A DNA stretch of 43,885 nt from Carboxylicivirga marina (GTDB lineage: Bacteria > Bacteroidota > Bacteroidia > Bacteroidales > Marinilabiliaceae): positions 1-43,885 of the forward strand of contig NZ_JAENRR010000042.1 in assembly GCF_016612505.1 (NCBI RefSeq), in the 5' to 3' direction. Of the stretch, positions 1 through 43,885 are shown piece by piece. The stretch's first letter is position 1. Every line of letters starts with the position of its first letter. Under the pieces are notes generated by a model. The model saw only the letters and a list, made by a program, of their open reading frames with translations, did not search any database and had not been told where the DNA came from. Both the position numbers and the translations under genes were made by a program.

Positions 1-133
1 GCAGCATGCAGTAGGTACACGTAGTGGCATAGGTAATTGGTATTAATACACCAGTGTTCATGTTGTTTAGTTATAATAATATTTTACCGCTGTGTTCTCT
101 GTGATCTCAGTGGTAAAATATTACCTGAAAGGG

Positions 134-246
134 CTTGAAACGTATTGCCTGAAGGGCATTGACATAACAGCACAGGCCGATGAATAAAATGAATACGGCC
201 TGTTAAATTTAATAACACGCAATCATTAGGGCTGTAGGCCCGACAT
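134..246. repeat. REP-like multi-palindrome unit, family A, copy 1
   Basis: Bases 134-203 match 359-428 at 69 of 70 positions. The unit contains a TTGCCTGAAGGGCA-type stem, a CACAGGCC...GGCCTGT stem and ends with the palindrome GGGCTGTAGGCCCGACAT at 229-246. The same building blocks recur around the RAYT gene at 6423-6869. Short reading frames across this stretch are products of the repeats and are not called. The rest of 1-573 shows no gene. Confidence 0.8.
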
Positions 247-358
247 GTATTGCTGGAATTAGTGTATTACCCCCATCGCTTGTAGCACTTGCCAACATGT
301 GTTTGTTTTTAATGGTATTAGCGTAACTACGTTTTCCCAGGGGTAGAATGATAAGCCG

Positions 359-470
359 CTTGAAACCTATTGCCTGAAGGGCATTGACATAACAGCACAG
401 GCCGATGAATAAAATGAATACGGCCTGTGATATAAGCAGTATATAAATCAGGGCTGTAAGCCCGACACAT
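359..470. repeat. REP-like multi-palindrome unit, family A, copy 2
   Basis: Direct repeat of the unit at 134-246, ending with the same kind of palindrome (GGGCTGTAAGCCCGACACAT, 451-470). The copies are in the same orientation, about 225 bp apart. Their near identity suggests recent duplication or conversion. Confidence 0.8.
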
Positions 471-573
471 AACCAGAAAGATAAGAGGATTGATAAAATG
501 GAAGAGTAGCACAAAACTTTAAAGTTTTATCAAAAAAGATACGCATCACTATTGAAGAGCTTACCTCGTTCTG

Positions 574-1266
574 CTAGCGTACTAAAAACAGATAGCCTTT
601 CCCTCTCAAAGTCTGAATCTCAATATTATCATCTTCGCTAAAGTAATTTCGGAGTTTTTTAATGTACACATCCAGGTTACGAGAGTTAAAGAACGAGTCA
701 TCGCCCCATATTTTTAATAATAACTCTTTACGTTCAATGATCTGGCTGCCTTTTCCAGCCATCATTTTTAATAATTCCCCCTCTCGATTTGATAGTTTAA
801 TGTTTGCTGTTGGTGTTTGCAATTCAAAGCGTTGAGGGAAATAGGTGTATAAGCCAATCGCTATTTTTTTCTGTTGCGAAGCGCTGTCGGGCGCTGTTAG
901 CTGTTTTAGCAGTAATTGATTCTTAATGCGAATAATGAGTTCTTCAATGCTAAAAGGTTTACGCATGTAATCGGTTCCCCCAGCTTCAAAGCCTTTAACA
1001 AGATCTTCTGTCGCCACTTTGGCGCTTAAAAAGATGATGGGCATAAGGGGATATTGCTCTTTTATACGCTCACACAGTTCATAACCATCGGTATTGGGCA
1101 GCATAATATCAAGCACACAAATGTGTGGTGTAAAATTACTAAAATGTCCCATCACTTGTGATCCGTCAGTTTCCCATACAACATCAAACCCTTGCAGGCG
1201 CAAGGTGTCATTGACAATCTTACCCAAACTGGGTTCATCCTCTACGTATAGTACTTTTGTTTTCAT
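574..1266 (-). CDS. OmpR-family response regulator (RprY-like)
   Basis: This 230-residue DNA-binding response regulator is presumably phosphorylated by the kinase encoded just upstream (1576-3063). The N-terminal receiver domain (about 1-120) shows the acidic pair E9/D10, the phospho-acceptor D53 in VLDIMLPN and the conserved K103 in MRKPF. The C-terminal part (about 130-230) is a winged-helix Trans_reg_C domain ending in TLRGKGYLF. Its length is normal for the family. It resembles the Bacteroides RprY type, but I do not assign the symbol because orthology cannot be tested here. A 309-bp gap holding palindromes separates it from the kinase gene, so the two may be transcribed separately or joined through that spacer. 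Confidence 0.93.
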   Translation of the reverse strand: MKTKVLYVEDEPSLGKIVNDTLRLQGFDVVWETDGSQVMGHFSNFTPHICVLDIMLPNTDGYELCERIKEQYPLMPIIFLSAKVATEDLVKGFEAGGTDYMRKPFSIEELIIRIKNQLLLKQLTAPDSASQQKKIAIGLYTYFPQRFELQTPTANIKLSNREGELLKMMAGKGSQIIERKELLLKIWGDDSFFNSRNLDVYIKKLRNYFSEDDNIEIQTLRGKGYLFLVR

Positions 1267-1435
1267 GGTTAATTTAGATTGTCACCGAGGACTAGTGAGT
1301 GTATGGTGTTAATTGCTTTCTGATACAAAGATAAGGGTTTTAGTCACGGCAATTGCATTTAAAAGTTGAATCCATTTAGGATTCTCGAAAAATCAGGCAG
1401 TAATCCACAGATTCTATCTGGCCATATTCATGTTA

Positions 1436-1547
1436 AACCACATTCGTGGTTATTAATTACAATCCTGAGAGGATTGAATACGATTAGCCCTGTACTATAA
1501 GTGCAGGGTAATGATAGATGCTGATTTGCAACAACCACAAGGTGGTT
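1436..1547. repeat. Cluster of four short palindromes between kinase and regulator genes
   Basis: The 309-bp gap 1267-1575 holds four perfect or near-perfect stems: 1436-1451 (AACCACATTCGTGGTT), 1461-1475 (AATCCTGAGAGGATT), 1488-1508 (CCCTG...CAGGG) and 1533-1547 (AACCACAAGGTGGTT). The style, and the GGTTATTAAT next to the first stem, resemble the repeat around the RAYT gene at 36953-37402, so this may be a diverged copy. No gene is seen in the gap. Confidence 0.6.
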
Positions 1548-1575
1548 GAATTTTAAATGCAATTGTCATAGGGTT

Positions 1576-3063
1576 TTAGTTCACCAGTTTTGGGAACTTA
1601 AGAATGAACCGACATCCGCCTTCTTTTAGGTTATTGACTGTGATGGAGCCTTTGTGTTGTTTCATAAGTAAGGCTGCAAAGCTTAATCCTAAACCGTGGC
1701 CTTTAATGTTGTGTTTATTGCCTGTAGGCACCCTGAAAAACTTCTCAAATATTTTTTCAGTATACTCTTTTTTAATGCCTGGCCCGTCGTCACTCACTGT
1801 AATAAAGGTGCCATCTTTATCTTCTAATAATTGAATGTTAATGCTAACACCTTTGCCTCCGTATTTCAAACTGTTATCCACCAGGTTTTTAATAATGCCT
1901 TCAAGGTAAACCTTATCCACATAGTTTTTTATTGGTGCTGGGGGTGTGGTACATGTTATAGTGGCATTCTGACCCGCGTATAATATTTGAAGTGACTGGT
2001 TCGCCTCTGTAATAAAGGTATTCATATCTGTTTCTTCAAGTTTAATTTCTTGGCTTCCGCTTTCGAATACAGAATGGGTGAGCACTCGTTCGGTTAACTG
2101 ATCCAGTCGTTCCATTTCACGTGATACCATGTTTAGATATTCTTCTGTAGTGGCGGCATCGCCTTGTAAACCGAACTTTTTTAGAGCCTCAAGTGCAACT
2201 TTAGCAGTAGCAACTGGAATTTTTAACTCATGCGTTATGTTATTAATAAAATCAGAACGAAGCGTGTTTAGTTTCATTTGTTTAACGTATCCACGATAAG
2301 TAAAAAACAAGGCAAAACCAGTGAGACATAAGAGAATGAGTGCAAAAAGTAGTTGAGGAGCAATAACACTTAGTAGATAGATATAGTAGTTAGTAAATAA
2401 AATCGCTATCTCCCGATGTTTTAACTCCTTGTTGTATCGCTCAAGGTAGATGGTCGATTCCTTGGGCATTAACACCTTGTTTTTAGGTAGATATTCGATG
2501 TTAATGTTGCTGTCTTTAATTTTAACACGCATCGTAAACATCGACTGGAACAGTTTTAGATCGGCCTTTTTTATTTTGTCGCTATTGCTATTTAGGTATG
2601 AGTAGTAGTTGGTACGAATGCCATAGCGGTGATGAAGCTTCAATGTGTTATTTATGATTAAGTCAATGTTTTCATCGGTTTTAGGGTAAGGGTATTCTTG
2701 TGTTATGTAATTGGTGTAATGCTTTACCTCTTCGGGGTACTCATTAATAAGCTGCACCATGTCTCTTACCAGTGCTCGTTTTTTGTCAGGATGAAAGCCT
2801 AAGTGACTCAAGTCTATTTTTTCGGGGTGTAAGGTGTCGGGGTTTAATAGTATGGGACCTATTTGGTTAATAAACATCTGTTTGTTATTGTAATCGTTCA
2901 CGGTGGAGCGCCAAATCTGTATCAAGTCTTTTTGAAAAACTTGTTTCTCATTGTCGTACTGTGTGCTAAGCCAGTAGCCAACAAAAAGGGTTAGCACCAC
3001 CTGGCTGGTGACCATTAAAAAAATATAACGCAACCTTTTATTATTCAAATACTTTTTTTGCAT
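1576..3063 (-). CDS. Membrane sensor histidine kinase (RprX-like)
   Basis: This 495-residue inner-membrane sensor kinase is the likely partner of the regulator at 574-1266. A first membrane segment (about 13-32) precedes a roughly 195-residue periplasmic sensor region with no recognised domain. A second membrane segment (about 226-255) leads to a HisKA domain with the phospho-acceptor H278 in NNITHELKIP. The ATPase domain shows an N-box (NLVDNSLKYGG), a G1 box (DDGPGI) and a G2 box (GHGLGLS). It is divergent from the outer-membrane protein gene at 3276, with a 212-bp shared upstream region. The ligand is unknown. Confidence 0.93.
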   Translation of the reverse strand: MQKKYLNNKRLRYIFLMVTSQVVLTLFVGYWLSTQYDNEKQVFQKDLIQIWRSTVNDYNNKQMFINQIGPILLNPDTLHPEKIDLSHLGFHPDKKRALVRDMVQLINEYPEEVKHYTNYITQEYPYPKTDENIDLIINNTLKLHHRYGIRTNYYSYLNSNSDKIKKADLKLFQSMFTMRVKIKDSNINIEYLPKNKVLMPKESTIYLERYNKELKHREIAILFTNYYIYLLSVIAPQLLFALILLCLTGFALFFTYRGYVKQMKLNTLRSDFINNITHELKIPVATAKVALEALKKFGLQGDAATTEEYLNMVSREMERLDQLTERVLTHSVFESGSQEIKLEETDMNTFITEANQSLQILYAGQNATITCTTPPAPIKNYVDKVYLEGIIKNLVDNSLKYGGKGVSINIQLLEDKDGTFITVSDDGPGIKKEYTEKIFEKFFRVPTGNKHNIKGHGLGLSFAALLMKQHKGSITVNNLKEGGCRFILKFPKLVN

Positions 3064-3140
3064 GCTATAGTTTTTTTTGTTCTTAATAGACTGAACAACA
3101 GTGTAAAGAAAAGGAAAAATACAGCAGTTATTTGAGTCTG

Positions 3141-3177
3141 TTAACCTTAATTAACCTTGATTGGGCAAGTATTAACC
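3141..3177. promoter_or_regulatory. TTAACC direct repeats, candidate response-regulator site
   Basis: TTAACCTT occurs at 3141 and exactly 10 bp later at 3151. A further TTAACC lies at 3172, two turns on. OmpR-family regulators typically bind direct repeats spaced 10-11 bp. The site lies between the divergent kinase gene and the outer-membrane protein gene, so control of one or both is plausible. The binding protein is inferred only. Confidence 0.4.
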
Positions 3178-3275
3178 CATATATGGCTTGATAAATATTT
3201 CTTTTGTACTATTAGCCTTTTGCTACTATTTAAATAAATATAAAGTACCTGGTTGAAAAATCTTAAAAAAAGTAT

Positions 3276-5945
3276 ATGTACCGATTACTCTTCATACTCT
3301 TCGCAATTGCAGCAAGTACCTCTAGTTACTCACAAACAAGTGTTGTAACTGGTTTGGTCATCGATTCCAAAGAGCGCCTGCCTTTACCTGGCGCCACCGT
3401 ATTACTAGATGCATTAAACGATTCGCTACCACCCCAAGGCACCATTACGTCTATCGATGGTGTTTATAACTTCAATGTAGCACCAGGAAAGCACATGCTT
3501 CAGGTATCATTTATGGGATTTAGAACATCCAAAATGAATATTACCGTTAACGATTCTGTCTTTCAGGTACCAACCATTACTTTAATTGAAGACCATGAGA
3601 TGCTGGATGAGATACAAGTGGTCAGCAATCTGGCACCCACCTTTCAGCGGGGTGATACGCTTGTATACAACCCCGAAGCCTATAAAGTAAGTCTGGATGC
3701 CACTACTAGCGATTTACTATTGAAAATGCCCGGTTTTTATGCCGATGGCGATAAGATGATGGCCATGGGCGATACCATTAAAGAAATATTGGTGGATGGC
3801 AAACGTTTTTTTGGCAACAATGTGAAAGAGGCCCTGGAGAACATACCGCCCGATATGATTAAAAAAATTGATGTGTTTCAGTACAAGAGTGACGAAGCCA
3901 AATACTCGGGCTTCGAAGACATGAACGGGGGACAAACCATCAACATCATCACCAAAAATCAAAAGAACTCCATGTTGGTGGGTGAGGTGGCTGCCGGCTA
4001 CGGTAAAGACGACCGTTACGTGGGCGAGGGAAAGCTCAACCGTTACAGCGAAACCCACCGTTTTAACCTCAATGGTCGCCATAACAATGTCAATGCCCCG
4101 GTAAAGATAAATCGTGGAGGTGGAGGAGGAACCATATCTGGAAACGAGAGAGAACAAACACAGTTGGGTGCTAATTATGGTTATACCGGAGAGCAGGATT
4201 TTAACGTGCGTTATAATTTTAACGATAATCAAAGTGAAAACTACAGTAGTAATTCACGTGAGTTTGTAGCAGGAGCCTTGGCTGGTCAATACAACAGCAA
4301 CGAGCGACGCAGTAATTCAAGTTTGCAGGGACATAATGCGGGTTTGCAATGGACCAATCATGCCAGTGAAGCTTTTAAGTTGACGGTGTCGGCTAATATG
4401 GGTCAGAACACCAATGAGAACCAAAGCCTCAACTTGTCAGAAACCTATCAGAATGATGTCTTACTGAATAAAAACACAGGTGTCAATAGTAACTTGGGAG
4501 AATCCAATACTTTTGGTGGACAGGTCAATGTCATCCGTCGCCTCAATGAAAAAGGCAGTGCTTTTTCGGCTAATGCCGGTGTGAACGTATCTCAAAGCAC
4601 GGGGCGAGGGAAACAATGGTCGGAGACCATTAATAGTGCTGGGGAAACAGTGCAAGCCATTAATCGGCAGGCGGAGAGTAACAACGATGGCAGTACCTTC
4701 AAAGCCGGTTTGACTTATAACCATGCTATAAGTGAGTACAGTCAATTGAACATGGGCTATAGCATCAGTCAGCGCCAGGGACAGTCACAAAAACAAAGCT
4801 TCGATTATGATGAAGACAGCCAGAGCTATAGTCGCTTGGATAGCTTAACTTCCAGTGATTTTAACAATGTGAGCACATCACAACGCGCCCGCCTGGCTTT
4901 TAAAACAGGTGGGGAGAAAACAAAGCTATACCTGGGACTAGCCCTTTCGCAAAATATGATTCAAAGTGAAGAGGTGTTTCCCGAAGTGGAACAGCTTAAG
5001 GAGACCTTTCGCTTTATTGAGCCACAGGTGAAATATTCGTATAAACAAAGTAAAAAAATCAATTGGCAGGCCAGTTATGGCATGTCGAGCAGTAACCCAT
5101 CCTTACGAAGCCTGCAGGATGTGGTGGATGTCAGCAATCCACTTAATATATCTACTGGTAATCCCAACTTGAAATCATCGAGCAGGCACCGGGCTCGGGT
5201 ATCCATGCGCCGTTCGAGTCCTCAAAAAGGAGTATTTACCTCAGTGAATTTTACAGCAAGCCTCACCAACGATATGGTGGCGCAAAATCGTGTGGTGGCG
5301 CAAAACGATACAATCGTACTGGGCGAGTACTTCTTACCTGCAGGTGGGCAATTCAGCCAGCCGGTTAATCTGGATGGTAATTACCGCCTGGGGCTTGATT
5401 TTACAGCAGGCCTTCCGGTTAATAAGCTAAAGTCTAAACTAAATATGCGCTCAGGGGTGAACTACAGTCGCATGCCGAACCTGATCAATGGAGTAGTGGA
5501 TTATTCCAAACGCCTGAATCTGAGCCAGAGCTTTACCTTAGGTTCCAATATCAACGAAAAGATTGATTTTACTATTCGTACCTCCAGTAACTATTCCATG
5601 GTAGATAATCGGGGAGGTGGCAGTTCACAATCCAACTATTTTACGCAAAACAGTGGACTTAACCTCTATTATAATTTTTACAAGAAGTTTATCTTCAAAA
5701 CCAATACCAGCCATAGTTACACGGGTGCATCAGGTAGTCTGGCCAGTAATAACCGTTTCAATCTGAATGTGGCACTCAGCTCCAAGTTGTTCAAAAACAA
5801 CAAAGGCGAAATCATCTTTACAGCTTACGATCTGACCAATAATCAGGATGAGCTGAGAAGGACTGTGGATGAATTCTCTATAACGGAGTCATACAGTCCT
5901 ACCTTGAATCAGTTTTACATGTTTAGTTTTGTATATCGGATATAA
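3276..5945 (+). CDS. TonB-receptor-like outer-membrane beta-barrel protein
   Basis: This 889-residue protein has a signal peptide (cleavage near residue 20, after SSYSQ). A carboxypeptidase-regulatory-like fold follows (about 22-100, with LPLPGATV and the GxYxF core SIDGVYNF). Next comes a plug-like region (about 110-220) with ILVDGKRFFGNNVKEALENIP, then a long beta-barrel rich in alternating aromatic and polar residues. The architecture fits the Bacteroidota OMP_b-brl_3 family, which is related to SusC but lacks a SusD partner. No SusD gene is next to it. It is divergent from the two-component kinase gene, which suggests but does not prove that the pair controls it. The substrate is unknown; peptides, metals or envelope maintenance are all possible. 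Confidence 0.88.
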   Translation: MYRLLFILFAIAASTSSYSQTSVVTGLVIDSKERLPLPGATVLLDALNDSLPPQGTITSIDGVYNFNVAPGKHMLQVSFMGFRTSKMNITVNDSVFQVPTITLIEDHEMLDEIQVVSNLAPTFQRGDTLVYNPEAYKVSLDATTSDLLLKMPGFYADGDKMMAMGDTIKEILVDGKRFFGNNVKEALENIPPDMIKKIDVFQYKSDEAKYSGFEDMNGGQTINIITKNQKNSMLVGEVAAGYGKDDRYVGEGKLNRYSETHRFNLNGRHNNVNAPVKINRGGGGGTISGNEREQTQLGANYGYTGEQDFNVRYNFNDNQSENYSSNSREFVAGALAGQYNSNERRSNSSLQGHNAGLQWTNHASEAFKLTVSANMGQNTNENQSLNLSETYQNDVLLNKNTGVNSNLGESNTFGGQVNVIRRLNEKGSAFSANAGVNVSQSTGRGKQWSETINSAGETVQAINRQAESNNDGSTFKAGLTYNHAISEYSQLNMGYSISQRQGQSQKQSFDYDEDSQSYSRLDSLTSSDFNNVSTSQRARLAFKTGGEKTKLYLGLALSQNMIQSEEVFPEVEQLKETFRFIEPQVKYSYKQSKKINWQASYGMSSSNPSLRSLQDVVDVSNPLNISTGNPNLKSSSRHRARVSMRRSSPQKGVFTSVNFTASLTNDMVAQNRVVAQNDTIVLGEYFLPAGGQFSQPVNLDGNYRLGLDFTAGLPVNKLKSKLNMRSGVNYSRMPNLINGVVDYSKRLNLSQSFTLGSNINEKIDFTIRTSSNYSMVDNRGGGSSQSNYFTQNSGLNLYYNFYKKFIFKTNTSHSYTGASGSLASNNRFNLNVALSSKLFKNNKGEIIFTAYDLTNNQDELRRTVDEFSITESYSPTLNQFYMFSFVYRI

Positions 5946-5954
5946 TTGTTCTAT

Positions 5955-6412
5955 CGCACGTGTCGCCCCTTCAGGGCTAATAGGTAATATATGTTTATAG
6001 ATAGGCCTTCGACCTATTATGTTGCATATCACACCTTCGGCGCTGTTTATTTGAAAAGTTGTATTGCCCTTTTTGCCTGTAGGGCAAACACGTATTAGCA
6101 CAGGTTGTTGAGCCATGCGAAACGACCTGTGTGCATCCATGCAACATCAATCACAGGGCTGAAGGCCCGACACATGAGTACACGTGACGGATCGTTTTAT
6201 AATGAAACGTGACGCTCCTACAGAGCTAAATGTTATTGAAATGTATTTCCGATAGGCCTTCGACCTATCCTTTTACGTGTCGCTCCGTTGGAGCTACTTA
6301 CTCTCAACGTGTGTATAAATTGATTAATGTAATACAGCCTATTGCCTGAAAAGCCTGTGCGCTACCAACGAATGGACCGTAGGGCTGTAAGCCCGTCACA
6401 TAATGTTGAATA
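5955..6412. repeat. REP-like repeat field, left of RAYT gene
   Basis: This stretch is built of repeated stems: CCCCTTCAGGG, ATAGGCCTTCGACCTAT (seen at about 6001 and 6254), CTCCGTTGGAGCT, GCCTGTAGGGC, GGGCTGAAGGCCCGACACAT and others. The 145-bp segment 6031-6175 recurs almost unchanged at 7336-7481. The frames running through it are products of the repeats. There is no gene between 5946 and 6422. Confidence 0.85.
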
Positions 6413-6422
6413 TATTGTGATA

Positions 6423-6869
6423 TCAATCCCAAACATAGTCCTCATCATATTCAACATGGTATTGTTTAAAAAATTCCCTTAGTTCATCTTTAAAGTGTGA
6501 TTCTTGATGATGTGCTTTCTGATTTTCTATGTATTTTTTTACAATAGGTACTTTGGATGAGCTAACAGAGAAAATTCCATAGCCATCTTGCCAAAAGAAA
6601 TTTGGAGTTCCATTGGTTTTCATCCATTTTGATGAGGATGACTTTATATTAGATACCAATGAAGCTATGCTGATAATCCGTGGCAAAGTGCACAGAATAT
6701 GTAAATGATCAGGATTGGCATAAATGGCCTCAGTATACGATTTTAATTCAGATAGAGTACCAACAATGTATGCCTGTAGTTTAGTTCTTACCCTTTCAGT
6801 AATCAATGGTTCAATATGTTTGGTAGAGAAAATTAGATGGATATATACTTTAGATAGTGATTGTGACAT
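6423..6869 (-). CDS. REP-associated tyrosine transposase (Y1/IS200-like, RAYT)
   Basis: This 148-residue HUH-type single-strand DNA transposase belongs to the Y1_Tnp family. The metal-binding HUH motif is visible as H55-L-H57 (NPDHLHILC). The likely nucleophile is Y113 in KKYIENQKAHH, followed by the usual helix. The length is normal for the family and no frameshift is seen. Unlike a typical IS200, the gene lies inside a field of palindromic repeats on both sides (5955-6412 and 6995-7481). That is how RAYT genes sit among the REP sequences they are thought to move. It could also be a domesticated protein. Confidence 0.88.
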   Translation of the reverse strand: MSQSLSKVYIHLIFSTKHIEPLITERVRTKLQAYIVGTLSELKSYTEAIYANPDHLHILCTLPRIISIASLVSNIKSSSSKWMKTNGTPNFFWQDGYGIFSVSSSKVPIVKKYIENQKAHHQESHFKDELREFFKQYHVEYDEDYVWD

Positions 6870-6994
6870 AATAATAGATTGTTAATATGAGAAGAAAAGT
6901 TATGAAATTGTGTTGAAGTTGTCATGTATTATTTACATTTCGTGGTTTTAATTTGTAAGGGATGTTAACGCTAAATGAAGCGTTACTTCTTAAA

Positions 6995-7481
6995 AGTGTC
7001 CCCCCTTCAGGGCTAATCGGTAATATATGTTTATAGATAGGCCTTCGACCTATCCTGATACGTATCGCTCCGTTGGAGCTGCTAATGCACAATTCAGCAT
7101 ATTAAATTGATTGATGAGTCCACCCTGTTGCCTGAATGGCAATCACATATTAGCACAGGTTATTGAACGCAGAGAAAATGGTCTGTGTTAATCGGTATAA
7201 TTTAAATCCTAAGGCTGAATGCCCGACACATGAATATACGTGATGTTGTTTTGTGATGAAATGTGTTGCTCCTACAGAGCTAAATATTTTTGTAATGTAT
7301 TTCTGATAGGCCTTCGACCTATCCTGTTACATGTCACACCTTCGGCGCTGTTTATTTGAAATAGTTGTATTTCCCTTTTTGCCTGTAGGGCAAACACGTA
7401 TTAGCACAGGTTGTTGAGCCATGCGAAACGACCTGTGTGCATCCATGCAACATCAATCATAGGGCTGAAGGCCCGACACAT
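6995..7481. repeat. REP-like repeat field, right of RAYT gene
   Basis: Carries the same stems as the left field and mostly in the same orientation, including CCCCTTCAGGGCTAAT then AGATAGGCCTTCGACCTAT at about 7004-7053. A nearly identical copy of the 145-bp segment lies at 7336-7481. There is no coding sequence between 6870 and 7481. Confidence 0.85.
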
Positions 7482-7769
7482 CCATTTAAATATTTTATAC
7501 CTGCAATCCGAATGGTGTAGCTGGTGTGAATTTTAAAAGAGGCTGTCCGAAAAATTAGCTGCACCATAAGAACTTCGTTTTATGTTTTGTAAGAAGTAAA
7601 TATCTCTAGATGCTCTTTTACTGGCCATCCATAACGAGATTGGTTCAATAAAGGGAAACTATATAATTGGCTCTACAATTGCGAATTTATATTCGTTAGT
7701 AAGTTTGTTCGTCGTCTAATTGTATACCTGTAATTATATCATTTTCATCAATGTAATTTTACTTACTAA
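7482..7769. other. Non-coding stretch without clear content
   Basis: No gene, tRNA or strong hairpin was found between the repeat field and the TGAGG array. AGAGGCTGTCCGAAAAATT near 7540 resembles the outer end of some insertion sequences. No partner end and no transposase remnant could be found, so it is not called as an element. Confidence 0.4.
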
Positions 7770-7812
7770 TGAGGTGAACTTGAGAAAAAGTGAGGTAAAA
7801 GTGAGGTGTTTC
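7770..7812 (+). promoter_or_regulatory. Phased TGAG array upstream of ribose operon
   Basis: Four TGAG half-sites start at 7770 (TGAGG), 7781 (TGAGA), 7791 (TGAGG) and 7802 (TGAGG), so the steps are 11, 10 and 11 bp. The core TGAGGTAAAAGTGAGGTGT at 7791-7809 recurs with one change upstream of susC (16387-16405). The array lies 73-115 bp ahead of the permease start. A -7-like TATCCTTG at 7850-7857 lies in between. It is a candidate activator operator; the bound protein is not known. Confidence 0.65.
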
Positions 7813-7884
7813 CAAGCGCACATATCTGGTGTAAATGTGATAAAAATAGTATCCTTGTATATCATAAATCGCTAACACATCCTT

Positions 7885-8886
7885 ATGTATATTGTTGAAA
7901 ATTATCTGACTGCAGTTATCTTCTGTGTGATAACAATGATTTGTTGGGGCTCCTGGGCCAATACACAAAAACTGGCATCTAAAACATGGAGTTTCACCCT
8001 TTTTTACTGGGATTATTCAATAGGAATTGTATTACTGAGTTTGTTATTTGGGATTACTTTGGGTTCTCAGGGCGTGGACGGTCAGGGCTTCTTTGAAAAC
8101 CTGCTGCAAAGCTTTCCAAAGATTTTAATGTATGCTTTAATTGGAGGCATCATATTCAATCTGGCCAATTTGTTATTAGTGGCTGCCATCGATTTGGCGG
8201 GTATGGCCATCGCTTTTCCTATTGGTATTGGTTTGGCACTGGTGCTGGGCGTATTCATTAACTACTTGCCGCAACCCGAAGCTTACAATTCCTTTTTCTT
8301 ATTTGCAGGTGTTGGATTGGTAACCATTGCAATTATTATAAACGCGATTGCCTATAAACGTATTTCAAAGGGAGGAAAGTCCACCAAAGGAATTGTACTT
8401 TCCCTGGTAGCTGGTTTGCTGATGTCATTCTTTTACCGTTTTGTGGCTGATTCGATGTCGCCATCCTTTGCCAATATAGAAGCAGGTACTTTAAGTCCTT
8501 ATACGGCTGTGTTTGTTTTTTCTATTGGCATCTTCTTATCAAGTTTTGTGTTTAACTATTTCTTTATGAAAAGGCCAATTAGTGGGGATGTCGTTTCATT
8601 TGCCGATTATTTTAAACAAGGTAATGCCAAACTACATTTAACTGGTGTATTGGGAGGTGTGATCTGGTGCTTGGGTATGCTGCTGAGTATCATGTCTGGC
8701 GAAAAAGCCGGTTATGCTATTTCATATGGATTAGGTCAGGGAGCTACACTTGTTGCAGCAATATGGGGTGTTTTTGTCTGGAAAGAATTTAAGACTAGCC
8801 CAAAGGGAACGAATGTGTTGTTAGTCTTTATGTTTTTGAGTTTCATTCTTGGATTAACATTAATCATCATTGCCAAAAACAGTTGA
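7885..8886 (+). CDS. GRP-family sugar permease, probable ribose transporter
   Basis: This 333-residue inner-membrane protein has about ten hydrophobic segments. It opens with VIFCVITMICWGSWANTQKL, which is typical of the glucose/ribose uptake (GRP, RbsU/GlcU) branch of the drug/metabolite transporter superfamily. The conserved small-residue loops (IDLAGMAIAFPIGIGLALVLG) are present. It is the first gene of a tight operon; the ribokinase start follows its stop after one base. Ribose as substrate is inferred from that partner; the sequence alone would allow another sugar. Expression is probably driven by the TGAG array at 7770-7812. Confidence 0.85.
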   Translation: MYIVENYLTAVIFCVITMICWGSWANTQKLASKTWSFTLFYWDYSIGIVLLSLLFGITLGSQGVDGQGFFENLLQSFPKILMYALIGGIIFNLANLLLVAAIDLAGMAIAFPIGIGLALVLGVFINYLPQPEAYNSFFLFAGVGLVTIAIIINAIAYKRISKGGKSTKGIVLSLVAGLLMSFFYRFVADSMSPSFANIEAGTLSPYTAVFVFSIGIFLSSFVFNYFFMKRPISGDVVSFADYFKQGNAKLHLTGVLGGVIWCLGMLLSIMSGEKAGYAISYGLGQGATLVAAIWGVFVWKEFKTSPKGTNVLLVFMFLSFILGLTLIIIAKNS

Positions 8887-8887
8887 T

Positions 8888-9793
8888 ATGGGAAAAATAG
8901 TCGTTATAGGAAGTAGTAATACTGATATGGTGGCCACGGCGTCTTCAATGCCTTTGCCCGGACAAACTGTTCATGGAAACAGCTTCACTGTCATACAAGG
9001 AGGTAAAGGCGCTAATCAGGCAGTGGCAGCAGCACGAGCTGGAGCACATGTTACTTTTATAGCTAAAGTGGGAGATGATGATTTTGGGAAACAAGCCATT
9101 GCAGCCTATGAAACGGAAGGCATTGATACTTGTCAGATAGAAATTCAAAAGGGCTGCTCAACCGGAGTGGCTGTTATTACTGTTGATGAGTCTAGCGGTG
9201 AGAATTCAATTGTGGTGATAGGTGGTGCCAATGCCACATTTCAGGCAGAAGAGCTGGATGAGATTGAGGCTGATATTGAAGAGGCTGATATTCTGCTGGT
9301 TCAGCTGGAAATACCCCTTGCTGTTGTTGAAAAGGCCTTGAGAATGGCTCATAAATACAAGGTGCAAACAGTATTAAATCCGGCGCCAGCCATTGAGTTA
9401 AGTGATGAGTTGCTTGGTTTGGTTGATATTCTGATACCTAATGAAACAGAAGCAGCATTGCTCTCAGGGATTACTGCTGAGAGTGAAGAATCCTTAAACT
9501 TAGTTTTGGATAAGTTATTACAGCACGTCAATGAAGCGGTTATATTAACACTCGGAAGCCAGGGTGTTGTTTATCGTTCCAAAGGAGGTGCTCCTATTCA
9601 TATTAAAGCTAACCAGGTAAAAGCCATAGACACAACAGCTGCCGGAGATGTATTCTGTGGCTACCTGGTGAGTTTTTTGTCGGAAAACAATGCCATTGAC
9701 GAGGCAATTAAGCTGGCCAATAATGCGGCCGCCATTTCAGTCACCAGAAAAGGGGCACAACCATCTATTCCATTTATTAAAGAATTAAAATAA
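8888..9793 (+). CDS. rbsK: Ribokinase
   Basis: This PfkB-family sugar kinase phosphorylates ribose to ribose 5-phosphate in the cytoplasm. The N-terminal signature QGGKGANQAVAAARAG (about 37-52) and the C-terminal DTTAAGDVFCGY with the catalytic base D254 are intact. NPAP and PNETEA motifs are also present. I chose ATG 8888 (MGKIVVIGSSNTDMV), which starts one base after the permease stop; the longer frame from 8870 would add six unlikely residues inside the permease gene. The 301-residue length is typical. Ribokinase is the best match in the PfkB family, though substrate preference is not proven. Confidence 0.92.
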   Translation: MGKIVVIGSSNTDMVATASSMPLPGQTVHGNSFTVIQGGKGANQAVAAARAGAHVTFIAKVGDDDFGKQAIAAYETEGIDTCQIEIQKGCSTGVAVITVDESSGENSIVVIGGANATFQAEELDEIEADIEEADILLVQLEIPLAVVEKALRMAHKYKVQTVLNPAPAIELSDELLGLVDILIPNETEAALLSGITAESEESLNLVLDKLLQHVNEAVILTLGSQGVVYRSKGGAPIHIKANQVKAIDTTAAGDVFCGYLVSFLSENNAIDEAIKLANNAAAISVTRKGAQPSIPFIKELK

Positions 9794-9797
9794 TGCT

Positions 9798-11729
9798 ATG
9801 ATTCGATTGTTATTTATAATATCGCTGACCTTCGTTTTTGCTGGATGTGCTTACCAAGAGGCGAGAGAAAATTATCAGTATTTAAAAGTCAAAGATTACC
9901 AAGATGCCGTTTATGCCTCCTGGATTGGACAGATAATAGGTAATACCTACGGATTAGGCTATGAGTTTAAATTCATCGATGAGCCGGGACCAGATATATT
10001 TCCATATGGTTATGATTTTACACTGGAGGACTTACGAAAACACAATGGAGCTTATTCTGATGATGATACAGATATTGAATACATGTATCTGACACAAATG
10101 GAGAAGAATGGTATTGAACCATCTTATTATCATTTAGCTGAGGCATGGAAAGCACATGTAAAGGAACGCATTTGGTTTGCCAATCGTATGGCAGTCACTT
10201 TGATGCATGCCGGGCATTATCCACCTGTTACTGGTCATAAAGATTTTAATTCGGAGTGGTTTCAGATTGATCCGCAACTGGTTAATGAAATATGGGCCAT
10301 TGCAGCACCTGGTATGGTTGATTATGCCGTGGCCAAATCAAAATTTGCAGCACGTATCACCAGTGATGATTTTGGTCTTGAGCCAACATTGCACTATGCT
10401 GGCATGTATAGTGCTGCATTTTTTGAAAAAGATATTAATCGTCTTATTGAAATAGGAAATGAATCTCTGGCGCCTAAAAGTCATTTTGTACAAGCTGTTG
10501 AATTTGTAAAAGAGCAATACGCTTTATATCCAAACAACTGGCAAGAAGCACGCAAAAATATTTGCGATAGATACTATGTAGTAGAAGATTACAACCGTCA
10601 CTCATGGGCAGCTGTAGATGCAACGCTAAATGGGGCATTGGGTATTATGGCTTTGCTGTATGGGCAGGGTGATTTTCAAATGACTTTGGATTATTCATGT
10701 GCCTTTGGTATGGATGCAGATAACCAGGCAGCTACCATGTGTGGTTTGTTAGGGGTGCTTAATGGGTTTGAAAGCATACCTAAAGACTTGATGTTTCCAT
10801 TGGATGATGTTGATTGGGAACTTCCATTCAATGATTCATATAAGATGATAACGCGCGAAGGCCTAGATGATGCCGGAATCATTGAACTGGCTGAACGAAC
10901 AGCTGTACAGGGCGAAAAAACAATATTAGCACATGGAGGTGAAGTAATTGAAAGGAATGGAGAGGCCTATTATAAAATTCCCGTCAATGCAATGTTTGTT
11001 GCACCATTTGAATTAAATACCATTCCAATGCAAGCATTAAAAGTAGGTGAAAATTTTGCCTACCCTATTTATATCGGCGGAAATACAGGTGAAATAAGTT
11101 TGACTATAAGTGGTGATTTGCCTAAAGGAATAAGCTTAATAAATAAAGAGTTGCAGGGTGTCCCACAGGAAGCAGGAAGCTATTCCTTTGCTGTGATGGC
11201 AGATGATGGAAATGAACAAAAGTCAATAGAGGTTAAGCTTGAGGTTTTTGATGGTAACAAGGCTCTAAGTGCACAAACGATTCTGTTTAGTGAACAAGCT
11301 GTTGAGCATTCGATCGAAATAATTCGAGATGGTCAGGTGAAAACCAGTTACATGAGTCTAAAAGGGAATGATGGGCAAGAAACAGATTTTTATGGCTATA
11401 TGTGGTCTGAAGCACAGGAGATTTCAACAGTCATTTATAACACTGGAAAGCCTCATGAGTTTTATGGATGGTTTACCTCCTTTGCAGTGGAGTATCTCGT
11501 TGAAGGAAAGTGGAGAGTCATTGAAAATGCTATTGTTGAACCATCTCTTAATCTGGATAATTCACAATGGTTAAAACCGGCATTTCAGGATTATATCATC
11601 TCTTTTGAGCCTGTTAAAACCAAAGGTATCCGTATAGTTGGTTTATCAGGTGGTATCGAAAAGGATGCTAACAATGCGCATCTGGGAATGGAGTATGCCA
11701 CCAGTATTGGTGAGCTAGAGGTTTATTAG
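9798..11729 (+). CDS. ADP-ribosylglycohydrolase-family lipoprotein with Ig-like and C-terminal binding domains
   Basis: This 643-residue lipoprotein has its lipobox cysteine at C17 (FVFAGC). An ADP-ribosylglycohydrolase fold (about 35-360) carries the first metal motif DDDTD (about 88-92) and a second, GMDADNQAAT (D306, D308). The usual second motif is GxDTDT, so the DADN form is a variant. A cadherin/He_PIG-like Ig domain follows (about 410-480). A C-terminal beta-sandwich (about 530-643) resembles a galactose-binding or discoidin domain. The gene starts four bases after the ribokinase stop. Release of ribose from ADP-ribosyl or other ribosyl conjugates outside the inner membrane would feed the permease and kinase. 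That role is inferred. Confidence 0.82.
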   Translation: MIRLLFIISLTFVFAGCAYQEARENYQYLKVKDYQDAVYASWIGQIIGNTYGLGYEFKFIDEPGPDIFPYGYDFTLEDLRKHNGAYSDDDTDIEYMYLTQMEKNGIEPSYYHLAEAWKAHVKERIWFANRMAVTLMHAGHYPPVTGHKDFNSEWFQIDPQLVNEIWAIAAPGMVDYAVAKSKFAARITSDDFGLEPTLHYAGMYSAAFFEKDINRLIEIGNESLAPKSHFVQAVEFVKEQYALYPNNWQEARKNICDRYYVVEDYNRHSWAAVDATLNGALGIMALLYGQGDFQMTLDYSCAFGMDADNQAATMCGLLGVLNGFESIPKDLMFPLDDVDWELPFNDSYKMITREGLDDAGIIELAERTAVQGEKTILAHGGEVIERNGEAYYKIPVNAMFVAPFELNTIPMQALKVGENFAYPIYIGGNTGEISLTISGDLPKGISLINKELQGVPQEAGSYSFAVMADDGNEQKSIEVKLEVFDGNKALSAQTILFSEQAVEHSIEIIRDGQVKTSYMSLKGNDGQETDFYGYMWSEAQEISTVIYNTGKPHEFYGWFTSFAVEYLVEGKWRVIENAIVEPSLNLDNSQWLKPAFQDYIISFEPVKTKGIRIVGLSGGIEKDANNAHLGMEYATSIGELEVY

Positions 11730-12044
11730 CCTGAGTTCGATTTAAATTTCAGAATTCAGATTATCATAAAGAATTGATATACAGGGCTAGCTTTGCAGGG
11801 CTAGCGAGCTAGCTCTAAAAATTTAACGCAGTAGATTAGTTTTTTATGACAAAGCATAGATGTTTCCCTTATATACAGAGATTTTCTTCCCCAAAAAAAT
11901 ATTCAAAATAGCCCTCTATTCTTTCATGATTTTCGGTTGAAACTCACAATTTATAGGCGATCTGAAACAGAAATTTTACGTCGAACTCAGGTTATTAGTC
12001 TGTGGTTTTTTTATATCTTGGTCAAAGCCAATGAAACCAAGCGC
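11730..12044. other. Intergenic region with hairpin, ahead of LuxR-type regulator
   Basis: The 315-bp gap contains a GCTAGC-rich self-complementary stretch at about 11785-11815, possibly the end of the ribose operon transcript. No TGAG array like those at 7770 or 16387 is seen, so there is no visible sign of autoregulation through that motif. An in-frame TTG at 11937 would extend the regulator by 36 residues but is unlikely to be its start. Confidence 0.4.
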
Positions 12045-14924
12045 ATGAATCGTATAGTTAGCATCTTATTATTAATATCATCTGTTTCTGTATTGTATGC
12101 TCAAAAACTGGGTATTCCCGAAATAGAATATTTCAACCGAAGACAGTATGGCGGAGCTACACAAAATTGGAAAGTATCTCAGAGTGAGAATGATTTGATG
12201 TATTTTGCCAATAATAATGGATTGGTAGAATATGATGGGGTTAAGTGGCAATTGCATCGTCAGGTAGGAGGTGTTATTCGCAGTGTCAAATGCATCAATG
12301 AATACATCTACATCGGTACACCAAATGATTTTGGTTATTTTAAATACGATTCATTACATCACTTGTCTTATACATCATTAGCCAATAGTGAAGAATTAAG
12401 AGGACTAAGGGATGTTTGGACAATCAATGAATGGAATGATAAGGTAATTATTCATGCCGAAGGTGGACTTATTATTATTGAAAATAATGAAGTCTTAAAG
12501 GTTGTTCCGAGTATATCCCGTTTTGTTTCCTGTTTTGTGGTTAACGATATGTTATTGGTGCACGATGAGCAAGAAGGTTTAATGGAGCTTCGGGGTGATG
12601 ATATTTATCCTATTTCAGGCGGTGGTTTCTTTGCCGAAATGAATGTTTCTTCCATAATGTCATTATCTCGTCGTGAATTGCTTATCGGCACAATGAATAA
12701 TGGTGTTTTTAAATGGGACATGAACAAGGTTACTCCTTGGGACGGTTCTAGTAATGAGTTGTTAATTGATGCCAGTATTTTTTGCGGAACGCGGTATAAT
12801 GAAGAATTATTGCTTTTTGGAACCATACAGAATGGTGTGGTGATCACTGATAATAAGGGTGAGCTGGTGATGGAGATAGATAAGGATAAAGGACTGGCAA
12901 ATAATACGGTTCTTGGTATTTTTGTCGATAAGGAAGGTGGTGTTTGGTGTGGTTTGGATAATGGTATTGCCCGAATTAGTCTGAATAATAATGTATCATT
13001 TTTAACCGGTTACTATAATTTAGGAACAGGGTATGTGCAAGAGCAATATGAGGGTGAGTGGTTTTTTGGTACCAATCAGGCATTGTATAAAATAACAGAT
13101 GAGGGCTTTAGAAATCCATTAAAAGATAGAGATGATTTCATTAAAATAAATGGAACAGATGGGCAGGTTTGGAATTTATATAAAGAAGATGGCAATCTTT
13201 TGTGCGGACATAATTTAGGCGTGTTTGAGATTGTTAATAACCAAAGTAAACTTATTACCCCCTCATCAGTCAATGGGGTGTGGAATTTTCTTAAAGTGCC
13301 AGGGCATTCTGATTTAATGATTTCTGGTACGTATAATGGCTTAATTTTAATGCAAAAGATAAATGGCAGATGGACTTTTAAACGTCACCTCGAGGGGTTT
13401 AGTGAGTCGTCGCGCTATATAGAATGGGATGATTTAGGTCGATTATGGGTTTCTCATGGTAATCAGGGAATTTTTTGTTTAAGCTTATCGGACGATTATA
13501 ATGTTGAGAAAGTTAGGATGTATACGGCTGATGATTTCCCAGGTAATAGCTCATTGGTTGTGACACGGATAAACAATCGAACAACACTAATTGGAAATAA
13601 TGGCTTGTTTATCGTCGGAAAAAATGGTGAAGTAAAAGATTACGATGAATTGGATCATTTTTTTGCGCCTCATCAATACCCATCGATTATAAAAGAAGAT
13701 CGCTTTAATAATTTGTGGTTGTTTTATCGCGACTATGTTGAGGTGCTGCGCTATCTGGAGGATGGAACATACACGAAAATTTCTTTACCATTTATTCCGC
13801 TTGAAAGAAAATTGGTCACCAATTTTGAATCGGTTTATATTGCTGACCATGAAAATGTGTTTTTTGGAGTTGAAGATGGTTATGCTCATTATGTGATGCA
13901 GGACCACTATAATTATAGAATACCCTTTAATGTGCACTTGCGTTCTTTTACAGGCCGTAAGGATAGTATTCCCTATGTTCTTTTGCAAAAAGAGAATGGC
14001 AGCAATGAGCAATTGCAAGTGCCGGTTTATTCATTCAAACAGAATCATTTTGAGTTTAAATATGCGGCCAGCTTTTATGGTGATAAAGCTGTAGAATATT
14101 CAACATTCCTGTCTGGGGTTGATAATGCACCCGCAGGTTGGACAAGTTCAAGCTCTCGTCAATTCACAAAGCTGCGCGAAGGAGATTATGTTTTTACTGT
14201 TAAAGCGCGTAACCGCTTTGGAGTACAATCCATACCATTGTCCTTTAAGTTTACAGTGTTACCACCTTGGCATCGGCATGTCTATGCCAAGGTTGCCTAC
14301 CTAGTTTTCATTCTGATAATTGCATTTGTTGTCACTTATATATTTAATCGACGCATTGAGGTAAGTAAACAGAACGAGAAGTTGAAAGCTCGTGAGCGTT
14401 ATAAGGAAAAAGAAGAGCACTTGACTAATGAGGCATTAAGGGCTGAGAAAGAAATGATAAAAATGCGCAATGATAAGCTCAGAGGTGAAATGAAATTCAA
14501 AGAAAAGGAACTGGCTGGTTTAACAGTGCATATCATTCAAAAAAACAATTTATTATCGGAACTGCAAGGGCAGCTGAAACGTATCAAACGGATCAAATCA
14601 AACGATGAATCGGATCGTAAAATCGATAACCTGATAAAGAAAATTGATAAGGATATTGATAATGAAACTAACTGGCAGATGTTCGAAGGCCAGTTTGAAC
14701 AAGTGCACCAGTCCTTTTTAAATCGTTTGGTTGAGAAATTTCCAGATTTAAGTGATAAAGAAAAGAAATTATGTGCCTATATTAAAATGGGTATGGCATC
14801 AAAAGAAATTGCTTCGCTTATGAATATCAGTACGCGATCGGTCGAAAATAACCGTTACAAGCTACGTCAAAAGCTAGGCTTACAATCTGGAGATGATCTA
14901 TCGGAGATTATAACCTCAATTTAA
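12045..14924 (+). CDS. Membrane-spanning one-component regulator: sensor propeller, Y_Y_Y, LuxR-type HTH
   Basis: This 959-residue protein is read from ATG 12045, which gives the clear signal peptide MNRIVSILLLISSVSVLYAQ. The periplasmic part (about 25-660) has repeated Reg_prop-like beta-propeller blades (VWCGLDNGIARI, LWVSHGNQGIFCL). It is followed by a Y_Y_Y domain (about 667-742). A single membrane helix (about 746-768) leads to a coiled coil (about 772-850). The C-terminal LuxR-type HTH (about 900-955) contains LSDKEKKLCAYIKMGMASKE and SVENNRYKLRQKLGL. There is no kinase or receiver domain, so signal transfer must go straight from sensor to DNA. It lies between two operons that share the TGAG array and is the best candidate regulator. 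Confidence 0.9.
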   Translation: MNRIVSILLLISSVSVLYAQKLGIPEIEYFNRRQYGGATQNWKVSQSENDLMYFANNNGLVEYDGVKWQLHRQVGGVIRSVKCINEYIYIGTPNDFGYFKYDSLHHLSYTSLANSEELRGLRDVWTINEWNDKVIIHAEGGLIIIENNEVLKVVPSISRFVSCFVVNDMLLVHDEQEGLMELRGDDIYPISGGGFFAEMNVSSIMSLSRRELLIGTMNNGVFKWDMNKVTPWDGSSNELLIDASIFCGTRYNEELLLFGTIQNGVVITDNKGELVMEIDKDKGLANNTVLGIFVDKEGGVWCGLDNGIARISLNNNVSFLTGYYNLGTGYVQEQYEGEWFFGTNQALYKITDEGFRNPLKDRDDFIKINGTDGQVWNLYKEDGNLLCGHNLGVFEIVNNQSKLITPSSVNGVWNFLKVPGHSDLMISGTYNGLILMQKINGRWTFKRHLEGFSESSRYIEWDDLGRLWVSHGNQGIFCLSLSDDYNVEKVRMYTADDFPGNSSLVVTRINNRTTLIGNNGLFIVGKNGEVKDYDELDHFFAPHQYPSIIKEDRFNNLWLFYRDYVEVLRYLEDGTYTKISLPFIPLERKLVTNFESVYIADHENVFFGVEDGYAHYVMQDHYNYRIPFNVHLRSFTGRKDSIPYVLLQKENGSNEQLQVPVYSFKQNHFEFKYAASFYGDKAVEYSTFLSGVDNAPAGWTSSSSRQFTKLREGDYVFTVKARNRFGVQSIPLSFKFTVLPPWHRHVYAKVAYLVFILIIAFVVTYIFNRRIEVSKQNEKLKARERYKEKEEHLTNEALRAEKEMIKMRNDKLRGEMKFKEKELAGLTVHIIQKNNLLSELQGQLKRIKRIKSNDESDRKIDNLIKKIDKDIDNETNWQMFEGQFEQVHQSFLNRLVEKFPDLSDKEKKLCAYIKMGMASKEIASLMNISTRSVENNRYKLRQKLGLQSGDDLSEIITSI

Positions 14925-16166
14925 TTATTTAATGCGATAGAAAACAGAAAATACAGAACGGTTAAAGTCAACCGTAATACCTGTCATTTTCATTAAATCT
15001 TTTTCAAGTTCATAAGTGTATTCAAGTCCAACTCGTTTATAGTTTACGCCAGCTGACGCAAAAAAACTTGCAGCACCTTTGATATTATAGCTTTTCAATT
15101 CAGCACCATCTATTATTCTCTTAGTAATTTTGGCATTAACAGGTATTTCATAGGCAGCACCTCCTTGAATGTATGCCGACCAATTAGGTCTTGATATTAT
15201 GTAATTACGCATGGCAATTGGCATTTGTATGGTATAATAATCAATGATGCTTTCAATATGTGAGTTGGTCTCGCCATCTCCGTATATAACACGTTCGTTA
15301 GCTGCTAATAACATTGGTGCACAACTAACAGACCATATATTCCTTTTGCCGAATACAACCTCCATGTCAACACCTGCTTGATAGCCTACCCCATTAATCG
15401 TTTGTTCCTCATACGTAATAAACCTACTGGGGAGAAGCATGCTGTATATGTTAATTCCCACTTTAGATCTAAATCTGAAATTTGATTTGTGTCTGACACA
15501 AACCACATATTCTGTGTGAGTTTCAGAAACACGTTTGTTATAGGCATTAAATAAGTCAATAAGATCTGTAGCTGTATATTGTAGGTTTTGAAAGTAACTA
15601 ATGTCTAATTTAGCCTTGTTTAAGGCGTTGATAAGTTGAGAGCGAAATGTAAAGTCATTTTTGGTGGTCTTATTCGATGTTGTAATTGTTGGATCGAACA
15701 TGGTTCCCGAATGTAACTGATCTTGCTTCTTCATATACATTAGGTATGCTACTTTACTATTATCCACCGAATAAAAGAATTTATCACCTTGAGTTGAAGG
15801 TAGCATATATAAGTTGGCATCTCCTTCAATGAGTTGCTGCATCAATACAGAGTTAGTTTCAAATCTTAGCAGAGACTGATCTTTTTCTTTATAGATTGAA
15901 TCTATGAATACGGGTGCGCGATAGAATTTAATGGTATTAAAAACAACAAGCTCACTAATTTGATCGGCTTCTATTTTATTTATTTCCCCATCGGGTTTTA
16001 GGCGATATTCAAAGAAGTCTGGAATGGTATTCCATTTTCGTAATAGAAACTGACAGTTTGTTTTTTGGTTTAATCTGTTTGTAAAATAGCCATCCAATAA
16101 TTGCTCTTGTGCCAACATTCTTAAGCTAAAGGCAAGGTATAGGATTAAAAATAGCGTTTTTTTCAT
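14925..16166 (-). CDS. Uncharacterised secreted, probably outer-membrane beta-barrel protein
   Basis: This 413-residue protein has a signal peptide (MKKTLFLILYLAFSLRMLAQ). I recognise no named family. The N-terminal 150 residues contain alternating strands. The C-terminal half (about 240-413) has amphipathic strands such as VGINIYSMLLPS and SAYIQGGAAYEIPV. It ends in SVFSVFYRIK, which looks like the last strand of an outer-membrane barrel. Its stop touches the stop of the LuxR-type regulator with no base between them (14922-14924 and 14925-14927). It is divergent from susC, so the TGAG array in the shared 339-bp region could act on it too. It may be a small accessory porin, but this is open. 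Confidence 0.75.
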   Translation of the reverse strand: MKKTLFLILYLAFSLRMLAQEQLLDGYFTNRLNQKTNCQFLLRKWNTIPDFFEYRLKPDGEINKIEADQISELVVFNTIKFYRAPVFIDSIYKEKDQSLLRFETNSVLMQQLIEGDANLYMLPSTQGDKFFYSVDNSKVAYLMYMKKQDQLHSGTMFDPTITTSNKTTKNDFTFRSQLINALNKAKLDISYFQNLQYTATDLIDLFNAYNKRVSETHTEYVVCVRHKSNFRFRSKVGINIYSMLLPSRFITYEEQTINGVGYQAGVDMEVVFGKRNIWSVSCAPMLLAANERVIYGDGETNSHIESIIDYYTIQMPIAMRNYIISRPNWSAYIQGGAAYEIPVNAKITKRIIDGAELKSYNIKGAASFFASAGVNYKRVGLEYTYELEKDLMKMTGITVDFNRSVFSVFYRIK

Positions 16167-16386
16167 AAGTGTGCGGTCCTAAAATGTATATTATAAAGAA
16201 ATAACTATAGAATTAATTAACAAAAGGTGAAAGCTTATTTCTTTCGTTTTGATACAAAACAATGTTAAAAAGTGTAATCCTAGCATCTAAGTGTAATAAA
16301 TACAATAATGAGTGTTTGTAGGGTTGTTTTTGAGATGGATGAAATATTCTAAATGGCATAAAAAGAGATATATGGAATTTTAGAAG

Positions 16387-16441
16387 TGAGGTAAAAATGA
16401 GGTGTATAGTGTAGTAGTATGAGTTCTTTGTGAGGCCTGTT
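16387..16441 (+). promoter_or_regulatory. Phased TGAG array upstream of susC
   Basis: TGAGG starts at 16387 and 16398, TGAGT at 16420 and TGAGG at 16431. With a degenerate slot at 16409 all five positions sit on an exact 11-bp grid. The core TGAGGTAAAAATGAGGTGT (16387-16405) differs by one base from that upstream of the ribose operon. The array ends 65 bp ahead of the susC start. The remaining part of gap 16167-16505 shows no gene. Confidence 0.65.
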
Positions 16442-16468
16442 AATTAGCATTCGTTAACAAATGGCTTT

Positions 16469-16476
16469 AGGTTTGT
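16469..16476 (+). promoter_or_regulatory. Candidate -7 promoter element of susC
   Basis: TAGGTTTG matches the Bacteroidota -7 consensus TAnnTTTG. It lies 38 bp after the last TGAGG and 30 bp before the susC ATG. No good -33 TTTG is visible at the right distance, which would fit a promoter that needs an activator. Confidence 0.45.
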
Positions 16477-16505
16477 TCCATCAAATAATTTAAAATCCAT
16501 TTATT

Positions 16506-19500
16506 ATGAAACATGTATTAGGGATTTTTCTCTTTCTGCTGGCGATAACAAGTCAGGCTCAAAATTTAACTGTTACTGGTACAGTAACAGATGCCTCTGA
16601 TGGCTTGCCTCTTCCAGGCGTAAGTGTAGTTATCAAAGGTACGACCACTGGAACAGTGACGAATGTTGACGGTCAGTATCAATTAATGGCTAATCAAGGC
16701 GATGTTTTGGTTTTCTCATTTATAGGAATGACTGCTCAGGAAGCGACAATTACTTCTGCGACAATAGATATTGCTCTTGAAGAAGATGCTACCGATTTAG
16801 ATGAAGTAGTGGTTGTTGGTTACGGTGTTCAAAAGAAAGCTCTCGTAACGGGTGCAAATGCCAATGTAAAAGGGGAAGCATTAGCTGAACTAAATACAGG
16901 TAATGCTATGGAAGCACTACAGGGGTTAGCTCCTGGTGTGAACATTACCCGTAACAATGGTTCACCTGGTGCAGGTACCAAAGTGACCATTCGTGGTATT
17001 GGTACAATTGGCAATGCGAATCCACTTTACATTGTTGATGGAGTGGCAGTAGGTAATATTGATTACCTGAATCCATCAGATATTGAAGCCATTGATGTAT
17101 TGAAAGATGCTGCGTCAGCAGCCATCTATGGTTCTCGTGCGGCTAATGGGGTTATTCTGGTGACTACCAAGAAAGGTAAAAAAGGTGCTAAGCCTCAAAT
17201 AACCTACGATGGTTACTATGGTGTGCAGAATATTTACAAGACGCTACCAGTGTTAAATGCTCAAGAATATATGTATATTTTTGATGAAGCACGTTCTAAT
17301 GAAGGATTGACGCCATTTGATTGGGAAAATAAGATTGTAAATGGTAATGTGTACATGGGAAATAATTTCCCTGGTGACTTGGGAACAGAGTATGGTCAGG
17401 AAGTTTGGGATAACTTGGAAAACGGTTGGGAAGGAACCAACTGGATTGATGAAATGACGCAAGCTGATGCCCCTATGTCAAGCCATTCTGTTAATATTAC
17501 AGGTGCTGCTGAGGGGGTTATTTACTCAGGAGGTTTCTCGTATTTTGATCAAACAGGTATTATTGGTGGTGATATTACTGATGCTGGGTACAAACGTATG
17601 ACCGGACGTTTAAATACTGAATTTGTGGTACTGAAAAATAATCAGGGCGATTTACTAACTGTCGGTGAGAACTTTACCTATACGAATACCGAGAATCGTT
17701 CAGTGGCAACAGGTAATATTTATTGGAATGACCTACATAATGCATTGGTTACTAATCCGTTAATGCCTGCTTACTGGTCCAATGAAAATATAGATCACAG
17801 AACAGGTGGTTTTGGACCTACATTAGAAGGTGTCTCGACAGGACAGCATAACCCAATTGCCAACATGTATTATAGAAGTAATTTCAATTGGGGTAAAGGA
17901 AATACTGTAGTTGGAAATGTATATGCTATTTTACAACCGATTAAAGGTTTAAAAATACGTTCTTCTTTTGGCATTGATGCCTGGTTTGGAAATAGCCGCT
18001 CTTATTCACCGACCTATGAGTTGGCAGAGCGTTATCAGAATACTGTTGATGGTGCGCAGCAAGATATGTACCAGGGTGTTAACCATACGTGGACCAATAC
18101 TGCTACTTATGATTTCAGTATCAATAATCATCGTTTTTCAGTTTTAGCTGGTACTGAAATGCTAAAGAATGAATTGAACTTTAATGTAGGTGGTCAAAAG
18201 CGCAATTTAGCCTATGATGACCCAAAGTACGCCTACCTTGATAATACAAACAATCCGACTGAAGTAAGTGAAATTGGTACATGGGGTGCTGATTATGCTG
18301 CTCAGGGTGGTGGTTTAATGTCTTATATGGGACGTGTGTCATATAACTTTAATGAAAAGTATATGGCTGATTTTACCATGCGTGCTGATGGTTCATCGAA
18401 CTTTGCAGAAGGTAATCGCTGGGGCTATTTCCCATCTATTTCTGCCGGTTGGAACTTTACTGAAGAGTCGTTTATGCAAGATTTCGACTTCTTAACTTAT
18501 GGTAAGTTAAGAGTTAGTTGGGGGCAAAATGGTAATCAGGCAATTGATAATTTCCATTATACATCTAATATTTCGTATGTGGCGCAGGGGTATTATTTTG
18601 GACCAAATAAAGACATACCGCAGCAAGCAGCGAATCCTGCTAACGTGCCAAATCCTGATGTTACTTGGGAGACCTCGGAACAGATCAATATTGGTTTAGA
18701 TACGCGATGGTTAGATTCACGTTTAGGGCTGACTTTTGACTGGTATAAGAAAACAACTGTAGACTGGTTAGTACAAGCTCCAATTCTTGGTACTTTCGGA
18801 GCAGGTGCGCCTTGGATTAATGGTGGTGATATTGAAAATACTGGTTTTGAATTGGTCTTGTCATGGAATGATAACATTGGCGATTTCAAATATGGAGCAA
18901 CAGTTACAGGTGCTTACAACAAGAATGAAGTCACAAAACTTGCCAATGCTGAAGGTATTATTTATGGAGCAGGTTCTGTTTTATCCCAAGGAACGTCTGA
19001 TATTGCTCGTGTAGAGGTTGGACATCCAATTGGTTATTTTTATGGTTATGAAACGAAGGGGATTTTCCAAAACCAGGATGATGTAGATAATTATGTAACG
19101 GCTGATGGAACAGCTATCGTAGTTGAAACAGAAAAAGATACACCACGAAAGCCTGGTGATGTTCATTTTGTTGACCAAAATGGAGATGGCGTGATTAACG
19201 ACGACGATAGGGTAGAGCTTGGGTCTCCGCTTCCTGATTTTGAGTTAGGGCTTCAGTTAAATGCTGAGTACAAAGGTGTTTTCGTGAATACAACATTAAC
19301 AGGTAAATTTGGTCATCAGATCATGCAATCCTACCGTTCGTTTGCCGATCAATTGGATCAGAATTATACCACGCAAATTTTTGGTCGCTGGCATGGTGAA
19401 GGTACATCAAATAGATTACCTCGTTTAACTTACAATAGTAATGCGAATACGCAGTTAATCTCTGATATTTATATGCATGATGCAGACTACTTGCGAATCA

Positions 19501-19724
19501 ATAATTTAACGGTTGGTTATAAGTTCGATCGTATGTTGCGTGATATAGAATGGATGAGTGCTGCCAAAGTATATATATCGGTTAATAACCTGTACACATT
19601 CACAGGTTATGACGGAATGGACCCAGAAGTAGGTTACGGAGCTGATTCATGGTCGAGTGGAGTTGATTTGGGTCTTTATCCATTGCCTCGAACAGTGATG
19701 TTCGGTGTGAATGTAACTTTCTAA
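16506..19724 (+). CDS. SusC-family TonB-dependent glycan importer
   Basis: This 1072-residue outer-membrane transporter imports oligosaccharides together with its SusD lid. A signal peptide (cleavage near ITSQAQ) is followed by a carboxypeptidase-regulatory-like domain (about 22-95, LPLPGVSVVIKGT). The TonB-box region DEVVVVGYG and plug domain come next (about 100-230, VTIRGIGTIGNANPLYIVDG, VLKDAASAAIYGSRAANGVI). The 22-strand-type barrel ends in VMFGVNVTF with the terminal aromatic. All signatures of the SusC/RagA family are present and the length is normal. susD follows after 40 bp. It is the first gene of the PUL, behind the TGAG array and a -7-like element. Confidence 0.96.
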   Translation: MKHVLGIFLFLLAITSQAQNLTVTGTVTDASDGLPLPGVSVVIKGTTTGTVTNVDGQYQLMANQGDVLVFSFIGMTAQEATITSATIDIALEEDATDLDEVVVVGYGVQKKALVTGANANVKGEALAELNTGNAMEALQGLAPGVNITRNNGSPGAGTKVTIRGIGTIGNANPLYIVDGVAVGNIDYLNPSDIEAIDVLKDAASAAIYGSRAANGVILVTTKKGKKGAKPQITYDGYYGVQNIYKTLPVLNAQEYMYIFDEARSNEGLTPFDWENKIVNGNVYMGNNFPGDLGTEYGQEVWDNLENGWEGTNWIDEMTQADAPMSSHSVNITGAAEGVIYSGGFSYFDQTGIIGGDITDAGYKRMTGRLNTEFVVLKNNQGDLLTVGENFTYTNTENRSVATGNIYWNDLHNALVTNPLMPAYWSNENIDHRTGGFGPTLEGVSTGQHNPIANMYYRSNFNWGKGNTVVGNVYAILQPIKGLKIRSSFGIDAWFGNSRSYSPTYELAERYQNTVDGAQQDMYQGVNHTWTNTATYDFSINNHRFSVLAGTEMLKNELNFNVGGQKRNLAYDDPKYAYLDNTNNPTEVSEIGTWGADYAAQGGGLMSYMGRVSYNFNEKYMADFTMRADGSSNFAEGNRWGYFPSISAGWNFTEESFMQDFDFLTYGKLRVSWGQNGNQAIDNFHYTSNISYVAQGYYFGPNKDIPQQAANPANVPNPDVTWETSEQINIGLDTRWLDSRLGLTFDWYKKTTVDWLVQAPILGTFGAGAPWINGGDIENTGFELVLSWNDNIGDFKYGATVTGAYNKNEVTKLANAEGIIYGAGSVLSQGTSDIARVEVGHPIGYFYGYETKGIFQNQDDVDNYVTADGTAIVVETEKDTPRKPGDVHFVDQNGDGVINDDDRVELGSPLPDFELGLQLNAEYKGVFVNTTLTGKFGHQIMQSYRSFADQLDQNYTTQIFGRWHGEGTSNRLPRLTYNSNANTQLISDIYMHDADYLRINNLTVGYKFDRMLRDIEWMSAAKVYISVNNLYTFTGYDGMDPEVGYGADSWSSGVDLGLYPLPRTVMFGVNVTF

Positions 19725-19764
19725 TTAAGTCACTTTTGTTAGTATTTTAAAAAAGAATAGAATT

Positions 19765-21501
19765 ATGAAAAAGATAATATATTCAATGGTAATTGGGGCG
19801 ATGGTGCTGCTAAGTGGCTGCGAAGATCACCTGGATACCGAAAATTTATTTGATAAGAACCTTTCGACGTTCTATAAGACACCAACAGATATTGAAGAGG
19901 CGATGAATGGTGTTTACAATGCCTTATTTGTTAATAGTCCACATAGTAACGAGCACTTGGCAGCTAACTTGTTAAGTGATTTGATGCTTGGTGGTGGCGG
20001 TCCTGATGATAAATCGGCCAAAGATGTTGATAAATTTGTTGATCCACAGGAAGATACTTATAAGGATTTATGGGTGGAAACTTATAATGGCGTAGGTAGA
20101 GCGAATGCGGTGATTGAAGCTGTTGCAGATGGTGATTTTACTCGTTATTTTGAAACAGCTGAAGAAGCCGAGGAATTTAAGAATAATACCCTGGGTGAAG
20201 CTTATTTTATGCGAGGCTTTTTAATGTTTCGTGCAGCTCGTTTCTTTGGTGGTATGCCTTTGATTCCAACTACAGAATCTGATCGTTTGGTACCACGTTC
20301 AAGTTTTTCAGAAACATGGGCTTTTATTGCAGCTGATTTCAAAACAGCTGCCGAAACTTTACCTAAGAAAAAAGCAAATGAATATACACTAAATACCTAT
20401 GGCCATGCCAATGTTTGGGTAGCCAAGGCATACATTGCACGTGCTTATCTATACTATACGGGGTATATGACAAATATAGAAAAACAGACAGCAGATGCAT
20501 TACCTTTACCAGAAGGTGGAAGTATTTCAAAAGCTGATGTGATTGCACACCTGGAAGAAGTACGCGATGATAGTGGTTATGAATTGGCAAGTGATTATAG
20601 GAATTTATGGCCATATTCATATGTTAATCAAAATGCAAAAGACTATGATCCCGAAGGAACACACCCTGTATTACCATGGGCTGAAACAGAAGGATTAGAA
20701 TGGGTCGGTCAGGATGGACCTAATTCTACAATTGGTACAGGTAATAGTGAGGTGATGTTTGCGATGCGTTTCGGTTTGGCAGATTGGAGTTTTGGACAGA
20801 AATTTAATAACCGTGTTCCTTTATTCTTTGGAATTCGCGATCACTCAATGGTACCTTTTGGACAAGGCTGGGGATGGGGACCAGTACACAACGTATTCTA
20901 TGGTAATTGGCCAGATGAAGATGTCCGTAAACAAGGTTCAGTTTTAGATCTTAATTCAAAAGATCCTAATTTAGGAATTGATAGCTGGAATATCGGTAAA
21001 GGCGATCATAATACAGGATTAATGAACAAGAAGTATACTACCCTTCAGCATTCTGGTCCTGATGGAGTAAAGGGTATGTTCTACTACCTGTTTAATATGG
21101 TGCATGGTGATCCATTCCAGTTGTGGGCTGCTCAAGACTTCTATTATTTACGATTCTCAGATGTGTTATTGATGCACTCTGAATTAACCGAAACAGCCGA
21201 TGGTTTAAATGACGTGCGCTCACGAGCCGGATTGGAAGATGTCGCATACTCATTAGATGTACTTAAGCGCGAGCGTTCATTTGAATTTGCTTTTGAAGGT
21301 GTTCGCTGGTTTGATTTGGTACGCTGGGGGGATGTTGAAACAACAGGTAACTATTACGGGATTGAAGCCGCTGTTAACAACTCAGGAACGGATGCTACCT
21401 ATAGTGTTCAGTACCGTGCTGAGACTAAAGGGCTGGTGCCTGTTCCAGAATCAGAAGTAAGATTATCTAACGGGGTCTATAACCAAAACCCAGGATGGTA
21501 A
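19765..21501 (+). CDS. SusD-family surface glycan-binding lipoprotein
   Basis: This 578-residue outer-membrane lipoprotein caps the SusC barrel and binds incoming glycan. The lipobox cysteine is C19 (MVLLSGC). The N-terminal SusD-like TPR region includes FDKNLSTFYKTPTDIEEAMNGVYNALF and GEAYFMRGFLMFRAARFFGGMPLI. The RagB/SusD C-terminal region has FYYLRFSDVLLMHSEL, LKRERSFEFAFEGVRWFDLVRWG and ends in the typical YNQNPGW. It is a complete family member. The gene lies 40 bp after susC and 28 bp ahead of the next lipoprotein gene. Ligand specificity cannot be read from sequence but should match the beta-glucan enzymes downstream. Confidence 0.96.
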   Translation: MKKIIYSMVIGAMVLLSGCEDHLDTENLFDKNLSTFYKTPTDIEEAMNGVYNALFVNSPHSNEHLAANLLSDLMLGGGGPDDKSAKDVDKFVDPQEDTYKDLWVETYNGVGRANAVIEAVADGDFTRYFETAEEAEEFKNNTLGEAYFMRGFLMFRAARFFGGMPLIPTTESDRLVPRSSFSETWAFIAADFKTAAETLPKKKANEYTLNTYGHANVWVAKAYIARAYLYYTGYMTNIEKQTADALPLPEGGSISKADVIAHLEEVRDDSGYELASDYRNLWPYSYVNQNAKDYDPEGTHPVLPWAETEGLEWVGQDGPNSTIGTGNSEVMFAMRFGLADWSFGQKFNNRVPLFFGIRDHSMVPFGQGWGWGPVHNVFYGNWPDEDVRKQGSVLDLNSKDPNLGIDSWNIGKGDHNTGLMNKKYTTLQHSGPDGVKGMFYYLFNMVHGDPFQLWAAQDFYYLRFSDVLLMHSELTETADGLNDVRSRAGLEDVAYSLDVLKRERSFEFAFEGVRWFDLVRWGDVETTGNYYGIEAAVNNSGTDATYSVQYRAETKGLVPVPESEVRLSNGVYNQNPGW

Positions 21502-21529
21502 ACGATTGTAAATTTTAAAATCTAGTCAA

Positions 21530-22348
21530 ATGAAAATTAGCAAAATATTAGGTTTGATAACAATGGCAATCCTGTTGGTCTTTTCAGCATGTGAGCCCAT
21601 TGAGGATAGAGATGTTCTAAAGAATAGCTTTGATCCTTCCAATATTGACTTAGCTGTTGTGCAAGCTACCAATGGAGGTAATAAGCTGTCGATTCAAATG
21701 AACACAGAAGGTGTTACAGGCTATTGGGATTATATCCTTGATAAAAAATACACCGATCGTGTGGAAGTCGTATTTCCTTTTACAGGAACACATGAATTTA
21801 CATATTATGCGACTACCCCGTATATGCCAAACAATGATCCATCTGAGACAGAATATGTTTCTAAAACCGTTTCTGTTGAAATTACCCAATTAGATGAACC
21901 TTTGCCACAGGCTTACTATGATTTAGTGGGTGAAGATTTAGCTGGTAAGACATGGGTATTCGATGGCGGACCTACTCCTGATGGTCGTCTATGGTGGTTT
22001 ATGTCAGATCCTACTAACCCTTGGGGTATCTGGTGGAACGCAGGTGGAGACTGCTGTCCTCCGGCAGATGCGGCTGGTAAAATGGTTTTCGATCTCGATG
22101 GAGGTCCTAATTATACTTATTATGCGGATGCTGCAGGAGCACCAGTTACAGGAAGTACTTTTAAATTTAATGGAGACTATTCTAAGATAACCATTGAAGG
22201 AGCAGCAAATCTGCTTGGTTCCATGGAAGGTGGAGGTAATGGCGGTGTTTTTGATATTGTTGAATTCACTGCTGATAAAATGGTATTACACGTACCTAAT
22301 GCAGCCTGGTCAACAGGATGGACATGGGTGTTTGTGCCAGAACAATAG
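21530..22348 (+). CDS. Putative surface glycan-binding lipoprotein (SusE/F position)
   Basis: This 272-residue lipoprotein has its lipobox cysteine at C21 (LLVFSAC). Residues about 35-130 look like an N-terminal PKD/Ig-type domain (VEVVFPFTGTHEFTYYATTPY). Residues about 135-272 form an aromatic-rich domain with GKTWVFDGGPTPDGRLWWFM and NPWGIWWNAGGDCCPP. Surface tryptophans of this kind are common in glycan-binding proteins. The position right after susD and before a terminator is that of SusE/F or SGBP-B proteins. I do not recognise a precise family. The function as a glycan binder is inferred from position and composition. Confidence 0.78.
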   Translation: MKISKILGLITMAILLVFSACEPIEDRDVLKNSFDPSNIDLAVVQATNGGNKLSIQMNTEGVTGYWDYILDKKYTDRVEVVFPFTGTHEFTYYATTPYMPNNDPSETEYVSKTVSVEITQLDEPLPQAYYDLVGEDLAGKTWVFDGGPTPDGRLWWFMSDPTNPWGIWWNAGGDCCPPADAAGKMVFDLDGGPNYTYYADAAGAPVTGSTFKFNGDYSKITIEGAANLLGSMEGGGNGGVFDIVEFTADKMVLHVPNAAWSTGWTWVFVPEQ

Positions 22349-22373
22349 TTTTAGTTAACAAATAATTGCTGAT

Positions 22374-22407
22374 AAAGGGGCTTTACAGCAAAAGTAAAGC
22401 CCCTTTT
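22374..22407 (+). terminator. Rho-independent terminator after the binding-protein genes
   Basis: AAAGGGGCTTTAC (22374-22386) pairs perfectly with GTAAAGCCCCTTTT (22394-22407) around a 7-base loop and is followed by a T-rich run. It separates the susC-susD-binding protein block from the enzyme genes, which start 22 bp later. It may act as a partial stop that sets expression ratios. Confidence 0.9.
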
Positions 22408-22429
22408 CTTTTACCTCTATCTGTTTTTA

Positions 22430-24184
22430 ATGTTTCGACTAATAGCAATAGTATTCTTAAACTGTACATTTCTAAATGGCGGGCTAAGCCAGGGATTCTT
22501 GCGAGTTAATGATAAAGATATCGTCAACGATGATGGTCCTATTATTATCCGTAGCATTGGAACAGGCAACTGGATGATTCAGGAAGGTTACATGATGCAG
22601 TCGACCGATGCTGGCATCAATACCCACACACAGTTTCGAAACAAACTCAATGAAGCCATGGGGGTGGAGAGAACCAATGAATTCTATGATTATTGGTTAC
22701 AACATCATTTTACCAAAGCCGATGTTGATTCAATGAAGGCATGGGGCTTTAATGCTGTACGCCCGGCTTTACATTATAAGTGGCTTACATTGCCTATTGA
22801 AGAAGAAGAGACTACCAATGGCACCATTAGAAATACATGGCTCAATAAAGGATTTGACATGCTGGATGAGTTGGTTTCATGGTGTGAGCAGAATGAAATG
22901 TATGTCATTTTTGATATGCACGGTACTCCCGGAGGTCAGGGAAAAAATGCAGATATAAGTGATTATGATTCAGCTTTACCATCCTTATGGGAGAGCAAAG
23001 ATAATCAGGATAAATTAATTGTTTTATGGAAAAAAATAGCTGAACGTTATAAAAACAATCCATGGGTTGGTGGTTATGATATTATTAATGAGCCCAACTG
23101 GAATGTTGATGGAACTGGTAATCCTAATGGATGTGGATGCGAAAGCAACAAAGCGATATGGGATTTGCATCAACGACTAACCGAGGCTATTCGCGCAGTT
23201 GATGATAAACATATCATCTTTATATCTGGCAACTGCTGGGGAAATAACTACAATGGATTCGATAATCACATCTTAAACGGTTATGATGATAATACCGTTT
23301 TAACCTTTCATAAGTACTGGAATAGTAATCATCAAAATGCCATACAATGGGCAATTGACATGCGTGAGCAATACAATATGCCTTTATGGATGAGTGAATC
23401 AGGTGAGAACTCAAATCACTGGTTTGCCGAAGCAATAGAATTATTTGAAAAAAATAACATTGGTTGGTCATGGTGGCCTGTTAAAAAAAGCCGGCTGAAC
23501 AATGTATTAAAGGTGACCACCAATGACAATTACCATGAATTAATTAATTCGTGGAAAGATGGCCAAACACCATTGTCAGCTGATGAAACATACAAAGCTA
23601 TTATGGAATATGCTATGGCTCACGAAATTGATAACTGTACAGTTGCTCCTGACGTTATTTTTGCCATGAGTAATGGAAGTAATAGTACAGCTACCCAAGC
23701 TTATGCTCAACACTCAACAGGAGAGTGGATTCAGTGTGTCAACTATGATCTTGGAAAAGACGGCTTTGCATATCACGATGCTTTATCGGAGAATATTCAT
23801 GAAGGTGATAATAAATGGGCCAAGTGGAATACAGGTAATTACTACCGAAATGATGGTGTTGATATAGGAAAACACGGTGGCGACTACTATGTTGGATGGA
23901 CCGAGGCCGGCGAATGGTTACAATATACGATACGGGTTGATGAGGCCGGCCAATACAATTTAGAATTAATAAGTGCTGCTGCTATTCAAGGAAGTCTGGT
24001 TAGTATCACTGTTAATGGTGTAGAACAAGCGTCAAATATTGAATTGCCAAGCACTGGAGCCAAAGAAAATTGGCATAATTCTGTAATTACAAAACTAGAA
24101 TTACTAGCAGGAGAACAAAAAGTGAGAATTAAATTCAACTCTGGGGGGACTGACATAAAGGCTTTTAAACTTATTAAGATATAA
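22430..24184 (+). CDS. GH5-family beta-glucanase with C-terminal CBM6-like domain
   Basis: This 584-residue secreted glycoside hydrolase has a signal peptide (cleavage near GLSQG). The GH5 barrel (about 25-400) shows the acid/base E221 in YDIINEPNW and the likely nucleophile E323 in LWMSESGEN. FDMHGTPGGQ and WGFNAVRPALHYKW are also typical of exo-beta-1,3-glucanase-like GH5 proteins. The C-terminal region (about 470-584) resembles CBM6 (VGWTEAGEWLQYTIRV, LLAGEQKVRIKFNSGG). CBM6 modules often bind beta-1,3- or beta-1,4-glucans. The gene starts 22 bp after a terminator and is followed by the PKD-GH16 gene after two bases, so these two are co-transcribed. Subfamily and exact linkage are uncertain. 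Confidence 0.9.
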   Translation: MFRLIAIVFLNCTFLNGGLSQGFLRVNDKDIVNDDGPIIIRSIGTGNWMIQEGYMMQSTDAGINTHTQFRNKLNEAMGVERTNEFYDYWLQHHFTKADVDSMKAWGFNAVRPALHYKWLTLPIEEEETTNGTIRNTWLNKGFDMLDELVSWCEQNEMYVIFDMHGTPGGQGKNADISDYDSALPSLWESKDNQDKLIVLWKKIAERYKNNPWVGGYDIINEPNWNVDGTGNPNGCGCESNKAIWDLHQRLTEAIRAVDDKHIIFISGNCWGNNYNGFDNHILNGYDDNTVLTFHKYWNSNHQNAIQWAIDMREQYNMPLWMSESGENSNHWFAEAIELFEKNNIGWSWWPVKKSRLNNVLKVTTNDNYHELINSWKDGQTPLSADETYKAIMEYAMAHEIDNCTVAPDVIFAMSNGSNSTATQAYAQHSTGEWIQCVNYDLGKDGFAYHDALSENIHEGDNKWAKWNTGNYYRNDGVDIGKHGGDYYVGWTEAGEWLQYTIRVDEAGQYNLELISAAAIQGSLVSITVNGVEQASNIELPSTGAKENWHNSVITKLELLAGEQKVRIKFNSGGTDIKAFKLIKI

Positions 24185-24186
24185 AA

Positions 24187-25530
24187 ATGCAACAAGCGAT
24201 TTTCAGATTAATTATACTGTTCTTCACTTTATCAATCCTGGGATGTTCCGAGGACGAAACAAAGTCGGCATACGTGCCTGATTTTTCCATTTCACCGCAT
24301 CCAACAGATGGTAATGTGTTTGTTTTTGAAAATACCACTGAGGGAGATCACTTTTACTGGCGATGGAACTTTGGAAATGGCGACCGTACTGATCGCGAGC
24401 CGATTGATGAAAATACAATCAATAGTTTTTACCCTGAAAAAGGAACTTTTGACGTCACTTTAACCATCTGGGGTGATCAAACAGACCTAGCCAATAATAA
24501 AAGTGTCACTAAGCAGGTAACAGTTGATGAAGATGTGTTTAGTGCAGATTTTAGCATTGAAAGTGTGGCAGGAAAAACGAATTCATACCAATTGGTAAAT
24601 ACTACAACAGGAAGTTTTGAAAGTGCTGTCTGGTTGGTGCAGGGCAAAGAAATTGAGGATAATGGGCAAGCCTATGAAGCTTATTTTCCTTTTGAGGGAA
24701 AGTATGATGTACAATTAAGAATAGCAAGTAACACATACGAGAATGCGCTTACTAAAGAAATAATAATAAATGCAGATGATGACGAGTACCGGTCGCATTA
24801 TGAACTTGTATGGAACGATGAGTTTGAAGGTACAAACATCGATGTGGACAAATGGAAATTTGAAACAGGACAGCATGGCTGGGGTAACAATGAATGGCAA
24901 AACTACACCGATGGTGCAAATGTGGAAGTTGCTGATGGGACCCTTAAAATTATTGCTAAACGTATTGGAGAAGGACAAAAAGTGGGTGATTATACGTCCA
25001 CAAGGATAAATGCAAAGGCGTCGCATACTTATGGGATTTTTGAGGTACGTGCGATGATGCCTGAAGATAAAGGGCCAGGTCATTGGCCGGCTATCTGGAT
25101 GTTAGGTGAATCCATTCAAAATGGTACCTCCTGGCCGCTATGTGGTGAAATGGACATCATGGAGTACGTAAGTTGGGATCCCAATACAACGTCTAGTAGT
25201 ATTCATATTCAAAGTAATAACCATGCCAATGGAAATCCCATTGGTTCTGGGCATTTGCCTTTAGAAACAGCTGAAGAGGCCTTTCACATTTATGGGCTTA
25301 TATGGACAGATAGTTTTGTACGTTTTTATCGTGATGATATTGAAAATACCATTTTAACCTATAATAAGCCTGATGAAGCGACGAAGGATAACTGGCCTTT
25401 TGACGATCCGTTTTATTTCCTCCTTAATATAGCCGTAGGTGGCGATTATGGAGGTGTTCAGGGAGTTGATGATGCTATTTTTCCAGCTACCATGGAGGTG
25501 GATTATGTAAGGGTTTATCAAATGAATTAA
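24187..25530 (+). CDS. GH16 endo-beta-glucanase lipoprotein with PKD domain
   Basis: This 447-residue lipoprotein has its lipobox cysteine at C20 (LSILGC). One or two PKD-like domains (about 30-195) include DHFYWRWNFGNGD and FYPEKGTFDVTLTIWG. The GH16 catalytic domain (about 200-447) has the active-site block E321-M-D323-I-M-E326 with nucleophile E321 and acid/base E326. The laminarinase-type ExDxxE form, together with WKFETGQHGWGNNEWQNYTD and MDYVRVYQ-like ending VDYVRVYQ, points to endo-beta-1,3-glucanase activity. PKD-GH16 proteins are frequent in laminarin PULs of marine Bacteroidota. It would cut the polymer at the cell surface ahead of SusC import. Confidence 0.93.
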   Translation: MQQAIFRLIILFFTLSILGCSEDETKSAYVPDFSISPHPTDGNVFVFENTTEGDHFYWRWNFGNGDRTDREPIDENTINSFYPEKGTFDVTLTIWGDQTDLANNKSVTKQVTVDEDVFSADFSIESVAGKTNSYQLVNTTTGSFESAVWLVQGKEIEDNGQAYEAYFPFEGKYDVQLRIASNTYENALTKEIIINADDDEYRSHYELVWNDEFEGTNIDVDKWKFETGQHGWGNNEWQNYTDGANVEVADGTLKIIAKRIGEGQKVGDYTSTRINAKASHTYGIFEVRAMMPEDKGPGHWPAIWMLGESIQNGTSWPLCGEMDIMEYVSWDPNTTSSSIHIQSNNHANGNPIGSGHLPLETAEEAFHIYGLIWTDSFVRFYRDDIENTILTYNKPDEATKDNWPFDDPFYFLLNIAVGGDYGGVQGVDDAIFPATMEVDYVRVYQMN

Positions 25531-25537
25531 AAAAATA

Positions 25538-25666
25538 CGAATGGGCTTTTCAAAACAGAGTATTACTCTGCCAAAGCCAAAGGTTCTTTAATGTAGTTAG
25601 CTTGGTTAAACGATAGGCTGCAGAACTTCTTAACGAAGGAGCTATGTTGTCAGAAAAGCTCATTCG
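25538..25666. repeat. Imperfect 14-bp inverted repeat bounding a 129-bp segment
   Basis: CGAATGGGCTTTTC (25538-25551) is repeated inverted at 25653-25666 with one mismatch. A small inner hairpin CAGAGTATTACTCTG (25556-25570) lies inside. This fills most of the gap between the two GH16 genes. It could be a decayed miniature element or an RNA structure; a target duplication is not evident. Confidence 0.4.
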
Positions 25667-25764
25667 AAAGGCTAACATTTCATTATTGATCTAAAGTACA
25701 TTGAGCCTTTGGTGATTTTTAAAGAAAGAGAATCATTAAATTGTTTATGCCAAAATCAAGTGAT

Positions 25765-26559
25765 ATGAAACTTTTTTACTTCGTTCTTCTGATGATTTTT
25801 TTAGTCAGTTGTAGCTCTAAATCAGGCTATCAACTTGTTTGGAGTGATGAGTTTGATTATGCAGGATTACCTGATTCAAGCAAATGGAGTTACGATGTCG
25901 AAGGCAATGCCTGGCAGTGGGGTAATAATGAGTTACAACACTATACAGCCAATCGTTTAGAAAATGCCGTGGTTAAGGATGGACAGCTTCATATCATTGC
26001 ACATAAGGAGGATGGGTTTAATCGTTCCTATACCTCTGCTCGCTTAGTAACGAAAGGGAAAGGAGACTGGCTCTATGGTCGCATTGAAGTAAGGGCAAAA
26101 GTAGCAAGTGGGAAAGGAACCTGGCCCGCCATCTGGATGTTGCCAAGCGATTGGGAATATGGGGGTTGGCCTGACAGTGGAGAGATTGACATAATGGAAT
26201 ATGTGGGATATGCTCCCGATTCCTTGTTTTTTACAGTACACACGGGTGCCTATAACCATGTTAAAGGAACCCACAAAGCTAATGGTGTTCTGGTGCCTGA
26301 TGCAGAACATGATTATCATGTTTATGCACTTGAGTGGACTGCCAGTAAGTGTCTTTTTTTCCTGGATGACGAAAAGGTTTTTGAGTTTAAAAAAGAAGAA
26401 AGAGCCACGTCTGCTGAATGGCCTTTCGATAAGCGCTTTCACCTAATAGTAAACCTTGCTGTAGGTGGAAACTGGGGAGGGAAGCATGGTGTTGATGAAA
26501 CCATTTTTCCTTGTGAAATGCTGGTTGATTATGTGCGTGTATATCAAAAAGATAAATAA
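25765..26559 (+). CDS. GH16 endo-beta-glucanase lipoprotein, single domain
   Basis: This 264-residue lipoprotein is read from ATG 25765, which places the lipobox cysteine at C16 (FLVSC). Upstream in-frame starts at 25741 (TTG) and 25747 would spoil the signal peptide. The GH16 domain fills the protein and has E140-I-D142-I-M-E145 in GEIDIMEYV, with nucleophile E140 and acid/base E145. KGTWPAIWMLPSDW and VDYVRVYQ are typical laminarinase motifs. It lacks the PKD part of its neighbour at 24187, so the two are related paralogues with different surface display. It likely also acts on beta-1,3 or mixed-linkage glucan, perhaps on shorter chains. Confidence 0.93.
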   Translation: MKLFYFVLLMIFLVSCSSKSGYQLVWSDEFDYAGLPDSSKWSYDVEGNAWQWGNNELQHYTANRLENAVVKDGQLHIIAHKEDGFNRSYTSARLVTKGKGDWLYGRIEVRAKVASGKGTWPAIWMLPSDWEYGGWPDSGEIDIMEYVGYAPDSLFFTVHTGAYNHVKGTHKANGVLVPDAEHDYHVYALEWTASKCLFFLDDEKVFEFKKEERATSAEWPFDKRFHLIVNLAVGGNWGGKHGVDETIFPCEMLVDYVRVYQKDK

Positions 26560-26580
26560 ATATTCAGTAAATATAGAACG

Positions 26581-28839
26581 ATGAACAACAAACTGTTTTT
26601 TACGCTAATTGTTTCAGGTCTGATTCTTTTTCAGGCATGCAATACACCTGCTGGGCAGGGTGACGAAATAGATGACAAGGTAGAAGCTCTTTTGGCTCAG
26701 ATGACACTGGAAGAGAAAGTGGGACAGATGAATCAATACAATGGTTTCTATGATGTAACAGGACCTGCACCTGCTGAGGGTGATGCGAAACATAAATATG
26801 AACACATAAAAAATGGTTGGGTTGGTTCCATGTTAAATGTACGTGGTGCTGCTGAAGTACGTAAAATGCAAGCTTTGGCTGTTGATAGCTCGCGATTGGG
26901 TATTCCAATGATATTTGGCTTTGACGTCATTCATGGGCACAAAACCTTATCTCCTATTCCATTGGCTGAGGCAGCCAGTTGGGATTTAGCAGCCATTGAG
27001 AAGTCAGCACGTATTGCTGCTATTGAGGCATCGGCCGAAGGTATTAACTGGACTTTTGCACCCATGGTTGATATCTCACGTGATGCCCGCTGGGGGCGTG
27101 TGATGGAAGGCGCTGGTGAAGACACCTATCTGGGTTCTAAAATTGGTGTGGCGCGTGTTAATGGTTTTCAGGGCGATGACTTGAGTGCCAATAATACCAT
27201 CGCGGCTTGTGCCAAGCATTTTGCTGGTTATGGTTTTGCCGAGGCAGGTATGGATTATAATACGGTTGATGTAGGTATGGCGACCTATTACAATGTGATA
27301 TTCCCACCATTTAAAGCAGCTGTTGATGAGGCTGATGTAAAAACGTTTATGAACTCATTTAACATTGTTAATGCTATTCCGGCAACAGCCAATAAACATA
27401 TTCAGCGCGATATCTTAAAAGGCGATTGGGGTTTTAAGGGTTATGTTATTTCTGACTGGAGTAGTGGTCGTGAAATGATTGACCACGGTTATGCACGCGA
27501 TTTAAAGCATGTAGCCGAGTTGGCCGCCAATGCAGGTTCTGATATGGATATGGAATCATATGCTTACGTTAATCATTTGGCAGATTTAGTGCGTGAAGGT
27601 AAAGTTAATGAGGGTGTTGTTGATGATGCTGTTCGTCGTATTCTTCGTGTTAAATATGAGTTAGGCTTATTCGATGATCCGTTTAAATATTGTGATGAAA
27701 AGCGCGAGAAAGAGTTGATTTATCATGCTGATCATATGGAAGCTGCTTTGGATATGGCGAAGCGCTCAATTGTGCTGCTTAAAAATGAAAATAATATTCT
27801 GCCGCTAAATAAAGACAAAAAGATTGCTGTTATTGGTGCTTTGGCCGATGATAAAGATAGTCCGCTAGGTAACTGGCGTATGGCTGGCGAGGATAATACG
27901 GCCATTTCTGTATTAGAAGGTTTAGATAACTATGGTGTAAAATACAAGTATGCCGAAGGTGGTAAGTTAATTACCGGTCCAACGGCCTTTCCTTTCGAGT
28001 TGGAAGTAAATACAACTGATAAATCGGGTATTAAGGAAGCGGTCAATTTAGCCAAACAGTCTGAAGTTGTAGTAATGGTGCTTGGTGAGCATGGTTTGCA
28101 CAGTGGCGAAGGAAGAGGACGCGCTAATCTTGGTTTACCGGGTGTTCAGCAAGAGTTGTTGGAAGCGGTTTATAAAGTGAATAAAAACATTGTTTTAGTA
28201 TTAATGAATGGTCGCCCATTAACCATAACCTGGGCTGATGAGCATGTGCCGGCAATTGTAGAAGCATGGCAACTGGGAACACAAACCGGTAATGCTGTTA
28301 CGCAGGTATTGTATGGCGAATATAATCCTTCGGGTAAATTGCCAATGACCTTCCCTCGTCATGTTGGTCAGGTGCCGATTTATTACAATCAGTTCCGTAC
28401 GGGGCGTCCAGGACCAAAACATGAAGTATTCTGGCCGCATTATATGGATGAAAGTGAAAAGCCATTGTATCCGTTTGGTTATGGTTTGAGTTATACTGAG
28501 TTTGATTATACGAATCTTAAGGTAAATCTTAAGGCTAAAAACCAGGTTGAAGTTTCAGTTTCGGTTACAAATATCGGAAGTAAAGCAGGCGAAGAAGTGG
28601 TTCAGCTTTATATAAATGATAAGGTAGCAAGTATTGTTCGACCAGTAAAAGAGTTAAAAGGTTTTGAGAAGATAAAACTAGAGCCTTCACAAACAACAAC
28701 AGTAACATTTATGCTGACTGATAAAGAGCTGGGTTTTTATAATAATCAGGGAGAATATCTGGTTGAAGCAGGTGATTTTGAGGTGATGGTTGGCACCAGT
28801 TCTGTTTCAGGTCTTAAAGATAAATTCACACTAGAATAA
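26581..28839 (+). CDS. bglX: GH3 beta-glucosidase lipoprotein
   Basis: This 752-residue periplasmic or membrane-anchored exo-beta-glucosidase has its lipobox cysteine at C20 (ILFQAC). The N-terminal GH3 barrel (about 35-380) contains MTLEEKVGQM, KHFAGYGFAEAGMDYN and the nucleophile D292 in GYVISDWSS. The C-terminal alpha/beta domain (about 390-620) has SEVVVMVLGEHGLHSGEGRGR. A fibronectin-III-like domain closes the protein (about 670-752). It closely resembles the BglX type. It starts 21 bp after the GH16 gene. It would release glucose from the oligosaccharides produced by the GH16 and GH5 enzymes. The symbol reflects family resemblance, not proven orthology. Confidence 0.93.
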   Translation: MNNKLFFTLIVSGLILFQACNTPAGQGDEIDDKVEALLAQMTLEEKVGQMNQYNGFYDVTGPAPAEGDAKHKYEHIKNGWVGSMLNVRGAAEVRKMQALAVDSSRLGIPMIFGFDVIHGHKTLSPIPLAEAASWDLAAIEKSARIAAIEASAEGINWTFAPMVDISRDARWGRVMEGAGEDTYLGSKIGVARVNGFQGDDLSANNTIAACAKHFAGYGFAEAGMDYNTVDVGMATYYNVIFPPFKAAVDEADVKTFMNSFNIVNAIPATANKHIQRDILKGDWGFKGYVISDWSSGREMIDHGYARDLKHVAELAANAGSDMDMESYAYVNHLADLVREGKVNEGVVDDAVRRILRVKYELGLFDDPFKYCDEKREKELIYHADHMEAALDMAKRSIVLLKNENNILPLNKDKKIAVIGALADDKDSPLGNWRMAGEDNTAISVLEGLDNYGVKYKYAEGGKLITGPTAFPFELEVNTTDKSGIKEAVNLAKQSEVVVMVLGEHGLHSGEGRGRANLGLPGVQQELLEAVYKVNKNIVLVLMNGRPLTITWADEHVPAIVEAWQLGTQTGNAVTQVLYGEYNPSGKLPMTFPRHVGQVPIYYNQFRTGRPGPKHEVFWPHYMDESEKPLYPFGYGLSYTEFDYTNLKVNLKAKNQVEVSVSVTNIGSKAGEEVVQLYINDKVASIVRPVKELKGFEKIKLEPSQTTTVTFMLTDKELGFYNNQGEYLVEAGDFEVMVGTSSVSGLKDKFTLE

Positions 28840-28849
28840 TACACTTAGA

Positions 28850-28931
28850 GAGTCCGGTAAATGCTTATTTAGACGTAAATAGGAAAAATGAAAACAATGA
28901 ATAATCGCAGATTCTAATTCATACCGGACTC
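28850..28931. repeat. Inverted repeat GAGTCCGGTA ... TACCGGACTC
   Basis: A perfect 10-bp inverted repeat (28850-28859 with 28922-28931) encloses 62 bp, including a small TATTTA/TAAATA hairpin at about 28876-28891. It begins just 11 bp after the first GH3 stop. It may be a miniature repeat or an RNA stem that protects or ends the upstream transcript. Confidence 0.45.
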
Positions 28932-29086
28932 GTTTCTAATGCATTTGTATTTAGGGTATAATAAGTTGTAAAAGCTTTGTTAATCAGGAAATGTTATCAA
29001 TCGTTATTCTAATTGGTAACATTTCGTGCATAATGACAATTGGTCTTTGAGTTATTTTTGGTGTACAATAATAAAACGATAGCGTG

Positions 29087-31258
29087 ATGAAATATTGGCT
29101 AGTATTAAGCATTTTGTTTTTGGGGATAGTTGTTTCTGCCCAAAATCAAGGTGAGATTGAAAAGCAAATTGATGAGATTATTAAGGAGCTGACACTGGAA
29201 GAGAAAGTAAAGATGTGCCATGCACAATCGAAGTTTAGCTCACCAGGAGTGGAGCGTTTAGGTATACCTGAAATATGGATGTCTGACGGTCCGCATGGAG
29301 TACGTGCCGAAATCGAATGGGATAGCTGGAGCTACGCTGGCTGGACCAATGACTCATGCACGGCTTTCCCGGCATTAACATGTTTAGCATCTACTTTTAA
29401 TCCTGATTTAGCATACAAATATGGTGTTGCTATAGGTGAAGAGGCAAGATATCGTAAGAAGGATATACTGCTTGGGCCAGGTGTTAATATTTATCGAACA
29501 CCGCTTAATGGACGTAATTTCGAATACATGGGTGAAGATCCTTATCTGGCTTCAGTGATGTGTGTGCCCTATATAAAAGGGGTTCAAACAAACGGGGTTG
29601 CTGCTTGTGTTAAACATTATGCCTTAAATAACCAGGAGGTGTGGCGAGGACATATCAATGTGAAAATAAGCGATCGTGCTTTACATGAAATCTATTTGCC
29701 GGCCTATAAAGCTGCCGTGCGGGAAGGTGGAGTTTGGTCGATTATGGGAGCCTACAATAAATACAATGGCCAGCATACCAGTCATCACGAAGTTTTAATC
29801 AACGGTATACTTAAAGGGGCCTGGGCATTTGATGGAGTTGTGGTTACCGATTGGGGAAGTGCACACGATACGCGTGAAGCTGCATTAAATGGATTGGATA
29901 TTGAAATGGGTACCGGAACTGACGGACTAACTTCTTCAACAGAAAATGCCTATGACCACTATTATCTGGCCAAACCATTTTTGGAATTATTAAAAAGTGG
30001 TGAAATTGATGAAAGTGTAGTGGATGATAAAGTGCGTCGAATTCTGCGCTTGATGTATCGCACCAACATGGATAAAAATCGCCCCTTCGGTCGTAAAGCC
30101 AATCAGTTGCATTTTAATGTAGCACGCGAAGTAGCTCAGGAAGGAATTGTTCTGTTGAAGAATAATAAAAGTTTCTTACCCTTAAATCCTGAAACCACTC
30201 AAACCATTGCTGTAATCGGTGAGAATGCTACCCGAATGATGACTGTTGGTGGTGGCTCATCTGAATTAAAAACCGTGCATGAGATTTCACCTTTACATGG
30301 TATTCAACAGCGTTTCACCAATGCCAATATTATTCATTCAATGGGATATGCATCAGGCCCATCACAATATGGTCGTGTGATACCTTCTGATTTAGATCAG
30401 GATTCGTTAAAACAAGCAGCCATTGAAACCGCTAAGAAGGCTGATGTTGTGTTGTTTGTTGGCGGACTGAATAAGAACCATGAGCAGGATTGCGAAAATG
30501 GCGATCGAAAAAGCTTAAATCTACCTTTTGGTCAAGATGAGTTGTTAGATGAAATCGTGGCCGTAAATAAGAATGTAGTCGTTGTTTTGGTAAGCGGTAA
30601 TGCTGTGGCAATGCCATGGCAGGCGAAAGCTAAAGCTATTGTGCAGGCTTGGTATCTGGGAAGTGAATCGGGGTATGCCATTGCTGATGTATTATCGGGA
30701 GATGTGAATCCATCAGGTAAATTGCCATTTAGCTTCCCTGTTAAGCTGGAAGACAATGGCGCTCACGCTTTTGATGAACTATCTTATCCGGGCGATGGAA
30801 CCGACCAGGTTTATAAGGAAGACATATTGGTTGGATACCGTTGGCACGATACAAAAAAGATAAAGCCACTTTATGCTTTTGGTTACGGCTTGTCGTATAC
30901 CACGTTTAAAATTAATTCTGCCTCAGTTAATGCTGAGGAATTTAAAGCTGGGGATGAAATAAGTCTATCAGTTGAACTGAGTAATGTAGGTCAAATGGCA
31001 GGTTCTGAGGTTCTACAAGTATATGTACGTGATGAAAAATCATCGGTGATGAGACCGCATAAAGAGCTTAAAGGATTTAAAAAAGTACAACTGGCAGCTG
31101 GTCAAACACAAACAATCGAACTATCTGTAGCTGTTGACTCGTTTGCTTTTTATGATGAGAACAACAATGATTGGAAGCTGGAAAAAGGTAACTACCAGTT
31201 ATTAATTGGAACAGCTTCGAATAATATTAAGAAAACCATAAAAGTAGCAGTTAAGTAA
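29087..31258 (+). CDS. GH3 beta-glucosidase, second paralogue
   Basis: This 723-residue secreted GH3 enzyme is read from ATG 29087; the GTG at 29084 directly before it is unlikely to be used. A signal peptide (cleavage near VVSAQN) has no lipobox, so the protein is probably soluble in the periplasm. The GH3 barrel has the nucleophile D255 in GVVVTDWGSA and KHYALNNQEVWRGH. The C-terminal GH3 domain and fibronectin-III-like end are present (PLYAFGYGLSYTTF). It is clearly different from the GH3 at 26581 and more like the beta-glucosidase/beta-xylosidase type that lacks the BglX insert. It may cut a different linkage. A 247-bp gap with its own inverted repeat separates the two. Confidence 0.92.
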   Translation: MKYWLVLSILFLGIVVSAQNQGEIEKQIDEIIKELTLEEKVKMCHAQSKFSSPGVERLGIPEIWMSDGPHGVRAEIEWDSWSYAGWTNDSCTAFPALTCLASTFNPDLAYKYGVAIGEEARYRKKDILLGPGVNIYRTPLNGRNFEYMGEDPYLASVMCVPYIKGVQTNGVAACVKHYALNNQEVWRGHINVKISDRALHEIYLPAYKAAVREGGVWSIMGAYNKYNGQHTSHHEVLINGILKGAWAFDGVVVTDWGSAHDTREAALNGLDIEMGTGTDGLTSSTENAYDHYYLAKPFLELLKSGEIDESVVDDKVRRILRLMYRTNMDKNRPFGRKANQLHFNVAREVAQEGIVLLKNNKSFLPLNPETTQTIAVIGENATRMMTVGGGSSELKTVHEISPLHGIQQRFTNANIIHSMGYASGPSQYGRVIPSDLDQDSLKQAAIETAKKADVVLFVGGLNKNHEQDCENGDRKSLNLPFGQDELLDEIVAVNKNVVVVLVSGNAVAMPWQAKAKAIVQAWYLGSESGYAIADVLSGDVNPSGKLPFSFPVKLEDNGAHAFDELSYPGDGTDQVYKEDILVGYRWHDTKKIKPLYAFGYGLSYTTFKINSASVNAEEFKAGDEISLSVELSNVGQMAGSEVLQVYVRDEKSSVMRPHKELKGFKKVQLAAGQTQTIELSVAVDSFAFYDENNNDWKLEKGNYQLLIGTASNNIKKTIKVAVK

Positions 31259-31455
31259 CAATTAACTACTTTTATTAATGCGGCAAATATTACTTGTAAC
31301 CTGTTGTAAGAGGTAAAGTTGGAATGAGAAGATAGCGTGGAGAGGAGACAGATGTTCAAAATGCTCATATAAAATAAGCATTTGATCGAATAGTATTTGT
31401 TGGCATTGGATTATCTATTATTTTTTGAAAAATAAATTTAGAAATCGAATATATA

Positions 31456-31938
31456 ATGAATTTACCTCAACAACTTAACACTTCCCAGCTTTATTCTCTT
31501 GTAGTAGTCCGGGTGCTCCTTGGCTGGTACCTTCTCTATGAAGGATTGGCCAAATTATTCAGCCCTTACTGGTCTGCTTTTGGTTATTTAAAAAGCTCGC
31601 AAGGATTCTTAAGTGATTTTTTCACAAGCCTTGCCGACAATTCACAGGCCATTGAAGTCATCAATTTTCTTAATATATGGGGCTTAATTGCCATTGGCCT
31701 GGCATTAATTTTAGGTATTCTCGGTAGATTTTCTACACTCATGGGAGTGCTTCTTCTCTCATTGTATTACCTGGCGCATCCGCCTCTGCTTCATGTTAAT
31801 GAAGTGCTTGTTACCAATGAAAACACATTGTGGGTCGATAAAAATCTGATCTTCATAGCAGTATTGCTTGTGTTGTATTTATTCCCGACAAGTAAAGAAG
31901 TAGGGTTCGATCGTTTTATCTACCGTAAAAAGGCTTAA
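31456..31938 (+). CDS. DoxX-family integral membrane protein
   Basis: This 160-residue inner-membrane protein has four predicted membrane helices (about 14-34, 70-90, 92-112 and 130-150). It has the DoxX-type opening RVLLGWYLLYEGLAKLFSPYW. DoxX was first linked to a quinol-oxidising subunit in Acidianus; in most bacteria its role is undefined. Here its stop is followed after two bases by the start of an exported Gfo/Idh/MocA oxidoreductase gene, so the two are surely co-transcribed. A role in passing electrons from sugar oxidation to the quinone pool is a reasonable guess, but nothing in the sequence proves redox activity. Confidence 0.85.
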   Translation: MNLPQQLNTSQLYSLVVVRVLLGWYLLYEGLAKLFSPYWSAFGYLKSSQGFLSDFFTSLADNSQAIEVINFLNIWGLIAIGLALILGILGRFSTLMGVLLLSLYYLAHPPLLHVNEVLVTNENTLWVDKNLIFIAVLLVLYLFPTSKEVGFDRFIYRKKA

Positions 31939-31940
31939 TA

Positions 31941-33488
31941 ATGAGTGATGTAAAGAAGTTTTCAAGAAGAGATGTTGTGAAAACCCTGGCAACGATTCCT
32001 GTATTAGGGGCCTTGGGGTATGGAGTTTTAAAAAAGATAGATTCCCAAAAGAAAAAAGTATATAACATAGCTGACGACTTGGGTTTAAACCTATACGATG
32101 AACCTGAATTAATCAGTTCTAAAGGCGGGCAAACCATCAGACTTGGAATAATTGGCACAGGAGGGCGTGGTAAATATTTACTTGAGGCTGCCGGTTTTGC
32201 TCACCCTGATACTGTTAAGCATTGGCGCGATCAATTTCAAATTAATAAGTCAGATACGCGTTATGGCGATTACATGGGCCAGGATGATTTAAATATTGAA
32301 ATACGCGGGGTTTGCGATATTTTTGATGTGCATGCCGAGCAAGCTTTATTGTCGGCCAGTAATGCTGCAAAAGCTACGTCTTTGGACGAAGTATCGCCAG
32401 GGGTAACGCGTTACCGCAATTATCGTGATTTGTTGAAGGCACCAGATATTGATGCAGTTATTATTGCGACGCCCGATCATTGGCATGCACAAATGGGTAT
32501 TGATGCGGCTAAGGCAGGTAAACATATCTACATCGAAAAGGGTCTGACACGAACGGTTGAGGAAGCTTTTGCTCTTCGGGAAACCGTTAAAGAAACAGGC
32601 GTGGTGTTTCAATTAGGTCACCAGGGGCGTCAAACGGCTAGTTTTAATAAGGCCAAGCAGCTGATTGATAAAAACATCTTAGGTAAAATATCTCTTATTG
32701 AGGTTTGTACCAATCGCAACGATCCAAATGGAGCCTGGGTATATCCCATTCATCCCGAGGCCAATGAAAATACCATTGACTGGAAGCAATTTACCGAACC
32801 AACAAAACATCATCCGTTTAGTGCTGAACGGTTTTTCCGTTGGCGTTGTTGGTGGGACTATGGTACGGGCTTAGGTGGCGATTTGCTAACACATGAATAT
32901 GATGCCATCAATCAGGTATTACAATTGGGTATTCCACATTCGGCGGTGGCGTCTGGAGGAATCTATTTCTTTAAAGACGGACGCGAAGTACCTGATGTTT
33001 TTCAGTCTGTATTTGAATATCCGGAGCGTGATTTAACAATGGTGTACAGCGCTTCATTGGCTAATGAACATTATCGTGGAAAAGTAATTATGGGGCACGA
33101 TGCTACAATGAGAATGGAAAATAAGCTGGAGATTTTTCCCGATAATCGTTCAACGCAATACCGAAAGCAGTTGGATGCTGGTTTAATATCTTCCAATCAA
33201 GCAATGATTACCTACGAGCCAGGACGAAATACGCTGGATGGAACAACATCAGCAACAGAACAATACTTTGCCAGTCGTGGCTTATTGTACACACATGTGC
33301 AAGGTAAGCGAGTCAATACTGCTCATCTACACATTAAAGAGTGGCTCGAATGTATCAGGCAAAATAAACAGCCAAGTTGCAACATAGATCAGGCTTTTGA
33401 AGAAGCCATTACAGCCCATATGGCGACCATTGCTTACCGTGAGAACAGGAAAGTATATTGGGATGCTGACAAAGAAGAGATAATATAA
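31941..33488 (+). CDS. Exported Gfo/Idh/MocA oxidoreductase 1
   Basis: This 515-residue NAD(P)-type sugar oxidoreductase has a twin-arginine-like N-terminus (KKFSRRDVVKTLATIPVLGALG), so it is probably folded with cofactor and then exported or anchored. The Rossmann motif is GIIGTGGRGKYLLEA (about 70-84). The family's usual EKP reads EKG here (YIEKGLTRTVEEA), keeping the lysine but not the proline. WWDYGTGLGGDLLTHEYDAINQVL is the substrate-domain signature seen in secreted members. The gene follows DoxX by two bases and precedes a second family member. Oxidation of a glycoside at C3 to a 3-keto sugar is the likely reaction, from known relatives in 3-keto-glycoside pathways. Confidence 0.88.
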   Translation: MSDVKKFSRRDVVKTLATIPVLGALGYGVLKKIDSQKKKVYNIADDLGLNLYDEPELISSKGGQTIRLGIIGTGGRGKYLLEAAGFAHPDTVKHWRDQFQINKSDTRYGDYMGQDDLNIEIRGVCDIFDVHAEQALLSASNAAKATSLDEVSPGVTRYRNYRDLLKAPDIDAVIIATPDHWHAQMGIDAAKAGKHIYIEKGLTRTVEEAFALRETVKETGVVFQLGHQGRQTASFNKAKQLIDKNILGKISLIEVCTNRNDPNGAWVYPIHPEANENTIDWKQFTEPTKHHPFSAERFFRWRCWWDYGTGLGGDLLTHEYDAINQVLQLGIPHSAVASGGIYFFKDGREVPDVFQSVFEYPERDLTMVYSASLANEHYRGKVIMGHDATMRMENKLEIFPDNRSTQYRKQLDAGLISSNQAMITYEPGRNTLDGTTSATEQYFASRGLLYTHVQGKRVNTAHLHIKEWLECIRQNKQPSCNIDQAFEEAITAHMATIAYRENRKVYWDADKEEII

Positions 33489-33531
33489 GTACCCAATAAA
33501 CCCGATTATTAATCACCCTTAATATTATAAC

Positions 33532-35016
33532 ATGAACAATAACAAGAAACGGCTTGAAATGGATCGACGTCAATTTTTAGCCAACGCAGGAATAGCTACA
33601 GCCGGTTTGGTAATGATGCCATCAATGGCAGCGGCTCAAAGGCGTCGTAAATCGAAAAATGGAAAACTAAATATTGCTGGTGTTGGAGTTGGCGGTAGAG
33701 GTTTTGGAGTGCTCAAGGCAATGGAAAGTGAAAATATTATAGCCTTATGTGATGTGGATTGGAAATATGCCAAAGGTTGTTTTGAATATTTTCCTGAAGC
33801 AAAACAATACTGGGATTGGCGTAAGATGCTCGATGAGATGGGTGATGAGATTGATAGTCTAGTGGTGGCTACTGCCGACCATACGCATGCCATCATCGCA
33901 GCAACTGCTATTACAATGGGTAAGCATGTATATGTCGAAAAGCCATTGACTCATACGGTATACGAATCACGATTGTTAACCAAGTTAGCGGCCAAACATC
34001 AGGTGGCTACTCAAATGGGTAATCAGGGAGCATCAGGCGAAGGTGTTGCATTAACCACTGAGTGGATTCAGAATGGTGAGATTGGTGAAATACGCAAGGT
34101 AGAAGCCTTTACCGACCGTCCTATTTGGCCTCAGGGTTTAAATAGACCAATAGAAGAACAAGCAGTACCAGATACCTTTAATTGGGATTTATTTGTTGGA
34201 CCGGCAAAAATGCGCCCATACAATGAAATATATACACCATGGAATTTCCGCGGTTGGTGGGACTTTGGTACAGGTGCCCTGGGTGATATGGCTTGCCATA
34301 TTCTACATCCAGTTTTTAAGGGTTTAAAGTTAGGTTATCCTACCAAAGCACAAGGTAGTTCATCATTATTGTTAACCGATGCAGCTCCTGTTGCTCAAAA
34401 AGTTCGTTTAGTATTTCCTGAGCGAAAAAGTTTGGCTAAAGTGGCCATGCCTGAAGTGGAAGTGCATTGGTACGATGGCGGTTTACAGCCGCTTAAGCCC
34501 GATGGTTGGCCTGCAGGTAAGGACATGAATAATCAGGGTGGTGGCGTTCTTTTCCATGGCTCTAAAGATACTTTAGTATGTGGTTGCTATGGTCGCGATC
34601 CTTGGTTGTTATCAGGACGTGTGCCTGATGTGCCAAAAACAGAGCCTCGTATTTCTCTTAGCCATGAAATGGACTGGGTACGTGCTTGTAAAGAGAGCCC
34701 AAAGAATAGGGTAGAGACATTATCGCCTTTTAGTGAAGCAGGACCTTTTAACGAAATGGTGGTAATGGGAGTATTGGCTGTTCGATTACAATCGCTTAAT
34801 AAAGAGTTGAAATGGGATGGCGAAAACATGCGTTTTACCAATATTGGTGATGATGAAACCATTCGAACCGTTATTAGCGATGGATTTAAAATTCACGATG
34901 GCCATCCAACTTTTGACAAAGAATGGACCAAGCCGAAGAATGCCAATGCTTTTGCTCAGGAGCTGATCAAACACAATTATCGTGATGGTTGGACTTTACC
35001 TGAGATGCCTGTATAA
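33532..35016 (+). CDS. Exported Gfo/Idh/MocA oxidoreductase 2
   Basis: This 494-residue paralogue of the preceding gene has a clear twin-arginine signal (EMDRRQFLANAGIATAGLVMM, cleavage near MAAAQ). The Rossmann motif is GVGVGGRGFGVLKAM. The canonical catalytic EKP is present (YVEKPLTHTVYES), unlike in its neighbour. WWDFGTGALGDMACHILHPVF is the substrate-domain signature. A bound nicotinamide cofactor is expected, since none is free in the periplasm. One of the two enzymes may oxidise the glycoside while the other reduces the 3-keto product, closing a redox loop; which does which is not known. It starts 43 bp after the first gene. Confidence 0.9.
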   Translation: MNNNKKRLEMDRRQFLANAGIATAGLVMMPSMAAAQRRRKSKNGKLNIAGVGVGGRGFGVLKAMESENIIALCDVDWKYAKGCFEYFPEAKQYWDWRKMLDEMGDEIDSLVVATADHTHAIIAATAITMGKHVYVEKPLTHTVYESRLLTKLAAKHQVATQMGNQGASGEGVALTTEWIQNGEIGEIRKVEAFTDRPIWPQGLNRPIEEQAVPDTFNWDLFVGPAKMRPYNEIYTPWNFRGWWDFGTGALGDMACHILHPVFKGLKLGYPTKAQGSSSLLLTDAAPVAQKVRLVFPERKSLAKVAMPEVEVHWYDGGLQPLKPDGWPAGKDMNNQGGGVLFHGSKDTLVCGCYGRDPWLLSGRVPDVPKTEPRISLSHEMDWVRACKESPKNRVETLSPFSEAGPFNEMVVMGVLAVRLQSLNKELKWDGENMRFTNIGDDETIRTVISDGFKIHDGHPTFDKEWTKPKNANAFAQELIKHNYRDGWTLPEMPV

Positions 35017-35026
35017 TAAACTAAGT

Positions 35027-35100
35027 AACCATCTCCCCTCGCATTAGGAGAAGTATCATAATTCCCCTCTTCTGAAAGGAGGTACGACAGGGGAGTGGTT
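35027..35100. repeat. Palindromic repeat between oxidoreductase 2 and DUF1080 genes
   Basis: AACCATCTCCCCT (35027-35039) pairs imperfectly with AGGGGAGTGGTT (35089-35100). Inner pairs CTCC/GGAG and CCTC/GAGG add to the fold. It fills nearly all of the 118-bp gap and would form a long hairpin in the transcript. It looks like a small dispersed repeat, but only one copy lies in this window. Confidence 0.6.
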
Positions 35101-35134
35101 CAATTTTGTTAATATGAACTTTAAAAACTATAAA

Positions 35135-35881
35135 ATGAAATACCTATTAATATTCGGATTGATAATGGCAATGTTTTCATCATGCTGTGATAAATCACAA
35201 GAAATAAATACTTTAACTAAGGAAGAAAAAGCTGATGGCTGGCAACTGTTGTTTGATGGTAAAACATCAGATGGCTGGCGCAACTATGGTAAAACAACTT
35301 TCCCTAATGGCTGGGAAATCACAGAAGATGGCACGATTCATTGTCCTGGCTCAGGGCGTGGTGAAGCTGGTGGTAAAGACCGTGGTGATATCTTATATGG
35401 CGATAAAATGTTTGGGAATTTCCATTTGAAATTAGAATGGAAAATTTCGAAAGGTGGTAATTCAGGTATTTTCTATCTGGGACAAGAAAACGATTCCTTA
35501 GATTATATCTGGAAAACAGCTCCTGAAATGCAAGTTTTGGATAATATTAACCACCCTGATGCCAATGCAGGTATCGCAGGTAACCGTCAGGCTGGCTCTC
35601 TTTATGATTTGTACCCGGCTGTGCCACAAAATGCCAAGCCTGTAGGCGAATGGAACCAAGTTGAAATTAAGGTTTACAAAGGGGCTGTTTGGCATATTCA
35701 AAATGGCGAAACAGTGGTTGAATATCATTTGTGGACACCTGAGTGGAACGATTTAGTAGCAGGTAGTAAGTTTCCTGCATTGAATCCAGCCTGGGCCGAT
35801 GTGGCTTCTGAAGGTTATATTGGTCTTCAGGATCATGGCGACGATGTATGGTTTCGTAACATTAAAATTAAAGAATTATGA
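35135..35881 (+). CDS. DUF1080 / 3-keto-disaccharide hydrolase-family lipoprotein
   Basis: This 248-residue lipoprotein is read from ATG 35135, which gives the lipobox at C17 (IMAMFSSC); the ATG at 35114 adds seven residues that weaken the signal. The body is one beta-sandwich domain of the 3keto-disac_hyd (DUF1080) family. It has WQLLFDGKTSDGWRNYG, GDILYGDKMFGNFHLKLEW, NSGIFYL and the ending EGYIGLQDHGDDVWFRNIKIKEL. Members cleave the glycosidic bond of 3-keto-glycosides. Its place after two dehydrogenase genes and four-base overlap (ATGA) with the next gene fit that role. The exact substrate and whether cleavage is hydrolysis or elimination cannot be told. Confidence 0.9.
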   Translation: MKYLLIFGLIMAMFSSCCDKSQEINTLTKEEKADGWQLLFDGKTSDGWRNYGKTTFPNGWEITEDGTIHCPGSGRGEAGGKDRGDILYGDKMFGNFHLKLEWKISKGGNSGIFYLGQENDSLDYIWKTAPEMQVLDNINHPDANAGIAGNRQAGSLYDLYPAVPQNAKPVGEWNQVEIKVYKGAVWHIQNGETVVEYHLWTPEWNDLVAGSKFPALNPAWADVASEGYIGLQDHGDDVWFRNIKIKEL

Positions 35882-36720
35882 TGCGTTTAACACTCATACT
35901 TGCAATCACTCTTTATTTTTTGCCTCATGTAAATGCTAAAAAAGTGGAAAAGAACATAGGTATTCAACTATGGTCGGTGCGCGATGATATGAAGGCAGAT
36001 GCCGAAGGTACCATCATGAAGTTAGGAGAAATAGGTTACTCATTTGTTGAAGCAGCTGGTTATGGCGATGGTAAATTCTATGGAATGGAACCACTCGCTT
36101 TTAAGAAGTTGTTGAATGATAATGGACTTCAATTTACTGCATCGCATTGTGGTCAGGCATTGCCTGATGAAGCCAATTGGGAAAAGGTGATGCAATGGTG
36201 GGATCAATGTATTGATGCGCATGCTGAAGCTGGTGTTCAATATATTGTTCAGCCTTTTATGGATAAAAAGGGCTATGGTTCACTGGAAGATTTAAAGCGT
36301 TATTGCGACTACTTTAATGTTATTGGTGAAAAGTGTAACGCAAAGGGTATTCGATTTGGTTATCACAATCACGATAAGGAATTTGAAGAAGTAGATGGTA
36401 TCATCCGATACGATTATATGTTACAAAATACTGATCCGGAGAAAGTCATGTTTCAGTTAGATTTGTATTGGATAATGGTAGGTGAGAAAGATGCCTTAAG
36501 CTATTTCAAAAAATACCCTAAGCGCTTTGAGCTTTGGCATGTGAAAGATGAAAAAGAACTGGGCGAAAGTGGTAAAATGGATTTTGAGCCTATCTTTAAG
36601 AAGGCCTCAAAGTCGGGTATGAAAGAGATTATCGTTGAAGTGGAGCGTTACAATTATGAACCATTGAAAAGCGTTGAAAAAAGCCTTGAATTCTTAATGA
36701 ATGCCAGGTATGTAAAATAG
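35878..36720 (+). CDS. Exported sugar isomerase/epimerase-like TIM barrel
   Basis: This 280-residue protein of the xylose-isomerase-like AP-endonuclease 2 superfamily has an N-terminal signal peptide (LTLILAITLYFLPHVNAKK), unusual for cytoplasmic isomerases. Likely metal ligands are visible in YHNHDKEF, MFQLDLYW, LWHVKDE and IIVEVERY. GIQLWSVRDDM opens the barrel. The start overlaps the DUF1080 stop by four bases, so translation is probably coupled; ATG 35881 is an equally possible start. In 3-keto-glycoside pathways such proteins act as lyases, hydratases or isomerases on keto-sugar intermediates. It is the last gene before a terminator. Confidence 0.9.
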   Translation: MMRLTLILAITLYFLPHVNAKKVEKNIGIQLWSVRDDMKADAEGTIMKLGEIGYSFVEAAGYGDGKFYGMEPLAFKKLLNDNGLQFTASHCGQALPDEANWEKVMQWWDQCIDAHAEAGVQYIVQPFMDKKGYGSLEDLKRYCDYFNVIGEKCNAKGIRFGYHNHDKEFEEVDGIIRYDYMLQNTDPEKVMFQLDLYWIMVGEKDALSYFKKYPKRFELWHVKDEKELGESGKMDFEPIFKKASKSGMKEIIVEVERYNYEPLKSVEKSLEFLMNARYVK

Positions 36721-36745
36721 TCTGTCTTAAAATTTAGTTTGTATG

Positions 36746-36775
36746 AAGAGGTTGCCTGATTTAGGCAGCCTCTTT
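36746..36775 (+). terminator. Terminator closing the oxidative glycoside operon
   Basis: AAGAGGTTGCCT (36746-36757) pairs with AGGCAGCCTCTTT (36763-36775) with one G-T pair and a 5-base loop. It begins 26 bp after the last stop. The T run is short but the stem is strong. Confidence 0.75.
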
Positions 36776-36857
36776 GTATTGAATCTTCTATTTGGTTTAT
36801 TCCTAAACAGGGATAAGATTACTATAGAATATTAAAGCTATTTGCTTTTTTTTAGCT

Positions 36858-36941
36858 GTCCCGAAGGGACTTAAAGTAAATAACCACCGGTAAAACCGGT
36901 GGATAATAACAAGCCAGAATACTTTCAGCCCTGAAAGGGTT
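36858..36941. repeat. REP-like three-palindrome unit, family B, left copy
   Basis: Three stems in order: GTCCCGAAGGGAC (36858-36870), CCACCGGTAAAACCGGTGG (36884-36902) and CAGCCCTGAAAGGGTT (36926-36941). The same three appear inverted and in reverse order at 37467-37548, on the other side of the RAYT gene. Confidence 0.85.
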
Positions 36942-36952
36942 AAATTTAAATA

Positions 36953-37402
36953 TTACTTCAAAAAATAACGCTCCTCAATTTCAATTCCATGCTCCATCAA
37001 TAAACTTCTGTATTCTTCTTCGAAAGACTCATTCCGATGATGTTCCTGCTGGTTTTTAATGTAGTTAATAAGCTTATTTTTATCATTATATGAATAGGTT
37101 AATGCTGCATAGCCATCAGCCCACCCTTTGAAATAAGGAAAAGAGGTAGAGCTTTTTAGCCAAATTGAAGTAGCAGTCTTTAAGTCTCTAACGATGTCGG
37201 CTAAGGCAATACTTGGATGAAGACCAAATAGTATGTGAATATGCTCTTCCATACCATTTATTCGATACAAATGACAGTTCTTATTTTTAATAATACCCCA
37301 AATGTATTTGAAGAGCTTATCATTTTCGTCTAATGAAAGAGTCTTTTGACTGTATTTAGTTCTAATGACAATTTGATAGATTATCTGTCGATAACTTGAC
37401 AT
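36953..37402 (-). CDS. REP-associated tyrosine transposase (RAYT), second
   Basis: This 149-residue Y1/IS200-like HUH transposase has the HUH motif at H54-I-H56 (MEEHIHILFGL) and the likely nucleophile Y114 in LINYIKNQQEHH. WADGYAALTYS is a typical family block. It is complete and of normal length. It is well diverged from the RAYT at 6423-6869, and its surrounding repeat belongs to another family. Inverted copies of the three-palindrome unit bound it within 12 bp on the left and 65 bp on the right, which gives a compact unit of about 690 bp. It may still be mobile. Confidence 0.88.
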   Translation of the reverse strand: MSSYRQIIYQIVIRTKYSQKTLSLDENDKLFKYIWGIIKNKNCHLYRINGMEEHIHILFGLHPSIALADIVRDLKTATSIWLKSSTSFPYFKGWADGYAALTYSYNDKNKLINYIKNQQEHHRNESFEEEYRSLLMEHGIEIEERYFLK

Positions 37403-37466
37403 GCTGTTAGTTAATGGTTTATAAAAGACAATTTAGCGTATATTCTGGTACTAATCAATTTGGTTC

Positions 37467-37548
37467 AACCCATTCAGGGCTGATTTGTGTGGTTTAAGTT
37501 CCCACTGGTTTCACCAGTGGTTATTAATAATTGTGTCCCTTCAGGACA
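37467..37548. repeat. REP-like three-palindrome unit, family B, right inverted copy
   Basis: AACCCATTCAGGGCTG (37467-37482), CCACTGGTTTCACCAGTGG (37502-37520) and TGTCCCTTCAGGACA (37534-37548) mirror the left copy at 36858-36941. In the two central stems, changes on one arm are matched on the other (CCGGT/ACCGG against CTGGT/ACCAG), so pairing is preserved. Confidence 0.85.
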
Positions 37549-37633
37549 TAAGTCCTCTTGAAATTTTATCTTAATTGGGAGTTTCTGTTTTATCGTCATT
37601 CTAATGGTATGAGGCATTTTTTAAACTCAACAA

Positions 37634-37955
37634 TCGCTCATGCAAGTGGTTGTAAAGAAAGAATAGTTCTTTAAGTCGCTCATGCAAGTGTACAGGACTG
37701 ACAACTGGTTCTGAACCACCTTCTCGCAAATGATCTGAATGGATGATCGGTTCTTTAAATCCTTCTCGCAAGTGGTCAGAACAGATAAACGGTTCTGAGT
37801 AACCTTCTCGCAAGTGAACGGAATGGATGAATGGTTCTTTAAGTTGTTCTCGCAAGTGGTCGAGTACGTTTATTCGTTCCTTAATACGCTCCTGCAAGTA
37901 GTCAAGTCGATCAGGCAGTTCTGTTCATCGCTCTAGCAAACGGTCAGAGTGGTTC
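37634..37955. repeat. Tandem array of eight diverged units with exact 42-bp period
   Basis: The anchor GCAA occurs at 37642, 37684, 37726, 37768, 37810, 37852, 37894 and 37936, always 42 bp apart. Units share CTCGCAAGTGG near the start and GGTTCT near the middle but differ elsewhere. On the minus strand one frame (37601-37897) reads as 14-residue repeats of the type HLREGFKEPIIHSD. It has only a TTG start, and a stop at 37925-37927 interrupts it within the array. I do not call it a gene. The rest of gap 37403-38014 apart from the repeats holds nothing clear. Confidence 0.85.
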
Positions 37956-38014
37956 TGGAGTTTTTAATTTTCAAATCATCAAATAAGCCATTCACCAAAT
38001 CAACATTTAAAAAC

Positions 38015-38022
38015 TATCTTTG
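38015..38022 (+). promoter_or_regulatory. -7 promoter element of gltX
   Basis: TATCTTTG matches TAnnTTTG exactly and ends 15 bp before the gltX ATG at 38038. It implies a very short leader and rules out the in-frame TTG at 38020 as the start. Confidence 0.6.
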
Positions 38023-38037
38023 CAAAAAAAACAGCAT

Positions 38038-39561
38038 ATGACAACTCGTAAAGTACGTGTGCGCTTTGCACCAAGTCCAACCGGACCATTACACATTGGT
38101 GGTGTTCGTACCGCATTGTTTAACTACTTGTTTGCCAAAAAGCATGGTGGTGATTTCATCCTTCGTATTGAGGATACTGATTCTACTCGTTTTGTTGAGG
38201 GGGCTGAAGAGTACATCAACGAAAGTATGGAATGGTTAGGTATGACCATTGATGAAGGCGTGAAGCAAGGTGGAGAATATGGACCATACAAGCAAAGTGA
38301 GCGTCGCGAGATTTATAAGAAATATGCCGACCAACTGGTAGAAACCGGCTGGGCTTATTATGCTTTTGATACCCCGGAGGAGTTGGATGCCTTACGTGCT
38401 CAGGCAGAAGCAGAGAAAAAGACTTTTGCTTACGATATGCATTCGCGAAGCAACATGAAAAACTCATTATCATTATCTGAAGATGAGGTGAAGCAACGCA
38501 TGGAAGCAGGTGAGCCTTGGGTTATCCGCTTTAAAATGCCTGAAGATACTGATGTGCAGACTAATGACATGGTGCGTGGTTCTGTTACTTTTAATACCAA
38601 TACTTTAGATGATAAAGTACTTTACAAAAGTGCCGATAAGTTACCAACATATCACCTGGCAAATATTGTGGATGACCATTTGATGGATATCTCACATGTT
38701 ATTCGTGGTGAAGAGTGGTTGCCATCGGTGCCATTGCATATCATGTTGTATCGTGCCCTTAAGTGGGAAGAAACCATGCCACAATTTGCTCACTTACCAT
38801 TAATCCTTAAACCAACTGGTAAAGGTAAATTATCGAAACGTGATGGTGATAAAGGTGGTTTTCCGGTTTTTCCATTAAACTGGCAGTTGGAAGATGGCAT
38901 AGCCATGGGCTACCGTGAAAGTGGCTATTTTCCTGAGGCAATGGTTAACTTGTTAGCATTGTTGGGATGGAATCCAGGTACTGAGCAGGAGTTGTTTTCA
39001 ATGGATGAATTAGTTGAATTGTTTTCCATTGAGCGAGTTAATAAATCAGGTGCGCGCTTCGACCCTGATAAAGCCAAATGGTTTAATCAGCAACATCTGG
39101 TTCGTAAAGATGATGCCGAGTTGGCTGAGCTTTTTCAATGCGAACTATCAGAAAAGGGAATGAAGGCAGAGCCTGGCTTTGTAGCACAAGTAGTTGGTTT
39201 GGTAAAAGAGCGTGTCAACTTCGTGAGTGAGTTATGGGAGCAAACAGCCTTCTTTTTTGAAGCGCCGGTCGAGTATGATCCGAAGGTGGTTAAGAAACGT
39301 TGGAAAGGCGATGTGCCTGCTTTTATGACTGAATTAACTGTTGAGCTTGAAAAGGTAAGCAGTTGGAAGGCTGATGATATAAAAACGGCTATTTCAGGGC
39401 AAATAGAAGCTAAAGGACTGGGTTTTGGTTTGGTAATGAATGCTTTTCGTTTGGCACTTGTTGGTGGTGGTTTTGGGCCTGATTTAATGACGATCGCAGA
39501 GATGATTGGTCAGGATGAAACAATTAAACGTGTGAACGCTGCTGTAGAAAACTTACAATAA
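38038..39561 (+). CDS. gltX: Glutamyl-tRNA synthetase
   Basis: This 507-residue class I aminoacyl-tRNA synthetase charges tRNA-Glu in the cytoplasm. The HIGH-type motif is HIGG at 19-22 ([20 protein letters not shown]) and the KMSKS-type motif is KLSKR at 264-268. The catalytic core [19 protein letters not shown] and the C-terminal anticodon-binding region are intact. I use ATG 38038 ([17 protein letters not shown]), since the upstream TTG overlaps the promoter -7 element. The tandem array at 37634-37955 lies just ahead of the promoter. A hairpin follows the stop after 6 bp. Confidence 0.97.
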
Positions 39562-39567
39562 TATAGG

Positions 39568-39599
39568 GCCGTCAATCAGGCATCCGTTTGGTTGACGGC
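39568..39599 (+). terminator. Hairpin after gltX
   Basis: GCCGTCAA (39568-39575) pairs with TTGACGGC (39592-39599) across a 16-base loop, six bases after the gltX stop. The following run is only TTATTC, so it may be a weak terminator. The in-frame TTG of the next gene lies inside it, which argues against that start. Confidence 0.6.
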
Positions 39600-39612
39600 T
39601 TATTCAGTCTCT

Positions 39613-40347
39613 ATGCACATTGAAATATCTGATAAACGGTGGTCCTTAAGAGAAATAAGGAATAAGGTTCGGCGTCGAACCGGGTATTTCAAACGTCAAT
39701 ATCTAAAACAGTATCCTGATATAAAGGATGTTGTTTACATCAGAATTCCGAAAACAGGGAGTACTAGTTTGGTCAATGTTTTAAAGGGCCAGGGCTTGTT
39801 ATACCTGAATAATGAGAAGGCCATTAATTTCTATTTCCCTCAAAAAGGTTTTGTATCGTTCGGCCCGTTAAGTTATGAGTACTTGCTTAATAAAGGAATG
39901 ATATCTCAGTCGTATCATGAAAATATGCATGTGTTTACTACCGTGCGGAATCCATTTGCGCGTACAGTCTCAACCTTTTTCTACTATAAAAAGATAGGTT
40001 GGCTCAATCAGAACATGAGTTTTGACGCGTATACAGACTATATAAAACGCATAGAACTAAACGAACTGGATAACTTCTATGATTCTTTTCGCGGACACAT
40101 CTTTCCACAATACAAGTTTTTATTCTGTAATGGTGAACGATTTGTTCATCACACCATGAGGTTGGAGTCGATTAATACTGATATTAGGGAGTTAGAGTCA
40201 ATGATGAACTTTAACCTACATCTTCCTCACTTGAATAAATCAGTGTTCGAAGATTATCGTAATCTTTACTCCTCACAAAGTATTTCTAATGTACTCTCTG
40301 TTTATGAAAAAGACTTTGAACTATTAGGGTATAGTAAGGAACTTTAG
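39613..40347 (+). CDS. Sulfotransferase-family protein
   Basis: This 244-residue protein, read from ATG 39613, carries the 5'-phosphosulfate-binding loop IRIPKTGSTSLVNVL (about 45-59). It also has a 3'-phosphate-type block TTVRNPFARTVSTFFYY (about 108-124) with the conserved arginine and serine. These are the PAPS-binding marks of the sulfotransferase family 2 / Gal-3-O type. No signal peptide is visible. The acceptor is unknown; a cell-surface glycan is a reasonable guess for this family. It sits between gltX and glnS, separated from gltX by a hairpin and from glnS by a shared terminator, with no functional link to either. Confidence 0.82.
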   Translation: MHIEISDKRWSLREIRNKVRRRTGYFKRQYLKQYPDIKDVVYIRIPKTGSTSLVNVLKGQGLLYLNNEKAINFYFPQKGFVSFGPLSYEYLLNKGMISQSYHENMHVFTTVRNPFARTVSTFFYYKKIGWLNQNMSFDAYTDYIKRIELNELDNFYDSFRGHIFPQYKFLFCNGERFVHHTMRLESINTDIRELESMMNFNLHLPHLNKSVFEDYRNLYSSQSISNVLSVYEKDFELLGYSKEL

Positions 40348-40357
40348 AAAAAATCAT

Positions 40358-40396
40358 AAAAAAATTCCGCATCCTATTCAGGTACGGAATTTTTTT
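40358..40396. terminator. Bidirectional terminator between sulfotransferase gene and glnS
   Basis: AAAAAAATTCCG (40358-40369) pairs with CGGAATTTTTTT (40385-40396) across a 15-base loop. The A run on one side and T run on the other let it stop transcription from both convergent genes. Confidence 0.85.
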
Positions 40397-40433
40397 AGTC
40401 TTACTTCTTATGTCTTTTATCTTCTGTCTAACA

Positions 40434-42146
40434 TTACTTTTTCTTCTTCGCCCACGAATCTTTCAAAGTAACGGTCCTGTTAAAAATCACTTTATCTTCC
40501 GTCGAATCTTTATCAACACAGAAATAGCCTAAACGCTGAAACTGGTATCTGTCAATGCCATCAGTAAATTTGGTACTGGCATCTTTGTAGTTTGGCTCAA
40601 TGTAGCAAGTGTTGATTACCGATAGAGAATTCGGGTTTAAGAAATCCAAAAACTCTTTGTCTTTGTGTCCATCAGGTGATTCATCCATAAACAAACGATC
40701 GTACTGCTTTACCTGAATGGCTTTGGCATGTTCAACGCTTACCCAATGAAGAGTACCTTTTACTTTGCGGTTACTTCCTTCCATGCCACTTTTGGTATCA
40801 GGATCGTAAGTACAGTAAATCTCAGAAATCTCACCATTCTCATCTTTCTTGATGCTTTCACATTTTACGATATAGGCATTTTTCAGGCGTACTTCGCGGC
40901 CCACATCCATTCGGAAAAATTTACGAGGTGCATTTTCCATAAAGTCATCACGCTCTATGTAAATCTCACGGCTAAAAGGCAGTTTACGGCTACCCATGCC
41001 TTCATCTTCAGGGTTGTTGATGGCTTCCATCCACTCCACTTCTCCTTCAGGATAGTTGGTGATAATTACCTTAACCGGGTTTAAGACAGCATACACACGC
41101 GGTGTTTTTTTATTCAAGTCTTCACGAATGCAGTGCTCCAGTAGAGCCACGTCAATAACATTCTCGCGCTTGGCAACACCAATTTGATCAGCAAACTTTC
41201 GAATAGACTCAGGTGTGTAACCTCTTCGACGATATCCTGAGATCGTTGGCATACGAGGATCATCCCATCCGGCCACATAGTTATCATTTACTAATTGAAG
41301 CAGCTTGCGCTTACTCATAACTGTGTAGTTGAGGTTTAAGCGGGCAAATTCAATTTGTCGTGGTTTTGGCAATGCTTTTAACTCTGGTTGAAATTCAAGA
41401 ATTTGTTCCAGAAACCAGTTGTATAATGGGCGGTGTACTTCAAATTCAAGCGTACATATTGAATGTGTAATACCTTCTTTAAAGTCGCCTTGTCCGTGTG
41501 CAAAATCATACATTGGGTAAATACACCAATCATTGCCTGTGCGATGATGATGCGCATGAATGATACGATACATCAATGGATCGCGCATGTGCATATTAGG
41601 TGATGCCATATCAATTTTGGCGCGTAGTACACGTTCACCATTCTGAAACTCACCTTTTCGCATACGCTCAAACAGGTCAAGGTTTTCTTCAACACTATTG
41701 TTGCGATTCGGGCTTTCCTTGCCAGGTGTTGTTGGAGTTCCTTTCTGCTCTGCAATTTCTTCAGCACTTTGGTCATCAACGTATGCTTTGCCGTTTTTTA
41801 TAAATAGCACAGCCCATTGATACAGTTGCTCAAAGTAATCAGATGTAAACTTTGGCTCATCATTCCATTGGAAACCTAACCAATTAACATCTTCCTTGAT
41901 AGAATCTACGTATTCAGTATCTTCTTTGGTTGGGTTGGTGTCATCAAAGCGCAAATTTGTACCACCCTTATAATGTTTTCCTAAGCCAAAGTTCAGGCAG
42001 ATAGACTTGGCATGACCAATATGTAAGTAACCATTAGGCTCAGGAGGGAAACGCGTTAGTACAGCACCTCCGTTTTTATTTTCACTTAAATCATTATCAA
42101 TCTCCTGATGAATGAAATTCGTTTTTGGCGTTTCGTTCAATTCCAT
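40434..42146 (-). CDS. glnS: Glutaminyl-tRNA synthetase
   Basis: This 570-residue class I synthetase charges tRNA-Gln directly. The HIGH motif is at 42-45 in [20 protein letters not shown] and the KMSKS-type motif is MSKRK ([12 protein letters not shown]). [11 protein letters not shown] and [20 protein letters not shown] are typical GlnRS blocks. The C-terminal anticodon-binding beta-barrels are complete. Presence of glnS beside gltX means this organism can charge Gln without the GatCAB route, as is usual in Bacteroidota. It is convergent with the sulfotransferase gene and divergent from folB. Confidence 0.97.
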
Positions 42147-42206
42147 CTGCTCTCTATTTTGTCTTAATTATAGTATTTACAATAATTGATGTGTGTACAT
42201 CTTGTA

Positions 42207-42214
42207 CAAAAGTA
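42207..42214 (-). promoter_or_regulatory. -7 promoter element of glnS
   Basis: On the minus strand the sequence reads TACTTTTG, an exact match to TAnnTTTG, 61 bp ahead of the glnS start. No clear -33 motif was seen. Confidence 0.45.
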
Positions 42215-42285
42215 ATTGTTTTTCGACTTAAAAATCTGATGATTCGGCGATAAAAGGTTATTTTCGCCAAAAAAATAGTGCAACA

Positions 42286-42654
42286 ATGGAAGAGAAGCAA
42301 TTGATTGGCGTGATTGAGTTGGAAGAAATGGAGTTTTATGCGTATCACGGTTGTTTTAAAGAGGAGCAAGTTGTTGGTAATCGATTTTTGGTTAAGGTGA
42401 CTTTAGAAACGGATTGTTCGACAGCTGCTGAAAGTGATAACATCAACGACGCCCTTAATTATGTGACTGTATACGAAATTGTGCGTGAACAGATAATGCA
42501 AAACTCCCATTTGCTTGAGCATTTGAATAGACGTATTATTGATGGTATTTATGAGCGTTTCCCGGAGTTATTAAAGGCATCGGTAAAAGTGTCAAAGATG
42601 AATCCACCAATGGGCGGACAAATGAAATGTGTAAGTGTAACTTTTAGCCGATAG
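42286..42654 (+). CDS. folB: Dihydroneopterin aldolase
   Basis: This 122-residue enzyme of folate synthesis cleaves 7,8-dihydroneopterin to 6-hydroxymethyl-dihydropterin and glycolaldehyde. FYAYHGCFKEEQVVGNRFLVKV (about 17-38) contains the active-site glutamate region. LNYVTVYEIV and LLEHLNRRII (about 58-85) follow. K104 in VSKMNPPMGG is the likely catalytic lysine. The length is normal for a FolB subunit. ATG 42286 is the first good start and the gene is divergent from glnS. The next gene begins 2 bp after the stop, so they are probably co-transcribed. Confidence 0.95.
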   Translation: MEEKQLIGVIELEEMEFYAYHGCFKEEQVVGNRFLVKVTLETDCSTAAESDNINDALNYVTVYEIVREQIMQNSHLLEHLNRRIIDGIYERFPELLKASVKVSKMNPPMGGQMKCVSVTFSR

Positions 42655-42656
42655 TG

Positions 42657-42848
42657 ATGACCGACGGAATAAAAAAGAAAGAGTGCCCACGTTGCGGAAC
42701 CGAGTTTTTTTGTCACGCCGATAGTGACGCACCATGTTGGTGCATGAGTTATGATATAAATCCTGAAAATCTTAAAGTGTTGGGCATTAAATATAAAGGC
42801 TGTATTTGTCCCGAATGCTTAAAATTATATGGACAAAAGAGGAAATAA
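42657..42848 (+). CDS. Small Cys-rich CWC-family protein
   Basis: This 63-residue protein is read from ATG 42657; the GTG at 42654 overlaps the folB stop and is less likely. It has seven cysteines in pairs and clusters (KECPRCG, FFCHADSDAPCWCM and GCICPECL). This is the cysteine-rich CWC pattern seen in many short bacterial proteins. A bound zinc or other metal is likely. The function is unknown. It directly follows folB and precedes tRNA-Cys by 51 bp. Confidence 0.82.
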   Translation: MTDGIKKKECPRCGTEFFCHADSDAPCWCMSYDINPENLKVLGIKYKGCICPECLKLYGQKRK

Positions 42849-42899
42849 AAATTTGCTCAGCAAATAATTTATTGCTTATTTTGCATCCCGAAACACAAC

Positions 42900-42970
42900 G
42901 GTTCCTTGGCCGAGTGGCTAGGCACTGGTCTGCAAAACCAGCTACGGCGGTTCGAGTCCGCCAGGAACCT
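42900..42970 (+). tRNA. tRNA-Cys (anticodon GCA)
   Basis: The 71-base cloverleaf is complete. The acceptor stem GGTTCCT (42900-42906) pairs with AGGAACC (42963-42969), with discriminator T at 42970 as usual for tRNA-Cys. The anticodon stem CTGGT/ACCAG (42925-42929 and 42937-42941) frames the loop CTGCAAA with anticodon GCA at 42932-42934. The T-arm GGCGGTTCGAGTCCGCC is intact. CCA is not encoded. Confidence 0.97.
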
Positions 42971-42984
42971 CTATTAAAGATGGT

Positions 42985-43023
42985 AAAAAGGTGATTTTCA
43001 GTCAAATGAAAATCACCTTTTTT
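42985..43023 (+). terminator. Terminator after tRNA-Cys
   Basis: AAAAAGGTGATTTTCA (42985-43000) pairs perfectly with TGAAAATCACCTTTTT (43007-43022) across a 6-base loop and ends in a T run. Confidence 0.9.
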
Positions 43024-43309
43024 CGTATTGGAAATATTTTGGAAACAACCTCATGTTTTTGAATTATTTATTTAAGCAATATATTTCCTCCCTTATGCCC
43101 TTTTGAAGGTGTAAGTCAAATAAAGGATTTAATTGCGTGCTAGGCATAAGGGAAAGATAAACCGTTTAGTTTTTATAATCTTTATGGATGAATCATTAAA
43201 TTACCATTTGCTGAGACGATCTTGTCTTCTGTATTCAGGAGTAGTATTGACGGTCTCATAAACTGGTTTTATAAATGTGTTTCGAGGTTTAACCTAAAAA
43301 GAAACAGTT
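43024..43309. other. Non-coding stretch between tRNA-Cys and recombinase remnant
   Basis: I see no gene, tRNA-end duplication or clear repeat in this stretch. The recombinase start codon at 43310 follows an A-rich AAAAAGAAACAG. Confidence 0.4.
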
Positions 43310-43833
43310 ATGAAAATCGGTTATGCAAGGGTATCTACCAAAGATCAGAATTTGGAGATGCAAATTGAGGCGTTGGGAAAAAATGGTTGTACTAAAAATT
43401 TTCAGGAAACGAAAAGTGCCATAAAGGAACGGCCAGAATTAGAAAAGATGTTAGAACATACCAGAGAAGGTGATGTTGTGGTTGTTTGTAAATTAAATTG
43501 GCTAGTACGTTCTCTAAAGGACCTTATCGATATGGTATCTTCCTTCCGCGAAAATGGTGTTGAATTTATTAGTTTGAATGATTGTATAGACACTACTGCA
43601 GTACAGGGTCGTTTGACCTTTAATATTTTTGCAAGCTTTGCAGAGTGCGAAAGGAACTTATTCGTAAAAGAACACTTACAGGGTTTGAAGCAGCCAGATT
43701 GCGTGGTAGGATTGGTGGACGTAAGAAAGGTCTAACTCTTGAAGCAATGAAAACTGCTTATGCTTGCTACCAACTTTGACAAGATAAGAATCGTTCCATA
43801 ACTGATGTTCTTAAGGGGACTTCTATAAATTAA
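43310..43833 (+). pseudogene. Frameshifted serine recombinase (resolvase/invertase family)
   Basis: The first 115 or so residues form a typical resolvase catalytic domain, with the nucleophile serine in GYARVSTKDQN and the blocks KLNWLVRSLKDLI and RLTFNIFASFAECERNL. The frame then goes wrong: after ERNL (near 43658) the expected continuation IRKRT is found one frame away, as IRKRTLTGFEAARLRGRIGGRKKGL. A one-base deletion there explains this. In the shifted frame a TGA at about 43778-43780 interrupts the C-terminal HTH, whose remainder reads QDKNRSITDVLKGTSIN up to 43833. The gene is therefore inactive, or the right window edge holds a sequence error. Confidence 0.85.
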
Positions 43834-43885
43834 AACTTTGACATACAGATGTGTATTAGTATTTTCAGGCGATAAAATCAGCCGA

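Follow-up and report, generated by a model that had tools for sequence, protein, structure and literature searches.

Two promoters that flank a sensor gene of Carboxylicivirga marina carry arrays of TGAG units which are, in all likelihood, operators of that sensor, a predicted transmembrane one-component activator (12045-14924) whose HTH would read the arrays as helically phased half-sites, and whose regulon would comprise a laminarin-type PUL and a ribokinase operon. Confidence in this reading rests on the 11-bp pair of TGAG units, its co-occurrence with the regulator, and the target genes. Throughout, the window is the whole stretch of 43,885 nucleotides that was analysed.

Promoter arrays and genes of the window

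The first array (7770..7805, plus strand) lies upstream of the permease-ribokinase operon and contains TGAG units at 7770, 7781, 7791 and 7802, with successive spacings of 11, 10 and 11 bp and the core GTGAGGTAAAAGTGAGGTG at 7790-7808 (plus strand). The second, the putative core operator at susC (16387..16434, plus strand), has units at 16387, 16398, 16420 and 16431, that is, at 0, +11, +33 and +44 of an exact 11-bp grid with one slot empty. All eight coordinates and the exact grid given in a preliminary description of the sequence were borne out on re-reading, as was the identity of 7788-7809 and 16384-16405 at 21 of 22 positions. Both arrays had been said to end 65-75 bp before the start codon, which holds for the susC ATG (71 bp) but not for the permease ATG (79 bp). 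The TAnnTTTG-like -7 element proposed downstream of each array is present on the plus strand, as an exact TAGGTTTG at 16468..16475 and, with one mismatch, as TATCCTTG at 7850..7857. Missing from that description are two plus-strand features of the susC promoter that recur in relatives, a distal TGAG (16309..16312) that precedes 16387 by 78 bp, and a TTAACA (16454..16459). The same strand carries a largely conserved ATTAG (16443..16447), which may act as a weak -33 element, and a recurring upstream element, TGTTAAAAAGTGT (16263..16275), which lies between 124 and 112 bp ahead of the first TGAG of the core.

Clusters of four TGAG units within 45 bp occur twice on the plus strand of the window and not on the other strand; across 400 shuffles the mean was 0.11 per strand and the highest count 2. 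The possibility that the motif is a genome-wide repeat, raised at the outset, does not apply to the exact core: GTGAGGTN5TGAGGTG has two exact matches in the whole 5.65-Mb genome, and these are the two promoters flanking the regulator. The other 17 places matching the pattern have two mismatches each, and the matches taken together (13+6) are not above the reversed-pattern control (15+10).

The plus-strand genes downstream of the first array encode a sugar permease of the ureide permease / RhaT-GlcU superfamily (7885..8886), a ribokinase (8870..9793, TIGR02152 above cut-off) and an ADP-ribosylglycohydrolase-family protein with an Ig-like domain (9798..11729), the signal of which (..FAGC) appears lipoprotein-like in our own reading. 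The single LuxR-type gene described between the two operons is indeed there (12045..14924, plus strand), accompanied by a second gene on the minus strand (14925..16166) for a 413-aa protein with no Pfam match at E <= 0.001 and a relative in locus L050 (51%). The plus strand continues with susC (16506-19724), susD (19765-21501) and genes for likely beta-glucan enzymes (22430..31258), namely a PF00150 (GH5-type) protein with CBM6/35, two GH16 and two GH3.

The regulator

The regulator fits the Y_Y_Y-LuxR one-component class, with Reg_prop, Y_Y_Y and a GerE/LuxR HTH in a protein encoded beside susC/susD. Pfam matches were obtained for GerE (3.5e-8), Reg_prop (4.1e-5) and Y_Y_Y (3.6e-5, at 24 bits under Pfam's own cut-off of 26.6), and none for a histidine kinase or receiver domain at E <= 0.001. 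The start of the protein is signal-peptide-like and, by Pfam and the structure model, is followed by a Reg_prop propeller sensor and Y_Y_Y. The model has a long helix (778-829, 995-aa numbering), which opens with a likely TM segment, and a coiled coil, and helices lead from the membrane part to the LuxR/GerE HTH, encoded at about 14748-14891 with the helix RSVENNRYKLRQKL. The best structural matches found by Foldseek with this model were the sensors BT4673, BT4663 and BT3049.

Conservation of the susC promoter and the predicted regulon

The array is not absent from orthologous loci, which the preliminary description had named as an outcome that would count against it: TGAG-N7-TGAG is found in 34 of the 36 susC promoters beside a regulator orthologue in Carboxylicivirga and kin, and the background frequency of a looser TGAG-pair form is 0.03 per 510 bp. 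In 32 susC promoters TGAG occurs 161 times on the sense strand versus 24 on the other, and pairs of TGAG at 11 bp (38), 33 bp (25) and 22 bp (20) predominate over those at 78 bp (16) and 67 bp (7), with 2.2 expected per distance. Five of 32 intergenic regions (L056, L074, L076, L086, L087) were left off the list of regions, and five listed regions (L052, L053, L069, L084, L085) were unused in analysis A2. Because the best TGAG pair served as the anchor of each promoter, conservation at 0/+11 is partly by construction. Around this anchor, 23 of the 32 have a third TGA at +33, 29 have TTAACA at +67 +/-1 (missing from L085-L087), 18 have the distal TGAG at -78 +/-1, and 18 have TTTG at +86 +/-1. 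The +44 slot holds TGAG in just 7 promoters and TG in 26, and all four TGAG units are retained in at most 7.

A sequence model of the operator, R1, was built from 22 susC promoters, and orthologues of the regulator are those at E <= 1.2e-248. R1 matched at E <= 1e-8 in all 25 genomes that have an orthologue and in 1 of the 35 that lack one. Eleven of the orthologue genomes lay outside the training set, and all of these matched, though some are close kin of training genomes. One genome of 76% completeness (G027) has a strong R1 site and no regulator orthologue that we could find, and a genome with a 34% homologue (G016) has a marginal match (E 0.007). Inspection of the next gene at 18 R1 places with E <= 1e-3 revealed susC in 7 cases, GH16 in 6 (5 by Pfam, 1 by likeness), a sensor gene in 1, a beta-1,3-oligosaccharide phosphorylase (like 6HQ6, E 1.6e-166) in 1, a Glyco_hydro_cc enzyme (PF11790), presumably GH128-type, in 1, and an unclear gene in 2. 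One of the GH16 targets is about 3 kb from its regulator and the other five are unlinked; several R1 targets in Marinilabilia-type genomes are likewise distant from the regulator. With R1 sites also at GH16 genes and a beta-1,3-oligoglucan phosphorylase in other places, the array is, on the evidence of sequence, the predicted operator of a beta-1,3-glucan regulon. Weak R1 places at G000:C160, C124 and C125, G026:C175 and G033:C33 resemble chance hits or repeats of another sort and were set aside. Direct autoregulation through a TGAG pair before the regulator gene was rejected, as none of 36 orthologues has such a pair directly upstream.

Spacing was also examined independently of the word TGAG. 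Of 143 distinct regulator homologues, 96 could be used, with a suitable susC promoter no more than 4.5 kb away in the stretches examined; the remaining 47 have no susC at that distance or too short an upstream stretch and were unused. Lag 11 was found in 45 of these 96 promoters and lag 33 also in 45 (shuffled control, mean 8.9, sd 2.9). This word-independent test recovers the 11/22/33/44-bp grid near distant regulator homologues as well, with another word, TGATGTA. Lag 39 is seen in 14 of 60 distant promoters, equal in height to lag 22. In raw counts the recognition-helix residues appear to go with the word, NN with the TGAG pair in 34 of 35, NH with a TGAGGT form in 9 of 12, LA with TGATGTA in 2 of 2 and IS in 9 of 19; corrected for ancestry, the correlation comprises 3 independent pairs (median sign-test p 0.5, not significant) and is suggestive only. 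Fisher values, which take no account of ancestry, were set aside. We regard it as an evenly balanced question whether a single operator grammar is common to the Y_Y_Y-LuxR regulators of Bacteroidota at large, in which TGA-type half-sites would occupy slots 0/+11/+33/+44 of an 11-bp grid and two recognition-helix residues would set the word (VENN/VENH for TGAG, VEIS/VELA for TGATGTA).

Alternative explanations

The array might instead be read by another regulator in the same genomes, either a Y_Y_Y-LuxR paralogue or a global factor. The C. marina genome does contain another gene that probably belongs to the same class (C33:92353-94989, a single open frame that matches the profile at both ends) as well as several longer profile matches that are probably HTCS-type, and VENH-type paralogues have a TGAG-containing element before susC. 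We nevertheless consider this improbable, since the site follows the orthologue across genomes in the proportions given above, many sites adjoin it, and genomes with only more distant homologues, such as G022 and G032, have no R1 match at E <= 0.01. It is less credible still, to the point of being nearly negligible, that the periodicity belongs to A/T-rich Bacteroidota promoters in general, for instance as phased tracts, and marks no operator. Control promoters do rise slightly above average at lag 11 (42 of 260, mean 25.2, sd 7.6 over all lags) and reach 35 of 260 at lag 33, with lags 15 and 9 equally high, but the regulator-linked promoters attain nearly half at both lags, and the TGAG signal is strand-specific.

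The permease array could also be a by-product, arising from recent duplication or being a weak site of no effect, so that the true targets would be susC and the glucanases only; we think this unlikely, though it carries more weight than either alternative above. The R1 score of the permease promoter is low (E 0.72) and falls behind those of other, chance-like places in the genome; this promoter differs from the susC type in its 10-bp step and in having no TTAACA at +67, and its array is seen in three genomes only. No metabolic connection of ribose with laminarin is known to us. Against a by-product, the permease core matches the susC core of the window at 18 of 19 positions, and the core pair, although not the pair 7770/7781, is kept in L053 and L054, with the -7 box, TATCCTTG in the window, 59 bp from TGAG 7791 and at equal distance in both. 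The ribokinase operon has the core in three of three genomes where it adjoins the regulator and lacks it in the one where it does not; a 16-kb stretch surrounding the unlinked G005 permease has no TGAG-N7-TGAG on either strand. Since L053 and L054 are closely related, the permease link amounts to about two independent cases. For co-control of this operon by the regulator the support is synteny in three genomes, two of them close kin. The preliminary proposal that this or a related regulator binds one face of the helix and co-activates ribose and beta-glucan use fares unevenly: the array tracks orthologues, its exact core lies nowhere else in its own genome and its other targets include beta-1,3-glucan genes, whereas ribose co-control has synteny as its evidence.

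Relation to known regulatory systems

The literature searched yielded no published operator for non-HTCS Y_Y_Y-LuxR PUL regulators. Nor did it yield an 11-bp array. The initial statement that no operator of this form had been described needs a qualification, in that direct repeats have been predicted for SusR-like regulators and HTCSs (Ravcheev et al. 2013, PMC3878776). The SusR-like regulators of Bacteroides are membrane sugar regulators, with an HTH postulated at the C-terminus, and their predicted direct-repeat operators, thought to lie on one helix face, have spacings of 67 or 77 bp that resemble the lags of 67 and 78 seen here beside the dominant 11, 33 and 22 bp (PMC3878776). They differ in having two sites and a long spacer, where the present array combines two units 11 bp apart with another pair at +33/+44 and, in many promoters, a distal site; the study reports no significant similarity of the SusR DNA-binding domain to those of other known factors (PMC3878776). 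Two stretches upstream of starch susD genes contained no match to the regulator model, and among 18 full-tail matches to it in NCBIfam BT3442_fam regions, susC was found to begin less than 5 kb away, in the stretch examined, for only one. HTCSs also have predicted direct-repeat operators, but with repeats on average 21 bp apart (PMC3878776). They share the periplasmic sensor fold of the window regulator (BT4673, BT4663 and BT3049 sensors best), in which, by contrast, no kinase or receiver was found and the HTH is LuxR-type rather than AraC-like.

MalT of E. coli has a LuxR-type HTH and asymmetric tandem boxes. It works in a like manner: once activated by sugar, it binds several MalT boxes cooperatively and activates transcription (PMC4381067). 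It differs as a STAND ATPase with a TPR-like sensor; no Pfam match to an NTPase core or TPR was found in the window regulator.

Proposed mechanism and significance

From these observations we infer a mechanism of binding, dimer arrangement, ligand, activation and looping. The periplasmic propeller and Y_Y_Y would probably bind a beta-1,3-glucan oligosaccharide, and the signal would pass via one TM helix and the coiled coil to the LuxR-type HTH, which would read TGAG(G/T). The two HTHs of a dimer may occupy, in head-to-tail order, half-sites separated by 11 bp, with a second dimer three turns on (+33/+44), on the same face and adjoining the weak -33 region, where it could recruit RNA polymerase at the TAnnTTTG promoter; the distal site 78 bp upstream may add cooperativity through DNA bending. 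The regulon would consist of the laminarin-type PUL, joined in C. marina and two relatives by the ribokinase operon. Transcription of that operon may read through into the regulator gene, which lies downstream of it.

A recognisable operator would tie the regulator to its regulon from sequence alone, unlinked glucanases included, and would offer a direct handle on beta-1,3-glucan sensing by marine Bacteroidota. The ribokinase link, if real, would mean that one glycan sensor steers a pentose pathway. Similar spacing near related sensors in other bacteria may help to predict sensor-gene pairs and, if the shared grammar is true, the regulons of many PULs would be predictable from sequence.

Results

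Promoter arrays and their conservation

The TGAG units of the preliminary description were borne out when the window sequence was re-read (7770, 7781, 7791 and 7802 before the permease; 16387, 16398, 16420 and 16431 before susC). Measured to the -7 box, no unit is more than 1 bp away from one of the slots 37, 48, 59, 70 and 81, with 37, 48, 70 and 81 used by the susC promoter and 48, 59, 69 and 80 by the permease promoter. The motif might have been a genome-wide repeat, as that description allowed; a pattern scan of the whole 5.65-Mb genome for GTGAGGTN5TGAGGTG returned exact matches at the two window cores only (GTGAGGTAAAAGTGAGGTG and GTGAGGTAAAAATGAGGTG).

Forty regions around homologues of the regulator, the Y_Y_Y-LuxR one-component protein at 12045..14924 (+), were taken; in 31 of these and in the window, susC had an intergenic promoter on the same strand as the regulator (n=32). 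TGAG pairs in these promoters occur at distances of 11 bp (38 pairs), 22 (20), 33 (25) and 44 (8), and further at 67 (7), 78 (16), 89 (15) and 111 (12), against 2.2 expected per distance. The sense strand carries 161 TGAG units versus 24 on the opposite strand, where pair counts stay below 4 at every distance. With the 32 promoters anchored, ungapped, on the best TGAG pair, each position of the 11-bp pair is present in 31, partly by construction; an unanchored count found the pair in 34 of 36 promoters. Relative to the first core TGAG, TGAG stands at +33 in 18 of the 32 (TGA in 23), TG at +44 in 26 (TGAG in 7), TTTG at +86 +/-1 in 18, a distal TGAG at -78 +/-1 in 18, and TTAACA (16454-16459 in the window) at +67 +/-1 in 29. 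When 22 of the promoters are aligned with MAFFT, allowing small gaps, ATTA, TTAACA and TTTG line up in most or all rows. Because TTAACA directly precedes a TGAG in several promoters as well as in the VENH clade (named, like the groups below, for residues of the regulator's HTH recognition helix), it may be part of the operator rather than of the promoter. A TGTTAAAAAATGT-like element at 16263-16275, with the distal TGAG ~44 bp downstream of it, recurs in many orthologous promoters.

Regulon of the predicted operator

R1, a sequence-only model of the 22 aligned susC promoters, finds one strong site in the genome of the window, at susC (E 5e-17). Among 60 genomes, with the regulator orthologue scored as present at a profile-search E <= 1.2e-248 (next best genome, 1.1e-178), R1 matched at E <= 1e-8 in 25 of 25 genomes with the orthologue versus 1 of 35 without; 11 of the 25 lie outside the training set, some being close kin of training genomes. 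The single positive genome without an orthologue (G027) is 76% complete, and G016, likewise without one, is matched marginally (E 0.007).

R1 listed 46 places, 41 of them at E <= 1e-3. At the 18 of these 41 where the next gene was inspected, it was susC in seven, GH16 in six (five by Pfam, one by likeness), a Glyco_hydro_cc enzyme that we take to be GH128-type in one, a beta-1,3-oligosaccharide phosphorylase (6HQ6, E 1.6e-166) in one, a sensor gene in one and unclear in two; the other 23 comprise 22 already-seen regulator-linked susC promoters and one place (G001:C104) beside a paralogue. Unlinked beta-1,3-glucan genes were found by a model trained on susC promoters alone. Five weaker places lie beside paralogous regulators (G002:C1:4435347, G015:C1:765327, G001:C104, G006:C58 and G009:C74). 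The array in G017 (C7:66109-66198, L299; E 8.5e-9) lies ~49 bp before a propeller-type sensor gene, an arrangement that hints at a regulatory cascade there. Three alike short stretches (G000:C160:453-501, L315; G000:C124:60633, L317; G026:C175:4807, L318) hold repeated TGAGTTTAAT-like units after GAATTTAAT and are possibly another repeat element; no downstream ORF of at least 90 aa follows L315 or L317.

Gene surroundings and the ribokinase operon

Upstream, the order is sugar permease, ribokinase (a TIGR02152 match above cut-off), an ADP-ribosylglycohydrolase-family protein with a lipoprotein-like signal, and the regulator. In the homologous regions L053 and L054 the regulator-homologous part begins only ~16 bp past the third gene's last aligned codon, so these two genes are probably on one transcript there. 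Downstream, susC and susD are followed by genes for a 272-aa protein, a CBM-bearing GH5-type enzyme, two GH16 and two GH3 enzymes, and we interpret the whole as a PUL of the laminarin (beta-1,3-glucan) type. A cluster at 31941-36720 combines two Gfo/Idh/MocA oxidoreductases with a 3-keto-disaccharide hydrolase and a xylose-isomerase-like protein, a set suited to the breakdown of 3-keto-glucosides.

A permease orthologue was found in 4 of 14 genus genomes. Three adjoin the regulator, and in these the core stands 59 bp away from the -7 box; the fourth, in G005, is not beside the regulator but next to a divergent ribokinase-like gene, and the 16 kb around it holds no TGAG-N7-TGAG on either strand. 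R1 gives the permease promoter E 0.72, a score that several chance-like places equal or surpass. Co-control of ribose and glucan use, as proposed earlier, is retained in part: a laminarin-type regulon is very probable, and sharing of the operator by the ribokinase operon is plausible.

Regulator family

The regulator comprises a signal-peptide-like start, a propeller sensor similar to those of BT4673, BT4663 and BT3049, Y_Y_Y, a long helix with a likely TM segment at its beginning, a coiled coil and a GerE HTH. Its structure model has a mean pLDDT of 77.7 and a pTM of 0.51, and the relative placement of domains is therefore uncertain.

Near-repeats of 8 bp, counted independently of any word in 96 susC promoters near distinct homologues (out of 143 distinct regulators), occur at lag 11 in 45, lag 33 in 45, lag 22 in 33 and lag 44 in 22; first-order shuffles average 8.9 (sd 2.9). 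In 260 control promoters from the same loci, lag 11 reached 42 and lag 33 reached 35, with a mean over all lags of 25.2 (sd 7.6) and a top of 46 at lag 15. The 60 promoters of regulators <40% identical gave 18 at lag 33 (z 5.5) and 17 at lag 11 (z 5.1), followed by lags 39 and 22 with 14 each; the repeat word in this distant set (Labilibaculum, Flavobacterium and others) is TGATGTA or TGATGTG. Neither TGAG pairs nor TGATGTA repeats occur in 31 of its 32 promoters at <30% identity and 16 of 28 at 30-40%. An 11-bp-grid grammar common to the family is possible.

In the first set, 9 of 12 VENH-clade promoters carry a TGAGGT(A/G)... element, mostly TGAGGTRATTGTGA. A quick regulator tree built without the HTH places the VENN rows within one 37-row set (100% SH-aLRT), which also holds L126 (VENY, with a TGAG pair) and L087 (VENNR, missed by the search pattern), and VENH in another clade. 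As helix and word changed independently only three times (sign test p 0.5), the link between helix residues and half-site word is suggestive. The susC promoters of all six VEIR regulators in the set (L155, L163, L164, L166, L168 and L169; Mucilaginibacter, Pontibacter and kin) contain ACTACATCATTACCTCTCA, in which TGAG and TGATGTA, 10 bp apart, have an inverted orientation. They also carry a direct TGATGT, located 90-112 bp upstream of the start.

Discussion

The array is a real, conserved predicted operator. Direct repeats one turn apart would set the HTHs head-to-tail on one DNA face, and two such pairs three turns apart would accommodate two dimers. The -33 promoter consensus is TTTG; the susC promoter has ATTAG in place of a good one, and such a weak -33 would fit an activator adjoining RNA polymerase. 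The HTH of MalT is also LuxR-type. MalT offers a precedent as a sugar-activated factor that binds several boxes cooperatively (PMC4381067).

The literature searched contained no operator for Y_Y_Y-LuxR proteins. RusR of B. thetaiotaomicron controls ribose use, and LuxR genes head many laminarin PULs; the portions of these sources covered present no motif for the former (PMC12596196) and no operator for the latter (PMC13188888). For other regulators, Ravcheev et al. 2013 (PMC3878776) predicted direct repeats spaced 67 or 77 bp apart for the SusR-like class and, for HTCSs, repeats with a mean spacing of 21 bp. Against this background the array is a new form of direct-repeat operator, a kind already predicted for other sugar regulators of Bacteroidota.
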